64,000 bases of DNA from Fibrobacter sp. UWB4 (lineage in GTDB: Bacteria; Fibrobacterota; Fibrobacteria; Fibrobacterales; Fibrobacteraceae), in the NCBI RefSeq assembly GCF_002210345.1, contig NZ_MWQI01000006.1, positions 62,001-126,000 of the forward strand, given 5' to 3'. Of this stretch, positions 1 through 64,000 are shown in pieces. A model generated the notes under the pieces. That model did not search any database. It was not told where the DNA came from and saw only the letters and a program-made list of their open reading frames with translations. Numbering within the stretch: position 1 is the first letter of the stretch; each line of letters opens with the position of its first letter. The position numbers and the translations under genes were made by a program.

Positions 1-781
1 TATCGGCAAACTGTCCATAGTCTTTTTTGCTGTATTGCCCGTAAAGATTTGCCATGATGCCGACCATTTCGACAAATAGGGGCATCTTGTAGCCGATCAT
101 CGCTGTAAAATCGTAACCTAGTCCGTTTACATATCCTTCAGTGTTTTGCCAAGCCCAAAAAGTTCCTTTGTCTATGCCTGTAATTCCCTGATAGATCATT
201 TGGTAATAGGTGTATAGGATGACGTGCGTCCAGTCGCCTTCGATAAGAGCGCCTGTATCGAACTGGAATGTTGCGCCGAGCCAGTGCGTGTGGTAGTAGT
301 GCGTGAATGGAGTCAGGTTTTCGTATTTGCTGTTCTGGAATTTACAAAAGCCTTCGAAACCGAGTAAATTCCAGCCGGTTCCTATGCTTGCGCCAGCGTC
401 AACAAGGAGGAACGGCAATGGTGAAAATGTGACGGTTACGATTGGGCGGATGGTGAGCGGCGAAAATTCCATTGAACCTTTTAGTTCGACATCGGCGCTG
501 GATAGAAGTGCACCTTCGCCAAGCGGGGTGGGGATCGTGTATGAGGTTGCCCAAGTTGCTTTGGCGAGAATCCCGTCGAATGGGCCGGTCACTTTGGCGA
601 AGTGATCGCCACCTTTTTTGTAATTGCTTTTGAGGTAGTATGCTCCATCAACGGTTAGCGTGTGCTCGAATTTTTTTTCGTCTTCGGCAAAGGAATGCGT
701 TGCCGAAAACGGAAGTATTATGGCGACAAATGCCGCTGTCGTAAATACACCTGAAACTTTTTCTAGAAGAGAATATTTCAT
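1..781 (-). CDS. Partial secreted hypothetical protein (C-terminus outside window)
   Basis: An open frame runs from an ATG at 781 leftwards past the window edge, giving about 260 residues without a stop. A GAGG ribosome site lies about 8 nt upstream. The N-terminus (MKYSLLEKV, then a hydrophobic stretch ending in THSFA before EDEKK) looks like a signal peptide, so the product is exported. The rest is rich in aromatic residues, Gly and Thr with alternating short hydrophobic stretches (for example the YYHTHWLGATFQF and MIYQGITGIDKGTFW segments). That is compatible with an outer-membrane beta-barrel but is not proof. I recognise no family. It starts 24 nt after the helicase stop on the same strand, so the two may be co-transcribed. 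Confidence 0.7.
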   Translation of the reverse strand, partial: MKYSLLEKVSGVFTTAAFVAIILPFSATHSFAEDEKKFEHTLTVDGAYYLKSNYKKGGDHFAKVTGPFDGILAKATWATSYTIPTPLGEGALLSSADVELKGSMEFSPLTIRPIVTVTFSPLPFLLVDAGASIGTGWNLLGFEGFCKFQNSKYENLTPFTHYYHTHWLGATFQFDTGALIEGDWTHVILYTYYQMIYQGITGIDKGTFWAWQNTEGYVNGLGYDFTAMIGYKMPLFVEMVGIMANLYGQYSKKDYGQFAD

Positions 782-805
782 ACCAACATCCTCTTCTAAT
801 ATAAT

Positions 806-3424
806 CTAAACTTCGCCGATGTGTGCAAGTTTTAATAGCGGCATTCCGGCCTCTCGGCTTTCGTCGAGATTGACCGTGAAATCGATGCTCCAGTCGTTAA
901 AACCTTCTTCGTCCTGGAGCATTTGCTGTATCTGCATAATGTTCCCTTCGTACGTGACGATAGTGTGGCTGAGTGCTCGACCTTCTACGTCCATGCGGAA
1001 CTTGTGGTGCTCGGCAGTGTAGGCGGCCATCGTTTCGATGAGTCGTTTTTCCGTCCACGGCGTTCCTTCGGCATCGGCTAAAAGCTCGCCTTCGGCAAGG
1101 TCGTCGGCAAGACTGTCCAGGACATCCGAGAAGTCTTGCTTTTGCAAACTCATCATAATCTGGAAAATGCGCTGGCGTACCATGTTGAGGAATCGCTTCT
1201 TGTCGTACGTGATGTCTGCGGCGGCCTTGTCTGCACCGAAAGCCTTTTCGACTTCGTCTTCGGAAGCGCCTTCGTCCAAGCGCTTCTGGTAATCTTCCGG
1301 GTGCGCCATCTTTTCCCATTCTTCCAAGAGGCTCGAGTCCACGCGGCGGATCATTTCGCCGAGGTAGTCCTGCATTTCCAGGAGTTCTTCGTTCTTGTAG
1401 CCGTCGGGTACGGTCTGAGAAAGCACCTTGTAAACGCCGTTCAAATGGCGGAGCAAAATGGCTTCCATGCGCTGCAAGTTGTATTGCTTCACGTAACCGC
1501 TGAATGTCGTGAAATTCTCGAACATCTCGCGCACGATGGACTTGGGTTCAATGTTTTCGTCCACCCACGGGTGAATGTCGGCAAAAGCATCGAACGTGTC
1601 GTAAATAAAATCACGCAGCGGTTTCGGGTATTCGACTTTTTCAAGCTCTTCGAGGCGCTGGTTGTATTCCATGCCTTGTGCCTTGAGTTCGTTCATGCGG
1701 GCATCGCGAGCCTTGCTCTGCTGGATGCGCAAAATGGCTTCGGGATTTTCGAGAATGCTTTCGCACAAGGTAATGACGTCGAGTGCGTATTCCGGCGAAT
1801 CCTTGTCGAGCTTCGGGAGCGTGTCGAGCAGGTACAGCGAAAGCGGCTGGTTCATCGAAAAGTCGTCTTGCAAGTTCATGTTCACGCGCAAGTGGCTGTA
1901 GCCTTCGGCAACGGCGGGCACAAACTCGATAATCTTCTTTTCGACGAGACTCCTGAACAGCAAAAAGGCGCGGTGCTGCAATTGCTTCTTGCTTGCTGCA
2001 CTTTCGTGGCAATCCTTGAGGAGTGCTCGCATGGCGCGGCAACCGTCCGTCGGTCGGCTCAAGATGTTCAAAAGCATTCCGTGGTTCACCTGGAAACTTG
2101 AAGTAAGCGGTTCCGGTGAAGCGTCAATCAAACGCTTGAACGTGTTTTCGTCAAACGGAATGTAGCCGTGTTCTGGCGGCTTACGCTTTTGGAATTTTTT
2201 GCCTGTCGTGCGCGACTTCGCTTCGAGTTTCAGATTCTCGATGACGTGCTCGGGCGCTTGTGCGACAACGTAGCCGACGTTGTCAAAACCTTTACGGCCT
2301 GCGCGGCCTGCGATCTGGTGAAAATCTCGTGCGGTCAAAATGGCGGTCTTGTCGCCGCTGTACTTGCAGAGCTGCGTAAAGAGCACTGTGCGAATAGGCA
2401 CGTTCACGCCCACGCCGAGCGTGTCCGTTCCGCAAATGACTTTGAGCAAACCTTGCTGGGCGAGCTTTTCGCAAAGGATGCGGTACTTCGGCAAAAGTCC
2501 CGCGTGGTGCAGTCCGATGCCTTGCTTGAGCCAGCGCTTGACATCCGGACCGTACGGGCTAGAAAAACGGATTTCTTTAATGGCTTCGTTAATCTTGACT
2601 TTTTCTTCCTTAGTGCAGAGGTCCAGACTCATGAAGTTCTGGGCATTGCTGGCGGCAGCGGCTTGCGTAAAGTGTACCACGTACACGGGAGCCTTGCCTT
2701 CGTTCACGAGCTTTTGCACTTCGGTCGAAATTTCGGTGGTGCTGTAGCTGAAGTCCAGAGGCACCGGGCGCTGCGTGGAGCGGACGGTCACGGATTCACG
2801 ACCCGTGTGCTTGGTCATGTCGCGCTCGAAAAATTCGGTGGCACCGACAGTCGCACTCATCAAGAGGAATCGGGACTGCGGGAGCGTCAAAAGCGGAACC
2901 TGCCAGGCGACACCGCGTTCGCGGTCGGAGTAATAATGGAACTCGTCCATCACGATGTCGGTAATGGTAAGCGTTTCTCCTTCGCAGAGCGCCATGTTCG
3001 AAAGAATTTCTGCGGTACAGCAGATGATGGGGGCGTCGCGGTTGACAGTCGCGTCGCCGGTCGAAAGTCCGACGTTCTCGGCGCCGAATTCCTTGCAGAG
3101 CGCCATCCACTTTTCGTTCACTAATGCCTTGATGGGGCAGGTGTAAACGCTTCGGCGGTTGTGTACAAGGCTGTCGAAATGGAGGGCGAGCGCAACCATC
3201 GACTTTCCGCTTCCGGTCGGCGTGTTGAGGATAACGTTCTTGCCGTCCAAAAGCTCAAGAATTGCTTCTTCCTGGGCGGGGTAAAGCGTCGTTCCGCGGG
3301 CTTCTGCCCACATCATAAATTGTTCCAGAACGTCTTCGGATGATATATCAGAACGGTGTCCGTTGACTTTTTCGAGAAGTTCATTCAAAAAATCTTTAAG
3401 AATACGCTTGTTTTGCTCTGCCAT
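806..3424 (-). CDS. Ski2-like superfamily II helicase with DUF3516-type C-terminus
   Basis: An 872-residue ATP-dependent RNA/DNA helicase. Motifs seen: Q-motif region YPAQEEAI (about 48-55), Walker A TPTGSGKS (68-75), DEFH Walker B (160-163), SAT motif III (190-192), the [11 protein letters not shown] segment (302-312), and motif [12 protein letters not shown] (370-379). The QxxGRAGR form, the HHAG segment and the long C-terminus fit the Ski2/Mtr4-like class with a DUF3516 C-terminal region (bacterial relatives are about 850 aa). I chose the ATG at 3424 (MAEQNKR) rather than the 45-codon extension to 3559, because the extension would overlap the divergent rfbA promoter and start and has no helicase-like sequence. 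Substrate and pathway cannot be read from the sequence; RNA processing is the usual guess. Confidence 0.85.
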
Positions 3425-3445
3425 AATGCCCCAAAGATAACTCTT

Positions 3446-3474
3446 TTGAAAATAAATCGAAATAAGTTTACTAT
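3446..3474 (+). promoter_or_regulatory. Sigma70-like promoter of rfbA
   Basis: TTGAAA (3446-3451), a 17-bp spacer and TACTAT (3469-3474), placing a start site near 3481 and the rfbA ATG at 3498, after an AAGGAG ribosome site. It lies in the divergent gap with the helicase gene. Read by eye; no transcription data. Confidence 0.55.
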
Positions 3475-3497
3475 TTTCAAATGAAAGGAGATTTGTA

Positions 3498-4385
3498 ATG
3501 AAAGGAATCGTACTTGCTGGAGGGTCCGGCACGCGTTTGTATCCGCTGACGATGGTCACATCGAAGCAATTGTTGCCGGTCTATGACAAGCCGATGATCT
3601 ATTATCCGCTTTCGACGCTTATGTTGGCGGGTATTCGTGATATCCTCATCATTTCGACGCCGACGGACTTGCCGAATTTTGAACGCTTGCTTGGCGACGG
3701 TTCTGCAATGGGCCTCAACTTGAGCTACAAGGTGCAGCCGAGCCCGGATGGACTTGCACAAGCCTTTATCCTGGGTGAAGAATTTATCGGTAACGATTGC
3801 TGCGCGATGGTCCTTGGCGATAACATTTTCTACGGAAACGGTTTCAGTCAGCTTTTGAAGGATGCCGTCAAGAATGCCGAAAAAAATGGCCGTGCAAGCG
3901 TATTTGGCTACTATGTCGAAGACCCGGAACGTTTTGGCGTTGTGGAATTTGATGACCAGGGCAAGGTGATTTCTGTCGAGGAAAAACCGAAGGAACCGAA
4001 GAGCAATTACGCCATTACTGGCCTTTACTTCTATGACAACCGCGTGGCAGGATTTGCCAAAAAACAAAAACCGAGCGCTCGCGGCGAACTGGAAATAACC
4101 GACCTCAACAAGACTTATCTCGACAAGGGCGAACTTGACGTGAAACTCCTCGGTCGCGGTTTTGCGTGGCTCGACACCGGCACGATGGATAGCCTCATCG
4201 AAGCGGGTGAGTTTGTTAAAATGGTCGAAAACCGCCAGGGCATCCAGATTTCTGCTGTTGAAGAAATTGCGTACAGAAATGGTTGGATCAGCAAGGAAAA
4301 GCTCCTGGAATCTGCGGCCAAGTATGGCAAGTCGCCTTACGGCCAGCACCTCAAGAAGGTTGCCGAAGGTAAGATTCACTACTAA
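3498..4385 (+). CDS. rfbA: Glucose-1-phosphate thymidylyltransferase
   Basis: A 295-residue RmlA/RfbA enzyme that makes dTDP-glucose from glucose-1-phosphate and dTTP, the first step of dTDP-rhamnose synthesis. The N-terminal nucleotidyltransferase signature [11 protein letters not shown] (about 8-18) is intact, followed by [20 protein letters not shown], the EKP box ([10 protein letters not shown]) and the C-terminal WLDTGT segment. The length matches short RmlA enzymes (about 290 aa). It is cytoplasmic. The next pathway genes, rfbB and rfbC, lie about 4.3 kb downstream behind a terminator and three unrelated secreted-protein genes, so rfbA is transcribed separately. Confidence 0.95.
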
Positions 4386-4417
4386 TCTGTTAACGATGTT
4401 GTTCTAATTGCTTTGTA

Positions 4418-4445
4418 GCTCGGCTTTGCGGTCGGGCTTTCTTTG
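4418..4445 (+). terminator. Rho-independent terminator after rfbA
   Basis: Stem GCTCGGC (4418-4424), a 6-nt loop and GTCGGGC (4431-4437) with two G-U pairs, followed by TTTCTTTG. It lies 33 nt after the rfbA stop. Confidence 0.7.
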
Positions 4446-4504
4446 TATAAAGAAAATTTTTGTTATATTATTTCAATTCAAGCTCAAAAAGAAGGAGGAG
4501 AGCG

Positions 4505-6640
4505 ATGAACCTTGTTCGGTTCGTATTGCCGATATTGTTTTTGGCTGCATACTGTTTTTCAAATCCAGCCCGTAACGTCACATTTCCGTTGAAACAGCCT
4601 GACGGAACAACGGTCCAGGTTCGCCAAGTGGGGGATGAGTATTTTCATTTTTATGAAACAGTGGACGGCTATATTTTGCAAGAAGATAAGCTTGGTTTTT
4701 ACGCCTATGCTGGAGCTGATGGTAAATCTTCTGGAATCTACGCTCGAAATGCGGGGGCGCGCAATCAGGCCGACAAGGAATTCCTCTCAAGCCTTAATGA
4801 AAAATCGATTTATGAAAAAATGCTAGAAGATGCATCGCGTACTGAAAAATACAAGCTTGATGCACCTATGTTTTCTAATTCTCCAATAATGCGTTTACCT
4901 GAAGTAAATAGATCAATTACGCAGGGCGATGTCCGTGTACTTGTAGTTCTTGTCGAATATGCGGATGTGAAGTTTAAAAGTGCAGATCCTAAAACCCAGT
5001 TTAATGATTTCCTGAATAAGGAAGGGTATAATGAATATTATAATATTGGAAGTGTTAGGGATTACTTTATAAAAAGTTCCAATGGAGTGTTCCGCCCTAC
5101 TTTTGATGTATATGGGCCTGTAACGGTTTCTGGAACGCGAGCTTCTTATAGTGTGGAATCTACTAGTAGTTTGAATTCCGGTGCGGCTAGAATGATTATA
5201 TACGAAGCTTTGGATATGCTGAAAGATGAAATTGATTTTAGCTTGTATGATAAAGATGGCAATGATTGGGTCGATTATATCGGCTTGATCTATGCCGGTG
5301 TTGGATCTAATGGTTCGGGTGTAAAAGAAGCTATTTGGCCACATAGTAGTTCTTTAGATTATACCATAGAACTGGGTAATGGCAAAAGTGGTTATAGATA
5401 TGCTTGTGCAAATGAAATAAATGTGACTGCGTATTACTACGATGAAACAACGGATATTATAGAGGGTATAGGCACAATGGCTCATGAATTTAGCCATGCT
5501 CTGGGACTGCCCGATTTGTACAATACCAAGTATAATGATGGTTGGGATCGTGGTACGCCGAGTGTATGGGATGTCATGGATCAAGGATCGCATAATTGCC
5601 CAGATAATGAAGACTATGCGACCGATTGTGCACCTCCGCTTTATTCCGCATTTGAACGCATGTCTTTGAATTGGCTTTCTTCGGTTGAACTTGATTTTGA
5701 AGGTGCTGTGAAACTGGATAAAATTGAGGAAAATGTAGCTTATCAGATTACTAATAAAGAAAATCCAGATGAATTCTTTTTGCTGGAATACCGAACGAAT
5801 AAGGGATGGGAGTATCAATTGCCGAATTCAGGATTGTTGATTTGGCATATTGATTATCTACCTTCGGTTTGGAGAAGGCTTACTCCTAATAATGATAGAA
5901 GTCACTTGCGAGTGGACATTGTTGAGGCCGGTCCAGATTTTTGGCCTCGTGAATCGAACTCGTTCCCGGGAAGTGATAATGTAACTGAATTTGATCAGTT
6001 TGTTTTTTGGAATGGACAAAACATGAATATTACGCTTTCTGATATTAGTGAATCGGAGGATAAAGAGTATGTTACGTTTAATGTTCGCATAGAATCAAGT
6101 TCTTCTGTTGAGTCGTCGTCCTCTGAAAACTTGTCGAGTTCGGAAATGGAGTCTTCAAGCAGCGAAGAAGAATCTTCATCGTCCGAAATGCAAATTTCTA
6201 GTTCTGAGGAATATTCCTCTAGCTCAGAAACGGCTTCTTCTAGCTCCGAAGAGCCTTTGTCGAGCTGTGCTCCTGAATCGTCTTCGTCAGAACAGTCTCT
6301 GTCGAGTTCGGAAGTGGATTCTTCGAGTTCTGATGTGGAATCGTCTTCTTCTGAAGATGTAGAATCGAGTTCCAGCGAAGGCATTGTTGGCGTTTCTTCG
6401 AAGATTCTGGCTCAGGGAATTCGCGTGAATGCGAAAAATGGGGCTATTTATGTATATGCTCCGCAGCAAGGCCGAAAAGTGGTTAGAATCTTCTCGCCGA
6501 TCGGTAGTTTGCTGCTCGAACGGGCGATGGATGGCTCCGAGCTTGTTGTAAACGACAAGATTCTTGGGAAAATGGGATTGATTTTGTCTGTAAGTCAAGA
6601 AAATAGGGCTTTATTTACGGGAATGATTAATACGCGCTAG
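4505..6640 (+). CDS. Secreted M6-family metalloprotease with polyserine linker
   Basis: A 711-residue exported zinc protease. The start at 4505 follows a strong GGAGGAG site and gives a signal peptide (MNLVRFVLPILFLAAYCFS); the 15 codons in frame upstream are discarded. The catalytic motif HEFSHALGLPD (HExxHxxGxxD, near residue 327) and the following ...WDVMDQGSH (a Met-turn-like segment) are those of the M6 (immune inhibitor A-like) family. After the catalytic region comes a long Ser/Glu linker made of repeated S4-E blocks (DNA 6091-6380), then about 80 residues of beta-rich sequence ending at the C-terminus. This tail resembles a type IX-type sorting domain (strand plus VRIFSPIGSLL). Role inferred: degradation of extracellular protein or processing of surface proteins. 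Confidence 0.85.
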   Translation: MNLVRFVLPILFLAAYCFSNPARNVTFPLKQPDGTTVQVRQVGDEYFHFYETVDGYILQEDKLGFYAYAGADGKSSGIYARNAGARNQADKEFLSSLNEKSIYEKMLEDASRTEKYKLDAPMFSNSPIMRLPEVNRSITQGDVRVLVVLVEYADVKFKSADPKTQFNDFLNKEGYNEYYNIGSVRDYFIKSSNGVFRPTFDVYGPVTVSGTRASYSVESTSSLNSGAARMIIYEALDMLKDEIDFSLYDKDGNDWVDYIGLIYAGVGSNGSGVKEAIWPHSSSLDYTIELGNGKSGYRYACANEINVTAYYYDETTDIIEGIGTMAHEFSHALGLPDLYNTKYNDGWDRGTPSVWDVMDQGSHNCPDNEDYATDCAPPLYSAFERMSLNWLSSVELDFEGAVKLDKIEENVAYQITNKENPDEFFLLEYRTNKGWEYQLPNSGLLIWHIDYLPSVWRRLTPNNDRSHLRVDIVEAGPDFWPRESNSFPGSDNVTEFDQFVFWNGQNMNITLSDISESEDKEYVTFNVRIESSSSVESSSSENLSSSEMESSSSEEESSSSEMQISSSEEYSSSSETASSSSEEPLSSCAPESSSSEQSLSSSEVDSSSSDVESSSSEDVESSSSEGIVGVSSKILAQGIRVNAKNGAIYVYAPQQGRKVVRIFSPIGSLLLERAMDGSELVVNDKILGKMGLILSVSQENRALFTGMINTR

Positions 6641-6789
6641 TTATGGTATTTTGAAAAATGTAATTTTATTGTAAGTAAATTGCATTTTGTTAAAATAAAA
6701 TAACTGTAATTTGTGGTTAAATGTGTTAATTTACTTTTAAAAGTGTTATTTTATATATGTGTGGTACTTTTTTTAAGAAGGAGATAAAT

Positions 6790-7431
6790 ATGAAAAAAGT
6801 TACTCTGTCAGCTGCAATTCTGACGTTGGCAATGATGGGCTGCTCTGATTCAGGGCTGGATAACTCTGTTGCTTCGGCAAACGAAGTGAATGCCGATCAG
6901 GGTCGTGCGCTTTTGGCTAAATTAACGCCAGAACCGATTTCTAGTGGCGAAGTTGGCCTTGAACATTCCGGATATAAAAGATATGTGTACCCGGAAGATG
7001 GAATTGCTGTTAGAGTGCACTCGAGACCTGATGACTTTACCTGGAAATCGAGAGGTCGAGCTACAATTTGGGTGGAGACTTCCGTTGCTGCTGATTTAGC
7101 AACTATTGTTTCTGTTGCCGTTGCTGGATGCACTATGGCGAACAATGGCGATGTGACTTGCGCGCATCATAGAGCCAATTGGGATTCTAAGGCTGCAACC
7201 AGGGGTTTTGACGTTTACACTGCAGAATTGCCCGTTCCCTATGAACAAGTGGGCGTCGTGGCGGCTTATGGAGCTGTGTGGAATCTCGGTAAGCCGAGCC
7301 AGAATGAGTTTAGTAGCGTGACTTATGGTGGTACTCTGCCGGATAGCTTGGCTTATTCTGTTTACCAAAAGTACGTTTTGCAGGCTGTCTACAATATTAA
7401 TCATAGACGCCCCATCGACGAAATTCCGTAG
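6790..7431 (+). CDS. Hypothetical lipoprotein, tandem paralogue A
   Basis: A 213-residue lipoprotein. The start at 6790 follows AAGGAGATAAAT and gives MKKVTLSAAILTLAMMGC, with the lipobox Cys at 18; the first in-frame start, 33 nt upstream, lacks a ribosome site. It is paralogous to the next gene: both start with the same signal peptide and SD(S/M)G(L/V)DNSVAS(A/T)N segment, and share AVWN(L/E)GK and a (S/M)AY(S/E)(V/K)Y(Q/E)KY segment near the C-terminus. Two Cys (CTMANNGDVTCAHH) in the middle may pair. No known family recognised; it is likely anchored to the outer or inner membrane. Confidence 0.8.
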   Translation: MKKVTLSAAILTLAMMGCSDSGLDNSVASANEVNADQGRALLAKLTPEPISSGEVGLEHSGYKRYVYPEDGIAVRVHSRPDDFTWKSRGRATIWVETSVAADLATIVSVAVAGCTMANNGDVTCAHHRANWDSKAATRGFDVYTAELPVPYEQVGVVAAYGAVWNLGKPSQNEFSSVTYGGTLPDSLAYSVYQKYVLQAVYNINHRRPIDEIP

Positions 7432-7457
7432 TCCGTTGTCTTAGGACTCTCTTTGGT

Positions 7458-7495
7458 AAAAAAGAACTTAGCTTTGTTTAGTTGAGTTCTTTTTT
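7458..7495 (+). terminator. Terminator after lipoprotein A
   Basis: A perfect 11-bp inverted repeat, AAAAAAGAACT (7458-7468) with AGTTCTTTTTT (7485-7495), around a 16-nt loop. The A-run and T-run make it usable in both directions. The rest of the 321-bp gap up to 7752 is very AT-rich and otherwise holds only the promoter below. Confidence 0.65.
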
Positions 7496-7693
7496 ATATG
7501 TATAGATAACTGAATTTTTAAATGTAAAATAATGCTAGTTTATAAATGAAATTTTTAGCTTATATTAATTGATAGAATTGCTCTGTTTATAAATTGTTGA
7601 TAAATTTGATTGTTTTTTTTTGAAGTTATAGTAGATTTTGTTGATAACATGTTGTTTGTTTAAAATAAATTTTATTTTTTTTAATATTTTATC

Positions 7694-7721
7694 TTGATTA
7701 TGTTATAAAAATGAATATATT
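7694..7721 (+). promoter_or_regulatory. Sigma70-like promoter of lipoprotein B
   Basis: TTGATT (7694-7699), a 16-bp spacer and TATATT (7716-7721). A start near 7728 would leave a short leader carrying AAGGAGATAAT before the ATG at 7753. Confidence 0.5.
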
Positions 7722-7752
7722 TTGTTTACCTCATATAACATAAGGAGATAAT

Positions 7753-8442
7753 ATGAATAAAATTACCTTGTCTGCCGCGATTTTGGCAATGACGATGATG
7801 GGCTGCTCTGATATGGGCGTTGATAATTCTGTTGCTTCCACGAACGATGTGAAGCAGGAACAGTCTCATAATTCCTTGGCTAAGGTTAATGGAACTCCCT
7901 ACGTTTTCCAAGAACCGTTAGCTGCCGTTGCCCCTAATGGTGGGCTGTTTAGTAATTCTAAATGGCTTCATTATCCTAACGTAGGTATTGATTTTACGGT
8001 AAAAACGTATATTGATCCGGGTTCCTTCATTCCTGTTGGTGAACTCCATATGGATAATGGCCCAACTCCCGATTACTTCCGTATAACGACTTATCCTCTT
8101 TATAATTGCGGAATAAGGACGATTAGTAAGAAACGTCAAGCTTCTTGCAATATATACAATTACAACAATTTAACAGTTGAAGTGTTTCCTAACGTAAGAG
8201 ACGGTGTAACGCAAACGGATAATATTGATTCGCCTTTCCATCCAGGTAATGGTTATCAATATGAACAGTTGAATGTTATTACTTACTATATTGCTGTTTG
8301 GAATGAAGGTAAATCAAATCAGGTTATTTTGGCAGGCACTATTTACAATGGCAATCAGCTCCAAAACAGTCCTGAATTGGCTCAGATGGCTTATGAAAAG
8401 TACTTCCTTCCCGCTCAGAATTACTGGATTGTCACCCACTAG
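7753..8442 (+). CDS. Hypothetical lipoprotein, tandem paralogue B
   Basis: A 229-residue lipoprotein with signal MNKITLSAAILAMTMMGC (lipobox Cys 18) and an AAGGAG ribosome site. Its first 33 residues are nearly the same as those of the gene before it, and the C-terminal YIAVWNEGKSN and ALQM/LAQMAYEKY-type segments match too, so the pair arose by tandem duplication. The middle has diverged strongly (for example the PDYFRITTYPLYNCG segment). Each copy has its own promoter and terminator, so they are separate transcription units. No known domain recognised. Confidence 0.8.
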   Translation: MNKITLSAAILAMTMMGCSDMGVDNSVASTNDVKQEQSHNSLAKVNGTPYVFQEPLAAVAPNGGLFSNSKWLHYPNVGIDFTVKTYIDPGSFIPVGELHMDNGPTPDYFRITTYPLYNCGIRTISKKRQASCNIYNYNNLTVEVFPNVRDGVTQTDNIDSPFHPGNGYQYEQLNVITYYIAVWNEGKSNQVILAGTIYNGNQLQNSPELAQMAYEKYFLPAQNYWIVTH

Positions 8443-8473
8443 TTCTATTTCCTAGTCCTATTTTGACTATAAG

Positions 8474-8501
8474 GAACTCGGCTCTGCGCCGGGTTCTTTT
8501 T
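8474..8501 (+). terminator. Terminator after lipoprotein B
   Basis: Stem GAACTCGGC (8474-8482), loop TCTGC and GCCGGGTTC (8488-8496) with one G-U pair, followed by a run of T. Confidence 0.8.
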
Positions 8502-8526
8502 GCATAGGAAAACAACCAAAGACAAA

Positions 8527-8600
8527 AGTCCAATAACCATTGACTATTGACAATGACTGACAACCAAGTTCTAGCTTTTACCCCACTTCCTACATCTTAC
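8527..8600. repeat. Degenerate heptamer repeat string
   Basis: Runs of the CCATTGACTATTGACAATGACTGA type followed by CCACTTCCTACATCTTACA. Similar strings sit at 10356-10390, 13433-13462, 37864-37960, 56706-56757 and inside uvrB. Here the string lies between a terminator and the rfbB promoter. Confidence 0.6.
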
Positions 8601-8603
8601 ATT

Positions 8604-8632
8604 TTGCCGTCTACGGAGTACCTTTCTATATT
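8604..8632 (+). promoter_or_regulatory. Sigma70-like promoter of the rfbB operon
   Basis: TTGCCG (8604-8609), a 17-bp spacer and TATATT (8627-8632), followed about 24 nt later by the rfbB ATG with a GGAG site between. Confidence 0.55.
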
Positions 8633-8655
8633 TCCCATGTAAATTGGAGAAATGC

Positions 8656-9792
8656 ATGAAACGATCTATTGTTATTACAGGCGGAGCAGGCTTTATCGGT
8701 AGCCATGTCGTGCGCCTGTTCGTGAACAAGTATCCTGAATACAAGATTATCAACCTCGACAAGCTTACATACGCAGGCAATCTCGCAAACCTCAAGGATG
8801 TCGAAGATAAGCCGAACTACAAGTTCGTCAAGATGGACATCTGCGACTTCGACGCGTTCTACAAGCTCATGCAGGATGAACAGGTCGATGGCATCATCCA
8901 TCTTGCGGCAGAAAGCCATGTGGACCGTTCCATCAAGGATCCGTTCACTTTTGCTCGTACGAACGTCATGGGCACGCTCACGCTTTTGCAGGCTGCCAAG
9001 CTCTACTGGGAAAGCCTCCCGGAAAAGTACGAGGGCAAGCGCTTCTATCACATTTCGACGGATGAAGTTTACGGCGCTCTCAAGATGAACCACCCGGAGG
9101 GCATCACGCCTCCGTTCACGACGACAGCCTCCAGTTCGGAACACCATTTGGCTTACGGTGACGATTTCTTCTACGAGACGACGAAGTACACGCCGCACTC
9201 CCCGTATTCTGCTTCGAAGGCTGGCTCCGACCATTTCGTGCGCGCGTTCCACGACACCTACGGCATGCCGACGATCGTCACGAACTGCTCCAACAACTAT
9301 GGCCCGTACCAGTTCCCCGAAAAGCTCATTCCGCTGTTCATCAACAACATCCGCCACAAGAAGCCTCTCCCGGTTTACGGCAAGGGCGAAAACGTTCGCG
9401 ACTGGCTCTTTGTCGAAGACCACGCCCGCGCGATTGACGTGATTTTCCACAATGGCAAAATTGCTGAAACTTACAACATCGGCGGCTTCAACGAATGGAA
9501 GAACATCGACATCATCAAGGTCGTCATCAAGACCGTCGATAAGCTCCTTGGCCGCGCCGAAGGCGAAGACCTGAACCTGATTACCTACGTGACGGATCGC
9601 CTGGGCCACGACGCCCGCTATGCGATTGACTCCACCAAGCTCCAGAAGGAACTCGGCTGGGAACCGTCGTTGCAGTTCGAAGAAGGCATCGAAAAGACTG
9701 TGCGCTGGTACTTGGACAACCAGGAATGGCTGGACAACATCACGAGCGGCGACTACGAAAAGTATTACGAAAAAATGTACGGAAACAGGTAA
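8656..9792 (+). CDS. rfbB: dTDP-glucose 4,6-dehydratase
   Basis: A 378-residue RmlB enzyme, an extended short-chain dehydrogenase that converts dTDP-glucose to dTDP-4-keto-6-deoxyglucose with bound NAD. The Rossmann motif GGAGFIG is near residue 8, followed by NLDKLTYAGN, HLAAESHVDRS, the TDEVYG box, the catalytic YSASKAGSDH (Tyr-x3-Lys), NNYGPYQFPEKLIP and the RDWLFVEDH region, all typical. The start is the ATG at 8656, 6 nt after GGAG; a TTG four codons upstream is less likely. The stop overlaps the rfbC start by one base (TAATG), so the two are translationally coupled. The protein is slightly long for RmlB (about 350 aa) because of extra residues around the GITPPFTTTASSSEHH segment. Confidence 0.95.
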   Translation: MKRSIVITGGAGFIGSHVVRLFVNKYPEYKIINLDKLTYAGNLANLKDVEDKPNYKFVKMDICDFDAFYKLMQDEQVDGIIHLAAESHVDRSIKDPFTFARTNVMGTLTLLQAAKLYWESLPEKYEGKRFYHISTDEVYGALKMNHPEGITPPFTTTASSSEHHLAYGDDFFYETTKYTPHSPYSASKAGSDHFVRAFHDTYGMPTIVTNCSNNYGPYQFPEKLIPLFINNIRHKKPLPVYGKGENVRDWLFVEDHARAIDVIFHNGKIAETYNIGGFNEWKNIDIIKVVIKTVDKLLGRAEGEDLNLITYVTDRLGHDARYAIDSTKLQKELGWEPSLQFEEGIEKTVRWYLDNQEWLDNITSGDYEKYYEKMYGNR

Positions 9793-10352
9793 TGGGAAAG
9801 TTTAATTTCATAAATACTGAAATTGAAGGCGTAAAGATTATTGAGCCGACCGTGTTTGGCGATGCCCGCGGTTACTTTATGGAAACCTACAGCAAACGCG
9901 ACTTTGCCGAAGGCGGCATTGATGTTGACTTTGTTCAAGATAACGAGTCGCGTAGCAAGAAGGGTGTTCTCCGCGGTCTCCATTTCCAGAAGCAAAATCC
10001 GCAGGGCAAGCTTGTTCGCGTGATTGAAGGCGAAGTCTTTGACGTGGCTGTAGACCTTCGCAAGAACAGCAAGACCTTTGGCAAGTGGGTGGGCGTCACG
10101 CTCTCCGCCGAGAACAAGAAGCAGTTCTACATTCCCGAAGGCTTTGCTCACGGCTTTGTCGTGCTTTCCGAAACGGCTTCGTTCGTTTACAAGTGCACCC
10201 GCTTCTATGCCCCGGGCGATGAAGGCGGCCTTATGTGGAATGATCCTGAAATTGGCATCAAGTGGCCGGTTGGGGATGGTTTTGAGCCGCTTCTTTCTGA
10301 AAAGGATACGAAGAACCCGTGTCTCAAGGACCTAGGTTTCGCGTTTGACTAA
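9792..10352 (+). CDS. rfbC: dTDP-4-dehydrorhamnose 3,5-epimerase
   Basis: A 186-residue cupin-fold RmlC, the third enzyme of dTDP-L-rhamnose synthesis. Seen: VFGDARGYFMETY, the QDNESRSKKGVLRGLHFQ active-site segment with the catalytic His (GLHFQ), VIEGEVFDVAVDLR, and FYIPEGFAHGFVVLS. The start at 9792 shares its A with the rfbB stop codon; the 22 codons in frame upstream lie inside rfbB. No rfbD (final reductase) follows, so the pathway must be completed elsewhere. Confidence 0.95.
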   Translation: MGKFNFINTEIEGVKIIEPTVFGDARGYFMETYSKRDFAEGGIDVDFVQDNESRSKKGVLRGLHFQKQNPQGKLVRVIEGEVFDVAVDLRKNSKTFGKWVGVTLSAENKKQFYIPEGFAHGFVVLSETASFVYKCTRFYAPGDEGGLMWNDPEIGIKWPVGDGFEPLLSEKDTKNPCLKDLGFAFD

Positions 10353-10355
10353 AGG

Positions 10356-10390
10356 CCAATGACTATTGGCCATAGACCATTAACTAATAC
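10356..10390. repeat. Degenerate heptamer repeat string
   Basis: CCAATGACTATTGGCCATAGACCATTAACTAATA-type string filling the gap between rfbC and the phosphatase gene. It belongs to the same family as 8527 and 56706. Confidence 0.55.
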
Positions 10391-10427
10391 CCAAATTCAC
10401 TAATTAATTTGCTATTTTTTGATTACT

Positions 10428-10874
10428 ATGAAAAATATTCTTGTCGTTTGCACTGGGAACATCTGCCGTAGCCCTACAGGGGAATACCTTTTGAAAAAGG
10501 AACTTGGACCGGGCTTTAACGTGATGAGTGCTGGGCTTGGAGCGTTGGTTGATAATCCGGCTCACGAAATATCGCAGAAGATTGCTTTGCAGCATGGCAT
10601 TGATATGAGCGCCCATAAAGCGCGCCAAATCAATTTGGATATTCTCAAGTGGGCTGATTTGATTTTGGTGATGGAAAACGGACATAAAAGGGAACTTTTG
10701 CATAAATATCCGTGGCTTGAAGGTAAGGTTTTCCGTTATGGTGAATCCCACCAGGTCGATATTCCGGACCCGTATCGAAGACCTGAAAACGCGTTTGTTC
10801 TCGCATGGAATTTCATTTCCAAGCTGACACCGTATTGGGTTGAAAAGATTAGACAAAGTGAAGCTAATAAATAA
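10428..10874 (+). CDS. Low-molecular-weight protein-tyrosine phosphatase (Wzb/Etp type)
   Basis: A 148-residue phosphatase. The P-loop CTGNICRS (Cys8, Arg14: C-x5-R) sits at the N-terminus as in all LMW-PTPs, and the acid DPY motif (Asp about 114) near the C-terminus. In capsule and exopolysaccharide loci such enzymes dephosphorylate the tyrosine kinase that drives polymerisation and export. Here it sits 17 nt before a Wza-like export gene, supporting that role, though no Wzc-like kinase gene is in the window. The ATG at 10428 is chosen over a TTG three codons upstream because homologues begin MKNILVVC. Confidence 0.9.
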   Translation: MKNILVVCTGNICRSPTGEYLLKKELGPGFNVMSAGLGALVDNPAHEISQKIALQHGIDMSAHKARQINLDILKWADLILVMENGHKRELLHKYPWLEGKVFRYGESHQVDIPDPYRRPENAFVLAWNFISKLTPYWVEKIRQSEANK

Positions 10875-10891
10875 TTTAAAAAAGGTAATGT

Positions 10892-12028
10892 ATGAATAAA
10901 ATAGGTATAGCTCTTTGTGGTGTTGCTGCCGCTGTTCTGAATGGCTGCTTTGCGGCCCCTCAGATGCGGATGGACATCCCTACAGATTCCACAACCTATA
11001 ATGGAATTACTTTCAAGTTGCATTCCATTGAAAAGGGCGATATGGGTGAACCGGTGGTTGCCGCTGTTAATCCATCCGAAGGCAAGTTGGAAGATTTGAT
11101 GGTAGATACGCTCCCTGACTTGGAGTACAGGATTGGACCTCTGGACATGGTGCAGGTCGTTGTGTGGGAACATCCAGAACTGACCTCTCCGATGGGACAG
11201 TACCAGCCGGCCGGCCAGAAGGTGACGACTGATGGTAAGCTTTTCTATCCGTATGCCGGCGAACTTCAGGTGGCGGGTCTTACCGCTCAGGAACTCCGTC
11301 TTGAAATCACCAGACGCCTTTCCGATAAGATCCTTAATGATCCGCAGGTGGATGTCCGTGTGACGGGTTACCACAGCCGCAAGGCCTTTGTTACAGGTGC
11401 TGTGAATAAGCCTGGCTTTGTAAACTTTGATGAAAACCCGATGACGCTTCCGGATGCGCTTGCCGCTGTTGGGGGCTTTGAGGAATCGGCCGATCCTACG
11501 TTTGTGCAGCTCCGCCGTGGCGACAAGGTCTATAATATCGATTACATTCGCGCCTTCAAGGACAATATTGCTATAGAACGAATCCTTGTAAAGCCGGGTG
11601 ACCAGGTTTTTGTTCCGCTGAAGTCTGATACGGAAAGAGATAGAAAGGTCTATGTCCTCGGTGAAGTTGCAAGAAGCGGCATTGTTCGAATGGATAACTA
11701 CTTGAGCTTGGCTGAAGCCTTGGCTGCTTCTGGCGGTGTGAATGCTATAAATGCTTCTTCAAAGGACATTTATGTTATTAGAAATTCTTCGCCGGAAAAG
11801 ATTGACATTTATCAGCTGGATGCAAAGAATGCTATGGCGCTTGCGATGGCTGACCGCTTTGAATTGAACCCGCGCGATATCGTGTATGTCGATGCTTCTG
11901 GCCTTGCTACATGGAATCGCTTTATCGGTCTGATCTTGCCGACGCTTAATGCTACTATTTCTACGTTTAATAATACTTCGAATGCTATTCAGCATGTGCA
12001 ATACATTCATAACGAAGGCTGGAAGTAA
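10892..12028 (+). CDS. Polysaccharide export outer-membrane lipoprotein (Wza/KpsD family)
   Basis: A 378-residue outer-membrane polysaccharide export protein. A lipoprotein signal ends at LNGC (Cys19). A Poly_export domain follows (YRIGPLDMVQVVVWEHPELT, about 75-95, then DGKLFYPYAGELQVAGLTAQELR), then two SLBB-type segments (KAFVTGAVNKPGFVNF and RKVYVLGEVARSGIVRM). The C-terminus has a hydrophobic stretch (FIGLILPTLNATIS) comparable to the Wza C-terminal pore helix. It lies between the phosphatase and manC, 21 nt before manC, and is likely co-transcribed with both. Its job is the export channel for the sugar polymer whose precursors its neighbours make. Confidence 0.9.
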   Translation: MNKIGIALCGVAAAVLNGCFAAPQMRMDIPTDSTTYNGITFKLHSIEKGDMGEPVVAAVNPSEGKLEDLMVDTLPDLEYRIGPLDMVQVVVWEHPELTSPMGQYQPAGQKVTTDGKLFYPYAGELQVAGLTAQELRLEITRRLSDKILNDPQVDVRVTGYHSRKAFVTGAVNKPGFVNFDENPMTLPDALAAVGGFEESADPTFVQLRRGDKVYNIDYIRAFKDNIAIERILVKPGDQVFVPLKSDTERDRKVYVLGEVARSGIVRMDNYLSLAEALAASGGVNAINASSKDIYVIRNSSPEKIDIYQLDAKNAMALAMADRFELNPRDIVYVDASGLATWNRFIGLILPTLNATISTFNNTSNAIQHVQYIHNEGWK

Positions 12029-12049
12029 TCCGTAGTAAGGTAAAACTAT

Positions 12050-13429
12050 ATGATTAACTTGATTTTGTGTGGTGGTAGCGGAACGCGCCTTTGGCCGATT
12101 AGCCGCTCTCTTATGCCGAAGCAGTTCGCACGCCTTTTTGACGGTGCTTCCCTGTTCCAGCGCACGGTAAAGACGAATTCTCGTATTTGCAGTGCTCAGT
12201 ACATTGTAAGCAATGCGGAACAGTATTTTTTGGCCAAGGACCAGCTCGAAGAAGTGGGCGCCAATGATGTCCGCTTCCTCCTGGAACCGGTGGGCCGCAA
12301 TACGGCTCCGGCAATTGCGCTTGCTTGCCTTGGCCTTGATCCGGAAGATGTCGTTCTTGTGTCTCCGTCGGATCATGTGATCCGCAAGGCCGAAGCTTAC
12401 GAAGAATGCTTGCGCAAGGCTGAAGAATTTGCAAAGAAAGGTTTCATGGTCACGTTCGGCATCACGCCGACGGGTCCGGAAACGGGTTACGGCTACATTG
12501 AAGCAAACGGTGACGATGTCAAGCGCTTTGTCGAAAAGCCGGACCTGGAAACCGCAAAGAAGTATGTCGCTTCTGGAAGGTTCTTCTGGAACAGCGGTAT
12601 CTTCTGCTTCAAGGCTTCGACTTTCCTCGATGAACTTTCGACGTACTCGCCGGATATCTTGACGGCTGCAAAGATTGCCTTTGCGAACGCCAAGAAAGAA
12701 AACAAGGATGCTCTTGTCCGTGTCGATCACGAAGACATGATGAACATCCCTTCGAATTCGATTGACTACGCCGTGATGGAAAAGTCTGCCAAGGTGAAGG
12801 TCGTGCCGAGCGATATCGGCTGGTCTGACCTCGGCGCTTTCGATTCTCTTTACGGTGAATTCGACCATGACGAAAATGGCAACAACGTGAACGCAAAGCA
12901 CTTGGCCATTGGTTCCAAGAATTCGCTCGTACTCGGCGGCCAGCGCCAGATTTGCACGATTGATTTGGACAACATGCTCATTGTTGATACGCCGGATGCT
13001 CTCTTGGTTGCACCTCTTGCGAGCAGCCAGAAGGTCAAGAAGGTCGTCGACGAGCTCAAGGCTCGCGGCTCCGACTTGCCGAAGGTCCCGCAGACGGTTA
13101 ACCGCCCGTGGGGCACGTACTCCGTGCTTGAATCGACTGATCGCTACAAGATGAAGCGCATTGTTGTTCGCCCGGGCGAACGCCTCTCGTTGCAGAAGCA
13201 TTTGCACCGTTCGGAACACTGGGTTGTTGTGAGCGGTACGGCAACATGCACCGTTGGCGACAAGGTGTTCTACGTGCGTCCGAACGAATCGACCTACATT
13301 CCGTCTGGAACGATTCACCGCTTGCAGAACGAAGGCAAGCTCCCGCTCGTGATCGTTGAAGTACAGGTCGGCGAATACACCGGCGAAGACGACATCATCC
13401 GTGTGCAGGACGACTACAAGCGCTCGTAA
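12050..13429 (+). CDS. manC: Mannose-1-phosphate guanylyltransferase / mannose-6-phosphate isomerase
   Basis: A 459-residue type II PMI/GMP enzyme making GDP-mannose. The N-terminal nucleotidyltransferase domain has GGSGTRLWPISR (about 8-19), MPKQF, EPVGRNTAPAIALA, the SPSDH metal site and a VEKPDLETA box. The C-terminal cupin (about 345-455) has PWGTYSVLE, QKHLHRSEHWVVVSG and TYIPSGTIHRLQNEG with the metal-binding His/Glu. The length is typical of the fused enzyme (about 460-480 aa). It is the last gene of the polysaccharide cluster and is followed by a strong terminator. The gene shows the GC-rich codon choice of a well-expressed gene. Confidence 0.95.
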   Translation: MINLILCGGSGTRLWPISRSLMPKQFARLFDGASLFQRTVKTNSRICSAQYIVSNAEQYFLAKDQLEEVGANDVRFLLEPVGRNTAPAIALACLGLDPEDVVLVSPSDHVIRKAEAYEECLRKAEEFAKKGFMVTFGITPTGPETGYGYIEANGDDVKRFVEKPDLETAKKYVASGRFFWNSGIFCFKASTFLDELSTYSPDILTAAKIAFANAKKENKDALVRVDHEDMMNIPSNSIDYAVMEKSAKVKVVPSDIGWSDLGAFDSLYGEFDHDENGNNVNAKHLAIGSKNSLVLGGQRQICTIDLDNMLIVDTPDALLVAPLASSQKVKKVVDELKARGSDLPKVPQTVNRPWGTYSVLESTDRYKMKRIVVRPGERLSLQKHLHRSEHWVVVSGTATCTVGDKVFYVRPNESTYIPSGTIHRLQNEGKLPLVIVEVQVGEYTGEDDIIRVQDDYKRS

Positions 13430-13432
13430 GAG

Positions 13433-13462
13433 AGTAGACAGTAGGAAGTAGACAGTAAGAAG
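13433..13462. repeat. Degenerate heptamer repeat string
   Basis: GTAGACAGTAGGAAGTAGACAGTAAGAAG-type string right after the manC stop; nearly the same string recurs at 37864. Confidence 0.6.
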
Positions 13463-13473
13463 TCTTAAAAGTG

Positions 13474-13497
13474 GCGGGCCTCGGCCCGCTATTTTTG
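13474..13497 (+). terminator. Terminator of manC
   Basis: GCGGG with CCCGC around CCTCGG (13474-13489), followed by TATTTTTG. Confidence 0.75.
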
Positions 13498-13506
13498 TAC
13501 CCAACG

Positions 13507-13538
13507 AAAAAAAAGCGAACCTCAACGGTTCGCTTTTT
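13507..13538 (-). terminator. Bidirectional terminator between manC and pheS
   Basis: A-run, GCGAACC (13515-13521), loop TCAAC, GGTTCGC (13527-13533), T-run. It faces the pheS 3' end and can act on both strands. Confidence 0.8.
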
Positions 13539-13606
13539 AATGCTCAAAGCGAGCTTTAGCGAGCGACCTCATGCCTCGGAGGCACGAAGTGCCGCGCCCA
13601 TAGCTA

Positions 13607-14629
13607 TTAGAACTGGCTCAGGAATCTCTGATCGTTAGCGGTCAAAAGTCCAATTTCCGGAATCTCGTGACGGAGCATGGCGATACGGTCAAGGCCGAAA
13701 CCGAATGCAAAGCCAGTGAACTTTTCGGAATCAATGCCACAGTTCTTGAACACGTTCGGGTCCACAGAGCCGCAACCACCGATTTCCATCCAGCCCGTGC
13801 CCTTGCAACGACGGCAGCCCTTGCCACCGCAGAACACGCAGCTTACGTCCATTTCTGCGGACGGTTCCGTGAACGGGAAGAAGCTCGGACGGAAGCGAGT
13901 CTTGACGCCTGCGCCAAAGAGTTTGTTCATGAACACCTGGAGCACACCCTTGAGGTCGGCGAAGCTGATGTTTTCGTCAACGACAAGTCCTTCGCACTGC
14001 TGGAACATCGGAGCGTGGGTCGCATCGTTATCGACGCGGAACACGTGGCCCGGAGCGATCATGCGGAAAGGCGGCTTGTGCGTTTCCATGTAGTGAATCT
14101 GGGTGCCCGACGTGTGCGTACGGAGCATGACCTTGTTGTCCACGTAGAACGTGTCCTGCATGTCGCGGCTCGGATGGTCAGGCGGAGTGTTGAGAGCTTC
14201 AAAGTTGTACCAATCCGTTTCGATGTCGCGGCCGAAGTCCACATCAAAACCCATCTGCGCAAAGAAGTCGATGATTTCTTCGCGGACGTCGTACAGCGGA
14301 TGCGTAGAACCGGCAGCAATACCTGCGCCCGGGAGCGTGATATCGACAGCGCCACTGGCGAGCTTCTTCTGGAGAGCTGCTTCGTTTGCGGTTTCGATAG
14401 CCTTGTCGATTGCTTCGGAAACGGCAACCTTCAGTTCGTTCACGAGCTTGCCGTATGCGGGGCGTTCTTCGGCGCTGAGCGAACCCATCTGCTTCATGAG
14501 GTCGGTGACGGCGCCCTTCTTGCCGAGGTACTTTACGCGGAGATTGTTGACCGCTTCTTGATTGGTGAGGTCCGTTTGTGCAAGTTCTGCATCAAAGGCC
14601 TGCTTGACATTGTTAATAGCTTCACTCAT
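13607..14629 (-). CDS. pheS: Phenylalanine--tRNA ligase alpha subunit
   Basis: A 340-residue PheS, the catalytic subunit charging tRNA-Phe. Seen: the N-terminal coiled coil with NLRVKYLGKKGAVTDLMKQM, TLPG, the motif 2 region (THTSGTQIHYM, then RVDNDATHAPMFQQCEGLVVD), the CxxC...CxxC zinc-like hairpin (CVFCGGKGCRRCKGTGW) common in PheS, and motif 3 GFAFGFGLDRIAML. The length is normal. pheT, which usually follows, is absent: downstream lies only a terminator and the convergent manC. No Shine-Dalgarno stands before the ATG at 14629. Confidence 0.95.
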   Translation of the reverse strand: MSEAINNVKQAFDAELAQTDLTNQEAVNNLRVKYLGKKGAVTDLMKQMGSLSAEERPAYGKLVNELKVAVSEAIDKAIETANEAALQKKLASGAVDITLPGAGIAAGSTHPLYDVREEIIDFFAQMGFDVDFGRDIETDWYNFEALNTPPDHPSRDMQDTFYVDNKVMLRTHTSGTQIHYMETHKPPFRMIAPGHVFRVDNDATHAPMFQQCEGLVVDENISFADLKGVLQVFMNKLFGAGVKTRFRPSFFPFTEPSAEMDVSCVFCGGKGCRRCKGTGWMEIGGCGSVDPNVFKNCGIDSEKFTGFAFGFGLDRIAMLRHEIPEIGLLTANDQRFLSQF

Positions 14630-14678
14630 AGTACGGCAAAATTTAGAAAAATAGCGGCCTCATTGCACGAGTAGATGC

Positions 14679-14703
14679 AAAAAAACTCCCCGGTAGGGGA
14701 GCT
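14679..14703 (-). terminator. Terminator of the minus-strand giant prepilin gene
   Basis: CTCCCC (14686-14691), GGTA loop, GGGGAG (14696-14701); the A-run at 14679-14685 gives a T-run on the minus strand. Confidence 0.8.
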
Positions 14704-14721
14704 TGCTAAAAAGAGAAGGTT

Positions 14722-17700
14722 CTATTCCACTCTACATTTTATCATGCTTTCATTGCAGGACGTGTAAAGGACGCGTTCACAGGGATTTTCACCTGCAAGG
14801 CAAAGACCCAGAGTGGCATCGTCGCATGTTCCGTTGCTGCACGTTGACGCGTTCGAGTTTGAACCAATGCCGTTGCCCCTTATCGTGATGTGGGCCTTTC
14901 TGTCGTCGCTTCGGCAATAGACATTTCGATTTTGCCACCCGTCAACTTTGATGAATACGGAATCGTTGCATGCGACATCGACGGTATTCCAGTCGCCCCA
15001 TTCATTGTGGCCTCCGAGCTGCTTGATGGTATAGCCAGCCGTTGTAACTTCCGTAAAGCATTCGTAATTGATCTCTCCGGCATTGACGTATATGGAATAT
15101 GTATTGGTGCCTGGATTGTCGGATACATAGATATCTTCTGATATGACACCTGTGTTGGACTTGCTTCCTCCGGCGATTCGTTGACCGTTCATACGAATTT
15201 GGATATCATAGCAGTTAACTCCCATGTATGTCCCGCTAATATTGACTTTGGATCCTGCAAGAACCTTGTTTTTACTGGTCTTGCAGTTAAATAAAGTGCT
15301 GTCGATGACATTTAACTTTGCTGAACATATTCTTTTCCCGCTTTTGGTGAAAAGCGTATAGGTGCCCGCTAAATTAGAGGTCTTGGATACAGGGATGATT
15401 TGCTCGGCATTCCTGTCGATCCATATATCTTCTGTCTTGAAGTTTGTTGATTGCAAGTAGACGTACATGCCGGATTCCATTCCGCTTGTAAAGTTTGCAA
15501 TAAAGTTGGCGGAGGTTTCATTGGGTGTGAGATCCTTTTCGAAACTGCATGTGGCCTTGATTTCAGCAGGGGCGCTAGAACTACTTTCTATCGGTACTGT
15601 CGTGGAACTGCTTACGGTCGTAGAGCTGCTAGATAATCCAGGACGTGTGACCGTGATGGACATCGGTCCGCAGGTGGTGACATTTTTTCCATTTAGAATA
15701 AGCTGTACTGTATAGATGCCCGAGGCGAGGTCTGCTGTGGGCGGCAGCTCGTGATCGTATTTGCTTCCATGGCCCTTGTGAACATGAGTTTCCTTGACCA
15801 CTTCACTGATGTTGTCGAGAAGGACTGCCTGCATTTCCCATTCTGTTTCTGCGGTTGCGGTCAAGTCTGCGGAAACCTTAGTTCCCGTTACCTTGCAATT
15901 CGAAACCTGGATGTTGTTTGATATGGTTGCTGTACCGCAATTTTTCTGGTTCCCGGAAACGGATATCTTGTATGTGTATTCTCCTGTTGAAAGAGCCGGA
16001 GACCATTCTTGCATTGCGCCGGTTCCATTCCCGGTAGCGGATGCTCTAGTGATTCCTTCGGAGTCTTCTGCTGTGAGTATATATTCGCAGCTTGAATTTG
16101 GACATCCTGTAAATCCGTATGTTAAAGTGACTTTGTCTGTCCCGCTCGTCGTTTCAGTCTTTTCGACACTGCATGTGATGTCGATGGGCGAAATTGTTAC
16201 GGGTTCCGTTGTGCAACTGACATATCCGCTATCAATGCTTTTGGCCCTGATTTCAAAAATGCGGGTTATTGCTGTCTCGCTCTTGTTGACTTGGTCGTAA
16301 AGCCCTTCTTCGTTGAAGGTGAATACGCCGTTTTCGGGGCAGGAAAGCTCGGTCATTTCTTCAATGGCTCCTCCAGATTCTTTTACAGAACAGCCATTGA
16401 TGGCCGCACCTTCCAGATTGGTGATGGTTGATGTCAGTCTCCAGGAAATTCCGTTGTATGTCGCCTTGCAGTTGCTGATGTTGAGAGCGTAAGGGCAAGA
16501 TGATAAAACGGAATTCACGTGGTAAGATGAATAGGTGCTTTTAAGGGTTATCGTCTGGACAAATTCTGGGTTGAACGAATCCAGGTTCGACAAGTCGTTG
16601 ACGTCAAAAGAATGTGTTCCGTTAGTTGTAATTTCTTTTGGAATGCTGAGGTTCCCGTTTTTGTCTTTTAAGTACAGTACGATTTTGTCGCCTTCTGCTT
16701 CTACGAAATCCGAAATCTCAATCAGCAAGATGGAACCACGTAGATTGACGATGCCTCCGTTTGCATCAACAGGTATTTCGAGTTCATCTTCTGAATAGCC
16801 GTATATTGGAGTGTCTGAATTGTAGATCTGTGCGTTTTGGGAGCAGCGTTCGATTTCACCGACCCAGAATGATCCGCAGCTTGTCCAGGTCCCTTCGAGG
16901 CTGGACTGGTCGGAACATTCTGAAATCTTGACTTTGGCATCGTTAATGGTTGTTGTTCCGTACGGTGTTGTATAAGATGTTCCGTGAACATCCTCTTCGG
17001 AGAAGTTGTATATAGATCCGCTAAGCTCTTTCCCAAAGAAGACTCCGTTTGCATCATGTTCGTTCCACCATGTTAAAAACCAGTTCCTGTTGAACTTGTT
17101 CCCTTCGCAGCCGGATGTTGCGTTGCCGGTCGCGTTGTCGCAGCCATTGTAGTAATAGGTTATTTTGCAGCCGTGGTCTTCAAACCAGCTCGAAAGCCCG
17201 ACCCACGGAGAAACATTTTTGTTCTTGGGAACGCGCCCGCCAAGGTAGTTTGCCTTGAACGAACAGTTGATTGTTGGGTTTTCAAAACAGTCGTCTGCAA
17301 AGAAGTAACTGCTCCAGCCGATATCGTAGATTTTGAAAGATGGGTCCGAAATGCTGAAACCGACATAGCGGCTGTGTTCATCGCGAGAACCCAGGAACGT
17401 TGAAATGTCCAGTTCGGCTGTGGCTGTGGAATTTTCGACGGTTGCCGTTATGGACAGCTTGTTTTCTATGGAAAGCTCAATCCATAATTTAATCATGTCC
17501 TCGGACCTTATCGAAAGCTTCTGTGAAGAAGATTTTTTCAAGACTGCGCTTGTGCAGTTGGTGCTCGTGACTGTATTTGATTGACTCGTTCCTTTGCAGA
17601 CTCGCGCTGTCAGGGCTTTGCTGTTGCTTGCGTCGCCAAAAATATTCAGGATGGTGTAAGAACTTGCTGAAGCGTCCGAGCTGAATATAAAGCCGGAACT

Positions 17701-20700
17701 CCATTTTTTGTTTGCGTTTTCAAGAATCGTTGTCTGCATCAGGGAACTCATGGTTCCGTGGATGCCCGCTTCTCTTGTGTTCAAGACGATTGTTGGATTG
17801 TCGTTTTGTAAGCCGTTGCTGAGTGTTATGGACCCATATTGAATTAATGGCGGAATACTTGCGCTATTTCCGTTGTTGGGGTACATGAGCTGCCAATCAG
17901 CATTGACGCCGGAGACGCTACAAGAATGGAGTTTCCCGCCTTCGCAGGAATTGATGCACTTTGTGGCGTTCCCGGAACAGAATGCCGTTAACGTTGTAAA
18001 GTCTTCGTAGAAACAATGCTTGTCCTTGTCGTTAAATACGGCGGTGATGGTATTGTTCGACGTTATTGGGCTAAGCGTATATTCATGGCCTGTTATGGAT
18101 TTCGATGCCGTTGCGCAGTTTTCTCCGTCGCATTCCCAACGCGAGAATTTGTCGGATCCCTGTTCTATATATTTTGTCTTGATTTTCCAGCCGGCATAAA
18201 CACTACAGACGATGTTGTCGTCGCTGTTCTTTTGACAGTAGCTTGAACTTGTAACGTCCGTGTAGTTGTCGTCATCATCGGCAAGCCAGATGGATACGCC
18301 GGAACCGCTAATTTCTGTGCCCTTTGTCTTTACGGTTAATGTATACCGCTTTCTTTTTAAAGAGGCGTAGAGCTTGTATTCTCCGTTTTGCTCGGCCTGC
18401 TGTATGGAATTGTTTTCTGTCGGCAGCAGAAGTTCGCAGTAGCTAGGGACATTGTTCATGTCCTTCAAGTGGATGGCCGTGTTTGTTGCGACGCTCCATT
18501 TGTTGTTTTCTGTTGTGACTTTTACGTTTGTTCCTACTGCGCGAACCCATTCTCCAGAGACGAGGTCGTCACAGTCGAGGTTGTTTGCCTTTTGGTCGTA
18601 TCCTTGTTCTGAACAGATTTGGCTGTTCTCGCTCTTGCTGCAATATTGGCCTATGCTGCCACGTTCTACCGTAACATAGCCTGTCATGGTGACGCTTGTT
18701 GAAGAGAATTGCTTGATAATGCAACCGCTCATCGGGGACCTGAGGTAAATCTTGACGCTGCCTTGCTCTGCTGTTGCGGTCGTGGAGACCGTAAACAATT
18801 CAATTGTAGGTTGGTTGGGCGTGAAGGTCAGCGTGTAAACATCTTCAATGTCGGAAGTTTCTCGCTTGACTAAAGAAGTTCCTGTGATTGGTGTGACATG
18901 CCACCCGCTGGGTCGGGCTGATACGGCAACGTCGATTGTTGCGGGGCTTGGGTGCGAAGACGTTTCAACAGATGCCGAAACGGTTAAGTTGCTGCTTGTG
19001 GTGATGTCTATGTATTCTTCCGGGAATCTAATGGCAGGGGAAGAACCTGTCTCGCCAGTGACGACAACATAGAAAGGAAGGTCGCCCGTTTCGCCTTGGT
19101 GCTTGCAATTGTAGACATCGTCTGCAAGCATGTTGCCGTTTTGGTACAGCAGTCCATAAGTATTTAACGATGGATCGCAAGTGATTTTAGAGGGGTCCTT
19201 TTGTTCGTGTGCGCCATTTAGGTTGACAATGTCGTAGTAGTCTATGAGTTTCCCGTCGGGATTTTTAGTCAGGTAAATAACACGGGGGAGTATTACCGCT
19301 GAAGGAGATATCGGTTGTGCGGCTGCATTTCCGGACGTCTCGATTTTTTCACGGCTGGCATATTGGGATTCCAGAGAGATGATGAGCTGCGGTGATGTGG
19401 CTACGTAATAGGAATCGTATTGTACGGATGTTCCTGAAATGACTGTTCCGCCTTCCTCTTCGTCTGTACCTTCGGAGAGCTTTGTGTATTCCGGGTTTTC
19501 TTTAATGATGCCTGCGTTTGCAAGTGACTTTAAAACGCTTCCGTCAAATTCAAGATTGTTGCCGCCCTGGTATTTTTTGAGCTTTTTCCCGTCGGCCATG
19601 ATAACGCTACCCTTGAAGTGGATGCCGTTAATTTCGTTTATATCTTCTTTGGAATAGACGAGATAGTTGTAGGTGGCTCCCTGGCGCCCTTTTAGCTGGC
19701 CTGAGGCCCCTTTTTCAAGATAAAGAAATACGATGCTTCCGTTAGATGTCGGTGGCAAATTTACGTTTCCAAGGGATGTGGTGACGTCAAAGACGAATTT
19801 ACCTACAAGCTCTTTATTGACCGATTTGTCTTCTTGATACTGCCATTCGATAATCAGGTATTCGTCGTTGTAGAGCTTGTTTTCCTTTTTGGCATTGACG
19901 TAGCACATGTTGAGTCTATCGATAAAGCTGTCGTCGATATAAAATTTTTTATTGAGTCCGCAGAATGTATTTGCTTTCGCGGCTTTCCATGCGGATTCAT
20001 TCTTTAAAAGAATGGGTTCTGGGATTCTATGCGTTGTCGGCGAAATCATCTGGCCGTGTTTATTCATTTTATTGATGTGTTCCCAATAATTCCCGCTGAC
20101 ATTTTTGAGGACGTTGTCTGTTGCGCTCCATTCCTGGATTCGTTCATTGGAAACTTCACTTGCGTTAAATGAGAAAATACGCGCTTGTCTACAGTTGTCT
20201 TCGTCATCGTTCTTGCAACGGTCCCTGTTGGCAAATGGGCGGGTCCATCCGTCCATATAGGCTCCGTAACTATAGCTGCTGTTTGTTTGCGTTTCGATTT
20301 CGAATTGATCGTTGTTGTAACGGTAGACTTTGCCGCCTACGGTAAAGACGCGTTTCCCGTTGTAGTCGCCGCAGTTGTTGTCGCCCGTATTGCAATAGGT
20401 TTTGATCTTGTATGGCATGTACAAATTTGCGCCGATCGCAAAATTTGTGTTGTTGTTTACATATCGTGTCAGTTCAAGCTGCTCGTTTCCGCCGTCAGGG
20501 GATGTATACTGATTGGTGAACACCCAGTTCAAGCCGACGTTGATGTCGTAGTCGTTCTCCCTGACAATTCTACCGCCGATAGTCAAGTTCCTGCTTACAA
20601 AAATTTTGCATAGTTGACTGATGTTGCCTTTTACATAAAGGTCTCCGTAAACCCTGATGGGTTGACCGTGTGGGCATGTGACATTCCCGCCAATGTAAAT

Positions 20701-21402
20701 GATGGAAGTGTCGATGCCTGTTGTGCCGTAGATGAGTTCACCATCGCTGTTTAGGTTTCCGCCGAGATAAAAATCTCCATAATGGTGGACTGTTCCGCCG
20801 TAATTTGCGTTGCCTGTGACAATCATGTCGCCTTTGACAACAGGGTTGTTGCTGTATGCCCAGTCGCCGTTGATGTTGCCTGAACCAATGGTGTCGTTAC
20901 CGGTGATGCCTTTGCTTGCGCCGTGGAAAGCCTTGTTGAATGTGAAACGCTCGCTGTTCTGGGGAATTTTTATACGGTAAAGCCCGTCCACTTTGAGAAT
21001 GGCGACTTCAGTGTGTTCTGTTCCGTTGCGGGAGGTTCCCTTTGAAACGAGCTTGAGCTTGTATGTGTTTTTCTCGGTGTTGACGCCGGCAAGCCAGACG
21101 TCGTAACTTTGGCCCGCGCGGTCTAATTGCGGCAATACGGAGTTTAAATGGATCGGCCGCTTGTTGTTTTCGAGATATTGCTTGATGACTCCGCCGACAT
21201 CGTTTGCATGGTTGGTCATCCAGGCGCGAGTGTTTTCGATGCCTGCTATAGCGCTTTGGTAAGCTTCTTGCCGTAACATTCTCGTTGCGCTAGAGCGGTT
21301 CTCTGATGTGAGCCATTTAAATGTCGCTGTTGCTGCGATTGTTGCAACAAGCATGAACAGAAGGACTGTTATTAAGGAAACACCTTTCTTGGACATAAAC
21401 AT
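14722..21402 (-). CDS. Giant PilX/GspK-like prepilin with 2200-residue ectodomain (copy A)
   Basis: A 2226-residue exported protein with a prepilin N-terminus: MFMSKKG, a predicted prepilin peptidase cut before VSLITVLLFM, then a hydrophobic helix. Position +5 is Thr, not the usual Glu, as in the tip subunits GspK/XcpX. After the pilin helix come a short PilX-like part (to about 145), a Gly-rich ladder of GD-Y-GGN repeats suggesting a small beta-helix (about 165-280), a long region without recognised family, a lectin-like (ConA/LamG-type) beta-sandwich candidate (about 1180-1370), and Cys-rich Ig-like segments with a Ser/Thr linker near 1920-1945. Many Cys suggest disulphides outside the cell. 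It starts 9 nt after the pilW-like gene and is paralogous along its length to the 24393-31607 gene. Inferred role: pilus-tip adhesin. The start at 21402 follows AAGGAGG; 21396 is possible. Confidence 0.75.
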   Translation of the reverse strand: MFMSKKGVSLITVLLFMLVATIAATATFKWLTSENRSSATRMLRQEAYQSAIAGIENTRAWMTNHANDVGGVIKQYLENNKRPIHLNSVLPQLDRAGQSYDVWLAGVNTEKNTYKLKLVSKGTSRNGTEHTEVAILKVDGLYRIKIPQNSERFTFNKAFHGASKGITGNDTIGSGNINGDWAYSNNPVVKGDMIVTGNANYGGTVHHYGDFYLGGNLNSDGELIYGTTGIDTSIIYIGGNVTCPHGQPIRVYGDLYVKGNISQLCKIFVSRNLTIGGRIVRENDYDINVGLNWVFTNQYTSPDGGNEQLELTRYVNNNTNFAIGANLYMPYKIKTYCNTGDNNCGDYNGKRVFTVGGKVYRYNNDQFEIETQTNSSYSYGAYMDGWTRPFANRDRCKNDDEDNCRQARIFSFNASEVSNERIQEWSATDNVLKNVSGNYWEHINKMNKHGQMISPTTHRIPEPILLKNESAWKAAKANTFCGLNKKFYIDDSFIDRLNMCYVNAKKENKLYNDEYLIIEWQYQEDKSVNKELVGKFVFDVTTSLGNVNLPPTSNGSIVFLYLEKGASGQLKGRQGATYNYLVYSKEDINEINGIHFKGSVIMADGKKLKKYQGGNNLEFDGSVLKSLANAGIIKENPEYTKLSEGTDEEEGGTVISGTSVQYDSYYVATSPQLIISLESQYASREKIETSGNAAAQPISPSAVILPRVIYLTKNPDGKLIDYYDIVNLNGAHEQKDPSKITCDPSLNTYGLLYQNGNMLADDVYNCKHQGETGDLPFYVVVTGETGSSPAIRFPEEYIDITTSSNLTVSASVETSSHPSPATIDVAVSARPSGWHVTPITGTSLVKRETSDIEDVYTLTFTPNQPTIELFTVSTTATAEQGSVKIYLRSPMSGCIIKQFSSTSVTMTGYVTVERGSIGQYCSKSENSQICSEQGYDQKANNLDCDDLVSGEWVRAVGTNVKVTTENNKWSVATNTAIHLKDMNNVPSYCELLLPTENNSIQQAEQNGEYKLYASLKRKRYTLTVKTKGTEISGSGVSIWLADDDDNYTDVTSSSYCQKNSDDNIVCSVYAGWKIKTKYIEQGSDKFSRWECDGENCATASKSITGHEYTLSPITSNNTITAVFNDKDKHCFYEDFTTLTAFCSGNATKCINSCEGGKLHSCSVSGVNADWQLMYPNNGNSASIPPLIQYGSITLSNGLQNDNPTIVLNTREAGIHGTMSSLMQTTILENANKKWSSGFIFSSDASASSYTILNIFGDASNSKALTARVCKGTSQSNTVTSTNCTSAVLKKSSSQKLSIRSEDMIKLWIELSIENKLSITATVENSTATAELDISTFLGSRDEHSRYVGFSISDPSFKIYDIGWSSYFFADDCFENPTINCSFKANYLGGRVPKNKNVSPWVGLSSWFEDHGCKITYYYNGCDNATGNATSGCEGNKFNRNWFLTWWNEHDANGVFFGKELSGSIYNFSEEDVHGTSYTTPYGTTTINDAKVKISECSDQSSLEGTWTSCGSFWVGEIERCSQNAQIYNSDTPIYGYSEDELEIPVDANGGIVNLRGSILLIEISDFVEAEGDKIVLYLKDKNGNLSIPKEITTNGTHSFDVNDLSNLDSFNPEFVQTITLKSTYSSYHVNSVLSSCPYALNISNCKATYNGISWRLTSTITNLEGAAINGCSVKESGGAIEEMTELSCPENGVFTFNEEGLYDQVNKSETAITRIFEIRAKSIDSGYVSCTTEPVTISPIDITCSVEKTETTSGTDKVTLTYGFTGCPNSSCEYILTAEDSEGITRASATGNGTGAMQEWSPALSTGEYTYKISVSGNQKNCGTATISNNIQVSNCKVTGTKVSADLTATAETEWEMQAVLLDNISEVVKETHVHKGHGSKYDHELPPTADLASGIYTVQLILNGKNVTTCGPMSITVTRPGLSSSSTTVSSSTTVPIESSSSAPAEIKATCSFEKDLTPNETSANFIANFTSGMESGMYVYLQSTNFKTEDIWIDRNAEQIIPVSKTSNLAGTYTLFTKSGKRICSAKLNVIDSTLFNCKTSKNKVLAGSKVNISGTYMGVNCYDIQIRMNGQRIAGGSKSNTGVISEDIYVSDNPGTNTYSIYVNAGEINYECFTEVTTAGYTIKQLGGHNEWGDWNTVDVACNDSVFIKVDGWQNRNVYCRSDDRKAHITIRGNGIGSNSNASTCSNGTCDDATLGLCLAGENPCERVLYTSCNESMIKCRVE

Positions 21403-21411
21403 AATTCCTCC

Positions 21412-22725
21412 TTAATCCTTTGTGCCATTGCTTGGAATGGGGATTATGAGCGAAAGAACGCTGGATTCGCCACGGACGCCCATGGTTAGCTCTAAACGTA
21501 ATGCCTTGACGTTCTTCTTTTCGATGGGTGCTATTTCTGCACCGCTAAATGTGTAATTTGCGGATTCGACTTTTTTAAGTACAACTTCGCTAAGCGTTAT
21601 TTTTCCGCTCCCGACTACGGGAGAGTAGCTTGCGAAAGTAAATGACATGCAGACGTTTTCGATTTTATGCATTGTTCTGAACCTGAACTTGCGCGCGCCT
21701 TCGGATGCTCCTGCATGTGTGGGCGGGTAGAACATGAAGTCGTTGATCTCGTTTGGACGCGCCCCGTCGTTTGTGTAGCGGAACCCGACTCCCATGTAGT
21801 CGCGACCTGGGCAGAATAGGCGGCTTGCGTCGCTGGAGTACGGCATTGAAAATGAAATTTCGTATTCCGTATTGGTTTCAAGAGTAATTTTCGCGCATCG
21901 CTCTTGCCAGTTGCCCGAAAGGTCGGTGGCCTGCGCAAGGAAAACCTGATTTGAGTTTCTTCCGTCGAGGACCGGTTCCTGATTGTCGAAATTGTAGTTC
22001 GATGCAAATCCGGATAAGACGACGCTTAAATCGCCATTGGGCGGTTCGACTTTTGTGAATGCCAGGTTGTCGTCGCCATAACGGGGGACCAGTCTGAATT
22101 TGTGGACGCTCGTGTCTGTGGATGGCAAAATGTGCGAAGTGCTTTCTGTCGCTCCTGGTTCGGCAGCTGTAATATTGAACCTTTGGACGCCTTCAGCCAT
22201 CTCGACGACGTTTGCGCTGCTGCTTGGGCATTGGTCTATATCCTCTGCTCCAGAAACGGTTTTGCATCCTCTCTTTAGGACGCTCCCATCGACATACCAG
22301 AAGATTGAATCGACGGCAACGTAGTGCCCGTCTTGATCGTAACGGATGCGTTTGTATATCAGCGTGTCTAGGTTGCCGTTGTTCCCGATGCGGTAAGACG
22401 AAGAGTCTTTTTGGGCATTGTCGGCGTTGTCGGGGTCAATAAACACATCGTGGATGTGGTCTGTGCTAAAGTTGTCCATTGAAGCGCCTGCGGCGGCGGC
22501 CTCTTGTGAACTTTTCGCTCCGAGTTGCGTAATGTCCTCTTTGAGTATGGAACTTACGTTGCCAGCGTTTTGGTTGGCCTGTAGCATGCTCTGGGTGCGG
22601 ACGCGCATCTTGGTGCTGTCGCTGAACGCCTGGCCTGCGATGAGAACGATTCCTCCGAGGAGAGCGATGTAGACCATCAGCTCGATGAGCGTAAAACCTG
22701 ATGACGCTTGGCTAAAATTCTTCAT
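21412..22725 (-). CDS. PilW-like prepilin with inserted lectin-like domain (copy A)
   Basis: A 437-residue type IV prepilin-like protein. The leader MKNFSQASSG is followed by FTLIELMVYIALLGG, with Glu at +5 and the cleavage Gly at 10. It has PilW features (RVRTQSMLQANQNAGNVSSILKEDI after the helix; WYVDGSVLKR in the pilin head). Residues about 235-385 form an extra beta-rich block with GNWQ and EYEISFSMPY, reminiscent of CBM4/9-type sugar-binding modules. The pilin-like strand KALRLELTMGVRG resumes after it. A GAGGGAAGAG ribosome site precedes the ATG. It forms an operon with the giant gene downstream. Confidence 0.8.
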   Translation of the reverse strand: MKNFSQASSGFTLIELMVYIALLGGIVLIAGQAFSDSTKMRVRTQSMLQANQNAGNVSSILKEDITQLGAKSSQEAAAAGASMDNFSTDHIHDVFIDPDNADNAQKDSSSYRIGNNGNLDTLIYKRIRYDQDGHYVAVDSIFWYVDGSVLKRGCKTVSGAEDIDQCPSSSANVVEMAEGVQRFNITAAEPGATESTSHILPSTDTSVHKFRLVPRYGDDNLAFTKVEPPNGDLSVVLSGFASNYNFDNQEPVLDGRNSNQVFLAQATDLSGNWQERCAKITLETNTEYEISFSMPYSSDASRLFCPGRDYMGVGFRYTNDGARPNEINDFMFYPPTHAGASEGARKFRFRTMHKIENVCMSFTFASYSPVVGSGKITLSEVVLKKVESANYTFSGAEIAPIEKKNVKALRLELTMGVRGESSVLSLIIPIPSNGTKD

Positions 22726-22990
22726 TCTCTTCCCTCGTAATCGTTTTAAGTCAATAGAAGTAAAAATATGTAATTATGATTACATTTTCTAAAATTAAAA
22801 ATAAGTTTTATGTATGTAAAAGTGATAAAAATTTCTTTTTTATTGTCTGATTTTGCGGTAAAATTGATGAAAATCAATGCTTTCTGGAATCTTTGAAGAT
22901 TTCTGTCAAAAAAATTCCACATTTATGTTTTTTTACATATATCCACCGCGTGTGGCCTTTTCATGTTTTTTTGAATTTATCTTTCTCCAT
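22726..22990. promoter_or_regulatory. Divergent regulatory region with two inverted repeats
   Basis: The 310-bp gap between the two divergent pilW genes is very AT-rich. It holds two perfect inverted repeats, each with a 4-nt centre: ATGTAAT-TATG-ATTACAT (22768-22785), about 43 bp upstream of the minus-strand ATG, and ATTGAT-GAAA-ATCAAT (22863-22878) near the middle. Both are plausible operator sites. No promoter for the minus-strand gene was convincing. Confidence 0.45.
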
Positions 22991-22999
22991 ATATATAAA
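22971..22999 (+). promoter_or_regulatory. Sigma70-like promoter of the plus-strand prepilin operon
   Basis: TTGAAT (22971-22976), a 17-bp spacer and TATAAA (22994-22999), giving a start near 23006 and a leader of about 30 nt. Confidence 0.6.
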
Positions 23000-23035
23000 T
23001 GAGTTGTCTTATTCCCTGTGTGGAATAGAGTTGGA

Positions 23036-24379
23036 ATGAGTATGATGTTTTGTTCTGTGGGTGATTTGTGCCCGAAATGTCGCCGTAAGGCGGGCTTTAC
23101 CTTAGTGGAATTGCTTGTCTATATGGCGATTCTTGGTGTTGTTGTCCTCGTTGCAGGGCAAGCTCTTACGGATAGTACAAGAGTTCGTGTTCGCACTCAA
23201 AACATGCTTGCTTCTTCGCAAAATGCAGAAAACGCGGCCAGTCTCCTGAAAGAAGATATCGCCCAGATGGGGGCGAAGGAATACGAAACAGATAAGTACT
23301 CTGGTTCATTTAATGTTGTCCGTGGTGTATTCATGGATCCTGACAATGCGGATGTCGATCAGGTGGATAAGTCTTCCTATTCGTTGCATCAGGGAAGTGG
23401 CGAATTTGACAGCCTGTACTTTAGGCGTATCCGCTATGATGATGATGGCAAGTATGTGGCTCTTGAAGCAGTCTCGTGGTATGTGCGCGATGGAGTCCTT
23501 TATCGCAGCTGTAAGCGTCTTGAAAGTGCGTCCGGGGCGGCTGCGGATGAATCCTGTCCTGACGACGGAGATCTGGAAGTCGCTATCGCAAAGGATATGG
23601 CGCGTTTCAAGGTTGTCCCGGCGAAGCCCAAATTGCTGAATTCCAGCACGGGCAAAGTCCTTTTCCCGCCTTCTGAAACGTCTTCGGATTTTCGTTTGCT
23701 TTCCCGTTACGATGGCAGCAAAATCCTCCGCTTGAACCTTGCTCCAGAGGAGGGCGGCAGCATTGTCAAGATTTCAGGTTTCACTTCGAATTTCGATGAT
23801 GAAAACGATTCTTACTCGACTGAAAATAAGATGAACCAGGTCTATGCCGCAGAGGCAAATTCTAGTGCCGGAAACTGGTCTAGCCTGTGTTCTGAAATGA
23901 CGTTTGCTCCAGGAATAGAATATGAAATTTCCTTTAAGCAGCCGCTTATGACGGGGACCGATTATTCGCAGTCTTTTATTCCGGGTAAAGATCATTTGTC
24001 TGTTGGTTTGCGTACAAAATCAGGTGAAAAAATAGCGGGCATTGATGATTTCCTGTTCTTGCCGCCGAACGATGAAAACTCTGCCGCCATTATTCGCAAT
24101 TTCCGATTTTCTGTAAACAATGAAATCAAGGCGTGTCTTGCTTTTACATTTGTCTTCTTCTCGCCGCTTGCAGAAAAAGGAACTTTGAATATTGCAAACT
24201 TGACGGTGAAAAAAATACAGGATGTGAATTACGAGTTTGATCCAAGTTATGTTCCTGATGTCTTGGACAAGAAAAATATTCGTGCGTTCTTTGTGGATCT
24301 GAGAATAAATAAGCACGGCGAACAAGGTGGATCAAAATACGTTTTTGCAACGCCGAGTAATGGTGCGGCAGCAGAGTAG
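23036..24379 (+). CDS. PilW-like prepilin with inserted lectin-like domain (copy B)
   Basis: About 447 residues and paralogous to the 21412-22725 product: LLVYMAILG, GQAL(T/S)DST, RVRTQ, the NADxxQ(V/K)DxSSY segment and the block with GNWS...YEISF are shared, so it too carries the inserted lectin-like domain. The prepilin cut lies in KCRRKAG before FTLVELLVYM, with Glu at +5. The leader is long (about 20 residues from the ATG at 23036), and has Cys residues (DLCPKC) that copy A lacks. The start is uncertain: a GTG at 23018 and ATGs at 23042 and 23045 are alternatives. The giant prepilin gene starts 13 nt after its stop. Confidence 0.8.
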   Translation: MSMMFCSVGDLCPKCRRKAGFTLVELLVYMAILGVVVLVAGQALTDSTRVRVRTQNMLASSQNAENAASLLKEDIAQMGAKEYETDKYSGSFNVVRGVFMDPDNADVDQVDKSSYSLHQGSGEFDSLYFRRIRYDDDGKYVALEAVSWYVRDGVLYRSCKRLESASGAAADESCPDDGDLEVAIAKDMARFKVVPAKPKLLNSSTGKVLFPPSETSSDFRLLSRYDGSKILRLNLAPEEGGSIVKISGFTSNFDDENDSYSTENKMNQVYAAEANSSAGNWSSLCSEMTFAPGIEYEISFKQPLMTGTDYSQSFIPGKDHLSVGLRTKSGEKIAGIDDFLFLPPNDENSAAIIRNFRFSVNNEIKACLAFTFVFFSPLAEKGTLNIANLTVKKIQDVNYEFDPSYVPDVLDKKNIRAFFVDLRINKHGEQGGSKYVFATPSNGAAAE

Positions 24380-24392
24380 TAGGGGTGTGTTT

Positions 24393-27300
24393 ATGCAGAA
24401 AAATTTTAAGCAGGGTGTATCCCTTATAACGGTGCTCTTGTTCATGCTCGTGGCAACGATTGCTGCTACGGCGACTTTTAAGTGGTTGAATTCTGAAGGC
24501 CGTTCGAGTGCTGCGCGCCTGATGCGTAGTGAAGCGCGTCAAGCGGCTTTGGCGGGCATTACATCTGCACGTACGTGGATGACGTACCACGGAAATGAAA
24601 CGGGGGCAATTATCCGGCAGTTCAGAGGAAACGGGCACAAGCCGGTTCATTTGAACAATGTACTTGGCAATAGTATTGATAGCGATAATCAAAAATTTGA
24701 TGTCTGGCTTGTCGGCGCTGAATCGAACTCGTCTCCATACACGGTGAAAATCCTTTCGACAGGTGAATCCCGTAATGGTACCAAGCACAGCGAAGTTGCG
24801 ATTATGAAAATTTCAGGGCTTTACCAGGTGAAAGTTCCCGAGAAAAAAATAAGCATCTCGTTTGATAGGGCCTTCTTTGGTAAAACCAAAGGTATTACTG
24901 GCGATGACGCGATGGAATCCGCCATTGTCAATGGTGATTTTGGCGAAGACAACAACGTTCCGTCGATTTCAAAACCCCTTTTGGTGACGGGCGATTTTTC
25001 GTTCCAAGGTTCTGCAAATATGGGCGGTGACTTGTATGTTGGCGGCAATTTCAGGAACAGGGGCAGTATTTATTTTGGAAATGTCGATATGGACAGGAAC
25101 TCCAATAACTATGCAAACTGCAAGGATCCTAATGCCAATGATGATACTCTTATTGTTTATATTGGCGGCTCGGTTGGTACCTGCGAAGGCGGCATTATTG
25201 CTGTTTGCGGAGACCTTTATGTAGGTGGAAGTGTCCCGCCGAATTGCGATGTCAAGGTTGCTGGTAATTTTACAGTCAATGGACACATGGAACGCGGTAC
25301 TGATGATAACTCAAAGGGTGTTGGCGTTAAGAAGAACATGGTCTTTACGGATAGGGCCAGCTGGACAAAGAACGAGATGAATTATTTCAGCAGTACCGGC
25401 GGCGGTACCGTTTCTTCGTTCAAGGTGGGAAATAATCTTGTCTTGCCTCCGACAATGAATGGCAAAATGGATTTGCAGAACAACTATTCGTTTGGCTTGT
25501 CTGGAAAAGTGATGAGCTATACCACAGCCAATACGATTTTGCTGAATCAGAATCAGGGATTTGGATATGGACAGAAGCCATATGGCGTATTTGTCGAGGG
25601 TACGACGGCTTTGGAGGCTATGGGGCCAAGACCTCAAGATAAACGATATTTCTCTTTTAGTGCGACGAAAGGCATAGAAAACCGTAGGGTGTCCAAGTGG
25701 AGTGAATCAGACCCGCTGTTAAAAGCGATTGGCGATGAATACTGGTCTCGCCTCAAAAAGATGTACACTTATCAGGGACTTATTGGCCCTGATGGTGAAG
25801 TTCCGGTGCCTATTTTGCTGAATAACGAAGATTTGTGGACTACGAAAACCATGAATAAGTTCTGTGAAATCGATACCGTGTTCAATATGGACGATAACCA
25901 TATTCAGAAGATCAATGAATGCTATGCGAAGGCGGGCGAAAATGAATTGTACAATGGTTTCTTGATCCTGGAATGGAATGAAATTGAAAAGGTGGACCCG
26001 ACTAAGGCCCTGGATGGCAAATTTGTCTTGTATGCGCGTTCGAAACTGGGTGACGGCCACATGGTCATGATGCCTGCAACGACTGAAAATTCCGTGGTCC
26101 TGCTATTTCTTGAATCGGGTGCCGGGTTGCTAAAGGGCGATGGCAATGTGATGAATTATTTCATCTATTCCAGAGGCGATATTGATGAAGTCCAGAAGAT
26201 GAATGTCGAAGGTTGCGTCATTATGGACAATGGCTCGACGCTTTTGAAATATCAAGGCCACAACAACTTCAAGTACAAGGCAGAAGTTGTCGAAGCCGTG
26301 CAATCAGCCGGGTTCATTATTGGAAACGAGGAATTTGAAAAGCTGGCCAATAAGACTAGTGGCGCTACGACGACATCGGGAAGCTCTGAATTGAGCGATA
26401 CGGTTTATGTCGCCGTCTCGTCCCAATTGAAAATTACGATAGAATCCGAATATAAAAATGAAGAATCTTATGGCGGCAATACAGAAAATGTGAAACCTTC
26501 GATTCTCATAATGCCACGAATTATCTATCTGCCAAGAGATGCTAAAGGCAGTCTTTCGGATTATTACAATGTCGTGAATTTGAATGGCGCGAATGAACAA
26601 AAGAATCCGAACAACGTGTCCTGTAGCCCAACGGGGCTTCCCGCTGTTGAGAAGTTTAAGCTGTATGGTACGACTCTCCCGCAGGACGTCTTTAGCTGTA
26701 ATTACACAAGCAATAACTATGAGAAAATGGGATTTTATGTTGTCGTTAGCGGTTCTGCTGGCGATGTCCCGGAAATTTCATTTGATAGGACTTCTGCTGA
26801 AATTACTAAGGGACATTCGGTCCTTGTGAATTTGCGATCCACAAAATCAAAGCCTGCGACGGTTGATATCTACCAGTCCCGTGAACCGGAAGGCTGGACC
26901 GTTACTGGGGCGACTCCCAAGAAGGAAAATGCGGATGGCTCTAAGCTATATACAATGCCTGTCTCCGGTAACATGACTGCATTCGAAGTGAAAATGGATG
27001 AAACCGCATCGGAGATGGGTTCTATAGAATTTCAGCTGGTGGAACCTTGTGAAAACTGTACGATTGCACCGGCAGGCCCGACAACAATGAGCGTTGTTGC
27101 TGAAGGTTCGTTTACGGTGGAACGTCGAGAAGTTGGAACGTATTGTAGCTTGCCGGAACATAAGGATGAGGATGCTTGCAAGCCGGGTGGTGAATTGCAT
27201 AATAAGATCCAAGCTCCAGATTGCGGAAGCCTTGTTAAGGACGGAGTTACGTGGGTAACCGCAGAAGGTGTTGGCTGCAATACTGATGAGCTGAACAGAA

Positions 27301-30300
27301 AATGGTTCTGTAGTATTTATATTACGACGCCGGTTACATTGAAAAAGTCTGATAGTTTCGATGATACTTATTGTGAAGTCATCATGCCGCCGAACAATAA
27401 GATCATTTCTGCAAAGAATGATAAGGAATACCTTTACGCATCGATAAAGCGTAAACAGTATAATCTGCATATCGAGTTTAACGGTGCCGAAAATTCTGGT
27501 AATTATGTTGATGTATCTTCTAAGACTGGCTTAAATGGGGAAGCCCGTAAAATTTATACATGCCGAAAAGGTGAAATTTGCGATTATCCGATTTATGCCG
27601 GCAACTATTATGAATTGAAGGTTGGTGATGATGCCGGGTCGGACCATTTTACGCATTTCTCGTCTGAACCGAGCAATGTCGCCAATGAAGGCCGTAGGCT
27701 TACAATTTATGCGTCGGATAGCTATTCTATCGTTGCCAATTATAACGACCACGATACTCATTGTTTCTACGAAGATTTCGCACCAGATGAAAATAATAAT
27801 GGATTTACAGCGTTCTGCGATAAGAGCGACGATTTTCCGCGCTGTATCGATGTGTGCTTTTCTAATCCAAATCCAGGACAGTCCTGCAAGATTTCAGAGG
27901 CTAAGCACTGGGCTGGACTCGAAGATGGCGCAAATCCCGACTGGGTGATGGTCTATGACAATAGGCAGGCGACATCTTCATGCCGTTGGGACTATTCATC
28001 GTGCAACTGCTCTACTGAAAATTATAAGGCTTGCCGTCTCCAGTGCAGAAAACGTGTTTGCACCACGGTTAAGTCTGGCGATCTTTTGGAACCTTCTATT
28101 TCGAACAACTACATTGCCGCTAATGCGGCCTCGGACGCTTCTGCGGAAGAGCCGAATGGCTCACAGAGTGTCATTCTCAATACGAAAGAAAATGGCAGCA
28201 ATGGTACGCTCACTTCCATTTTCTCTACAGCGATTATCGATGTCAATACGGTTACGAACGACTTTTCCAATTCAGGCTTTATCTTTAGATCGAACGATGA
28301 TGGCTCGGAATATTATTCCCTGAGCGTCTATGGCAAGCATGCGGGTGGTGCTTTCTCTCCGTATGTCTATGCAAAACTCTGCTATGTCAAGGGACAGACT
28401 GCCTCTGATGACGATGGCGCTTGTGTCGAAAGGTTTCTTTCTACGAGCGAATGGAATGTCTCGGAAACGGGCGGATTTACCAATTTGACAAAGATCGCCC
28501 TTGTCCTTAAAATCCAGAGTAATGTTGTTACTGCTGATTTGCAGCTCGATGGTAATTCTATTACAAAATCTTCAACTGAGTTTATGTTTGATCTTGGCGA
28601 ATTGTTTGGTTCGACGCTTTTGCTGAACGATGCCTTCCATGAACATTCTGGATTTAAGCTTTCGAATAAGGACTTTAAACTGTACGATATTTCCTGGTCG
28701 AATTCGGCTTATGGCGATAATGCCTGCTGGGATCATCCTAAGTTGGTCTGCTCATTTAAAACGAACTACCTGGGTGGCGTTGTCCCTCAGAATGAATATG
28801 TAACACCCTGGGTGGGCGTTAGCTCGTACACGATGAACAGCTATAAGAAATGCCAAATAAAGTATTATTACAATGGCTGTGACAATACGACGATGATCCG
28901 GCTAGTTCCGATGATGCCGAACTTTAATATGGGCTTGCTCTATCAGCGTTACCAGTGCTTTATGGGAAATGGCTTAGGCTATTATTGGGAAAAAGGCTCG
29001 GAAATTGAAGGCTCCAGCTATCGTTTTGCTACAGAAGGCAAACATGGCTATTATTATCAAGATATCGAATCGAAATTAGGCGGCTTTGCGATGGATGCGA
29101 AAGTCTCTCTGGAATGTCCTCCTAGTGTCAAGACAGAAGTGCCGTCATCGTTACTTGCTGTTCAGTCTTGTGGTGAATTCTATGTTGGCGATATTATGAT
29201 GTGCTCCAAGAATATTGATTTCTTGAATAGCACAGAAAATGTCGTCTGCACGGATTCCTGTAGTTTTGCCGTTTCAAATGAAGATGGCGTGAATGTCCGT
29301 AAATCGAAACTTTTGGTAGGACTGAACAATCCCAACAATTTCAATATGCGCATTTCGTTTACGGATAAGAAAGGAATCCTTTCCTCGTTCTATACAACTT
29401 CAATGGATGGAAATCTATCTATTGATGTGAACGGTATATCGAATGAAGATGGCTTTGATCCGCAGCATGTGATGCGTGTAAACATAAAGGTGATTGATGG
29501 TGGCTTTGTTGAATTGAACCAGCTGAAAACGAGCTGCCCTAACGCGCTTAGCATAAATTCTTGCAAGGTGCAGTATAATGGTACGTATTGGGATATTTCT
29601 GCAGATGTGAATAACGCGGATTACTGTACGGTTGAAAAGCCTGTAATATCAAACGCTGAATTTGTGGGGGGCAAGGAACCGACGGGCTGCCAAAAGACTT
29701 TCCGCTTAAAAGAAGAAGATCTGTATTCAAAAGATGACTTTGAACAAACTTATGAGTTTACGATTAAAGCTTCTAAAGGTACGGGGACGGACCAGGAAAA
29801 CGAGGAGTTTACATGCGATCCGTATAAACTGATTCCTCTTGAAATCGCCTGCAATATTGATGAAACGAAAAATACTGTCAAGCGTGGCGCTGGTGTCCCG
29901 CCTTTGAATATATCGTTTACGAACTGCCCCGAAGGTGGTTGCTCTTATTCGATTAGCTTTGAAGGTGAAAATGTCGCCAGCGGTAATACCAAAAAGAAGG
30001 GGTCTTCTGATGAAACCTACACGTTCAATGATCTGAATACACCGTCAAAAATGCTCCGCGCTGGTGAATACTACTTTACGGTTTCTTCGGGTGGAAAAGA
30101 AAATTCGGATTGTAGTTTTGTTGTCGAAGACGTTCAAGGAAAGGCTGAAGCTTCGAACTGTGTCATTGATGAAGATACGAAGGTGTTTACGGCAAAGGTG
30201 AATCTCCTTGAAGGCGAAAGCTGGTCCGGTCAGATTTATGTTACGGATCAGTTGGGTTTCCCGATTGGTGGCGCACAGCAAGTCTATGAAAACGAGACGG

Positions 30301-31607
30301 TTTCGGAAATCAGCGTAGATTTGTCCTCGGTGCCATTCTCCAAGGGAATCAATACAATTAAGTTTATTGTGAATGGCGACCTGAATGGAAGTCATGGGTG
30401 TGAAGCCCGCTATACGCCACCTGAGGAAAAGGATGATTTGGAACTGGAATGCCCTTCCCTCATTTCTGTTGACGGCTATAGTGAAACTTTTGAAATGACC
30501 CCTTCCAAGGTTGTAGGCTGCGATGATGGAAAGTGTTTCTGGAGTGTTTCTGGAGATGCTTTGATTTCCCCATCAAGTGGCTATACATCTGGCCCTGTTA
30601 CGGTTACGGAATCTTACGTGAGCAGCAGTAAGGAATATACGTTTACGTTGGGACACGAAGATCTTGAAAGCCGCAGCTGCCGCGTTGTTGTAGAAAGAAC
30701 TTCGGATTTTGAACTGGATTGCAATATTGCAACGCAAACGGATGTGGAGCCTGGAGAGACGATTAACGTTCAGCCTTATTCCGTAACAGGCTGCAATTCG
30801 AATTGCTCGTACCGTATAGAAATGCAGAATTCTTCTGGCTCTGATGATTACATCAGCGTGGTTGGAGGTTCTGGATCCAATTACAATGGCGAACGGATTT
30901 CCTTTAAGGGGGCAAATTCGGGTGGAACGAAGAGGTATCGATTGACGGTTACCGACGCGATGAATTCCTCGAAATCCTGCCTGTTCGATATTGTTTATGC
31001 GAATTCCGGATGTCGTTCGACTGGTGATGACTATTTGATTTCGTATGATAAAAAAGATGTATCGTTGAACAAGACTTTTGTCGCTGGCTGCCATGATGTC
31101 AAAATTGGCAAACTTTGTAAGAATGCCAAAATTGAGAAAGAAGCATGCCGTTGTGAAGATGGTATGCCTCATAAATTCAAGGTCAACGGGCGTGAAATTG
31201 AATGTGGAATTTACTTTGATAACACGATTCCGAATCAGCTGACCTTGAATATGGAAATTCCGGAAAATTGCTCGGTATATGGCGATATAAAACTGTACGA
31301 CTGTGAGTATGATCCGGATTATGTTGGAGTTGGTACAAAGTTGACGTATGAATTTGTTCCTTTTGGACCGGGGGCAAATGAAGTCTATACGGCGGCATTC
31401 AGCGCTGGCCATAAATTGTATTGCAATGTGGATCAGACGGAACCTTATGATCGCGTTGTCGGATCTATTGGCGATTGCGAGATTAGAATTCCTGCGTACA
31501 ACACTCGAAATTACGGTAGTGCTTGCGAACTTCTGGGTGATATGGATTATATCCTGAATATCAGTGAGGATGCTCCCAGCGATTTGACGTGCAAATTGGA
31601 TTGGTAA
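24393..31607 (+). CDS. Giant PilX/GspK-like prepilin with 2400-residue ectodomain (copy B)
   Basis: A 2404-residue prepilin-type protein starting MQKNFKQG with the cut before VSLITVLLFM; +5 is Thr. The hydrophobic helix is the same as in copy A. The same order of parts follows: PilX-like head, GD-YVGGN ladder (a small beta-helix candidate), the VYVAVSSQLKITIESEY region, Cys-rich segments, the lectin-like block (FKLYDISWSN..., CSFKTNYLGG, YYYNGCDN) and Ig-like C-terminal modules. Copy A and copy B align over nearly their full length but have diverged greatly. Copy B has extra Cys (CSTENYKACRLQCRKRVC) and lacks the Ser/Thr linker of copy A. I take the ATG at 24393 because it directly precedes the prepilin leader; the longer frame overlaps the upstream gene. 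Inferred role: exposed tip adhesin or enzyme-binding scaffold. Confidence 0.75.
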   Translation: MQKNFKQGVSLITVLLFMLVATIAATATFKWLNSEGRSSAARLMRSEARQAALAGITSARTWMTYHGNETGAIIRQFRGNGHKPVHLNNVLGNSIDSDNQKFDVWLVGAESNSSPYTVKILSTGESRNGTKHSEVAIMKISGLYQVKVPEKKISISFDRAFFGKTKGITGDDAMESAIVNGDFGEDNNVPSISKPLLVTGDFSFQGSANMGGDLYVGGNFRNRGSIYFGNVDMDRNSNNYANCKDPNANDDTLIVYIGGSVGTCEGGIIAVCGDLYVGGSVPPNCDVKVAGNFTVNGHMERGTDDNSKGVGVKKNMVFTDRASWTKNEMNYFSSTGGGTVSSFKVGNNLVLPPTMNGKMDLQNNYSFGLSGKVMSYTTANTILLNQNQGFGYGQKPYGVFVEGTTALEAMGPRPQDKRYFSFSATKGIENRRVSKWSESDPLLKAIGDEYWSRLKKMYTYQGLIGPDGEVPVPILLNNEDLWTTKTMNKFCEIDTVFNMDDNHIQKINECYAKAGENELYNGFLILEWNEIEKVDPTKALDGKFVLYARSKLGDGHMVMMPATTENSVVLLFLESGAGLLKGDGNVMNYFIYSRGDIDEVQKMNVEGCVIMDNGSTLLKYQGHNNFKYKAEVVEAVQSAGFIIGNEEFEKLANKTSGATTTSGSSELSDTVYVAVSSQLKITIESEYKNEESYGGNTENVKPSILIMPRIIYLPRDAKGSLSDYYNVVNLNGANEQKNPNNVSCSPTGLPAVEKFKLYGTTLPQDVFSCNYTSNNYEKMGFYVVVSGSAGDVPEISFDRTSAEITKGHSVLVNLRSTKSKPATVDIYQSREPEGWTVTGATPKKENADGSKLYTMPVSGNMTAFEVKMDETASEMGSIEFQLVEPCENCTIAPAGPTTMSVVAEGSFTVERREVGTYCSLPEHKDEDACKPGGELHNKIQAPDCGSLVKDGVTWVTAEGVGCNTDELNRKWFCSIYITTPVTLKKSDSFDDTYCEVIMPPNNKIISAKNDKEYLYASIKRKQYNLHIEFNGAENSGNYVDVSSKTGLNGEARKIYTCRKGEICDYPIYAGNYYELKVGDDAGSDHFTHFSSEPSNVANEGRRLTIYASDSYSIVANYNDHDTHCFYEDFAPDENNNGFTAFCDKSDDFPRCIDVCFSNPNPGQSCKISEAKHWAGLEDGANPDWVMVYDNRQATSSCRWDYSSCNCSTENYKACRLQCRKRVCTTVKSGDLLEPSISNNYIAANAASDASAEEPNGSQSVILNTKENGSNGTLTSIFSTAIIDVNTVTNDFSNSGFIFRSNDDGSEYYSLSVYGKHAGGAFSPYVYAKLCYVKGQTASDDDGACVERFLSTSEWNVSETGGFTNLTKIALVLKIQSNVVTADLQLDGNSITKSSTEFMFDLGELFGSTLLLNDAFHEHSGFKLSNKDFKLYDISWSNSAYGDNACWDHPKLVCSFKTNYLGGVVPQNEYVTPWVGVSSYTMNSYKKCQIKYYYNGCDNTTMIRLVPMMPNFNMGLLYQRYQCFMGNGLGYYWEKGSEIEGSSYRFATEGKHGYYYQDIESKLGGFAMDAKVSLECPPSVKTEVPSSLLAVQSCGEFYVGDIMMCSKNIDFLNSTENVVCTDSCSFAVSNEDGVNVRKSKLLVGLNNPNNFNMRISFTDKKGILSSFYTTSMDGNLSIDVNGISNEDGFDPQHVMRVNIKVIDGGFVELNQLKTSCPNALSINSCKVQYNGTYWDISADVNNADYCTVEKPVISNAEFVGGKEPTGCQKTFRLKEEDLYSKDDFEQTYEFTIKASKGTGTDQENEEFTCDPYKLIPLEIACNIDETKNTVKRGAGVPPLNISFTNCPEGGCSYSISFEGENVASGNTKKKGSSDETYTFNDLNTPSKMLRAGEYYFTVSSGGKENSDCSFVVEDVQGKAEASNCVIDEDTKVFTAKVNLLEGESWSGQIYVTDQLGFPIGGAQQVYENETVSEISVDLSSVPFSKGINTIKFIVNGDLNGSHGCEARYTPPEEKDDLELECPSLISVDGYSETFEMTPSKVVGCDDGKCFWSVSGDALISPSSGYTSGPVTVTESYVSSSKEYTFTLGHEDLESRSCRVVVERTSDFELDCNIATQTDVEPGETINVQPYSVTGCNSNCSYRIEMQNSSGSDDYISVVGGSGSNYNGERISFKGANSGGTKRYRLTVTDAMNSSKSCLFDIVYANSGCRSTGDDYLISYDKKDVSLNKTFVAGCHDVKIGKLCKNAKIEKEACRCEDGMPHKFKVNGREIECGIYFDNTIPNQLTLNMEIPENCSVYGDIKLYDCEYDPDYVGVGTKLTYEFVPFGPGANEVYTAAFSAGHKLYCNVDQTEPYDRVVGSIGDCEIRIPAYNTRNYGSACELLGDMDYILNISEDAPSDLTCKLDW

Positions 31608-31627
31608 ATAAGCGAATAGAACAATGC

Positions 31628-31657
31628 AAAAAAAGGAACCCTCGCGGGTTCCTTTTT
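31628..31657 (+). terminator. Bidirectional terminator between giant gene B and gpmI
   Basis: A-run, GGAACCC (31635-31641), TCGC, GGGTTCC (31646-31652), T-run. It serves both convergent genes. Confidence 0.85.
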
Positions 31658-31677
31658 GTAATTCCTGAAAGGGATAA

Positions 31678-33312
31678 TTACTTGATGATGAGCATGGAAT
31701 CGTCCCAAGCCTCGTGCTTTTCGAGGCCGAGGAGGTTCGCCGTCGTTGCTGCGATGTTCGACAGACCCCAGTCGCCTTCCTTGAGGCCGAGCTTGCCGCC
31801 AGTGACGTTATCGTAAAGGATGCACGGCACCTTGTTGAGCGTGTGGCTCGTCTTGGCCTTGAAGGAACCGTCCTTGTTGACCTTCGGCATGCCGGTCTTC
31901 TTGTCGATTTCGTACATTTCGTCGGCGTTACCGTGGTCAGCCGTGATGATGGCAACACCACCGAGGGCGTCGATCACCGGGAGGAGTCGTGCGAGGCCGA
32001 TGTCCACAGCTTCGATAGCCATCGTAGCAGCGCGGAAGGAACCGGTGTGGCCCACCATGTCGCCGTTCGGGAAGTTGCAGCGGAGCGTCTGGTACTTCCC
32101 GCTCTTCAAGGCTTCGATCATGGCGTCGGTGATTTCGGCAGCCTTCATCCACGGGCGCTGTTCGAACGGAACAACGTCAGATTCGATTTCGAGGTAGGTT
32201 TCGCCGTCGAACTTGCTGGAACGGTTACCATTCCAGAAGTAAGTGACGTGGCCGTACTTCTGCGTTTCGGAGCAAGCGAACTGCTTGACGCCCGTTTCAG
32301 CGAGCCATTCGCCGCTGGTTTCCTTGATGGCCGGAGGCGGCACGAGGAAGCGGTTCGGGAGCTTGAGGTCGCCGTCGTACTGGAGCATGCCAGCGTAGCA
32401 GACGTGCGGGAAGCGCTTGCGGTCAAATTCATTGAAGGATTCTTCTTCGAAGGCGCGAGTGATTTCGATGGCGCGGTCGCCACGGAAGTTGAAGAACACC
32501 ACGGAGTCGCCATCGTTGATGGTGCCGACCGGAGCGCCGTCCTTTGCAATCACGAACGGCGGGAGGTCCTGGTCAATAGCCTTGGTTTCGCCACGAAGGG
32601 TTTCGATAGCCTGCGTAGCGTTGTCGAAGTAGCGGCCTTCGCCGAGCACGTGGGTCTTCCAGCCGAGTTCCACCATCTTCCAGTTAGCGTTGTAACGGTC
32701 CATGGTGATCTGCATACGTCCACCGCCAGAAGCGATGCAAACGTCGAATTCCGGAGAGCGGAGTTCGTCGAGGAACTTTTCAAATGGGCCGACGTAATCG
32801 AGAGCGGAGGTTTCCGGAACGTCACGACCGTCGAGGAGGATGTGAACGCGAACCTTTTTGACGCCTTCCTTCTTGGCCTGAGCAACCATGGCCTTGAGGT
32901 GAGCGATGTTGGAGTGGACGTTACCATCGCTGAAGAGGCCGATGAAGTGGAGAACGGTGTTCTTTTCACGAACGTTGCCGGAAATTTCCTTCCAGGCATC
33001 GCGGCCGAAGATGTCGCCGCTGTTGATGGCGTCTGCAACGAGAGCTGCACCCTGGTTGTAAACCTGGCCAGCACCGATGGCGTTGTGGCCGACTTCGGAG
33101 TTACCCATGTCTTCGTTGGTCGGCATGCCCACGGCGCGGCCGTGAGCCTTCAGGAGGACGTTCGGGTACATCTTGAAGAGGTTGTCGAGAGTCGGGGTGC
33201 GGGCTGCCTTGATGGCGTTGCCTTCGACCTTATCGGTGATACCAAAACCGTCCATCACGATCGTGACAACGGGTCCCTTGATGCCAGGGAAATTGGAAAG
33301 CTTCTTGAGCAT
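31678..33312 (-). CDS. gpmI: 2,3-bisphosphoglycerate-independent phosphoglycerate mutase
   Basis: A 544-residue alkaline-phosphatase-superfamily enzyme interconverting 3- and 2-phosphoglycerate in glycolysis, with Mn ions. Seen: VTIVMDGFG near the N-terminus (first metal Asp), the catalytic Ser in NSEVGHNAIGAG, LLDGRDVPETS, the GDSVVFFNFRGDRAIEITRAF segment, and metal sites VGHTGSF and TADHGNADEM. The length is typical (510-550 aa). An AAGGAG ribosome site lies upstream. It is a convergent neighbour of the giant prepilin gene; the dPGM gene gpmA lies directly upstream but behind its own terminator. Confidence 0.95.
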   Translation of the reverse strand: MLKKLSNFPGIKGPVVTIVMDGFGITDKVEGNAIKAARTPTLDNLFKMYPNVLLKAHGRAVGMPTNEDMGNSEVGHNAIGAGQVYNQGAALVADAINSGDIFGRDAWKEISGNVREKNTVLHFIGLFSDGNVHSNIAHLKAMVAQAKKEGVKKVRVHILLDGRDVPETSALDYVGPFEKFLDELRSPEFDVCIASGGGRMQITMDRYNANWKMVELGWKTHVLGEGRYFDNATQAIETLRGETKAIDQDLPPFVIAKDGAPVGTINDGDSVVFFNFRGDRAIEITRAFEEESFNEFDRKRFPHVCYAGMLQYDGDLKLPNRFLVPPPAIKETSGEWLAETGVKQFACSETQKYGHVTYFWNGNRSSKFDGETYLEIESDVVPFEQRPWMKAAEITDAMIEALKSGKYQTLRCNFPNGDMVGHTGSFRAATMAIEAVDIGLARLLPVIDALGGVAIITADHGNADEMYEIDKKTGMPKVNKDGSFKAKTSHTLNKVPCILYDNVTGGKLGLKEGDWGLSNIAATTANLLGLEKHEAWDDSMLIIK

Positions 33313-33375
33313 GTTGTGTCTCCTTGTACACGGCCCTGCATTTGGCCTCTGAAATTAATTCCGAGCACAAATTTA

Positions 33376-33401
33376 GAAAACACCGGAACCTATTGGTTCC
33401 G
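33376..33401 (-). terminator. Terminator of gpmA
   Basis: CGGAACC (33384-33390), TATT, GGTTCCG (33395-33401); on the minus strand it is followed by GTGTTTTC. Confidence 0.6.
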
Positions 33402-33431
33402 AGTTTTCCAAAGACACAATGATATGGCGCG

Positions 33432-34178
33432 CTACTTTTTCTTGCCCTGGTTTGCGACGGCTTCCATCTTGGCTTTGAGAGCTTCCTGGTCACCCAGGTA
33501 GTAGTGCTTTACCGGGTTCAAGTTGTCGTCAAACTCGTAAACAAGCGGGGTCGCTGTCGGAATGTTCAGGCCGAGAACTTCTTCCTTGCTCATCTTGTCG
33601 AGGTACATCACCAGTGCGCGTAGGGAATTGCCGTGTGCCGCGATCACAATGCGCTTGCCGGCCTTCATTTGAGGCTTGATTTCTTCAAGGTAGTAAGGGA
33701 TCACGCGGGCAATTGTCGTTTCGAGGCTTTCGTTCTGTGGGAGGAACGATTCATCGACATCGCGGTACATGGCCTGCTTCTTTGCGCTGCGTTCGTCATC
33801 ATCGGCAAGCACGGGCGGCTTGATGTCAAATGAGCGGCGCCAGATTTTCACTTGATCCTCTCCGAACTTTTCGGCGGCTTCGGACTTGTTCTTGCCCTGC
33901 AAGTCCCCGTAGTGGCGTTCGTTCAGTTTCCAGCTCTTTACGACTGGGAGCCAGGCGCGGTCCATTTCATCAAGCATGTGGTTCAGCGTGTGGATGGCGC
34001 GTTTCAGGTAAGAGGTGTAGCAGAGGTCGAAATCGTAACCTTCAGCCTTCAAGAGTTGGCCTGCGGCAGCCGCTTCTTCGTGACCCTTTTCGCTGAGGTC
34101 TACGTCCATCCATCCCGTAAAGAGGTTCTTCTTGTTCCATTCGCTTTCGCCGTGGCGTACAAGCACGAGTTTAATCAT
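33432..34178 (-). CDS. gpmA: 2,3-bisphosphoglycerate-dependent phosphoglycerate mutase
   Basis: A 248-residue histidine-phosphatase-family mutase. The phosphoacceptor motif [10 protein letters not shown] is at residues 5-14, then [42 protein letters not shown], and the second His in [14 protein letters not shown]. It is full length. It catalyses the same glycolytic step as the unrelated gpmI product next door. The promoter region upstream holds a cluster of ATTAGA half-sites that may control it. An AGGAG site precedes the ATG. Confidence 0.95.
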
Positions 34179-34238
34179 GAGGATTCTCCTATTCTATTTA
34201 ATCATCACGATTTAATTATAGAAAATAATTTGGTAAAA

Positions 34239-34292
34239 ATTAGAAAGGTCTAATAAAATTAGATTTACATAATAAAGTTAGACAAATCTAAT
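34239..34292. promoter_or_regulatory. Cluster of ATTAGA half-sites upstream of gpmA
   Basis: Palindromes ATTAGA-AAGG-TCTAAT (34239-34254) and TTAGA-CAAA-TCTAA (34278-34291), with a single ATTAGA (34258-34263) between them, starting about 60 bp upstream of the gpmA ATG. They look like operator sites for an unknown regulator. Confidence 0.4.
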
Positions 34293-34345
34293 TCAAATTT
34301 TATACCATGTTATTCAAAATAAGATGGTGCGAAATAGCTAAATAC

Positions 34346-34370
34346 AAAAAAGACCTCCACGGGGGAGGTC
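34346..34370 (-). terminator. Terminator of the 34402 lipoprotein gene
   Basis: A-run, GACCTCC (34352-34358), ACGGG loop, GGAGGTC (34364-34370). It lies downstream of the minus-strand lipoprotein gene. Confidence 0.8.
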
Positions 34371-34401
34371 CTTTTAAAGCATTTCCGTGTTTAGACGGCT
34401 A

Positions 34402-35472
34402 TTACTTTTTGTAGAAATGCAAGGTCAATTCTACGTCGCCGTTTCCGTCAGGAGTGGTGTTCTTCAGGATCACGAACGCATAGAATCCTACGCCGGTACT
34501 CGGCTGGTAGTTCGGAGCGATTGCGACGAAGAATACGTCACCGGCCTTGGTTATGTCCGTAATTGTGGGCTGAAGAGCGCTTTCCTGATAGAGGAAGTCG
34601 TCTGTAGTCGGCTGGGCATGATCGTCTTCTGGAAGCCATTCACGGCCCCAGTCGTCAGACTTCGGTTCGCGGGACAAGTTGTCGTAAATTGCAAATTTGA
34701 TATCCGTTGCGCTGCTGACATTGACTTTACCCTTGCTGTCAACGCGAGTAAAGCAGATATCGCCAGTTTCGGTCTGTGTAATTTCGCCAGTAGCCATATT
34801 AATGCACTTGCCATAAGCCGTACTGAACAAGATGGTCATGGTGTCGAGCGGATTTGTCGGAGCAGCTTCGCTTGAAGAAGAGCTTTCCGGAATCTGGCAC
34901 TTGGCATCTGGACGCGTGAACGGAATGGAATCGAGCGACTTGGAATCGAGATATCCGTCAGTAGCTTCTGCGTAAATCATGAGCTTAAACTGGCCGCACG
35001 TGGAATAGCCTGGATCGTCAAGGTTTGTCTGGAGGGCGTATGCGCCAAGATCGACTGTTGTGCGACCGAGCGCATCAACGTCGAGCACATTGCCAATGGA
35101 ATTGCCTTGTTCATCTCTGAACTCTGCAGAACCCATCATGGCTCCCGTAGCCACGTTGACGACATTTACCGTAACCTTTGTGAAATGGGCTGCGTCCATG
35201 TCTTCTACGGAGGATGAGTCGTTTAATTCAAGCCTTAAAACACCGTCGAACTTGACGTAGTTTAGGGATTGTGATGTGATTTCGAGATTTGTAAATAAAA
35301 TAGCGGTATTTTCGGTGGTGTCTGGTGGTACCCATGCGCTAGAAGATGAACTCTGCGGGCCTGGCGGCTGAATCGGGCCACCTTCGCCACTTTCACCACA
35401 AGCAACGAATCCCAATGTGCCTAACGCAATAACCGATGAAAAAAGAAGAGGTGTTGTAAATTTAGAACTCAT
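34402..35472 (-). CDS. Hypothetical lipoprotein with serine linkers
   Basis: A 356-residue lipoprotein. The ATG at 35472 gives MSSKFTTPLLFSSVIALGTLGFVAC (lipobox Cys25), followed by Gly/Pro/Ser linker SSSSSAWVPP; the longer frame upstream is unlikely. Two beta-rich parts are separated by a second Ser run (ESSSSSEAAP, about residue 210). The first has YVKFDGVLRLELNDSS and the second YGKCINMATGEITQTETGDICF. I recognise no catalytic family. The linker style is that of Fibrobacter surface proteins, so it is probably surface-exposed. Confidence 0.75.
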   Translation of the reverse strand: MSSKFTTPLLFSSVIALGTLGFVACGESGEGGPIQPPGPQSSSSSAWVPPDTTENTAILFTNLEITSQSLNYVKFDGVLRLELNDSSSVEDMDAAHFTKVTVNVVNVATGAMMGSAEFRDEQGNSIGNVLDVDALGRTTVDLGAYALQTNLDDPGYSTCGQFKLMIYAEATDGYLDSKSLDSIPFTRPDAKCQIPESSSSSEAAPTNPLDTMTILFSTAYGKCINMATGEITQTETGDICFTRVDSKGKVNVSSATDIKFAIYDNLSREPKSDDWGREWLPEDDHAQPTTDDFLYQESALQPTITDITKAGDVFFVAIAPNYQPSTGVGFYAFVILKNTTPDGNGDVELTLHFYKK

Positions 35473-35640
35473 TGTAATACCCTTTTTAAGTAACCTTTTA
35501 GTGAAAAATAAACAAAAATTGTAGAAAACGTACCAGGAAATTAACTTTTTATAATAATACAAAAATGAATTTACATTACTTTATTGGCGCGTATGCGGAT
35601 GTGATTTAAATTATAATAGTTTTGTAAATAAAACTATACA

Positions 35641-37860
35641 CTAAGCGTTGAGAGAGCGTATAATATCGCGGATTCGGGCGGCTTCTTCGAAGTCGAGGCG
35701 GGCGGCTGCTTCCTTCATTTGACGTTCCAGGTCGGCGAGCTTGGACTCGGAGGCTTTGGAAGGTTTGTCGGGATGTGCGCCGGGGACCGCTGCTTTCTTT
35801 CGTCTCTCGTCTTTCGTCTTTCGTCTATAATTAGAGGGCTGCAACGGTTCCATCGGACGGATACCCAAATTAGTTTCTAGTTCAGAGTTACTAGTTACTA
35901 GAGAATCGTCTTCAATTTCGTTGTCGTCGCCGATATCGCCCAAGGGGTCGATGATTCGCAGGTCTTCTTCGATCTTGCGGGTCACGGACTTTGGCGTGAT
36001 GTGGTGCTCGGCATTGAATTCCTCTTGCAAGGTACGACGGCGGTTCGTCTCGTCGATGGCTTTTTGCAGACTTTCTGTCATGTTGTCCGCGAACAAAAGC
36101 ACTGTGCCGTTCACGTTGCGGCTTGCGCGGCCCATCGTCTGGATGAGGCTACGGTAGTTGCGCAAAAAGCCTTCTTTGTCGGCATCGAGAATCGCGACCA
36201 TGCTCACTTCGGGGAGGTCGAGGCCTTCGCGCAAGAGGTTGATGCCCACGAGCACGTCGTATTCGCCGCTACGCAGTCCGCGGATGAGCTCGTGGCGTTC
36301 GAGCGTCTTGATGTCGCTATGGAGGTACTTCGCGCGGACGCCTGCTTCGATGAAAAATTCCGTGAGGTCTTGCGCCATCTTCTTGGTGAGCGTCGTGACG
36401 AGCACGCGGTCGCCGTTATTGACGACTTCTTCGATGCGGTACAGGAGCACGTCCATTTGGCCCTGGATCGGGAACAGCTCGATTTTCGGGTCCAAAAGTC
36501 CGGTCGGTCGGTTGATCTGTTCCGTGACAACGCCGTTCGTCTTTTTCAGTTCGTAGTCGCCAGGGGTGGCGCTCACAAAAAGCACTTGCTTCGGGTACAT
36601 GTACTCGAATTCGGCGAAGTTCATCGGGCGGTTGTCGAGAGCACAGGGGAGGCGGAAACCGTATTGCACGAGCGTAGTCTTGCGGGACTTGTCGCCTTCG
36701 GCCATGCCGCCCACTTGCGGGATGCTCACGTGCGATTCGTCGATCATCAAGAGCCAATCATCGCCAAAGTAGTCGATAAGCGTAAAGGGGCGGGTGCCCG
36801 GAGCGCGGTCTTCGATGATGCGGGAGTAGTTTTCGATGCCGTTACACATGCCTGTTTCGCGGAGCATTTCCATGTCGTAGCGGGTGCGGCTCGAAAGTCG
36901 TGCGGATTCTAGCACCTTGCCTTCCTTGTCTAGCTCGGCGAGGCGGTCGGTGAGTTCCATTTGGATGCGTTGCAACATGCCCGCGCGGTTTTCTTCTTTG
37001 GTGACAAAGTGTTTCGCAGGGGCGATGGTAAGTTCTTCGACTTCCTTGATAACTTCGCCCGTGACGATGTTGAAGCGGTAAAGGCGGTCGACTTCGTCAC
37101 CGAAAAGTTCGATGCGCAGCCCGTCTTCGTCGTAGCTCGGGTGCACTTCGATGACGTCGCCGCGGACGCGGAACGAACCTCGGTCGAGGCTAAAGTCATT
37201 GCGGGAATACTGGATGTGGACAAGGTCACGCAGAATCTTGTCGCGGTCGTAAACGTTGCCTCGTCTGATGCGGACCATCAAGTCGAAGTATTCGCTCGGG
37301 CTTCCCAAACCGTAAATGCAGCTCACGGAAGCGACGATGATGACATCGCGGCGGGTAAGCAGGTTTGCCGTTGCGCGCAGACGGAGCTTGTCGATTTCGT
37401 CATTGATGCTTGCGTCTTTTTCGATGAACGTATCCGTGTGCGGGATGTACGCTTCGGGCTGGAAGTAGTCGTAATAGCTGACGAAGTATTCCACCGCGTT
37501 GTTCGGGAAGAACGACTTGAATTCTTGGTAAAGCTGGGCGGCGAGCGTCTTGTTGTGCGTGAGGATGAGCGTTGGCTTCCCGACATTCTTGATGACGTTT
37601 GCCATGGTGAACGTCTTGCCGGAACCGGTTACGCCGAGAAGCGTCTGGAATTGTTCGCCGTTCTTGAATCCTTCGGTCAATTCTTCAATGGCCTTGGGCT
37701 GGTCGCCTGCGGCGCCGTAAGGACTTACGAGGTCAAAATCCGCACGAGTGGGCGCCTGGAACTGCTTGAGTTTTCCGGGCAAGCTCTTGGAAGGCGGTAG
37801 CGGTTTCGCTATCGGTTTTGCATACGGATCAGGAGTAATAGTCTTACGTGCGCGAGCCAT
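35641..37860 (-). CDS. uvrB: Excinuclease ABC subunit B
   Basis: A 739-residue UvrB, the damage-verifying helicase-like subunit of nucleotide excision repair. Seen: Walker A GVTGSGKTFT, the beta-hairpin region YYDYFQPEAYIP, DESHVSIPQ, the YMYPKQVLFVSATP segment, GINLLREGLDLPEVSMVAILDADKEGF as motif V, QTMGRASRNVNG as motif VI, and the C-terminal UVR motif (LERQMKEAAARLDFEEAARIRD) for UvrC contact. Two oddities: the N-terminus has about 38 extra residues before the normal start region, and the linker before the UVR motif contains two stretches encoded by DNA that looks like the intergenic heptamer repeats (see findings). A repeat string abuts the start codon and no Shine-Dalgarno is visible. 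Confidence 0.95.
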   Translation of the reverse strand: MARARKTITPDPYAKPIAKPLPPSKSLPGKLKQFQAPTRADFDLVSPYGAAGDQPKAIEELTEGFKNGEQFQTLLGVTGSGKTFTMANVIKNVGKPTLILTHNKTLAAQLYQEFKSFFPNNAVEYFVSYYDYFQPEAYIPHTDTFIEKDASINDEIDKLRLRATANLLTRRDVIIVASVSCIYGLGSPSEYFDLMVRIRRGNVYDRDKILRDLVHIQYSRNDFSLDRGSFRVRGDVIEVHPSYDEDGLRIELFGDEVDRLYRFNIVTGEVIKEVEELTIAPAKHFVTKEENRAGMLQRIQMELTDRLAELDKEGKVLESARLSSRTRYDMEMLRETGMCNGIENYSRIIEDRAPGTRPFTLIDYFGDDWLLMIDESHVSIPQVGGMAEGDKSRKTTLVQYGFRLPCALDNRPMNFAEFEYMYPKQVLFVSATPGDYELKKTNGVVTEQINRPTGLLDPKIELFPIQGQMDVLLYRIEEVVNNGDRVLVTTLTKKMAQDLTEFFIEAGVRAKYLHSDIKTLERHELIRGLRSGEYDVLVGINLLREGLDLPEVSMVAILDADKEGFLRNYRSLIQTMGRASRNVNGTVLLFADNMTESLQKAIDETNRRRTLQEEFNAEHHITPKSVTRKIEEDLRIIDPLGDIGDDNEIEDDSLVTSNSELETNLGIRPMEPLQPSNYRRKTKDERRKKAAVPGAHPDKPSKASESKLADLERQMKEAAARLDFEEAARIRDIIRSLNA
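35797..35834. repeat. Heptamer repeat string inside uvrB (first)
   Basis: On the coding strand TCTAATTATAGACGAAAGACGA and further GACGAxA units, encoding a Lys/Arg-rich SNYRRKTKDERRK stretch in the UvrB linker. The repeat unit AGACGAA is of the same style as the intergenic strings. Confidence 0.6.
35869..35902. repeat. Heptamer repeat string inside uvrB (second)
   Basis: On the coding strand CTAGTAACTAGTAACTCTGA and on to ACTAGAAACTAA, encoding SLVTSNSELETN in the UvrB linker. The unit ACTAGTA is repeated. Confidence 0.6.
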
Positions 37861-37863
37861 AAC

Positions 37864-37960
37864 TTAGTAGACAGTAGGAAGTAGACGGTAGACAGGAAAG
37901 ATAGTAAAAGATTAAAAAATCCTTCCTACTTCCTACATCCTACTTCCTACTATTTTCTAC
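37864..37960. repeat. Inverted pair of heptamer strings upstream of uvrB
   Basis: GTAGACAGTAGGAAGTAGAC-type string (37867-37895), then its reverse-complement type CTTCCTACTTCCTACATCCT (37922-37950). The arms GTAGGAAGTAG and CTACTTCCTAC can pair. It fills the gap between uvrB and the divergent small gene. Confidence 0.65.
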
Positions 37961-37970
37961 ATTTCATTCC

Positions 37971-38237
37971 ATGCTTTGCAATCGAATTCTTGGCACGACG
38001 CATCACGGCACTTACAAGAAGGTCGTTGATGTTCCTCTTTTGCGCGAGGAACTGACGGCGCGTTCAATCCGCTGCATTGCACGCGATGGCGTCGAAATTG
38101 AAATCGATGTTTACGAAGACTTGCAGGAAGGTGATATCGTTGCCGAAACGGACTTTAACGTGTACGCGATAAAGATTTATGTGCCCAAGAAAAAGCCCGC
38201 CGAAGCACCAACGCCCAAGTTCAAAAGCTATTTGTAG
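37971..38237 (+). CDS. Small hypothetical protein, possibly UreE-N-like
   Basis: An 88-residue protein with no signal peptide. The pattern LTARSIRCIARDGVEIEIDV, then LQEGDIVAET, resembles the N-terminal beta-barrel of urease accessory protein UreE (substrate strand, DG turn, then LxDGDxL). The UreE C-terminal domain is missing and no urease genes are present, so the resemblance may reflect only a shared small-barrel fold. The frame is well used (Lys/Ala/Pro-rich tail, plausible codons) and the gene faces away from uvrB. Function unknown. Confidence 0.55.
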   Translation: MLCNRILGTTHHGTYKKVVDVPLLREELTARSIRCIARDGVEIEIDVYEDLQEGDIVAETDFNVYAIKIYVPKKKPAEAPTPKFKSYL

Positions 38238-38250
38238 TTAGTGCTTTGCA

Positions 38251-38345
38251 GCACTCGGCTCGGATGTCATGGTGCAAGCACACGACAAAAACGCCTCGGA
38301 TATAGAAACATGCAGGCATGTTTCTGCATCACTCGGCTCGGACGT
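38251..38345. repeat. CTCGGCTCGG-type intergenic repeat
   Basis: GCACTCGGCTCGGATGTCATG (38252 region) recurs as TCACTCGGCTCGGACGTCATTG about 75 bp later. A related string, CACGGCTCGGTCATG plus GTGCAAGCACGA, lies at 62207-62240 before cmk. Confidence 0.5.
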
Positions 38346-38378
38346 CATTGCGAGTCCGTAAGGACGAAGCAATCCACA
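38344..38378 (+). repeat. Left inverted repeat flanking the GIY-YIG gene
   Basis: GTCATTGCGAG, a 14-nt centre and GAAGCAATCCACA. Its reverse complement recurs at 38721-38750 on the other side of the GIY-YIG gene. Confidence 0.75.
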
Positions 38379-38422
38379 GAACATTATGCGGTAATTCACA
38401 AAAATTTTTGTATGTTCTTTTC

Positions 38423-38713
38423 ATGCAAGAAAAATCATACACTTACATCCTGTTCAATAAACCGCATGGAACATTATATACAGGTGTGACTTCGAATCTC
38501 ATCAAACGAATGCAGGAGCATAAATCATTGACTTCTGGATTTACTGCAAAATATAATGTTACGCAATTAGGTTATTTCGAAGAGCATACTTCGGTTGTTG
38601 ATGCGATTGAAAGAGAGAAAAAGATAAAAGCTGGATCTAGAAAGAAGAAAATTGCATTGATTGAATCAATGAATCCTCAATGGAAAGATCTTTTTTCTGA
38701 ACTCGGTGTATAG
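38423..38713 (+). CDS. GIY-YIG nuclease-family protein (YhbQ/UPF0213-like)
   Basis: A 96-residue single-domain GIY-YIG protein. The two signature strands are YTYILFN and LYTGVTSNL (variants of GIY and YIG), followed by the catalytic-helix Arg (IKRMQEHK), GFTAKYNVTQLGYFE and the Glu-bearing AIEREKKIKAGSRKKKIALIE, then the family tail MNPQWKDL. The first 35 codons of the open frame are repeat DNA and are left out; the ATG at 38423 matches the family start. No ribosome site is visible. The gene lies between inverted repeats, suggesting it moves with or acts on them. Confidence 0.85.
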   Translation: MQEKSYTYILFNKPHGTLYTGVTSNLIKRMQEHKSLTSGFTAKYNVTQLGYFEEHTSVVDAIEREKKIKAGSRKKKIALIESMNPQWKDLFSELGV

Positions 38714-38720
38714 ATTGCTT

Positions 38721-38750
38721 TGTGGATTGCTTCGCTTCGCTCGCAATGAC
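38721..38750 (-). repeat. Right inverted repeat flanking the GIY-YIG gene
   Basis: TGTGGATTGCTTCG, then CTCGCAATGAC. It lies 8 nt after the GIY-YIG stop and is complementary to 38344-38378 at both ends. Confidence 0.75.
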
Positions 38751-38774
38751 GTGCAATGACGTGCAAGTGCATTA

Positions 38775-38812
38775 AGCCTTTGCATTATTCCCTAATGCAG
38801 AGGCTTTCTTTT
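38775..38812 (+). terminator. Terminator of the GIY-YIG gene
   Basis: A 13-bp stem, AGCCTTTGCATTA with TAATGCAGAGGCT (38775-38805), with one wobble and loop TTCCC, followed by TTCTTTT. It overlaps the 3' end of the convergent acyltransferase gene. Confidence 0.75.
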
Positions 38813-39939
38813 ACGCTGATTTTCTCTTTGCCGAGGAGGTGATGGAGCTTGCAGCGGAAAAGCGGGATGGCGGCGATGGTGCCGAGGGCTACAATCGGGA
38901 TTGCGATGTAGGCGATTCCGGGTTGGTTGATTTGCGGTCTGAAAAAGAGCCGTAGCATCAGGACAATCCACCAGTGGACAGCGAGAATCACAAGCGCGTT
39001 GCGGGAGATGTTTCGCAAGATGCCTTTGGTAATGCGGATGGGAGCAATGTCAGGAATCTTGCTTGCAAGCAGGAATGTGGCTATGAGACCGATAATGCCT
39101 GTGATGGAACTTGCAACAAATTGGGGGAGACTTTTGCCCAAGTCGTTGTTCATGATGCTGAAGTTCGGACTCGGCGATTCCAAGAACGCATAGGCGATAT
39201 AGTTTGCGATTCCGATGGCGGCAACGATGATTGTGTTTTTTGCGGCGTGAGCTGTACTCGCAGAAATGGCGTTGTGGATTTTTTTGATGGGTTCCTTGCA
39301 AAGATATCCGCAGCCGAAGAAGAATAAAATCGTGAGGTCGCGCTCGATGCCCAGCGGCAAGTGAAAGTGGCTTTCATTCAGAAGCCAACCGCAAAGGAGT
39401 CCTTCTATGGACATCACGGCGAAAAACAGCTTGGGGTTGACTTGCTTTTTGGACATCTCGTGAAGCAGGTAAAAAAGCAAGCTGACGGAATAAAGCGTAA
39501 ACACGAACCACAGTGGCCCCGCGCCGACTGAAGATTTTCCGGCGATGAAAATCTTAGCGATGTTCCAGTAGATGTATTGCCATGTGTTGTTGATGTCGGG
39601 AATCGTGTTCACGACCATCATCGTGGGCGATTTTGGGAACAACGCAAAGTTATAAACAACGGGGTCTAGCGCGAAAAACAGGAATGAAAGGAATAGATAG
39701 GGGAGCAACAGGACTTTTGTCTTGTGGGTAAAGTAACTCTTAAAATTTGTGAAACGTTTTGTACTGAATAGAAATCCTGAAATAAAGAAAAATGCGGACA
39801 TGCGGAGTGCGCTTAAATGATACATTCCAAGGTGCGCGTTCGGGAAATTCTGCTCAATGTGGAACAGGCAAACGAGCAAAAGAACGAATCCCTTGAATTC
39901 GTCAATCCAACCGATTCTCGCTTGCCCGTTGTTGCTCAT
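38785..39939 (-). CDS. Membrane acyltransferase, family 3
   Basis: A 384-residue multi-pass membrane protein of the acyltransferase-3 family (OafA/NolX-like), which transfers acetyl or other acyl groups to cell-surface sugars. Seen: the N-terminal GWIDEFKGFVLLLVCLFH segment with the catalytic-type His in the first membrane span, SALRMSAFFFISGFLFS with the SGF motif, and about ten hydrophobic spans up to the basic C-terminus. It is the last of a minus-strand series cysS-MFS-MBL-acyltransferase. The substrate is not known; polysaccharide decoration is plausible given the rhamnose and mannose genes in the window. Confidence 0.85.
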   Translation of the reverse strand: MSNNGQARIGWIDEFKGFVLLLVCLFHIEQNFPNAHLGMYHLSALRMSAFFFISGFLFSTKRFTNFKSYFTHKTKVLLLPYLFLSFLFFALDPVVYNFALFPKSPTMMVVNTIPDINNTWQYIYWNIAKIFIAGKSSVGAGPLWFVFTLYSVSLLFYLLHEMSKKQVNPKLFFAVMSIEGLLCGWLLNESHFHLPLGIERDLTILFFFGCGYLCKEPIKKIHNAISASTAHAAKNTIIVAAIGIANYIAYAFLESPSPNFSIMNNDLGKSLPQFVASSITGIIGLIATFLLASKIPDIAPIRITKGILRNISRNALVILAVHWWIVLMLRLFFRPQINQPGIAYIAIPIVALGTIAAIPLFRCKLHHLLGKEKISVKESLCIRE

Positions 39940-39948
39940 AACAAAGGT

Positions 39949-39967
39949 CCCTGAGCCTGTCGAAGGG
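39949..39967. repeat. Short repeat CCCTGAGCCTGTCGAAGGG
   Basis: A near-palindromic 19-mer between the MBL gene stop and the acyltransferase start. Strings of this type occur in intergenic DNA of many bacteria; only one copy was seen in this window. Confidence 0.4.
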
Positions 39968-40624
39968 TTAATACCACATTATCTCGTTGCCAATGGTAGT
40001 GCTTGGCCCGTGACCAGGGAATACGACGGTCTCTGCCGGGAGCGTAAGGAGCTTTGACTTGATACCACTTACGAGCGCAAATTCGTCACCACCGTAGAGG
40101 TCGCTGCGACCGCGGCTTCCTGCGAAAATGATATCGCCTGGAAAAAGGAGCGGAGGAACATTGTCTTGTCCATTTACCTTGCCCGGATTTTCGCAGAAGA
40201 AGGCGAGACCGCCCGGAGAATGCCCTGCAACGTGAATCACTTGCAGGCGGATTTCTGCAATTTCGATGATGTCTCCGTCATTCAGGTAATTGCCCAAAGC
40301 GGGGGCTAAATCGTTGCAGGGGAGGCCGAACATTTGGGCTTGTTCGTTCTGCACGCCTAAAAGGAATTCGTCGTCTTTGTGCGCTTCGGCCTTGACGCCA
40401 AAAGTGCGTTCTGCAAATGCGTTCCCGAGGACATGATCCAAGTGTAGATGCGTATTCAAAACACGCACGACTTTCAAATTTTTGCTTTTGAGGTAATCCG
40501 TGAGTGCAGCCTGCTCGTGTGCATTGCTCACGCTCGGGTCTATCAGGATGGCTTCGCCCTTGCTGTTGCTCAGGATGTAGCAGTTCACTCCGAATGGATT
40601 GAATACAAATTGCTTTATTTCCAT
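39968..40624 (-). CDS. MBL-fold metallohydrolase (glyoxalase II-like)
   Basis: A 218-residue cytoplasmic metallo-beta-lactamase-fold hydrolase. The HLHLDH metal motif (THLHLDHVLGN), the later HVAGHSPGG and PGHGPSTTIG His residues, and the Asp in FPGDIIF complete the dinuclear metal site. The size fits the YcbL/GloB-like group that hydrolyses thioesters such as S-lactoylglutathione, but the exact substrate is unknown. It starts 9 nt after the MFS gene stop, so the two are co-transcribed. Confidence 0.9.
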   Translation of the reverse strand: MEIKQFVFNPFGVNCYILSNSKGEAILIDPSVSNAHEQAALTDYLKSKNLKVVRVLNTHLHLDHVLGNAFAERTFGVKAEAHKDDEFLLGVQNEQAQMFGLPCNDLAPALGNYLNDGDIIEIAEIRLQVIHVAGHSPGGLAFFCENPGKVNGQDNVPPLLFPGDIIFAGSRGRSDLYGGDEFALVSGIKSKLLTLPAETVVFPGHGPSTTIGNEIMWY

Positions 40625-40633
40625 AATAAACCC

Positions 40634-42001
40634 TTAATGTTTCCTATGGCGATTGCGTAAGCGGCGCTGGATGCGGCGTTCCCGTTTGAGAGTGTCCATT
40701 GAGACTGTGTGGAGTATGTCAATAACGCGTTCGCGGGCATAGGACTTGTTCAATTTTTTGTGCGTTACGTAGTCTAATAGGCACACGCATAAAAGTAACA
40801 ATCCGACAAAAATCGAGAGCGAAATCGGCCAAAGATGGACGGTGAATTTAGCTGCAACGAGACCGAACGCGGGCGGCATCAAAATTGAACCGATGTAGGA
40901 ACCGGCTAGCTGGATGCTGATGGCTTGACTTGAAAGCGATTCCCCAAAACGTGCGGGGGTCGCATGGATCAGTGAAGGATAAACGGGAGCGCAACCGAGT
41001 CCGAGCAGACAAATGCAGGCGGGCTGCAAGTTTAGCGGAAGCGGGATTGAAAGAATGAGGCATCCCACAGAGACAATGAAAATCCCAGCGTATATCAGGC
41101 GGTGGTCGGTAAACTTAATCGCAAAGAAACCGCTCGCAATACGGCCAATCATCACGGATGCAAACATTAGCGAGACGATGAATGCTCCGATTTCGGGCTT
41201 GAATCCGCAGGCGATGAGATAGGTGCCGCACCAAAGGCTTGTCGAAATTTCGAGTGCCGAATAAAAGAAGAACGTGAGGAACGAAAGCTTCATTCCCGGG
41301 ACGCGGAGCGCCTCGCGGATGCTGATGTGCGGCGCATTGTTGCTGTCGGGGGCTGCGGTTCTCGGCGCATTTTCTGGGTTCGCGACTTTCGCATTTCCAG
41401 GAACGGTGCTTCCAGAACTTGCCGGAATGGTGACGTTTTCCGAGAGTCCTCCGCGCGCTTCCGCTCTTTTCCACAGCGGGAGAGAAATTAGAATCAGTAC
41501 GAATATTGCGGCGAGGGCGATGGCGACGTATTCGTATGCCCCACGCCAACCGCCACCGGTCAAAATCGAGAACGAAAGGAGTGATGGCCCGAGCGTTGCT
41601 CCGATGCCCCAGCTTGCATGCAGCCAGTTCGTGTGCTTGGATTCCAGATAAATGGCGGCGAAGTTGTTCATCGCCACATCGACGGCACCTGCGCCAATGC
41701 CCATCGGGATGGCACAAAGGCAAAGGATGTTGAACGAGTCCGCCAATCCGTAACCGACAGAGGCCATTGCGGTAAGCGCAATGCTGTAGGCAACGAGCTT
41801 TCCGGTGCCTAAAATGCGGAGAACTTTCGGTGTGCAAAGGCTAGAGACGATTGTCCCAAGCGATGCGATAATGGAAAGAATGCCCGCCGCAGAAATCGGC
41901 GTTTGAAGGTCTAGATGCATTAAGGGCCAAGCCGCCCCAAGAATGGTGTCGGGGAGACCTAGCCCAATAAATGCAACGTATATGACAACGAGGAGGAAAA
42001 T
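40634..42001 (-). CDS. MFS transporter, probable ATT start
   Basis: A 455-residue major facilitator superfamily transporter. The first in-frame ATG (41920) would remove membrane span 1, but the frame continues upstream as IFLLVVIYVAFIGLGLPDTI, the family's usual first span (GLPD motif). It stops only at the cysS stop codon, which is in the same frame. No ATG, GTG or TTG lies in that stretch. The best start is an ATT at 41999-42001, just after AAGGAA and the cysS TAA. Later features: AIPMGIGAGAVDVAMNN, HASWGIGATLGPSLL and a loop at mid-protein rich in Ala/Pro/Asn. It resembles sugar-type MFS proteins; the substrate is unknown. The gene is translationally coupled to cysS. Confidence 0.8.
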   Translation of the reverse strand: MFLLVVIYVAFIGLGLPDTILGAAWPLMHLDLQTPISAAGILSIIASLGTIVSSLCTPKVLRILGTGKLVAYSIALTAMASVGYGLADSFNILCLCAIPMGIGAGAVDVAMNNFAAIYLESKHTNWLHASWGIGATLGPSLLSFSILTGGGWRGAYEYVAIALAAIFVLILISLPLWKRAEARGGLSENVTIPASSGSTVPGNAKVANPENAPRTAAPDSNNAPHISIREALRVPGMKLSFLTFFFYSALEISTSLWCGTYLIACGFKPEIGAFIVSLMFASVMIGRIASGFFAIKFTDHRLIYAGIFIVSVGCLILSIPLPLNLQPACICLLGLGCAPVYPSLIHATPARFGESLSSQAISIQLAGSYIGSILMPPAFGLVAAKFTVHLWPISLSIFVGLLLLCVCLLDYVTHKKLNKSYARERVIDILHTVSMDTLKRERRIQRRLRNRHRKH

Positions 42002-42004
42002 AAC

Positions 42005-43459
42005 TTATTCCTTCACGCTCCAGGTCGTGCCTTCCTTAGAGTCCTTGATCACGATGTTCATCGCGGCAAGTTCATCGCGGATGCGGTCGCTTTCGGCCCA
42101 GTTCTTGTTGGCGCGTGCTTCCTTGCGGGCTGCGATCAAAGCTTCGATCTTAGCGGTATCGATGTTGTCGTTTGCGCCCTTCTTGGCGTATTCTTCGCGC
42201 GGCTGGTCGAGCTTGAGACCAAAGATCTTGTCAAAGTCAGCCACGAGTGCTGCCTTTTCGCCGTCATCGATGTCGCTCTTGAGCATCGTGTTCAAAATGC
42301 CGAGTGCGCGAGGCATGTTGAGGTCGTCGCCGATGGCGTCCTTGAATTCAGCCTGGAAAGCCTTGGCTGCTTCGCTTGTGATGGCGGTTGCCTTGCCAAT
42401 TAGCGGGTCCGTCTTCTTGTGCAAGCTCTTAAAGGCTTCCTTGGCGCCGGTGAGGGCTTCCCAAGTGAAGTTCAGGTAGTTGCGGTAGTGGCTGCCGAGT
42501 GCAAAGTAGCGGTAGTCGAGCGGGTTGAATCCGCGTTCCATGAGGAGCGTGACGGTCAAGAATTCGCCACTGGACTTACTCATCTTGCCAAACTTAGTCT
42601 CGGTCGTGCCGTCTTCAAGCTTTTCTTCGCTTGCAGTGCGGAGAAATTCACCGTGCATCCAGAAGCGGCTGAACGGAACGCCGTTCGCGCATTCGCTCTG
42701 GGCGATTTCGTTCGTGTGGTGCACACGGATATGGTCCGTGCCGCCGCAGTGGATATCGAGCGTCGGACCGTTGTACTTCATAGCCATGGCGGAGCATTCG
42801 ATGTGCCAACCCGGGAAACCAACGCCCCACGGGCTATCCCATTCCATGGCGCGCTTCTTGTCGGTTGGGCTGAACTTCCAGAGAGCAAAGTCGGTGGCGT
42901 TCTTCTTTTCGCCCATGTCGATGCGGCTACCCTTGCGGAGGTTTTCCACGTCGAGGCGGGCAAAGTCGGCGTAGCGCGGGAACTTGAGGCTGTCGAAGTA
43001 GATGCCGTCCGAAGTGCGGTAGGTAAAGCCCTTTTCTTCGAGCGTCTTTACCAAGTCAATCTGTTCCTTGATGTGGTCGGTGGCGCGGGTCCAGCGGGTC
43101 GGTTCCTGGATGTTTAAACGGTGCCAGTCGGCCATGAAAGCGTCGGTGTAGAACTTGGCGATGTCCCAGACGGACTTGCCTTCGCGTTTTGCGCCCTTTT
43201 CCATTTTGTCGTCGCCGGTATCGCCATCGCTCGTGAGGTGGCCCACGTCAGTGATGTTCACGATGTGGTTGACCTTGTAGCCGTAGTAGTTGAGCGTACG
43301 GACCAAAAAGTCTTCAAAAATGTAAGTGCGGAGGTTGCCGATGTGGGCAAAGTGGTACACCGTCGGGCCACAACAGTACATACGCACGGCGGGAACGCCT
43401 TCGGGAAGAGTGAACAGTTCTTTCTTGCGTGATGCGGTGTTGTAGAATTGAAGTGCCAT
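42005..43459 (-). CDS. cysS: Cysteine--tRNA ligase
   Basis: A 484-residue class I synthetase. Start at 43459 (MALQFYNTAS) after GGAGG; the 13-codon extension is repeat-like. Seen: the zinc Cys in MYCCGPTVY, the HIGH-type motif FAHIGNLR, the AMAMKYNG and GGTDHIRVHHTNEIAQSE region with zinc ligands, and the KMSKSSG motif. Length is normal (460-500 aa). The stop codon is followed with almost no gap by the MFS gene. Confidence 0.95.
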   Translation of the reverse strand: MALQFYNTASRKKELFTLPEGVPAVRMYCCGPTVYHFAHIGNLRTYIFEDFLVRTLNYYGYKVNHIVNITDVGHLTSDGDTGDDKMEKGAKREGKSVWDIAKFYTDAFMADWHRLNIQEPTRWTRATDHIKEQIDLVKTLEEKGFTYRTSDGIYFDSLKFPRYADFARLDVENLRKGSRIDMGEKKNATDFALWKFSPTDKKRAMEWDSPWGVGFPGWHIECSAMAMKYNGPTLDIHCGGTDHIRVHHTNEIAQSECANGVPFSRFWMHGEFLRTASEEKLEDGTTETKFGKMSKSSGEFLTVTLLMERGFNPLDYRYFALGSHYRNYLNFTWEALTGAKEAFKSLHKKTDPLIGKATAITSEAAKAFQAEFKDAIGDDLNMPRALGILNTMLKSDIDDGEKAALVADFDKIFGLKLDQPREEYAKKGANDNIDTAKIEALIAARKEARANKNWAESDRIRDELAAMNIVIKDSKEGTTWSVKE

Positions 43460-43669
43460 AAAGCCTCCGGTTAATGCGGCGCAACATGCGCCAAACATGC
43501 TAATGCGCGAGGCAATTTAGAAATTTTTACAAGGGGCGGCAATTGTGCAGGACCAATAACCAGCTATAGGATTTATTAAACCCTGTTGTGTTGACTTCAA
43601 CAGAAATTGCGTGGCGACAAGGTCTATTTTGGAGTATGGAATTTATATTAAGAAAAAATGGAGTGTTCT

Positions 43670-45655
43670 ATGAAATTATTGAAATTGTCTGCGGTCGCGG
43701 TCTCTGCGGCTTTGGGCTTTGTGGCTTGTGGTGATGATAATGGTTTAAATGGACTTACGCCTGTGGAAACGTCCTCAAGCAGTGAGGCTTTGGGCGGTGA
43801 AGTGTCCAGTTCGAGCAGTGATGCTCTAGGACCCGAAATTTCCAGCTCTAGCGATGCCGTTCCTGGCATTGAATCGTCGAGTTCTGGCAATGGCAATCCT
43901 GGCGGTGAAATTTCCAGTTCGAGTGATGCTGTCCCTGGTGTAGAATCTTCTAGTTCTGGCAATGGCAATCCTGGTCACGATTTATCCAGCTCTAGCAACG
44001 TCGTTCCCGGCAGTTCTACTTCAGGTGATGATGAATCTGACTTGGAAGATTCGAGGAACTTGGATGGAACGCAAATTCTCTTGAAACTTGCAGGGACTAC
44101 GGCGACTGTCGAAAATAACAATGGCTGTGTTGACGTCGCGGATAAAAGTGCAACAATCACTTGCCCGGGTGCGTATTACGTGACTGGCGAATCGTCTGAT
44201 TTCCAGGTGGTGGTGAATACTCCGGCTACAGAAAACGAGGGCAATACGGGAATTTATCTGTACAACGCGACCATCAAGAGTTCGAACGCTCCGATTCTTG
44301 TGAAAAATGCGGACAAGACGGTCCTTCATCTGGTCAAGGGTACGACCAATCTTGTTGAAGACGGTAGCGGAAATCATTTGTTTACAAAGGTCAATGGCGC
44401 CCAGGATACGGCAAAGGCTGCCATTTATTCCAGGGACGATTTGAACATCAAGGGTGCAGGTTCCTTGACTGTCAAGGGCAAGTTCAGAAATGGCATCCAG
44501 TGCAGTAACGATCTTAAAATCAAGAATGGCAACATTACAGTTGAAGCCGAAGAAAACGCCATCAAGGGCAAGGGCAGTCTCCAGATTTCTGGCGGTACGC
44601 TGAATCTCACGGCCAAGAAGGGCGATGGTCTCGAAAGCGACGAATGTGAAGAAGGCCCAGATGGCAAGTGCAAATCCTTCATCGAAGGTAAGGGCATTGT
44701 CGATATTCGCGGTGGTAACATCACTATCAAGGCGGGTGACGACGGTATCGATGCCGCAAACTTCGTTGTTGTGAGTGATTCCACCGAGGCCGCTACCGTC
44801 AAGGTGAAATCGACGGGCAAGGGCATGGTGGCCGAAAAATTTATTTATGTCAACGGCGGTACCATTAACGTGGAAGCTGAAGACGATGCATTGCATACAA
44901 AATATAAGGTTTTTATGAATGCCGGAGATGTGACCGTTTCTTCGAAGGACGATGGTATCCATGCGGATTCAGCTTTGCATTTGAAAGGTTCGACAATCAA
45001 TGTCATCACGGCTTCCGAAGGTCTTGAAGCTTACAAGATTTTTGCAGAAGGTGGCATAACCTCGACATTTGCAACCAATGACGGCTGGAACGGTGCTGGT
45101 GGCGCTAAGGAAAATTCTGGCGGTTATTCCATGTTTAGCGAGAGCAGTGGCCATATTGTCGTGAGCGGTGGTTACCATTACATCAGCGCTAAGGGAAGTA
45201 TGATTGATGTTTTCGATGCGAACGGTTCTGGAAAGCAGACCGGTGGCGTGTTGATTCTTGAAATTACTGGTCAGAGCTACGAGTCCGGCATGGGCGGTGG
45301 CGGCGGTGGCTGGGGCGGCGGTTTCCCTGGTGGTGGTGGCTTCCCCGGCGGTGGCATGGGTGGTGGAGGATGCTCTTCCAACATGGCCGGAGGCCTTATT
45401 GATACGGATACTGGTTTCGAAATAACCGGCGGTGTCCTCCTTGCGTTTGGCGACTTTTCGACAGACATTCCCAAGTGCGCCTCTATGGCCTACACAAACG
45501 AAAACTTCTATGGTTCCGATAAGGCCGCTTTCAAGCCGCAATACAAGGGCAATACGATTCTTTACGGTGGTGAAGTGACTGCTGTTGGTCAGATGCAGAC
45601 CAGTGGAATGAAGGAACTGAAGTTCCCGAACGGCGTGGTCTACATGTACAAGTAG
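43670..45655 (+). CDS. Cthe_2159-like carbohydrate-binding lipoprotein with polyserine linker
   Basis: A 661-residue lipoprotein. The ATG at 43670 after GGAG gives MKLLKLSAVAVSAALGFVAC (Cys20). Residues about 30-125 are a linker of repeated blocks (SSSSDAVPG(I/V)ESSSSGNGNPG). The remainder is a beta-helix-like domain of the DUF4353/Cthe_2159 type, a family with a cellulose- and pectin-binding member in Clostridium thermocellum. Repeated short strands follow the patterns GAGSLTVKGKF, GKGSLQISGGTLNL, GKGIVDIRGGNITIKAGDDGIDA and GSTINVITASEGLEA. A very Gly-rich loop (GGGGGGWGGGFPGGGGF..., DNA 45292-45370) interrupts the helix near the C-terminus. Surface attachment to plant cell wall is the likely role. 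Confidence 0.8.
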   Translation: MKLLKLSAVAVSAALGFVACGDDNGLNGLTPVETSSSSEALGGEVSSSSSDALGPEISSSSDAVPGIESSSSGNGNPGGEISSSSDAVPGVESSSSGNGNPGHDLSSSSNVVPGSSTSGDDESDLEDSRNLDGTQILLKLAGTTATVENNNGCVDVADKSATITCPGAYYVTGESSDFQVVVNTPATENEGNTGIYLYNATIKSSNAPILVKNADKTVLHLVKGTTNLVEDGSGNHLFTKVNGAQDTAKAAIYSRDDLNIKGAGSLTVKGKFRNGIQCSNDLKIKNGNITVEAEENAIKGKGSLQISGGTLNLTAKKGDGLESDECEEGPDGKCKSFIEGKGIVDIRGGNITIKAGDDGIDAANFVVVSDSTEAATVKVKSTGKGMVAEKFIYVNGGTINVEAEDDALHTKYKVFMNAGDVTVSSKDDGIHADSALHLKGSTINVITASEGLEAYKIFAEGGITSTFATNDGWNGAGGAKENSGGYSMFSESSGHIVVSGGYHYISAKGSMIDVFDANGSGKQTGGVLILEITGQSYESGMGGGGGGWGGGFPGGGGFPGGGMGGGGCSSNMAGGLIDTDTGFEITGGVLLAFGDFSTDIPKCASMAYTNENFYGSDKAAFKPQYKGNTILYGGEVTAVGQMQTSGMKELKFPNGVVYMYK

Positions 45656-45674
45656 TTTTTGATCTTAAAAATTT

Positions 45675-45711
45675 AAAGGCTTCTTCCTGAAAAATGGAGG
45701 AAGCCTTTTTT
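45675..45711 (+). terminator. Terminator of the carbohydrate-binding lipoprotein gene
   Basis: AAAGGCTTCTTCC with GGAGGAAGCCTTT (one wobble) around TGAAAAAT, followed by T. Confidence 0.8.
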
Positions 45712-45851
45712 TAGTTTGTAAATAAAAAGTGATGATAAATTTGTTGCGTTGCTTTGATTTTGTTTGTATTTTTATTTCATGCATCTGGAAAGAATGGTGT
45801 GAAGTATACTTCAACAGATATGGATAATCTATTTAAGTGTTGGGGGCTTTA

Positions 45852-46319
45852 ATGAAAAGAGAAATTTTTTGTATTGCTGTTGGCCTAGTTTTGTGCTCTT
45901 GTACAGATCGAGAAGCCTTGTCTCAATATGAGCCTATGTTTTTGAATGAAACCGATGCACGTGTTTTATTTGTGTATGGTTCTTTTGAAGATGGTGCGAA
46001 AAGTTTGGATTCTGTACAGATAATGTCTGGTGATACACTTTTTTGTGTTGCAGGAAAAAAATTTCCTTGGTTGGATGAAAAAGGTTTAAATCAAGGTGAT
46101 GGTTCGTTATATGATGTTCGCCTTGTGTTTAAAAAGGATCCAGAAATGTGTTTGGATTTTGAAGGAAATGAAAAAATATCAAATGATATTAGAACGTTTT
46201 CTTCATATGAAAATATAGGGTTGTGCTATTTCTGTGCTAATCGAGCTGAAGTAACACCTTATGGTATGCTCTATCGCATAAACGAAGACTTGCTTAAACA
46301 GGCAAAACCTTGCGAATAA
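45852..46319 (+). CDS. Hypothetical small lipoprotein
   Basis: A 155-residue lipoprotein starting MKREIFCIAVGLVLCSC (lipobox Cys about 17) at an ATG 6 nt after GGGGGC. The mature part has several Cys (SGDTLFCVAGKK, KDPEMCLDF, NIGLCYFCANR). I recognise no family. Base composition is lower in GC than in the neighbouring housekeeping genes, with a less biased codon choice, consistent with low expression or recent arrival. It converges on the crp-type gene, sharing a terminator. Confidence 0.65.
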   Translation: MKREIFCIAVGLVLCSCTDREALSQYEPMFLNETDARVLFVYGSFEDGAKSLDSVQIMSGDTLFCVAGKKFPWLDEKGLNQGDGSLYDVRLVFKKDPEMCLDFEGNEKISNDIRTFSSYENIGLCYFCANRAEVTPYGMLYRINEDLLKQAKPCE

Positions 46320-46338
46320 ATTTTTGCAAAAATTTAAA

Positions 46339-46365
46339 AAAAGGCTGCTTTTATAGCAGCCTTTT
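46339..46365. terminator. Bidirectional terminator between lipoprotein and Crp-type genes
   Basis: AAGGCTGCT (46341-46349), TTTAT loop, AGCAGCCTT (46355-46363) with A- and T-runs. It overlaps the last codons of the Crp/Fnr gene. Confidence 0.7.
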
Positions 46366-47019
46366 CAGTCCTTCGATATTGCGAATGACGATCGCTCCGC
46401 GCTTGATTTCCACAAGACCTTTGGCCGCGAATTCCTTGAGCATGCGGGCGACCACTTCTCGGGCGGAGTTCACGTCTCGCGCAATTTCTTCTTGCGTCTT
46501 TTTAATCTCGGTTTTGCCTGTGCTTTTGTATGCGTCAAAAAGGTAAGAGGCGAGGCGCTGGTCAAATCGCTTGAACAGCATCTGCTGAATGGCCCAAATT
46601 GTCTGTGAATAGCGTTCCGTTTCGCGTTCAAAAACGAAGGAGCGCACGTGGATGTTGGTGTCCATCAGCTTGGCGCAAACGGAGGACGGAATGACGAGTA
46701 CAGTTGTATCTTCTTCGGCGGTGACGATTGCTTCAAACGTGAGCTGGTGGATCACGCACGAGGCTGTCGAAACGCAAAATTCGTTCGAGTGCGCACGGTA
46801 AAGCGTGACTTCCCGACCTTCATCCGAGATGAGGCTCACGCGAATGCCTCCGCTCAAAATGAGGATGATCCCGAGGCATGCGGAACTGTTGCTGCTGACA
46901 ATCTGGTCTTTGTTGAAATGCTTTGTCAACGCGCGCTGTGAAACTAACGCTTTTTCTTCAAGCGAAAGCTTTTCCCAAAATGGAATTTTCTTGACAATTT
47001 GACTAATCGGTTCGACCAT
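46351..47019 (-). CDS. Crp/Fnr-family transcription regulator
   Basis: A 222-residue regulator: N-terminal cyclic-nucleotide-binding-type beta-barrel (VISQRALTKHFNKDQIV ... GIILILSGGIRVSLISDEGREVTLY ... FCVSTASCVIHQLTFEAIVTAEEDTTVLVIP), dimer helix and C-terminal winged helix-turn-helix (KTQEEIARDVNSAREVVARMLKEFAAKGLV). There is no N-terminal Cys cluster as in FNR and the cAMP-phosphate Arg-Ser signature is not evident, so the ligand is unknown. The CVSTASCVIH segment looks like that of the Arc/ArcR-like Crp group. It lies downstream of trxA on the same strand; a palindrome overlaps its ribosome site. Confidence 0.85.
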   Translation of the reverse strand: MVEPISQIVKKIPFWEKLSLEEKALVSQRALTKHFNKDQIVSSNSSACLGIILILSGGIRVSLISDEGREVTLYRAHSNEFCVSTASCVIHQLTFEAIVTAEEDTTVLVIPSSVCAKLMDTNIHVRSFVFERETERYSQTIWAIQQMLFKRFDQRLASYLFDAYKSTGKTEIKKTQEEIARDVNSAREVVARMLKEFAAKGLVEIKRGAIVIRNIEGLKRLL

Positions 47020-47026
47020 AACGTGC

Positions 47027-47040
47027 TCCCTCTAGAGGGA
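47027..47040. promoter_or_regulatory. 14-bp palindrome over the Crp-gene ribosome site
   Basis: TCCCTCTAGAGGGA, a perfect palindrome 8 bp upstream of the start codon. On the minus strand its GAGGGA half with the following GC is the only Shine-Dalgarno-like sequence. It could be a self-binding operator or a translation-control hairpin. Confidence 0.4.
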
Positions 47041-47061
47041 ATATATAAAATCATTTTGTTT

Positions 47062-47089
47062 GTCATTCCCGGCTTGACCGGGAATCTCC
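47062..47089. repeat. Hairpin repeat GTC-ATTCCCGG...CCGGGAAT-CTCC
   Basis: ATTCCCGG (47065-47072), CTTGA, then CCGGGAAT with GTC before and CTCC after. It is one of three related hairpins in the window (others at 47723 and 51824). Confidence 0.7.
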
Positions 47090-47234
47090 TTTTTTAAAGG
47101 AGTAGGAAGTGTGCTGTGATTGGAATGCTTATGCATAAAATGCCCGCGCACTCGGACTCTGCTTACTTCGGCTTGCTCAGTACAGGCCATACAGACGGTG
47201 GCGGGCTTGGTTTGATTGAATGGGAGAATAGAAA

Positions 47235-47543
47235 TTATATCATCTTTACGATTTGGTCTTTCGGGCGGACGCCGACGGCAGAATTCGTGACCTTGCCATT
47301 TTTCATGACGACGAGCATGGGGATGCTTGTCACGCGGAACATCGCGGCGAGATCCCCCTCTTCATCGACGTTGACCTTGCCGACCTTGACCTTGTCCTTA
47401 TATTCCTCGGCGATTTCCGAGATGGTGGGCGAGAGCATACGGCATGGGCCGCACCAGCTTGCCCAGAAATCTATCAGAACGGGCTTGTCGGATTTGAGGA
47501 CTTCTTGTTCAAAGTTTTCTCTAGTGATTTTTAATTCAGCCAT
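47235..47543 (-). CDS. trxA: Thioredoxin
   Basis: A 102-residue thioredoxin with the redox-active FWASWCGPCRM motif (Cys about 30 and 33), the cis-Pro in VTSIPMLVVM and the PVLIDFW strand. Start at 47543 (MAELKITREN) after AAGGAAAGG; the upstream codons of the frame are Lys-rich leader and left out. It is cytoplasmic and reduces disulphides. The crp-type gene lies about 215 bp downstream, with a hairpin repeat between. Upstream is a TGTGA-type palindrome. Confidence 0.95.
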   Translation of the reverse strand: MAELKITRENFEQEVLKSDKPVLIDFWASWCGPCRMLSPTISEIAEEYKDKVKVGKVNVDEEGDLAAMFRVTSIPMLVVMKNGKVTNSAVGVRPKDQIVKMI

Positions 47544-47641
47544 TGTTTTACCTTTCCTTTTTTTTGTTTTTATTTTAAACTCTTCTCTGGGGTTCATCCC
47601 CTCTTTACACCTATATTTTAGATAATCACAAGGCTTTAAAC

Positions 47642-47656
47642 TGTGACTAGGTCACA
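47642..47656. promoter_or_regulatory. CRP-like palindrome upstream of trxA
   Basis: TGTGAC-TAG-GTCACA, a perfect palindrome about 100 bp upstream of the trxA ATG. It matches the TGTGA/TCACA halves of CRP/FNR-family sites but with 5 rather than 6 bases between the halves. Confidence 0.4.
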
Positions 47657-47682
47657 TTAACGAAAAAAATTTTTGGGGATAT

Positions 47683-47709
47683 AAAAAAAGTCGCGATTTA
47701 TTTCGCGAC
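47683..47709 (-). terminator. Terminator of xylanase gene 1
   Basis: A-run, GTCGCGA (47690-47696), 6-nt loop, TCGCGAC (47703-47709). It lies downstream of the minus-strand GH10 gene. Confidence 0.75.
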
Positions 47710-47722
47710 CTTTATCAGAGTT

Positions 47723-47751
47723 GTCATCCCCGTCGATGAACGGGGATCTCC
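47723..47751. repeat. Hairpin repeat GTC-ATCCCCGT...ACGGGGAT-CTCC
   Basis: ATCCCCGT, CGATGA-type loop, ACGGGGAT with GTC before and CTCC after. It abuts the xylanase stop codon and shares its flanks with the 47062 and 51824 copies, but with different arms. Confidence 0.7.
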
Positions 47752-47752
47752 A

Positions 47753-49162
47753 TTACTTGATGGCGATTCGTTTGGTAAGTTTTGTTATTCCTTGACGAAC
47801 GCGAACAACGTATAATCCTTCTGGAATTGATGAAAGCTCTATGTTGCCTTTGACATTCTTTGTGCTGAATACGAGGTGACCCTGCATGTCGAATATGTCG
47901 ATCTTCGCGGCAGTCTTCGAAGCCAAACCTGTTACGAACAATGTGCGTCCGGCAAGGTGTATGGAAATGTTGTTTGCAGAAACACTCGGTTTGATTGCGA
48001 TTAAAGAATCTCCACAGTTGTCTGTTTTGCAATCTTTAGGCGGGTTGAGCACTGAATCTGGGTAGGGCGTTTTGACTTCAGAAGCGGGGTGTGCTTTGAG
48101 GCTTGCCATGACGCTGTCATATGCGGGCTTTGGGTTGTATTGCTTGTCAAAGAGAAGCCCTTCGGTCTTGCCTTGCTGTTCGTCGAGCCAGCTGTGCGCA
48201 TCGGTCAATCCCCAGATCACGAATTCACCCATGTTCGGTTCTTCGAGGAACACGTCCATGAATTGGCGGTACAAATGCCCCTGCTTGGCGTAGTCGGCTT
48301 CGGTGAGCTTGCCGGCCGAACCCTTCGGGAATCCGATGTCGAGTTCGGTGATGTTGAGTGTCACGTTGAGTTCAGCTAGTGCCTTGGCGAGGGCGCGCAC
48401 GTTTTGCGGTGTCGTTTCGTGTGCGATTTCGATGTGCGTCTGGGTGCCTACGCAAGTAATTGGAATGCCATTAGCTTTCCAGCGCTTGACCTGTTCCACG
48501 ACAAAGCTTGCCTTGGAACCTTCGCGGAGTCCCCATTCGATGGAATAGTCGTTGTAGCAGAGTTCTGCATCCGGGTCTGCTTCGTGTGCCCAGACAAATG
48601 CGGAGTCCAGAAATTCTGCGCCGATGCCCTCGTACCACACGGAGTTTGTCGAACGCCAGTCGGCATTGTAATCGTCGTTGACGGCTTCGTTGACTACATC
48701 CCATTCGGCAATTTGGCCTTTCCAGTGGCTGACAACTTTAGTGATGTGGTTCTTGAGGACGGCGAGCAGCTTTTCTTTTTGGCCTTTATAATCATTCACC
48801 CAGTTTGCGACTTGGCTATGCCAGGCGAGAGCGTGTCCGCGAACGCGGAGACCATTTGCCTGTGCGTATTTGACCATCTTGTCACCCTTTTCGAAGTTGA
48901 ACTCGTCTTCCTTGGGTTCGGTGGCGTCGAACTTCATTTCGTTTTCGGCGACGACGACGTTGAATTGCGTCTTGTGTATTTCTTCGAATTCCGGTTCTAT
49001 AGCGTCGTTGAACCATTCGCTGTTCAAGATGGTGCCGATAAAGCGGCCGCGCTCCTTGGCGAGCTGCCGGATGGTTTCGTCGGCGGCGTTGGCGTTCATA
49101 AAGCCTGCGCCAATAATTGCGGCGCCGAGTGCAATACGTGACAAAGAATGAATCTTTTTCAT
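47753..49162 (-). CDS. Secreted GH10 endo-1,4-beta-xylanase (copy 1)
   Basis: A 469-residue xylanase hydrolysing beta-1,4 bonds of xylan. The ATG at 49162 gives a signal peptide ending NANA before ADET; the 35-residue extension is discarded. GH10 signatures: ENEMKFDATEP (about 73-83), GHALAWHSQ (109-117), acid/base Glu159 in WDVVNEAV, HIE segment TQTHIE, nucleophile Glu273 in ITELDIG, and FVIWGLTDAHSW. A short Pro-rich linker with two Cys (KDCKTDNCGD) leads to an about 70-residue C-terminal domain (SIHLAGRTLFVTGL ... KIDIFDMQGHLVFS ... EGLYVVRVRQG), a type IX-style sorting tail. It lies downstream of the second xylanase gene but in a separate unit. Confidence 0.95.
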   Translation of the reverse strand: MKKIHSLSRIALGAAIIGAGFMNANAADETIRQLAKERGRFIGTILNSEWFNDAIEPEFEEIHKTQFNVVVAENEMKFDATEPKEDEFNFEKGDKMVKYAQANGLRVRGHALAWHSQVANWVNDYKGQKEKLLAVLKNHITKVVSHWKGQIAEWDVVNEAVNDDYNADWRSTNSVWYEGIGAEFLDSAFVWAHEADPDAELCYNDYSIEWGLREGSKASFVVEQVKRWKANGIPITCVGTQTHIEIAHETTPQNVRALAKALAELNVTLNITELDIGFPKGSAGKLTEADYAKQGHLYRQFMDVFLEEPNMGEFVIWGLTDAHSWLDEQQGKTEGLLFDKQYNPKPAYDSVMASLKAHPASEVKTPYPDSVLNPPKDCKTDNCGDSLIAIKPSVSANNISIHLAGRTLFVTGLASKTAAKIDIFDMQGHLVFSTKNVKGNIELSSIPEGLYVVRVRQGITKLTKRIAIK

Positions 49163-49230
49163 TATATATCCCTCTATCAACCCATTTGCACCAACCCGAA
49201 AGATATATAAAACATTCACGAAAGTCAAAT

Positions 49231-49260
49231 AAAAAGGGATCAGGAAAAATCCTGGTCCCT
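49231..49260 (-). terminator. Terminator between the two xylanase genes
   Basis: AGGGATCAGG (49235-49244), AAAAAT, CCTGGTCCCT (49251-49260), one wobble, with an A-run at its left. It separates the two GH10 genes into two units. Confidence 0.7.
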
Positions 49261-49280
49261 GGTCCATTAAGAGGTGAAAT

Positions 49281-50681
49281 CTATTTTATGGAAACCTTTT
49301 GTGTTAAATTCGAGAATCCGCTTTGCACTCGTACCACGTAAAGGCCTTCGGCTATTGTAGTGAGGTCAAAGACGCCCTTGTTGTTTTCTGTGCTAAAGAC
49401 TGGGCGGCCCTGCATGTCGAAAATGTCCACCTTGGCAGTCTTCGAAGTAAATCCGGTCACGAACAGCGTGCGTCCGGCAACATGCAAAGAAAGGCTGCTC
49501 GGTGCGATGAATGGCTTGATGGCGTCTGTCGTATCCTTTTTCGTTGAATCCTTCTTGCTGGAGTCTTGAACAACGGTGTCTTTCTTGGCTGTATCTTTGG
49601 GCGGTTCGTAAGTCTGGAGTCTCACCAAGATGCTATCGAATGCGGGCTTCGGCTTCAAGTTGTCGTCATAGATAAGGCCTTTTTGCCTGTTTAGGCCGCC
49701 AAGCCAGCTCCATTTGTCAGAAACGCCCCAAATCAGGTACGTGTCCGCATTCGGTTCCTCGAGGATAATGTCGAGGTATTGACGGAAAGTTTGTCCTTGG
49801 CGCTGAAGGTCTCTTTGGCTGACGTTGATGCCGCTCTTGAATCCGATATCAAGTTCGGTAATTTTCAGCTTGACGTTAAGTTTTGCAAGTTCCTTGGCGA
49901 GAGAGCGGAGGCTGTCCGGCGAACCGATAAAGTGCTTGTCGGTGGTGGTGTCTTCCACGTGCGTCTGGGAACCCACGCAATGGATAGGAATGCCGTTTGC
50001 AACCCAGCGCTTCACTTGTTCCAGCAAGAACCCTGCCTTGGCTTTGGGGTTGATGCCTTGTTCGAGATTGTAGTCGTTGTAGCAGAGTTCTGCATCCGGG
50101 TCCACAGCGTGCGTCCAAACGAATGCGGAGTCGATAAATTCAGGACCGATACCCTGGTACCAGACGGAACCGGTGCGCCACTGGGGTTCGTTGTTGCTGA
50201 TGGCTTCGTTCACCACGTCCCATTCGGCGACTTGACCTTTCCAGTGGCTGACAACCTTTTCGATGTGGTTCTTGAGAACGGCGAGCAATTTCTTTTTATC
50301 GTTCTTGTAGTTGTTTACCCAGCCCGGAACTTGGCTGTGCCAGGCGAGGGCGTGGCCACGGACGCGCATTCCGTTTTGTTTGGCGTACTTGACCATCTTA
50401 TCGCCGTTGTTGTAATTGAACCTTCCTTCTTGCGGTTCGGTCGCGTCAAACTTCATCTCGTTTTCGGCAACGACAATGTTGAACTGTTGCTTGTGAATCT
50501 GTTCGTAATTTCCAGGAAGTCCGCCGCTGAACCACTGTGAGTTCAGAATGGCGCCGATGTAGATTCCGTTTTTATCGGCTAGGGATCTAAGGGTTTCATC
50601 TGCGGCGAAGGCGTTTGCCAAACCTGCGCCAAGTAGGGCCGTGCTAAGCACAAGACCCGCAAAAGCGTGAGTCTTTTTCAT
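49281..50681 (-). CDS. Secreted GH10 endo-1,4-beta-xylanase (copy 2)
   Basis: A 466-residue xylanase, paralogous over its whole length to copy 1 (ENEMKFDATEP, GHALAWHSQVPGWVN, acid/base Glu159 in WDVVNEAI, nucleophile Glu276 in ITELDIG, YLIWGVSDKWSW). The start at 50681 after AAAAGGAG gives a signal peptide ending ANAFA. The linker is unlike that of copy 1: a Lys/Asp/Thr/Ser-rich stretch (TAKKDTVVQDSSKKDSTKKD) before the sorting-type tail (VAGRTLFVTGF, KVDIFDMQGRPVFS, EGLYVVRVQSG). Upstream lies a pair of TTTAGGGGGC boxes. Confidence 0.95.
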   Translation of the reverse strand: MKKTHAFAGLVLSTALLGAGLANAFAADETLRSLADKNGIYIGAILNSQWFSGGLPGNYEQIHKQQFNIVVAENEMKFDATEPQEGRFNYNNGDKMVKYAKQNGMRVRGHALAWHSQVPGWVNNYKNDKKKLLAVLKNHIEKVVSHWKGQVAEWDVVNEAISNNEPQWRTGSVWYQGIGPEFIDSAFVWTHAVDPDAELCYNDYNLEQGINPKAKAGFLLEQVKRWVANGIPIHCVGSQTHVEDTTTDKHFIGSPDSLRSLAKELAKLNVKLKITELDIGFKSGINVSQRDLQRQGQTFRQYLDIILEEPNADTYLIWGVSDKWSWLGGLNRQKGLIYDDNLKPKPAFDSILVRLQTYEPPKDTAKKDTVVQDSSKKDSTKKDTTDAIKPFIAPSSLSLHVAGRTLFVTGFTSKTAKVDIFDMQGRPVFSTENNKGVFDLTTIAEGLYVVRVQSGFSNLTQKVSIK

Positions 50682-50790
50682 CTTTTGTACTCCTTTTAAC
50701 CCTAATCCTAATGAGTACCCAATATTGTTTAAGATAAACAAAAAGTAAACTAAAAGATGTAAAGAAAAATATGCAAGGGAGATTGTTTAT

Positions 50791-50851
50791 TTTAGGGGGC
50801 TAAAATAAATCGAAATCGTCAAATTTTTTCGTTTAGGGGGCGAAATAAAAT
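50791..50851. promoter_or_regulatory. Paired TTTAGGGGGC boxes between xylanase 2 and the flavodoxin-like gene
   Basis: TTTAGGGGGCTAAAATAAATC (50791) and TTTAGGGGGCGAAATAAAATC (50832), 41 bp apart as direct repeats. The first is itself a palindrome (TTTAG-GGGG-CTAAA). They lie in the 237-bp divergent gap, about 68 bp before the flavodoxin-like start and 110 bp before the xylanase start. Confidence 0.45.
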
Positions 50852-50918
50852 CTGTTGAACATCTCCTTTTTAAAAATGAATATCTTTTTATCTGTAAAAG
50901 TTTAAGCTGGAGGTTCAC

Positions 50919-51815
50919 ATGTCCCGTTCCTTGAAGATTTCCCTCGCCTTGTCGGTTGCGTTTGCCGCATCTGCATTGCTTTCTGCCTGTGAAAAGCAGG
51001 AAGCCCAGCAGTCTAAGACCCAGGCTGCGCCGGTTGCCGAAGTGGCTCAACAACAGTCCAAGTCCGTCGTGGTTTACTTCTCCCAGACGGGTGCGACTAA
51101 AAAGCTGGCTCAGATTTTTAAGGAAGCCCGCAATGCCGATGAAGTCGAACTCCAGCTTGTAAAGCCGTTCCCTTCGACATACGATAGCACGATTGCCGAA
51201 GTACGTGCCGAACGCGAAAGCAAGCAGTGGCCCGCTCTCGTGAATGCAAAGGTGGAACTCGCCAAGTACGATACCGTGTTCCTCGGTTATCCGATTATGT
51301 TCGGAACTTTCACTCCGCCGATTTACACATTCCTTGACGCAAACGATTTGAGCGGCAAGGTCGTAGTGCCGTTCTGCACTTACGGTAGCGGTGGTCGCAA
51401 GGCGAGCGCTAGCGAACTTAAGACTCTTGAACCGAATGCCAATGTGACTATCGCTTATGGAATTTCCAACAAGCGAGTCAATGCCGAAGGCGGTGTTGAA
51501 AAGGCTAAGGAAGAAGTCGCGACATTCTTTGCAAATCTCGAAACGGGTAAGACCGAAGAGATGCTTGCCGGTGGCTTCTCGGAACAGCGCCCGCTCACGG
51601 CTGAAGATTCAGCCGTGTTTGCCGCAGCTACCAAGGATTACGCCTACTTGGGTCTGAAGCCGCTCAGCGTCTCAACGCAGGTTGTTGCTGGAATGAACTA
51701 CCTCTTTGTTTGTGAAATGAAGGCTTTTGGTGGGCCGGCAACGCAGACGAACGTCAAGATTTTCAAACCGCTTCCGGGCCATGGTGAACCGGAAATGATC
51801 GTCGTCGAAAAGTAA
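50919..51815 (+). CDS. Flavodoxin-like lipoprotein
   Basis: A 298-residue lipoprotein with lipobox LLSAC (Cys24) and a Gln/Ala-rich spacer to about residue 48, then a flavodoxin fold: strand SVVVYFSQTG, the FMN phosphate loop SQTGATKKLA (about 55-64), YDTVFLGYPIMFGTFTPPIYTFL, and FCTYGSGGRKASASELK. This is the flavodoxin_4-type family, here tethered outside the cytoplasm. The last 90 residues (after GKTEEM) are an extra domain with CEMKAFGG. An AGGAGGTT-like site precedes the ATG. Inferred role: a periplasmic or surface flavin-dependent redox step; partners unknown. Confidence 0.8.
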   Translation: MSRSLKISLALSVAFAASALLSACEKQEAQQSKTQAAPVAEVAQQQSKSVVVYFSQTGATKKLAQIFKEARNADEVELQLVKPFPSTYDSTIAEVRAERESKQWPALVNAKVELAKYDTVFLGYPIMFGTFTPPIYTFLDANDLSGKVVVPFCTYGSGGRKASASELKTLEPNANVTIAYGISNKRVNAEGGVEKAKEEVATFFANLETGKTEEMLAGGFSEQRPLTAEDSAVFAAATKDYAYLGLKPLSVSTQVVAGMNYLFVCEMKAFGGPATQTNVKIFKPLPGHGEPEMIVVEK

Positions 51816-51823
51816 ATCATAAC

Positions 51824-51851
51824 GTCATGCCCGACTTGATCGGGCATCTCC
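51824..51851. repeat. Hairpin repeat GTC-ATGCCCGA...TCGGGCAT-CTCC
   Basis: ATGCCCGA, CTTGA, TCGGGCAT between GTC and CTCC, nine nt after the flavodoxin-like gene stop. Confidence 0.7.
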
Positions 51852-51867
51852 CTTAAAATTCTTGAAT

Positions 51868-52455
51868 ATGAATTATCTATCATCTGCTCTTGTAATAGCC
51901 CTCATCGCGTCCAGCGCATCTCTTGCCGCCCCCAAAGCAAAAAAGCAGGAACTCAAGGACCCGCGTGATAAGCAAAAGTACCGCCTTGTCAAAATCGAAG
52001 ACCGCACTTGGATGGCCGACAACTTGAACTACAAAATGCCGGGCAGCACTTGCTATAGGGAAGATGACGATAACTGCATGGTCTACGGGCGCCTCTACAC
52101 TTGGGATGCGGCAAAGTCCGCTTGCCCTGCCGGGTTCCGTTTGCCAACAAACGAAGATTTCGAAAGCTTGTGGAAAGCAGCCGGAGCCGACTTCAATGCC
52201 GGCTATTTGATCAAGGCGAATTACGGATGGTCTGGTGAAACGAACGGAAACGATACGCTCAAATTCAGCGCTATGCCATCCGGCAACATGTTCGATGACG
52301 GCACTTATGGCAACGAAAGCAAGTTCGCGTTCTTCTGGAGCGCAAACACCGAAGCGAATGAAGCTTCGGTGTGGTATCTTTCGTCAAAGTCGATGGGCTT
52401 TAGCTATATGATGAAGCCGAAAGCGTTCGGATTCTCAGTCCGCTGCGTACAGTAA
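51868..52455 (+). CDS. FISUMP-domain secreted protein
   Basis: A 195-residue exported protein with signal MNYLSSALVIALIASSASLA and then a single FISUMP (Fibrobacter succinogenes major paralogous) domain, TIGR02145 type: KYRLVKIEDRTWMADNLNY, YGRLYTWDAAKSACPAGFRLPTNEDFESL, FSAMPSGN, FFWSANTE, and FSVRCVQ at the end. The family is known from Fibrobacter and other rumen or gut bacteria; its function is not known. It is preceded by a hairpin repeat. Confidence 0.85.
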   Translation: MNYLSSALVIALIASSASLAAPKAKKQELKDPRDKQKYRLVKIEDRTWMADNLNYKMPGSTCYREDDDNCMVYGRLYTWDAAKSACPAGFRLPTNEDFESLWKAAGADFNAGYLIKANYGWSGETNGNDTLKFSAMPSGNMFDDGTYGNESKFAFFWSANTEANEASVWYLSSKSMGFSYMMKPKAFGFSVRCVQ

Positions 52456-52599
52456 ACGGATAGAAAATGTTATACCAATCTGTTTATTCTAGGCAAAACA
52501 GGGGCAAAATCGTTTACATTCGACCGATTGCAAATTGCCCAAACAGAAAAGTGCAACATCTTCTTTCAAAATAGTGTATATTTGCGCAGTGGTTCGTTT

Positions 52600-52832
52600 G
52601 GCTCTGTCGGGCTAAACTGTACACTTGTGCCCGGCTAGCAAAAAATCCTCAATCCGTAAGCCCTTCCAAAACTGTTTTTCGGCTGCATGACCGTAGTTTT
52701 TAGGCTATTTCGGCAGGTTCCGACTTCGCAGCGTTTCCGTAGCTATACGGCCTGGCCTAACAGAGCCGAAGGGTCATTTTCGCAGCTTTTTCGCAGTTTC
52801 GACCCAAAAGTACGGCCTGGCCCGACAGAGCC
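52600..52832 (+). mobile_element. 233-bp element with terminal inverted repeats, copy 1
   Basis: This 233-bp stretch is identical, base for base as far as I can compare, to 57390-57622. It starts with GGCTCTGTCGGGC and ends with GCCCGACAGAGCC, a perfect 13-bp terminal inverted repeat that extends imperfectly to about 23 bp. An internal copy of the right end (TACGGCCTGGCCTAACAGAG..., 52746-52767) lies 65 bp before the true end. It contains no convincing gene (an open frame crossing it from 52687 is rejected). No clear target-site duplication was seen. It resembles a MITE-type non-autonomous element. Confidence 0.75.
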
Positions 52833-52866
52833 TTTTATGCTACTGCTCAAATATACACTCTTTGGA

Positions 52867-52887
52867 GGACTCTGTCAAGCTAAATCG
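52867..52887 (+). repeat. Possible decayed end of the 233-bp element
   Basis: GGACTCTGTCAAGCTAAATCG resembles the left end GGCTCTGTCGGGCTAAACT, 35 bp after copy 1. The rest of the gap to 53158 (AT-rich, about 270 bp) shows nothing I can name. Confidence 0.35.
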
Positions 52888-53158
52888 TATTTTTTCATAA
52901 AAATTGCGTTTCCGCGGCATGTTTTTCGCTTTTCAACTGCGGTTACGACAGTAAACCTATCTAGTCTTATAGCATTATTTATCTTTTTTTCAGTACCCGG
53001 ATTCAATTCTGTTGATTACAATTCTGTTTTGCCTTTTCCATTCGCTGCCTCATGGATTATCCCGAACAAGAAATGTCCCTTTTTTGCGCTCAAAAATGTA
53101 TTTTTAACTCTAGAAAGGCTTTTCCTATTATATGCGCAAATAAATTAATGGTAAAATA

Positions 53159-53605
53159 ATGAAGAAGTTTCTGATTTTTGCAATTTTGTTGGCTCTTTAC
53201 GGCTGCACATCGGATGACCCTTCCGAAATTGTCAAGCCTGAACCTGTAGAAATTCATTGGTCACTTTCGGGCACCTTCGGTAACGCCACTGTAGATTCTG
53301 CCAAGGCTGATACGGAACTGCCGCGAATGGTAAAACGTACAGGCACGTCCACAATGCATCTGGATGGTTTCGATACCGCCTATTTCGATAAGAAAATCTC
53401 GCTACGCCACCTACAGGTCAGTGCTGGTGACGAAGTTGACATCGATGACAATGGCAATTTCACTTTTGACAACCAGACCGTATTCGGATTGTGCGAGAAC
53501 ACGAACTCCATCAAGATTATCCCGAAAGCCAAGGAAAACGTAACACTCCGGCCATCGGCCATCATTCTTTATTCTTATATCGACGGTTACTACCAGTACC
53601 AATAA
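53159..53605 (+). CDS. Hypothetical small lipoprotein
   Basis: A 148-residue lipoprotein: MKKFLIFAILLALYGC (lipobox Cys16) followed by TSDDPSE. The mature part is mostly polar with beta-type stretches (VEIHWSLSGTFGNATVDSA, ISLRHLQVSAGDEVDIDDNG) and one Cys near the end. No family recognised. It lies 17 nt before the FISUMP lipoprotein gene, so the two are probably one transcription unit. Confidence 0.65.
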   Translation: MKKFLIFAILLALYGCTSDDPSEIVKPEPVEIHWSLSGTFGNATVDSAKADTELPRMVKRTGTSTMHLDGFDTAYFDKKISLRHLQVSAGDEVDIDDNGNFTFDNQTVFGLCENTNSIKIIPKAKENVTLRPSAIILYSYIDGYYQYQ

Positions 53606-53622
53606 ACGAATTTGAGTGACAT

Positions 53623-55851
53623 ATGAAAAAAGTTCTTTTTTTGATTTTTTTATGCGCATGGATTGCTGGGTGTAGCGACTCCTCGTCAACGTTCCCTTCA
53701 GAAAATCCGAAAGAATCTATACAGCCTATTGAACGTGCCGATTCGCTTTACGTAAAAATCCTCCATTATAACGGAACGGACAAAATCTACGAACTCGCCG
53801 CGTATCAGGATTCCTATCTCTTCAACGGGGAACTTGGCGATGGCGACCATTATACCATTGAACGAAACTTCTATATCGACACCGTCGTTTTCGATGTTTC
53901 TCCAAGATTCCACCAATGTAAAGATTCAAGTTCCTTGACATACAAGATTGACGGCAAAAAGGTCGAGACGGTCGAATCGAAATGGGGGAGACAGGCGCTT
54001 CCTCTGCCTGACGAAGAAAAGCACACCGTCGAAATCTCGACAGAGTCGACCTGTAACCAGATGACGGTCACGTTCGATATCGTCCCTTCCGAAAAGTCTG
54101 GAAAAATATTCAAGCATACCGACCGTTTTTACCTGAGCTTTTCCCCGAGGATAAACTCTTATCCTTACAAGAATGGTTCCCTGTTCCTCACCATAACGCC
54201 CAGCGTGGCACCGCAATACTTCGAAGGCGACACGACGCTCTCACGATGCAAGCTGGTGAGTGGCGAAGACAGCCTCATCATTCCCATGACATTCGATAAG
54301 TACAAGAAACGTCTGGGAACTCTCGCCCACATAAACGCGGACAGTGTCACGCTCACTTCGTTTACGGATGCGCATAAGGATTTCTCGCTTGCCTGCGCCC
54401 TATATTACCAGTCATGGAAAGTCCCGGCCAAGGTCGATTCGGTACAATACTTCCAGGCATTCCCTGTTTCCTTCAAGAAGACCATCGAAGAGCCCTACAT
54501 TGGCGAACGCAACGGGAAAATTGATATCTTGCGCGAAAGCGATTTGCTGTCTTACCTTGTAATAATTCGCGCCCATAAAAGGGGAACCGACGAGGTTGTG
54601 CACAAGATATACTACGATTACATCCAGGACACCCTTCGTGTTGGCACAAACTGGTACCTTCCTCAAGATTCCCTCGGCTGTCTGGTTGACATAGATTCCA
54701 TATACGCCTATACACTGCCCTATGTGCTGGCAACTCCGGAGTCGTACAAAATATGGGATTATCTCCATTCGAAATACGCTATAAGCTGTCTGGACGGCAA
54801 ATGGTGCTCCGAAGACGCCGATATGAAACAAGACTTTGACACGACTCTCGCGAAGCTTTTTACCAAGTATGACGGAATGGATTCGCACACATGGATGTCT
54901 GCGTTTGCATGGGAGAGAGACCCTCCCGGCCCCTGTAACTTGCCAAAGTCCAGTTCCAGCTTCAAGAAAGCCGAAAGCAGTTCGAGTTCGGCCTTAGAGA
55001 AATGCACCGATGACAATCTCGGAAAAATGGTCGTAGATGAAGACTCGTCAATCTATGTCTGCGAAAACGGGAAATGGCGTGATGCGGAATATACGGAAAT
55101 GGAGATAATGAAATCCTGCACAAAGGCGAACGATAAGGAACGCTACGAGAAGAAGTCAAAATACAGGACTTCTAATGGAATGCTTATATGCAAGAATTCC
55201 ATGTGGTATGCGGTAACGATATACGATGACGATATCACGGACTATACCAATCCCGATATTGCATACAGGACATTCGTGGATACGCGGGACAATCATTCCT
55301 ACAAGATTGTCGATATCGGGACGCAGACCTGGTTTGCCGAAAATCTGGCGTACACCAATGATACTTTGTCTGGAGCCTCTTGCTATGAAGACAATCCGAA
55401 GAACTGTAAGATAGGAGGAGTGCAATACTTGTGGAGTACCGCAATGAACTTGCCCTCTAAATACCAGACTGAGCTGGCGACGGAAATCTTGAAGGAGCCC
55501 GTGCAGGGGCTTTGTCCTGACGGATGGAGGATTCCAAACAAGGAAGATTGGGATATCTTGACCGAGTACGCCCAGAATAACAGCAAGGCAGAATCATCGT
55601 CAGACGCCCTGAAGGCCAAGAATGCCTGGAATTTTGATGATTACGACGACATTTCTGATGAATTCGGTTTTTCCGCCATTCCGGCTTCTGAAAATGGCGA
55701 CGCCTATTTTGCCTCTTCTACAGAAACGAATGATCCCAAGAAGGGTGTTTTCGACTGGGGCATGTCTACATTCGAGCCATATCCTTCGAGAGGATACTCG
55801 TTTATGTACGACACGAAATATCTAGTCCGCTGCGTTAAGGACAAGGAATAG
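53623..55851 (+). CDS. Large lipoprotein with C-terminal FISUMP domain
   Basis: A 742-residue lipoprotein (MKKVLFLIFLCAWIAGC, lipobox Cys17). The N-terminal 430 residues are beta-rich and unrecognised. A Ser/Lys linker (KSSSSFKKAESSSSSALEK, about 445) precedes a Cys-containing segment with the CTDDNLGKMVVDEDSSIYVCENGKWRD pattern, seen as a short repeat in other Fibrobacter proteins (related NGMLICKNSMWYAV follows). The C-terminus (about 555-742) is a FISUMP domain: SYKIVDIGTQTWFAENLAY, YLWSTAMNL, GLCPDGWRIPNKEDWDIL, FGFSAIPAS and YLVRCVKDKE. It shares its domain type with the 51868 gene on the other side of the 233-bp element. Confidence 0.8.
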   Translation: MKKVLFLIFLCAWIAGCSDSSSTFPSENPKESIQPIERADSLYVKILHYNGTDKIYELAAYQDSYLFNGELGDGDHYTIERNFYIDTVVFDVSPRFHQCKDSSSLTYKIDGKKVETVESKWGRQALPLPDEEKHTVEISTESTCNQMTVTFDIVPSEKSGKIFKHTDRFYLSFSPRINSYPYKNGSLFLTITPSVAPQYFEGDTTLSRCKLVSGEDSLIIPMTFDKYKKRLGTLAHINADSVTLTSFTDAHKDFSLACALYYQSWKVPAKVDSVQYFQAFPVSFKKTIEEPYIGERNGKIDILRESDLLSYLVIIRAHKRGTDEVVHKIYYDYIQDTLRVGTNWYLPQDSLGCLVDIDSIYAYTLPYVLATPESYKIWDYLHSKYAISCLDGKWCSEDADMKQDFDTTLAKLFTKYDGMDSHTWMSAFAWERDPPGPCNLPKSSSSFKKAESSSSSALEKCTDDNLGKMVVDEDSSIYVCENGKWRDAEYTEMEIMKSCTKANDKERYEKKSKYRTSNGMLICKNSMWYAVTIYDDDITDYTNPDIAYRTFVDTRDNHSYKIVDIGTQTWFAENLAYTNDTLSGASCYEDNPKNCKIGGVQYLWSTAMNLPSKYQTELATEILKEPVQGLCPDGWRIPNKEDWDILTEYAQNNSKAESSSDALKAKNAWNFDDYDDISDEFGFSAIPASENGDAYFASSTETNDPKKGVFDWGMSTFEPYPSRGYSFMYDTKYLVRCVKDKE

Positions 55852-55861
55852 ATTTCCTGCC

Positions 55862-56041
55862 ATGCCGACCTTCACAAAATACATCCAGAACGAGGAACAC
55901 TACTCCGAGGTGATTTCGCGTATCGCGAAGGTCCGCAATACGCTGTGGATCGGTACGGCCGATATCAAGGATGTCTATGTGAAGCAGGATGGCGACGCGA
56001 TTCCCCTGTTGGGGCAACTCGCTGGCCTCTTGAAACGCGGG
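55862..56041 (+). pseudogene. Truncated PLD-type protein, N-terminal fragment
   Basis: About 60 codons, MPTFTKYIQNEEHYSEVISR to QLAGLLKRG, look like the start of a phospholipase-D-family nuclease-like protein (strand TLWIGTADI, then [13 protein letters not shown], where family members go on with VEVR and an HKD motif). The homology ends abruptly at the KRG codons (about 56036-56041), exactly where the truncated ruvB on the other strand also ends. Both HKD motifs are missing. It starts 10 nt after the FISUMP gene stop. Confidence 0.6.
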
Positions 56042-56699
56042 GCGTTCCGCGGCAACGTCCACCGAGAATGTTGGCCGCTTCTTCGGTAAGCTTAACTCCC
56101 AAAATGCGGGCGCTGCGCATGAGAATCTTGACGATGTCCTTTTCGTTGTAAAGTTCCAGGCGGTACTGGAGTCCAAAGCGGTCACGGAGCGGCCCTGTCA
56201 AGAGTCCGCTGCGGGTTGTGGCGCCGACAAGTGTAAAGTGCTTGAGCGGAAGGTTCACGCTCCTTGCCGCAGGGCCAGAGTCGAGCATGATGTCGAGCCT
56301 GAAATCTTCCATGGCGGGGTAGAGATATTCTTCGACGACGCGATTCAGGCGGTGGATTTCGTCGATGAACAGGATGTCGTTTTCTTGCAGGCTTGTGAGC
56401 AGCCCGGCGAGGTCGCTTGCCTTTTCGAGGACGGGTCCGCTCGTAATGTGGATGTTCACGCCCATTTCTTTCGCGATGATGCTCGAAAGCGTCGTCTTGC
56501 CCAAGCCCGGAGGGCCTGCAAAAAGGCAATGGTCGAGTGAGTCGCCGCGGTGCTTTGCCGCTTCGATGGCGATGGATAGGCTTTCCTTGATATCGTCCTG
56601 ACCCGTAAATTCGCTCAGGCTTGGCGGTCGCAAGTTGCGGTCGGAATCGCTTTCGTCAAAAGAGCATTTCTGCGGTGAAATAATGCGTTGATCGTCCAT
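56037..56699 (-). pseudogene. ruvB: Holliday junction helicase RuvB, C-terminally truncated
   Basis: RuvB homology runs from M1 (MDDQRIISP) to about residue 221 (GGRCRGTPR): Walker [10 protein letters not shown] (62-70), Walker B DEIH (113-116), sensor TTRSG (161-165). Normal RuvB is 330-350 residues. The last third, part of the AAA lid and the winged-helix DNA-binding domain, is lost; the frame then reads antisense through the PLD fragment as an unrelated tail to 55965. RuvB works with RuvA to branch-migrate Holliday junctions, and without the DNA-binding domain this product should not be functional. The junction is at 56036-56043. It may be a natural rearrangement or an assembly chimaera. 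Confidence 0.8.
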
Positions 56700-56705
56700 A
56701 TTCTA

Positions 56706-56757
56706 GTTCTTGGTCAATGGTCAGTAGTCAATGGTCTATCGTCTAATTACAAATTAC
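56706..56757. repeat. Degenerate heptamer repeat string between ruvA and ruvB
   Basis: GTCAATGGTCAGTAGTCAATGGTCTATCGTCTAATTACAAATT-type string. It reaches the ruvA stop codon (the stop lies within the TACAAAT unit). The reverse complement is of the CCATTGACTACTGACC type seen at 8527 and 10356. Confidence 0.65.
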
Positions 56758-57362
56758 AAATACTTGAGAGCTTCCGGGATAAGAGCTGCCGCGTCCGCGC
56801 TGTCGCCGAGAACTTCGACCGCTTTGACCACAGCCTTTTCTGCTGCCGGATCCTTGACCCCAAGCGTATGCAGAGCCAAAACCGCTTCCAACTTTGCCCC
56901 GGTTAGCGCTCCGATGCTCGTGATACCGCTCCCTTCGACATCGCCCAGCGATTGCAACATTACGCCAGCTTTTTCCTTGAGCGTCAGCGTCATCTGCTCG
57001 CATGTCTTTTTGCCAAGCCCCTTGATTTTGCTGAGGGCAGCCTTGTTGTCGCTAGCAATCATGTTCAAAAGATCGGCGGGCGTGCTTCCGCTCAAAATCC
57101 GTTGGGCAAGCTTCGGTCCGATACCGTTCACGCTTAAAAACATGAGGAACAAGTCTTTTTCGGTCGTATCCGCAAAACCGAATAACGTCATGGAATCTTC
57201 GCGTACCACGAGATTCGTGTGCAATGTGACTTCGGCACCCTCTTCGGGGGGCTTGCCTGCCGTAGAGGCCGAAATATTGACGCCGTAACCGACCCCTGCA
57301 CATTCCACAACGACAAACGTAGGGGTTTTCTGTACCAAAATGCCACGAATCCGCTCAATCAT
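56754..57362 (-). CDS. ruvA: Holliday junction DNA-binding protein RuvA
   Basis: A 202-residue RuvA: OB-fold domain I (MIERIRGILVQKTPTFVVVECAGVGYGV, HTNLVVREDSMTLFGF), tandem helix-hairpin-helix motifs (LFLMFLSVNGIGPKLAQRIL, LSKIKGLGKKTCEQMTLTLK) and the C-terminal domain III (LEAVLALHTLGV) that contacts RuvB. It is complete. GGAG lies before the ATG. Copy 2 of the 233-bp element lies only 27 bp upstream, so it may have replaced or supply the promoter. Its partner ruvB is broken just downstream. Confidence 0.95.
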   Translation of the reverse strand: MIERIRGILVQKTPTFVVVECAGVGYGVNISASTAGKPPEEGAEVTLHTNLVVREDSMTLFGFADTTEKDLFLMFLSVNGIGPKLAQRILSGSTPADLLNMIASDNKAALSKIKGLGKKTCEQMTLTLKEKAGVMLQSLGDVEGSGITSIGALTGAKLEAVLALHTLGVKDPAAEKAVVKAVEVLGDSADAAALIPEALKYL

Positions 57363-57389
57363 AAATTCTCCAAATATGCACTTTTGTGC

Positions 57390-57622
57390 GGCTCTGTCGG
57401 GCTAAACTGTACACTTGTGCCCGGCTAGCAAAAAATCCTCAATCCGTAAGCCCTTCCAAAACTGTTTTTCGGCTGCATGACCGTAGTTTTTAGGCTATTT
57501 CGGCAGGTTCCGACTTCGCAGCGTTTCCGTAGCTATACGGCCTGGCCTAACAGAGCCGAAGGGTCATTTTCGCAGCTTTTTCGCAGTTTCGACCCAAAAG
57601 TACGGCCTGGCCCGACAGAGCC
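57390..57622 (+). mobile_element. 233-bp element with terminal inverted repeats, copy 2
   Basis: Same 233 bp as 52600-52832, in the same orientation, with flanks that differ completely on both sides (GTGC before, GTCCG after). The identity implies very recent spread or conversion. It sits in the divergent gap between ruvA and the ORF6N gene, where it must affect the promoters of both. Confidence 0.75.
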
Positions 57623-57661
57623 GTCCGTTTTTTATAGCGTGTAAACGGAGTGAGGTAGTAT

Positions 57662-58711
57662 ATGAGCAAGCAAAAAGCACCGGCATTAACCGCATCAAAA
57701 GCAGTCGGCAAAAACGATTTCTCCCTGATAGACGAAAATTTCCTGAAATCCAGAATCTACACGATTCGTGGTCTCAAGGTGATGTTGGATTCCGACTTGG
57801 CGGAAATTTATGGGTATGACAAAAAGGTTTTTAACCAGCAGGTCAAGAATAATATTGAAAAGTTTGACGATGATTTTCGGTTTCAGCTTGACCGCAATGA
57901 ACTTGAAAATCTTATATCCCTGCATCCGGCATCAGACTTGAAGTCAAAATTTTTGACTTCAAGTTGGGGTGGCTTGCGAAAAATGCCATTTGCCTTTACC
58001 GAACAGGGTATTTATATGCTCATGACGGTCCTCAAGGGGGAACAGGCTATAGCTCAAAGCAAGGCTCTGATTCGCCTTTTCAAGCAGATGAAGGACTACA
58101 TTGTTTCCGAGAACATGCTGTTGCTCAATGTGGGCAATAATCCGCAAATTTCCTCTTATATGGTTCAAAATACAAGGGAAATTGCAGAAATTCGTGGAGA
58201 ACTAGCCGAAACCCGCACGGATGTTTTTGCAATGAAGTCTGATTTGCAGAAGGTAATGGAAAACTTCATTGATCCTTCGATGTTTAAGCACTTCTTGATT
58301 TTGAACGGACAGAAACTTGAAGCCGATGTTGCGTACGCGCAAATTTATGGTATGGCAAAGAAGTCGGTGGTCATTATTGACAATTATGTGGATGTCAAGA
58401 CTTTAGATTTACTGCGGAATGTCGCCAAGGGTGTTGTCGTTACGATTTTCAGTGATCAATACGGAAGAACCCGGTTAACCGAGAACATGCTGGCTGATTT
58501 TAGGGCCGCACGCCCAGATGTTGTGCTTGAAGATCCGAAAACAGCCGGAAATATATTTCATGACCGCTATATATTGCTTGATTTTGGTTCTAAGAACGAG
58601 AAAATATTCCACTGCGGAGCATCTTCCAAAGATGCCGGGAACAAGATTACGTCTATTGTCCAGTTGGATGATGTTTCGGTTTACCATGCTGTGTTTGAGA
58701 ACTTGTTATGA
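57662..58711 (+). CDS. ORF6N-domain DNA-binding protein with PLD-like C-terminus
   Basis: A 349-residue protein. The N-terminal ORF6N domain (about 30-125) has IYTIRGLKVMLDSDLAEIYG, FNQQVKNNIEKFDDDFRFQL and LPFAFTEQGIYML-type residues; the family occurs in phages and mobile islands and is thought to bind DNA. A middle helical part follows. The C-terminus (about 205-345) has SVVIIDNYVD, FHDRYILLD (an HxKx4D-like motif with Arg for Lys) and GASSKDAGNKI, a common partner domain of bacterial ORF6N proteins resembling PLD folds. The stop overlaps the recombinase start by 4 nt (ATGA), so they are coupled. The ribosome site is GGAGTGAGG. Confidence 0.8.
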   Translation: MSKQKAPALTASKAVGKNDFSLIDENFLKSRIYTIRGLKVMLDSDLAEIYGYDKKVFNQQVKNNIEKFDDDFRFQLDRNELENLISLHPASDLKSKFLTSSWGGLRKMPFAFTEQGIYMLMTVLKGEQAIAQSKALIRLFKQMKDYIVSENMLLLNVGNNPQISSYMVQNTREIAEIRGELAETRTDVFAMKSDLQKVMENFIDPSMFKHFLILNGQKLEADVAYAQIYGMAKKSVVIIDNYVDVKTLDLLRNVAKGVVVTIFSDQYGRTRLTENMLADFRAARPDVVLEDPKTAGNIFHDRYILLDFGSKNEKIFHCGASSKDAGNKITSIVQLDDVSVYHAVFENLL

Positions 58712-59538
58712 ACTGCTTCGTCTTCTACCTTGCCGAAAGACCATCGTTTTATCAATATCTAGAAGGGCAGAACCTTGCGGTGAATACGATGGATTCGTAT
58801 TGCTGGACGGCGGATTTTTTCAAGTCGCATTTCGGGCGGTTTGGTCGCAAATCGCTGGCTGATTACAAGAGTTTTCTTCTGGAAAATTTCAAGCCCAAGA
58901 CCGTTAATTTGCGGATTCAAGGTATCAATAAATATCTGGATTACGCAGGCAAATCGAAACTCCGAGTCAAGAATGTCAAGGTGCAGCAAAAGAGTTTTCT
59001 TGAAAATGTCATCAGGAATGCCGATTACAGATTCTTGAAGACGAGTCTATTGCAAGATGGCCAAACCAAGTGGTATTTTGTGGTGTGGTTTCTTTCGGCG
59101 ACGGGCGCCCGCGTGGGCGAACTGGTGAAACTCAAAGTGGAACATGTGGAGTGCGGATATTTTGACATTTACGGAAAAGGCGGAAAGCTGCGACGGCTCT
59201 ACATTCCTGAAACTTTGCAAAAAGAAACTTTGCGTTGGTTGGAAAGTGAAGGTCGTTCCAGCGGATACCTGTTCTTGAATCGTTTTGGCAAGCAGATTAC
59301 CCCGCGGGGGATTGCCTCGCAACTGAAAACGTTCGCAAAGAAATATGGCCTAGATGAAGCCGTCATTTATCCACATTCGTTTCGCCACCGGTTTGCTAAG
59401 AACTTTCTGGAAAAGCGAAACGACATCGCTTTGCTTGCTGACCTTATGGGGCACGAACATATCGAAACGACTCGTATTTATTTGCGCCAGACAGCAAGCG
59501 AACAGCGTGAAGTCGTAAATAAGGTTGTGACGTGGTAA
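58708..59538 (+). CDS. Tyrosine recombinase / integrase
   Basis: A 276-residue XerC/D-like site-specific recombinase. The N-terminal SAM-like core-binding domain (about 10-95: NTMDSYCWTADFF, PKTVNLRIQGINKYL) precedes the catalytic domain: Arg in ATGARVGELVKL, Lys in YGKGGKLRRL, HSFRHRFAKN (HxxR), GHEHIETTRIYLR with the His and the nucleophile Tyr. All catalytic residues are present and the length is full. It is translationally coupled to the ORF6N gene. Candidates for its sites include the terminal inverted repeats of the 233-bp elements nearby, but this is only a guess. Confidence 0.9.
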   Translation: MNCFVFYLAERPSFYQYLEGQNLAVNTMDSYCWTADFFKSHFGRFGRKSLADYKSFLLENFKPKTVNLRIQGINKYLDYAGKSKLRVKNVKVQQKSFLENVIRNADYRFLKTSLLQDGQTKWYFVVWFLSATGARVGELVKLKVEHVECGYFDIYGKGGKLRRLYIPETLQKETLRWLESEGRSSGYLFLNRFGKQITPRGIASQLKTFAKKYGLDEAVIYPHSFRHRFAKNFLEKRNDIALLADLMGHEHIETTRIYLRQTASEQREVVNKVVTW

Positions 59539-59552
59539 ATTTATATAAACTA

Positions 59553-59578
59553 AAAAGTCCGCTTTTAGGCGAACTTTT
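59553..59578 (+). terminator. Terminator of the recombinase gene
   Basis: AAAAGTCCGC (59553-59562), TTTTAG, GCGAACTTTT (59569-59578) with one weak pair. Confidence 0.65.
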
Positions 59579-59685
59579 GTACAAAGTAAAGCTGTGCGGG
59601 GCGTTTGTCTGAGGTGCGTTTAACGGCAGGTCTTCGTCTAAGATTTTTCCTAATCCCTAAAACCTAATTCCTGACGCCTACTAAA

Positions 59686-60879
59686 CTAGAATGCCTGGTA
59701 AATCTTGAAGATCGCGAGAATCTTTCCGATGATTGCAGGAATGCCCGGGCACAAGAAGCAGAGGATGACGCGCGTGACGCGGTTCTTCCACCAGCGCTTG
59801 ACTTGCCATATGTCGTCGGTCAGCGTTTCCATTTCGGATACTCGTGGCGGTCTGACGTAGACTTGCGTGAGTGCCGTGAAAAATCCGACTCCGATAAGCG
59901 GTGTGAGTCCTGTAAACGGAGCCATGACCAGCGCTACCAGAATGGTCAACGGGTGACCGCCTGCGATGATTGCTCCGAGCATGGCGCCACCGCCGGTGAG
60001 CATGGCCCATTGTAAACTCAGCTGTCCTGCTTTTTCGATTCCTGCGACGTAGCCCACAAAGGCGATGCTTGCGATGATTAAAAATGTTAAAGTCCAGCCT
60101 AAAATTTTCCAGAGCGAGGTGCCCTTCGGGATGACGGAAATGGATTCTTCGCTTGGAAGTTCCTTGTCTTCCTCGATGATGCTTGCAATGCCGCGCATGT
60201 GGCCTGCGCCGATAACGGCGACGACCTTGTCTCCTGGAGCGTTCTTGATCTTGCTTGCGAGGAACTGGTCACGTTCGTCTATGAGCACCTGCTTCACTTC
60301 TGGAAACGTCTGGCCGAACTCCTGCATCATGGAATTGAGCGCGTCCTTTTCCTTGATTTTCTGGAGTTCTTCTTCGCTAATTTCGGTCTTGTCGAAAATG
60401 CTTGCGAATAGCCCGCCCAGGAGACTGAACTTGCGGTACCATGGAGTGCAGGCCCAGGTTCGCTTGAGCGTAATCTTGATGTCGCGGTCGGCCAGTACGA
60501 TGGGTATGTTCTTTGCGCTTGCGACGTCAACGGCTTCCTTGAGTTCTGAGCCTGGCTTGACGCCGGTCTGTGCGCCCATGCGTTTCTGGTATGAGCCGAG
60601 CACCAGGTTTGCGATGAGGGTGGCCAGCTGCTTTTTGCGGATCACGTCTCTCAAGTCTGTGTTCTTCCAGCGGTTCGGGTCCTGGATAGACTTGAGGCGG
60701 CCTTCGTCAAGTTCTACACATACGGTGTCCGGGTTTTCGGTTTCGATGGTTTCGTGGACAAGGTCCTTTGAAACTTGCGAAATATGGGCCGTCCCGACGA
60801 GGACTATTTCCCTGTCGTCCTTGGTGCGGATTCGGTAGATGTCGGACTTTTCTTCAGACTGAGAATAAACTTCGTTCAT
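59686..60879 (-). CDS. TraB/PrgY-family membrane protein
   Basis: A 397-residue protein of the TraB family (pheromone-shutdown PrgY relatives). The N-terminal half is a TIKI/GumN-like domain: VLVGTAHISQVSKDLV with the metal-binding His, VCVELDEGRLKSI, and VVAVIGAGHMRGIASII with the second GxxH. The C-terminal half has four or more membrane spans (LGWTLTFLIIASIAFVGYVAG, GGGAMLGAIIAGGHPLTILVALVMAPF, ILCFLCPGIPAIIGKILAIF). Start at 60879 (MNEVYSQSEEK); the longer frame reaches into the upstream gene's promoter. The family is proposed to be metal proteases or peptide scavengers; substrate unknown. Confidence 0.85.
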   Translation of the reverse strand: MNEVYSQSEEKSDIYRIRTKDDREIVLVGTAHISQVSKDLVHETIETENPDTVCVELDEGRLKSIQDPNRWKNTDLRDVIRKKQLATLIANLVLGSYQKRMGAQTGVKPGSELKEAVDVASAKNIPIVLADRDIKITLKRTWACTPWYRKFSLLGGLFASIFDKTEISEEELQKIKEKDALNSMMQEFGQTFPEVKQVLIDERDQFLASKIKNAPGDKVVAVIGAGHMRGIASIIEEDKELPSEESISVIPKGTSLWKILGWTLTFLIIASIAFVGYVAGIEKAGQLSLQWAMLTGGGAMLGAIIAGGHPLTILVALVMAPFTGLTPLIGVGFFTALTQVYVRPPRVSEMETLTDDIWQVKRWWKNRVTRVILCFLCPGIPAIIGKILAIFKIYQAF

Positions 60880-61028
60880 AAGGTAGTGGTAATGTAGAAA
60901 AAGAAAGGAACATTTTGAGGAAAAAGGCAAGTTTGGGTACATTTTATAGAAAAATGGAACAATTGTGTGGATGTTTGTAATATTTATGTTTATATTTTGG
61001 TAGGATTTTTTTTTCGGAGGAGTACCCC

Positions 61029-61625
61029 ATGAAAAAATTGTTGGTTATTTTATCTGCAATTAGCTTGTTCCTTATGGGCTGCGCAGGCACCCCGAAGGAC
61101 GAAGGCGAGGCATTGGATAATGCCCTCGTTTCTTTCACATCCAGTGTCCAGAGTTCCCGTTGGCAGGAAGCTCTTAGCTATGTGACTCCGGACGAAGCTC
61201 GTCAGATTGGTACATCGGACGGCTATGAATTCTTGCCGGAATACCAGACGGCAGCAAGCCGCTTGCCGCTCTCTACGCTCCGCAAGGCCGGACTTGGCGT
61301 CGATAGCGATGGTCGCCTCGTCGGCATCAAGGCTGTCATGGACGAAACGAATGAACGCTACAAGGTTTCTGAAGAACAGGCTAAGGTCGGAACGAACCTG
61401 AAGCAGATGGAAGATGACCGCATCAAGCGCCGTCTCGAAGAAGGCCAGAAGATTCTCCAGGAAGAAGAAGCTACGGCTCATCAGGAACAGCAGGTCGAAG
61501 TGCTCACGAACCGCCTCACGGACGACGAAAAGCGCAAGTACGGCAGCACGGGTGAACTCCTTGCTCCGGAATCCACTCGCGAAGATGGCACTGCTGAAGA
61601 ATCCTACAACGGTGACTACAAGTAA
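61029..61625 (+). CDS. Hypothetical lipoprotein with charged coiled coil
   Basis: A 198-residue lipoprotein, MKKLLVILSAISLFLMGC (Cys18), with a strong CGGAGGAG ribosome site. Residues about 30-95 form a compact domain (QSSRWQEALSYVTPDEARQIG) like a small alpha/beta ligand-free domain; about 105-165 form a long charged helix (EEQAKVGTNLKQMEDDRIKRRLEEGQKIL) probably coiled coil. The biased codon use suggests good expression. Function unknown. Confidence 0.75.
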   Translation: MKKLLVILSAISLFLMGCAGTPKDEGEALDNALVSFTSSVQSSRWQEALSYVTPDEARQIGTSDGYEFLPEYQTAASRLPLSTLRKAGLGVDSDGRLVGIKAVMDETNERYKVSEEQAKVGTNLKQMEDDRIKRRLEEGQKILQEEEATAHQEQQVEVLTNRLTDDEKRKYGSTGELLAPESTREDGTAEESYNGDYK

Positions 61626-61660
61626 TCGGCTCGTTTCCTGCAAAAACTTTTTGTAGATTT

Positions 61661-61690
61661 TCCCTCGACAGTTAGTCGGGGGATTTTTTT
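61661..61690 (+). terminator. Terminator after the 61029 lipoprotein gene
   Basis: TCCCTCGAC (61661-61669), AGTTA, GTCGGGGGA (61675-61683) with one G-U pair, followed by seven T. Confidence 0.85.
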
Positions 61691-61702
61691 TAGGAGTGTC
61701 CT

Positions 61703-62158
61703 ATGAATCGAATTGTTGCGTCATTTGCTATGCTTGTAACGCTTGCTCTGATGGCTTGCGGTTCGGACTGGAGCGTCGGTCCTAGCGATGGCGGAGCCTC
61801 TTTCAACAGGCGCTTCCACTATTACTACGAAGTGGACTGCCGTTACGATGCCTTTGACCAGCCTTACGACTGCTCGGACACCTATTCCATGTCGCCGTCC
61901 ATGAGTGTTGACCTGCGGATTACCCACGATGGCTATGCCACATTTTGCGTCAATGATGATTGTTCCTACTATAACCCGCGCGAATACGATGTCGGTTACA
62001 ATCATGGGACGCGCTATTATGATTTTGTGGGGTATGATACTCGTTGGGTTGTCTATGCCGATGGCTCCGAAGTCATTTTCGTAGATTCTCGCAATATCGA
62101 CGCCTACGCCTACTATTATTACTACGATAACCCGGACTATTACGATTATTACTATTGA
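61703..62158 (+). CDS. Tyrosine/aspartate-rich hypothetical lipoprotein
   Basis: A 151-residue lipoprotein: MNRIVASFAMLVTLALMAC (Cys19), then an aromatic domain with two Cys pairs (VDCRYDAFDQPYDCSD and FCVNDDC). The end is a run of Tyr and Asp (AYAYYYYYDNPDYYDYYY). TTAGGAG lies before the ATG, just behind the terminator of the gene upstream. No family recognised; the Tyr/Asp tail may bind cations or polysaccharide or be part of an extended surface coat. Confidence 0.7.
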   Translation: MNRIVASFAMLVTLALMACGSDWSVGPSDGGASFNRRFHYYYEVDCRYDAFDQPYDCSDTYSMSPSMSVDLRITHDGYATFCVNDDCSYYNPREYDVGYNHGTRYYDFVGYDTRWVVYADGSEVIFVDSRNIDAYAYYYYYDNPDYYDYYY

Positions 62159-62175
62159 TTTATTGGCGCAATTTT

Positions 62176-62206
62176 CTATATTGGCGCCCTTTCTGGGCGC
62201 ATATAG
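62176..62206. other. Extended hairpin after the Tyr-rich lipoprotein gene
   Basis: CTATA ... GCGCCC (62184-62189), TTTCT, GCGCCC complement GGGCGC (62195-62200) ... TATAG. It lacks a T-run, so it is an inverted repeat rather than a clear terminator. Confidence 0.5.
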
Positions 62207-62240
62207 CACGGCTCGGTCATGCCAATTCGTGCAAGCACGA

Positions 62241-62269
62241 TTGACGCGACTCTCGCCTTAAGCTATATT
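62241..62269 (+). promoter_or_regulatory. Sigma70-like promoter of cmk with very short leader
   Basis: TTGACG (62241-62246), a 17-bp spacer and TATATT (62264-62269). The cmk ATG is at 62281, so the start site (about 62276) would leave only a few leader bases. Confidence 0.6.
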
Positions 62270-62280
62270 TGCTCCCACTC

Positions 62281-62949
62281 ATGAGTAATTCGGAAAATTT
62301 TGTTATCGCCCTTGATGGGGGCTCTGGCACAGGCAAGAGTACCACTGCAAAGATTATTGCAAAGAAATTGGGCATTACCTACCTCGACACAGGTGCGATG
62401 TACCGCGCCGTGACGCTTGCCGCCCTCGATGCTGGACTTGCCGCCGAAGAAGGTTCGGCCATGGACGAATTGCTCTCTAACCTCACGCTCGGGTTCGACT
62501 CCGAAAACCATATCCTCATTAACGGTGTCTGCCGCGAATCTGAAATCCGTGGCATGCGCGTATCGAGCAACGTGAGCATCTACTGCGCCCTCCCGTCGGT
62601 CCGCGCCGCAATGACCAAGCAGCAGCGCGAAATCGGCAAGAAGCAGAGCTGCATTCTGGATGGCCGCGATATCGGAACGGTCGTTTTCCCCGATGCGAAG
62701 TACAAGTTTTTCATGGTCACAGACGTGAAGGTCCGCGCCGAACGCCGCTACAAGGAACTCCTTGAAAAAGGCGAAAAAGTTACCCTCGAAGAAGTCCTCA
62801 ACAATCTGGTCGAACGCGACCGCCTGGACTCATCTCGTGCGACCGCCCCGTTAAAGAAGGCGGACGATGCTATTGAAATTGACACTACACACATCTCAAT
62901 CGAACAACAGGTTCAAAAGATTCTCGACTACGTAGGTGTAGTGGCGTAG
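62281..62949 (+). CDS. cmk: Cytidylate kinase
   Basis: A 222-residue (d)CMP kinase. P-loop GGSGTGKSTTAK (about 13-24), the CMP-binding DTGAMYRAVT, the insert with VSSNVSIYCALPSVRAAM, QREIGKKQSCILDGRDIGTVVFPDA (family signature with DGRDIGTV) and the lid Arg residues (RAERRYKEL). The start is the ATG at 62281; a TTG four codons upstream overlaps the -10 box. No Shine-Dalgarno is visible. It is followed directly by rpsA, the usual cmk-rpsA order. Confidence 0.95.
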   Translation: MSNSENFVIALDGGSGTGKSTTAKIIAKKLGITYLDTGAMYRAVTLAALDAGLAAEEGSAMDELLSNLTLGFDSENHILINGVCRESEIRGMRVSSNVSIYCALPSVRAAMTKQQREIGKKQSCILDGRDIGTVVFPDAKYKFFMVTDVKVRAERRYKELLEKGEKVTLEEVLNNLVERDRLDSSRATAPLKKADDAIEIDTTHISIEQQVQKILDYVGVVA

Positions 62950-62985
62950 CCTGAATCCTTTGTTACCACAACCCAATTAACTAAT

Positions 62986-64000
62986 ATGTCTCAAAATCTC
63001 AAATTCGGAACTCAAGAAGATCTCGAAGAAATTCTCGCCGCCCAGGGTGAATGCTCCCCGGACTTCCGCAAGGCCAACGCTGACGTCTATGCCGGCATGG
63101 GCTGCCTCGAACAGGGCAAGCTCGTCACGGGCAAGATCAGCCAGGTGAACGACCAGGAAGTTCTCGTCGACGTGAACTACAAGTCCGAAGGCGTTATTGA
63201 TCGCGCCGAATTCAAGGATACTGATTCTCTCGAACTCGGTTCCGAAATCGAAGTGTTCGTCGAAAAGCTCGAAGACGAAGACGGTCGCCTCATCCTCTCC
63301 AAGCAGAAGGCTGACTTCGTTCGCGTGTGGGATCGCATCCACGCTGCATTCGAAAACAACGAAGTCGTACGTGGCACTCTCACGAAGCGCATCAAGGGCG
63401 GCGTTGTCGTCGACCTCTTTGGTATCGATGCCTTCCTCCCGGGCTCTCAGATCGACCTCCGTCAGATTCCGGACATCAACGCTCTTATCGGCCAGGAATT
63501 CGACCTCAAGGTTATCAAGGTCAACAAGGCTCGTCGCAACATCGTCGTTTCTCGCCGTGTTGTTCTCGAAGAAGAACGCAACAAGCAGCGTGGCGACGTT
63601 CTCGAAACTCTCGAGAAGAACCAGGTCCGCAAGGGTATCGTCAAGAACATCACCGACTTCGGTGCATTCATCGACCTTGGCGGCGTAGATGGCCTCCTCC
63701 ACATCACCGACATGAGCTACAAGCGCATCAACCACCCGTCCGAAATGCTCCAGCTCGGTCAGGAAGTCGAAGTCATGGTCCTCGACTTCAACGACAAGAA
63801 GGAACGCATCTCTCTCGGCATGAAGCAGCTTAAGCCGCATCCGTGGAAGGATATCGCCGAACGTTATCCGGAAGGCGCTATCGTTAAGGGTAAGGTTGTT
63901 TCCATCACTGATTACGGTGCATTCGTCGAACTCGACAGCGGTGTTGAAGGTCTCATCCACGTTTCTGAAATGTCCTGGACCCAGCACGTCAAGCACCCGT
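62986..64000 (+). CDS. rpsA: 30S ribosomal protein S1 (partial, N-terminal part)
   Basis: The frame from ATG 62986 (MSQNLKFGTQEDLEEI) runs off the window end after about 338 residues. Four S1 RNA-binding repeats can be read in part: GKLVTGKISQVNDQEVLVDVNYKSEGVI (about 40), NNEVVRGTLTKRIKGGVVVDLFG (about 125), VRKGIVKNITDFGAFIDLGGVDGLLHITDMS (about 213) and GAIVKGKVVSITDYGAFVELDSGVEGLIH (about 300). S1 delivers mRNA to the ribosome. No Shine-Dalgarno precedes the ATG (leader CCCAATTAACTAAT), as is common for rpsA. Codon use is strongly biased, as in a highly expressed gene. Confidence 0.95.
   Translation, partial: MSQNLKFGTQEDLEEILAAQGECSPDFRKANADVYAGMGCLEQGKLVTGKISQVNDQEVLVDVNYKSEGVIDRAEFKDTDSLELGSEIEVFVEKLEDEDGRLILSKQKADFVRVWDRIHAAFENNEVVRGTLTKRIKGGVVVDLFGIDAFLPGSQIDLRQIPDINALIGQEFDLKVIKVNKARRNIVVSRRVVLEEERNKQRGDVLETLEKNQVRKGIVKNITDFGAFIDLGGVDGLLHITDMSYKRINHPSEMLQLGQEVEVMVLDFNDKKERISLGMKQLKPHPWKDIAERYPEGAIVKGKVVSITDYGAFVELDSGVEGLIHVSEMSWTQHVKHP

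Follow-up and report, generated by a model that had tools for sequence, protein, structure and literature searches.

The HIJK minor-pilin tip complex of type IVa pili and type II secretion (FimU-PilV-PilW-PilX; GspH-I-J-K) has a capping K subunit, usually of a few hundred residues, that has been described as lacking the glutamate at mature position 5 (Glu5; PMC10191384, PMC9934059). PilY1/PilC, which is not a pilin but a distinct protein carrying a beta-propeller, is a large tip adhesin proposed to crown the type IVa pilus via the minor pilins. It is established that additional modules can be grafted onto tip pilins (PMC8179133, PMC9934059) and that a beta-solenoid can be carried by a GspK-like pilin (PMC6561018). 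The modular pilins PilB and PilC of Streptococcus sanguinis, both with Glu5, bear Ig-like and ConA-like lectin modules on a pilin for which a tip position has been proposed (PMC8179133, PMC9934059). The most extreme modular pilin in a published survey (PMC8179133) measures 860 residues; that survey used the signature IPR012902, which giant proteins without Glu5 such as those described here would probably escape. ComZ of Thermus thermophilus, a GspK-like pilin of 554 residues that is a proposed tip protein, has a large beta-solenoid set between the final two strands of its pilin sheet and lacks a lectin/Ig arm (PMC6561018). The tapirins of Caldicellulosiruptor mediate attachment to cellulose, as stated in the title of a work that PMC7571853 cites.

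Four Fibrobacter papers (PMC3079729, PMC4704652, PMC4668043, PMC6851124) list, in the parts available, ordinary pilins and hold no description of the giant prepilins presented below. A text search of the literature for giant or very large pilins returned nothing further, with most subscription papers lying outside its reach, so that prior notice is possible.

Two divergent pairs of prepilin genes

In the window (the whole stretch of 64,000 nucleotides that was analysed, from Fibrobacter sp. UWB4), two divergent two-gene units, each made up of a PilW-type prepilin gene followed by a giant prepilin gene, lie between pheS and gpmI:

13607..14629, minus strand: pheS (phenylalanyl-tRNA synthetase alpha), flanking gene (Pfam)
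14722..21402, minus strand: giant prepilin A (K subunit, 2226 aa), start MFMSKKG^VSLITVLLFMLV (ORF; Pfam PilX_N; orthologues)
21412..22725, minus strand: PilW/GspJ-like prepilin A (J subunit, 437 aa), GFTLIELMVY with Glu5 (Pfam N_methyl, 22 bits against a cut-off of 21.2)
22726..23017, no strand: AT-rich intergenic region between the divergent units, with no convincing invertible element
23018..24379, plus strand: PilW/GspJ-like prepilin B (J subunit, 453 aa from GTG), GFTLVELLVY with Glu5 (weak NCBIfam gspJ and TIGR02599 matches)
24393..31607, plus strand: giant prepilin B (K subunit, 2404 aa), start MQKNFKQG^VSLITVLLFMLV (ORF; weak NCBIfam GspK match at the N-terminus)
31678..33312, minus strand: gpmI (phosphoglycerate mutase, BPG-independent), flanking gene (Pfam; synteny)

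The first-pass annotation had described two head-to-head units, pilW-like gene then giant gene, paralogous in both genes, whose giant products combine a normal prepilin N-terminus with ectodomains of about 2200-2400 residues. Its coordinates were right and the four ORFs were confirmed; identity is 39% between the two PilW-like proteins and 46% between the giants over their first 330 residues, and the giant products, of 2226 and 2404 aa, have a prepilin leader and N-terminal matches to PilX_N or GspK. The genes for prepilin A and giant A are separated by 9 nt, and the giant A gene has a clear ribosome-binding site (AAGGAGG). Judged from relatives, prepilin B is likely to start at an ATG at 23036-23045 rather than at the mechanically assigned GTG; a start at the listed GTG (24327) would place giant B in overlap with the gene before it, and the ATG at 24393, giving 2404 aa, is the likely start. 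A search for an invertible switch between the two units gave only short AT-rich repeats. The genome (3.58 Mb, 18 contigs) contains two copies each of the PilW-like and the giant gene, all of them in the window.

Elsewhere in the window, beside pheS, a Poly_export/SLBB gene adjoins a mannose-1-phosphate guanylyltransferase-type gene (10892-12028 and 12050-13429; Pfam), which suggests a capsule or exopolysaccharide locus, and a 665 aa protein encoded at 43658-45655 (plus strand) contains a carbohydrate-binding domain of the Cthe_2159 type with a strong score (PF14262, 208 bits) and is possibly another polysaccharide-binding protein.

The leader of the giants reads ...KKG^VSLITVLLFMLVATIAATAT, and Gly at position -1 of a class III prepilin leader is found in 99 of 99 distinct giants, with a hydrophobic helix in the model of giant A. 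Mature position 5 is T, A, V or M in the same number of distinct relatives (99/99; Thr in giant A) and never Glu, and Glu5 is present in all H, I and J prepilins scored; both window PilW-like proteins have it within their N-methylation motif. Family models recognize little more than this N-terminus. Giant A matches Pfam PilX_N marginally (25.7 bits, cut-off 25.5) and giant B shows no match to that model at E 1; against NCBIfam GspK the two score 19.7 and 14.8 bits (cut-off 130), with alignment confined to about residues 6-68, so that they are K-like by placement and not members of the GspK equivalog. Beyond the N-terminus, no further Pfam or NCBIfam family reaches its cut-off in the ectodomains. 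The assignment of the giants as PilX/GspK-type minor prepilins with enormous ectodomains, and of their partners as PilW/GspJ-type minor prepilins, is supported.

Distribution, operon context and history

A giant relative was found in 95 of the 111 genomes of the family Fibrobacteraceae that were searched (53 of the 56 of good quality), which places the observation far beyond chance. Giants above 1,800 aa range from 1,829 to 3,195 residues (median 2,381), whereas K subunits of the HIJK complex have a few hundred. A scan of GTDB genomes with an alignment-based query yielded 69 loci, while the same scan with giant A alone gave no match; no phage relative of the giants was found. The named matches come from records assigned to Fibrobacter, to Fibrobacteraceae or otherwise to Fibrobacteria, F. 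intestinalis ATCC 43854 among them, together with two Bacteroidales-labelled contigs; these two (L101 and L143, labelled as Bacteroidales MAGs) carry typical Fibrobacter giants and are probably mis-binned. The J-K unit is ordinary within Fibrobacteraceae and unusual beyond.

J lies immediately before K in all but one of 99 distinct modules, the exception being cut by a contig edge. Among the 82 distinct modules treated as assessable, all of which have 3 kb or more of upstream sequence, the spacing between J and K is -76 to +17 nt in every case (82/82), and the arrangement is H-I-J-K in 43, I-J-K in 11 and J-K alone in 28; H matches GspH/FimT-type models and I matches PilV or GspI. The order H-I-J-K, the adjoining J and K, the K subunit without Glu5 and the presence of pilus machinery (see below) are thus shared with the HIJK tip complex, but in Fibrobacteraceae the J-K pairs are multiplied and in some genomes lie apart from H-I. 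This is the case here: the window has J-K alone, and the sole H-I pair of the genome is found on another contig (G000:C10:110346-111354), so the two J-K pairs share one H-I pair. The two-gene unit of the first-pass annotation therefore stands for the window, while about half of the assessable modules have four genes. Just upstream of the H-I pair, the same contig encodes a secreted protein of 1970 aa that has MBG_2 repeats and a weakly matching sorting domain at its C-terminus (L161:3501-9413).

The divergent layout is not a defining feature: of 14 multi-copy loci read, nine are tandem and five, counting the window, are divergent, and single-copy modules occur elsewhere, so a functional role for the head-to-head arrangement was rejected. 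Several modules in relatives adjoin gpmI or pheS, and in one genome (G090) two H-I-J-K operons (L076 and L130) are divergent on one contig. In two loci, L082 (8113-15013; 1562 and 796 aa) and L039 (747 and 516 aa), the giant gene is broken into overlapping frames, possibly by frameshifts or assembly errors.

The A and B lineages form separate clades (support 100/99 and 100/100) with members in other species, which makes the duplication old; a recent origin was rejected on the same grounds. Another genome with a divergent pair (G063) has as the partner of B a giant from a clade other than that of A, which indicates that cassettes have been exchanged at this site. Co-evolution of J and K over all pairs is weak (Spearman 0.26; nearest neighbours agree in 59 of 95), and strict pairing is for that reason not claimed. 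Divergence is uneven along the giants. Giant A is mostly 55-80% identical to three orthologues up to about residue 1650 and 15-40% identical beyond residue 1800, a steep change that covers the distal ~400 residues; giant B, whose orthologues in three genomes are 68-69% identical over the full length, shows a milder drop (83% to about 52%), and the distal ~100 residues are of a different type in the two paralogues. The pattern is that of a conserved stalk bearing a variable head.

Relatives of 510-720 aa occur in Fibrobacterota beyond the family, with a prepilin-like start and, where visible, the end of a J-like gene upstream; their match is confined to the solenoid region (profile ~206-343 and 468-621). 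Four loci from another family of the phylum (L192, L194, L195, L198) encode prepilin-like solenoid proteins of 510-530 aa, in one case as two adjacent copies. In the simplest history that we infer, a ComZ-sized K made up of pilin and solenoid gained some 1,500-2,500 residues in Fibrobacteraceae.

Predicted architecture of the giant K proteins

AlphaFold models of giant A were built in two parts (residues 1-1128 and 1129-2226) from 67-sequence alignments, with mean pLDDT of 85.1 and 80.5. In the first half a pilin module and a beta-solenoid are followed by Ig-like domains, one of them Calx-beta/cohesin-like (787-910); in the second, a lectin-wing-like sandwich is followed by FnIII/Ig-like domains, a Ser/Thr linker at about residue 1930, two sandwiches and an end of low confidence. 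The main parts are:

20959..21402, minus strand: pilin module, residues 1-148, with class III signal, helix 10-78 and antiparallel sheet 99-145 (AlphaFold)
19468..20955, minus strand: beta-solenoid, residues 150-645, with a partly helical insertion (AlphaFold; best structural match 4wa0)
17296..18018, minus strand: ConA-like lectin-wing-type beta-sandwich, residues 1129-1369, beginning at a conserved HCFY motif (6eks match)
15634..16491, minus strand: tandem FnIII/Ig-like domains, about residues 1638-1923 (Z 10-11 to fibronectin three-domain fragments)
14725..15765, minus strand: variable distal region, residues 1880-2226 (orthologue identity; low model confidence at the end)

The best structural match of residues 154-641 in VIA-align is 4wa0 (Z 13.3, rmsd 4.4, 305 of 358 residues), a Caldicellulosiruptor adhesin domain that we take to be the C-terminal domain of a tapirin. 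The only other solenoid among the matches listed reached Z 7.0, and repeat folds can yield high Z. The likeness is structural only: a sequence profile of the solenoid domain did not retrieve 4wa0, and the tapirins have no detectable sequence similarity to the giants. The 6eks lectin wing aligns to residues 1129-1369 with Z 10.5 and rmsd 3.7 over 171 residues (VIA-align). Both matches are resemblances between a predicted fold and a known one, and no proof of binding. PDB sequence searches with the giants gave weak solenoid matches at most, and Foldseek on the multi-domain models of giant A had unspecific Ig-type chains among the matches listed; ComZ was not among the fold matches listed, which excludes nothing.

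Judged by models and fold matches, giant A thus combines a pilin module with extra domains that are not pilus-specific, and shares with the modular pilins adhesive modules of Ig-like and ConA-like lectin type grafted onto a pilin, but the giants carry these on K, without Glu5, and are several times longer. With ComZ they share a GspK-like pilin and a large beta-solenoid, although the solenoid of giant A comes after the modelled sheet. Carbohydrate-binding modules are not claimed: weak matches to CBM64 are confined to 3 of the 64 distal regions and those to CBM_4_9 to 2 of the 42 J proteins, and none turned up in 19 distal regions that were inspected directly. More than 60% of the giants keep about 50 Cys columns, which fits an oxidised exterior.

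A probable tip complex with a giant adhesin, and its alternatives

We consider it likely that the locus encodes a type IV pilus tip complex whose K subunit is a giant multidomain adhesin, with tip location, ligand and export as predicted elements. By their sequences, J and K are prepilins in an operon-like layout that in many relatives is part of H-I-J-K, with K lacking Glu5. K has reached 2,000-3,200 aa of stalk-like and lectin-like domains, and probably turns the pilus tip into a long adhesive arm. The tip-adhesin reading of the first-pass annotation fits best, and can now be sharpened to a giant that is the K of H-I-J-K, without Glu5 and with a variable distal end.

The prepilin peptidase and type IV pilus genes that such a reading presupposes are both present: the genome has one prepilin peptidase, a PilB with a cyclic-di-GMP motif, a PilT adjoining PilC, PilM, a PilQ-type secretin and a PilA-like pilin. 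A second secretin cluster, on contig C5, gives some room to the proposal that the giants are K-type pseudopilins of type II secretion, which at the pseudopilus tip would recruit or push cellulases; GspK is the closest NCBIfam model, and expression of the type II secretion genes of Fibrobacter increases on cellulose (PMC4668043). We regard this as unlikely. The C5 cluster has small prepilin-like genes of its own (about 328, 158 and 126 aa, although only one matches a family), which leads us to assign the giants to the type IVa pilus; a periplasmic pseudopilus needs no arm of 240-260 kDa, and in the loci read no secretion gene adjoins J-K.

Large proteins with Ig repeats are often cell-anchored adhesins, and the giants might accordingly be surface or periplasmic structural proteins with a prepilin-like leader that act outside pili, for instance as envelope-anchored adhesins, a reading left some space by the fact that pilus processing and assembly of the giants are predictions. 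It is decidedly improbable: the coupling of K to J is strict and extends to H and I in half of the modules that could be assessed, and Glu5 is lost exactly in K, all of which indicates assembly into a filament. A further reading, in which the giants are DNA-uptake receptors whose pilin module and beta-solenoid would crown a competence pilus, draws on the precedent of Thermus ComZ (PMC6561018) and on the about ComZ-sized relatives outside the family, which match in the solenoid region alone. It is most improbable: more than 1,500 further lectin-like and Ig-like residues and a fast-changing distal end are not explained by DNA uptake.

On the preferred reading, that of a pilus tip complex, J and K would both be cleaved by the prepilin peptidase; H and I, encoded on the other contig, would join them in an initial complex within the inner membrane that caps the pilus as it forms, and the giant K would then be pushed through the PilQ secretin (a putative export of a chain of more than 2,000 residues) and form a long arm of many domains at the tip. 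The conserved part of this arm (pilin module, tapirin-like solenoid, lectin-like and Ig-like domains) would serve as base and stalk and may contact carbohydrates, and the variable distal domains would carry the particular specificity. The arm may do the work of PilY1 in other type IVa pili, with which it would share its place on the pilus, although here the arm is part of the K pilin itself. PilY1 (PF05567) was found in none of 168 genomes of the phylum, but no control genome matched either, so its absence is not established; the C-terminal beta-propeller of PF05567 had no match in the giants.

The most likely function is predicted to be attachment to plant polysaccharide, after which PilT would retract the pilus, and a plant cell wall ligand is plausible from the modelled tapirin-like fold, the lectin-like domain and the lifestyle of the genus. 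The two anciently diverged J-K pairs would let one kind of pilus carry either of two tips. Alternative specificities had been suggested for the two modules and are retained in this form; a distinct pilus for each module is less likely, since the genome has a single H-I pair and a single main machinery for type IV pili. It is possible, though we lean somewhat against so full a claim, that this capping pilin is the long-sought fibre adhesin of Fibrobacteraceae: an arm of 200-350 kDa replacing PilY1, with a tapirin-like cellulose-binding base, a lectin-like domain and fast-evolving, exchangeable end modules, in which multiple J-K cassettes set substrate specificity on one shared pilus.

At about three times the length of the largest modular pilin in the published survey (860 residues, PMC8179133), the giants would stretch the cargo of a type IV pilus tip, and the relatives of 510-720 aa in other Fibrobacterota may show the states before and after an adhesin grew on a pilus. 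Fibrobacter is a main cellulose degrader of herbivore guts. Pilins have been implicated in its hold on plant fibre (PMC4668043, PMC6851124, PMC3079729), and a near-universal, family-specific giant tip protein would bring concrete genes to the question of fibre attachment.
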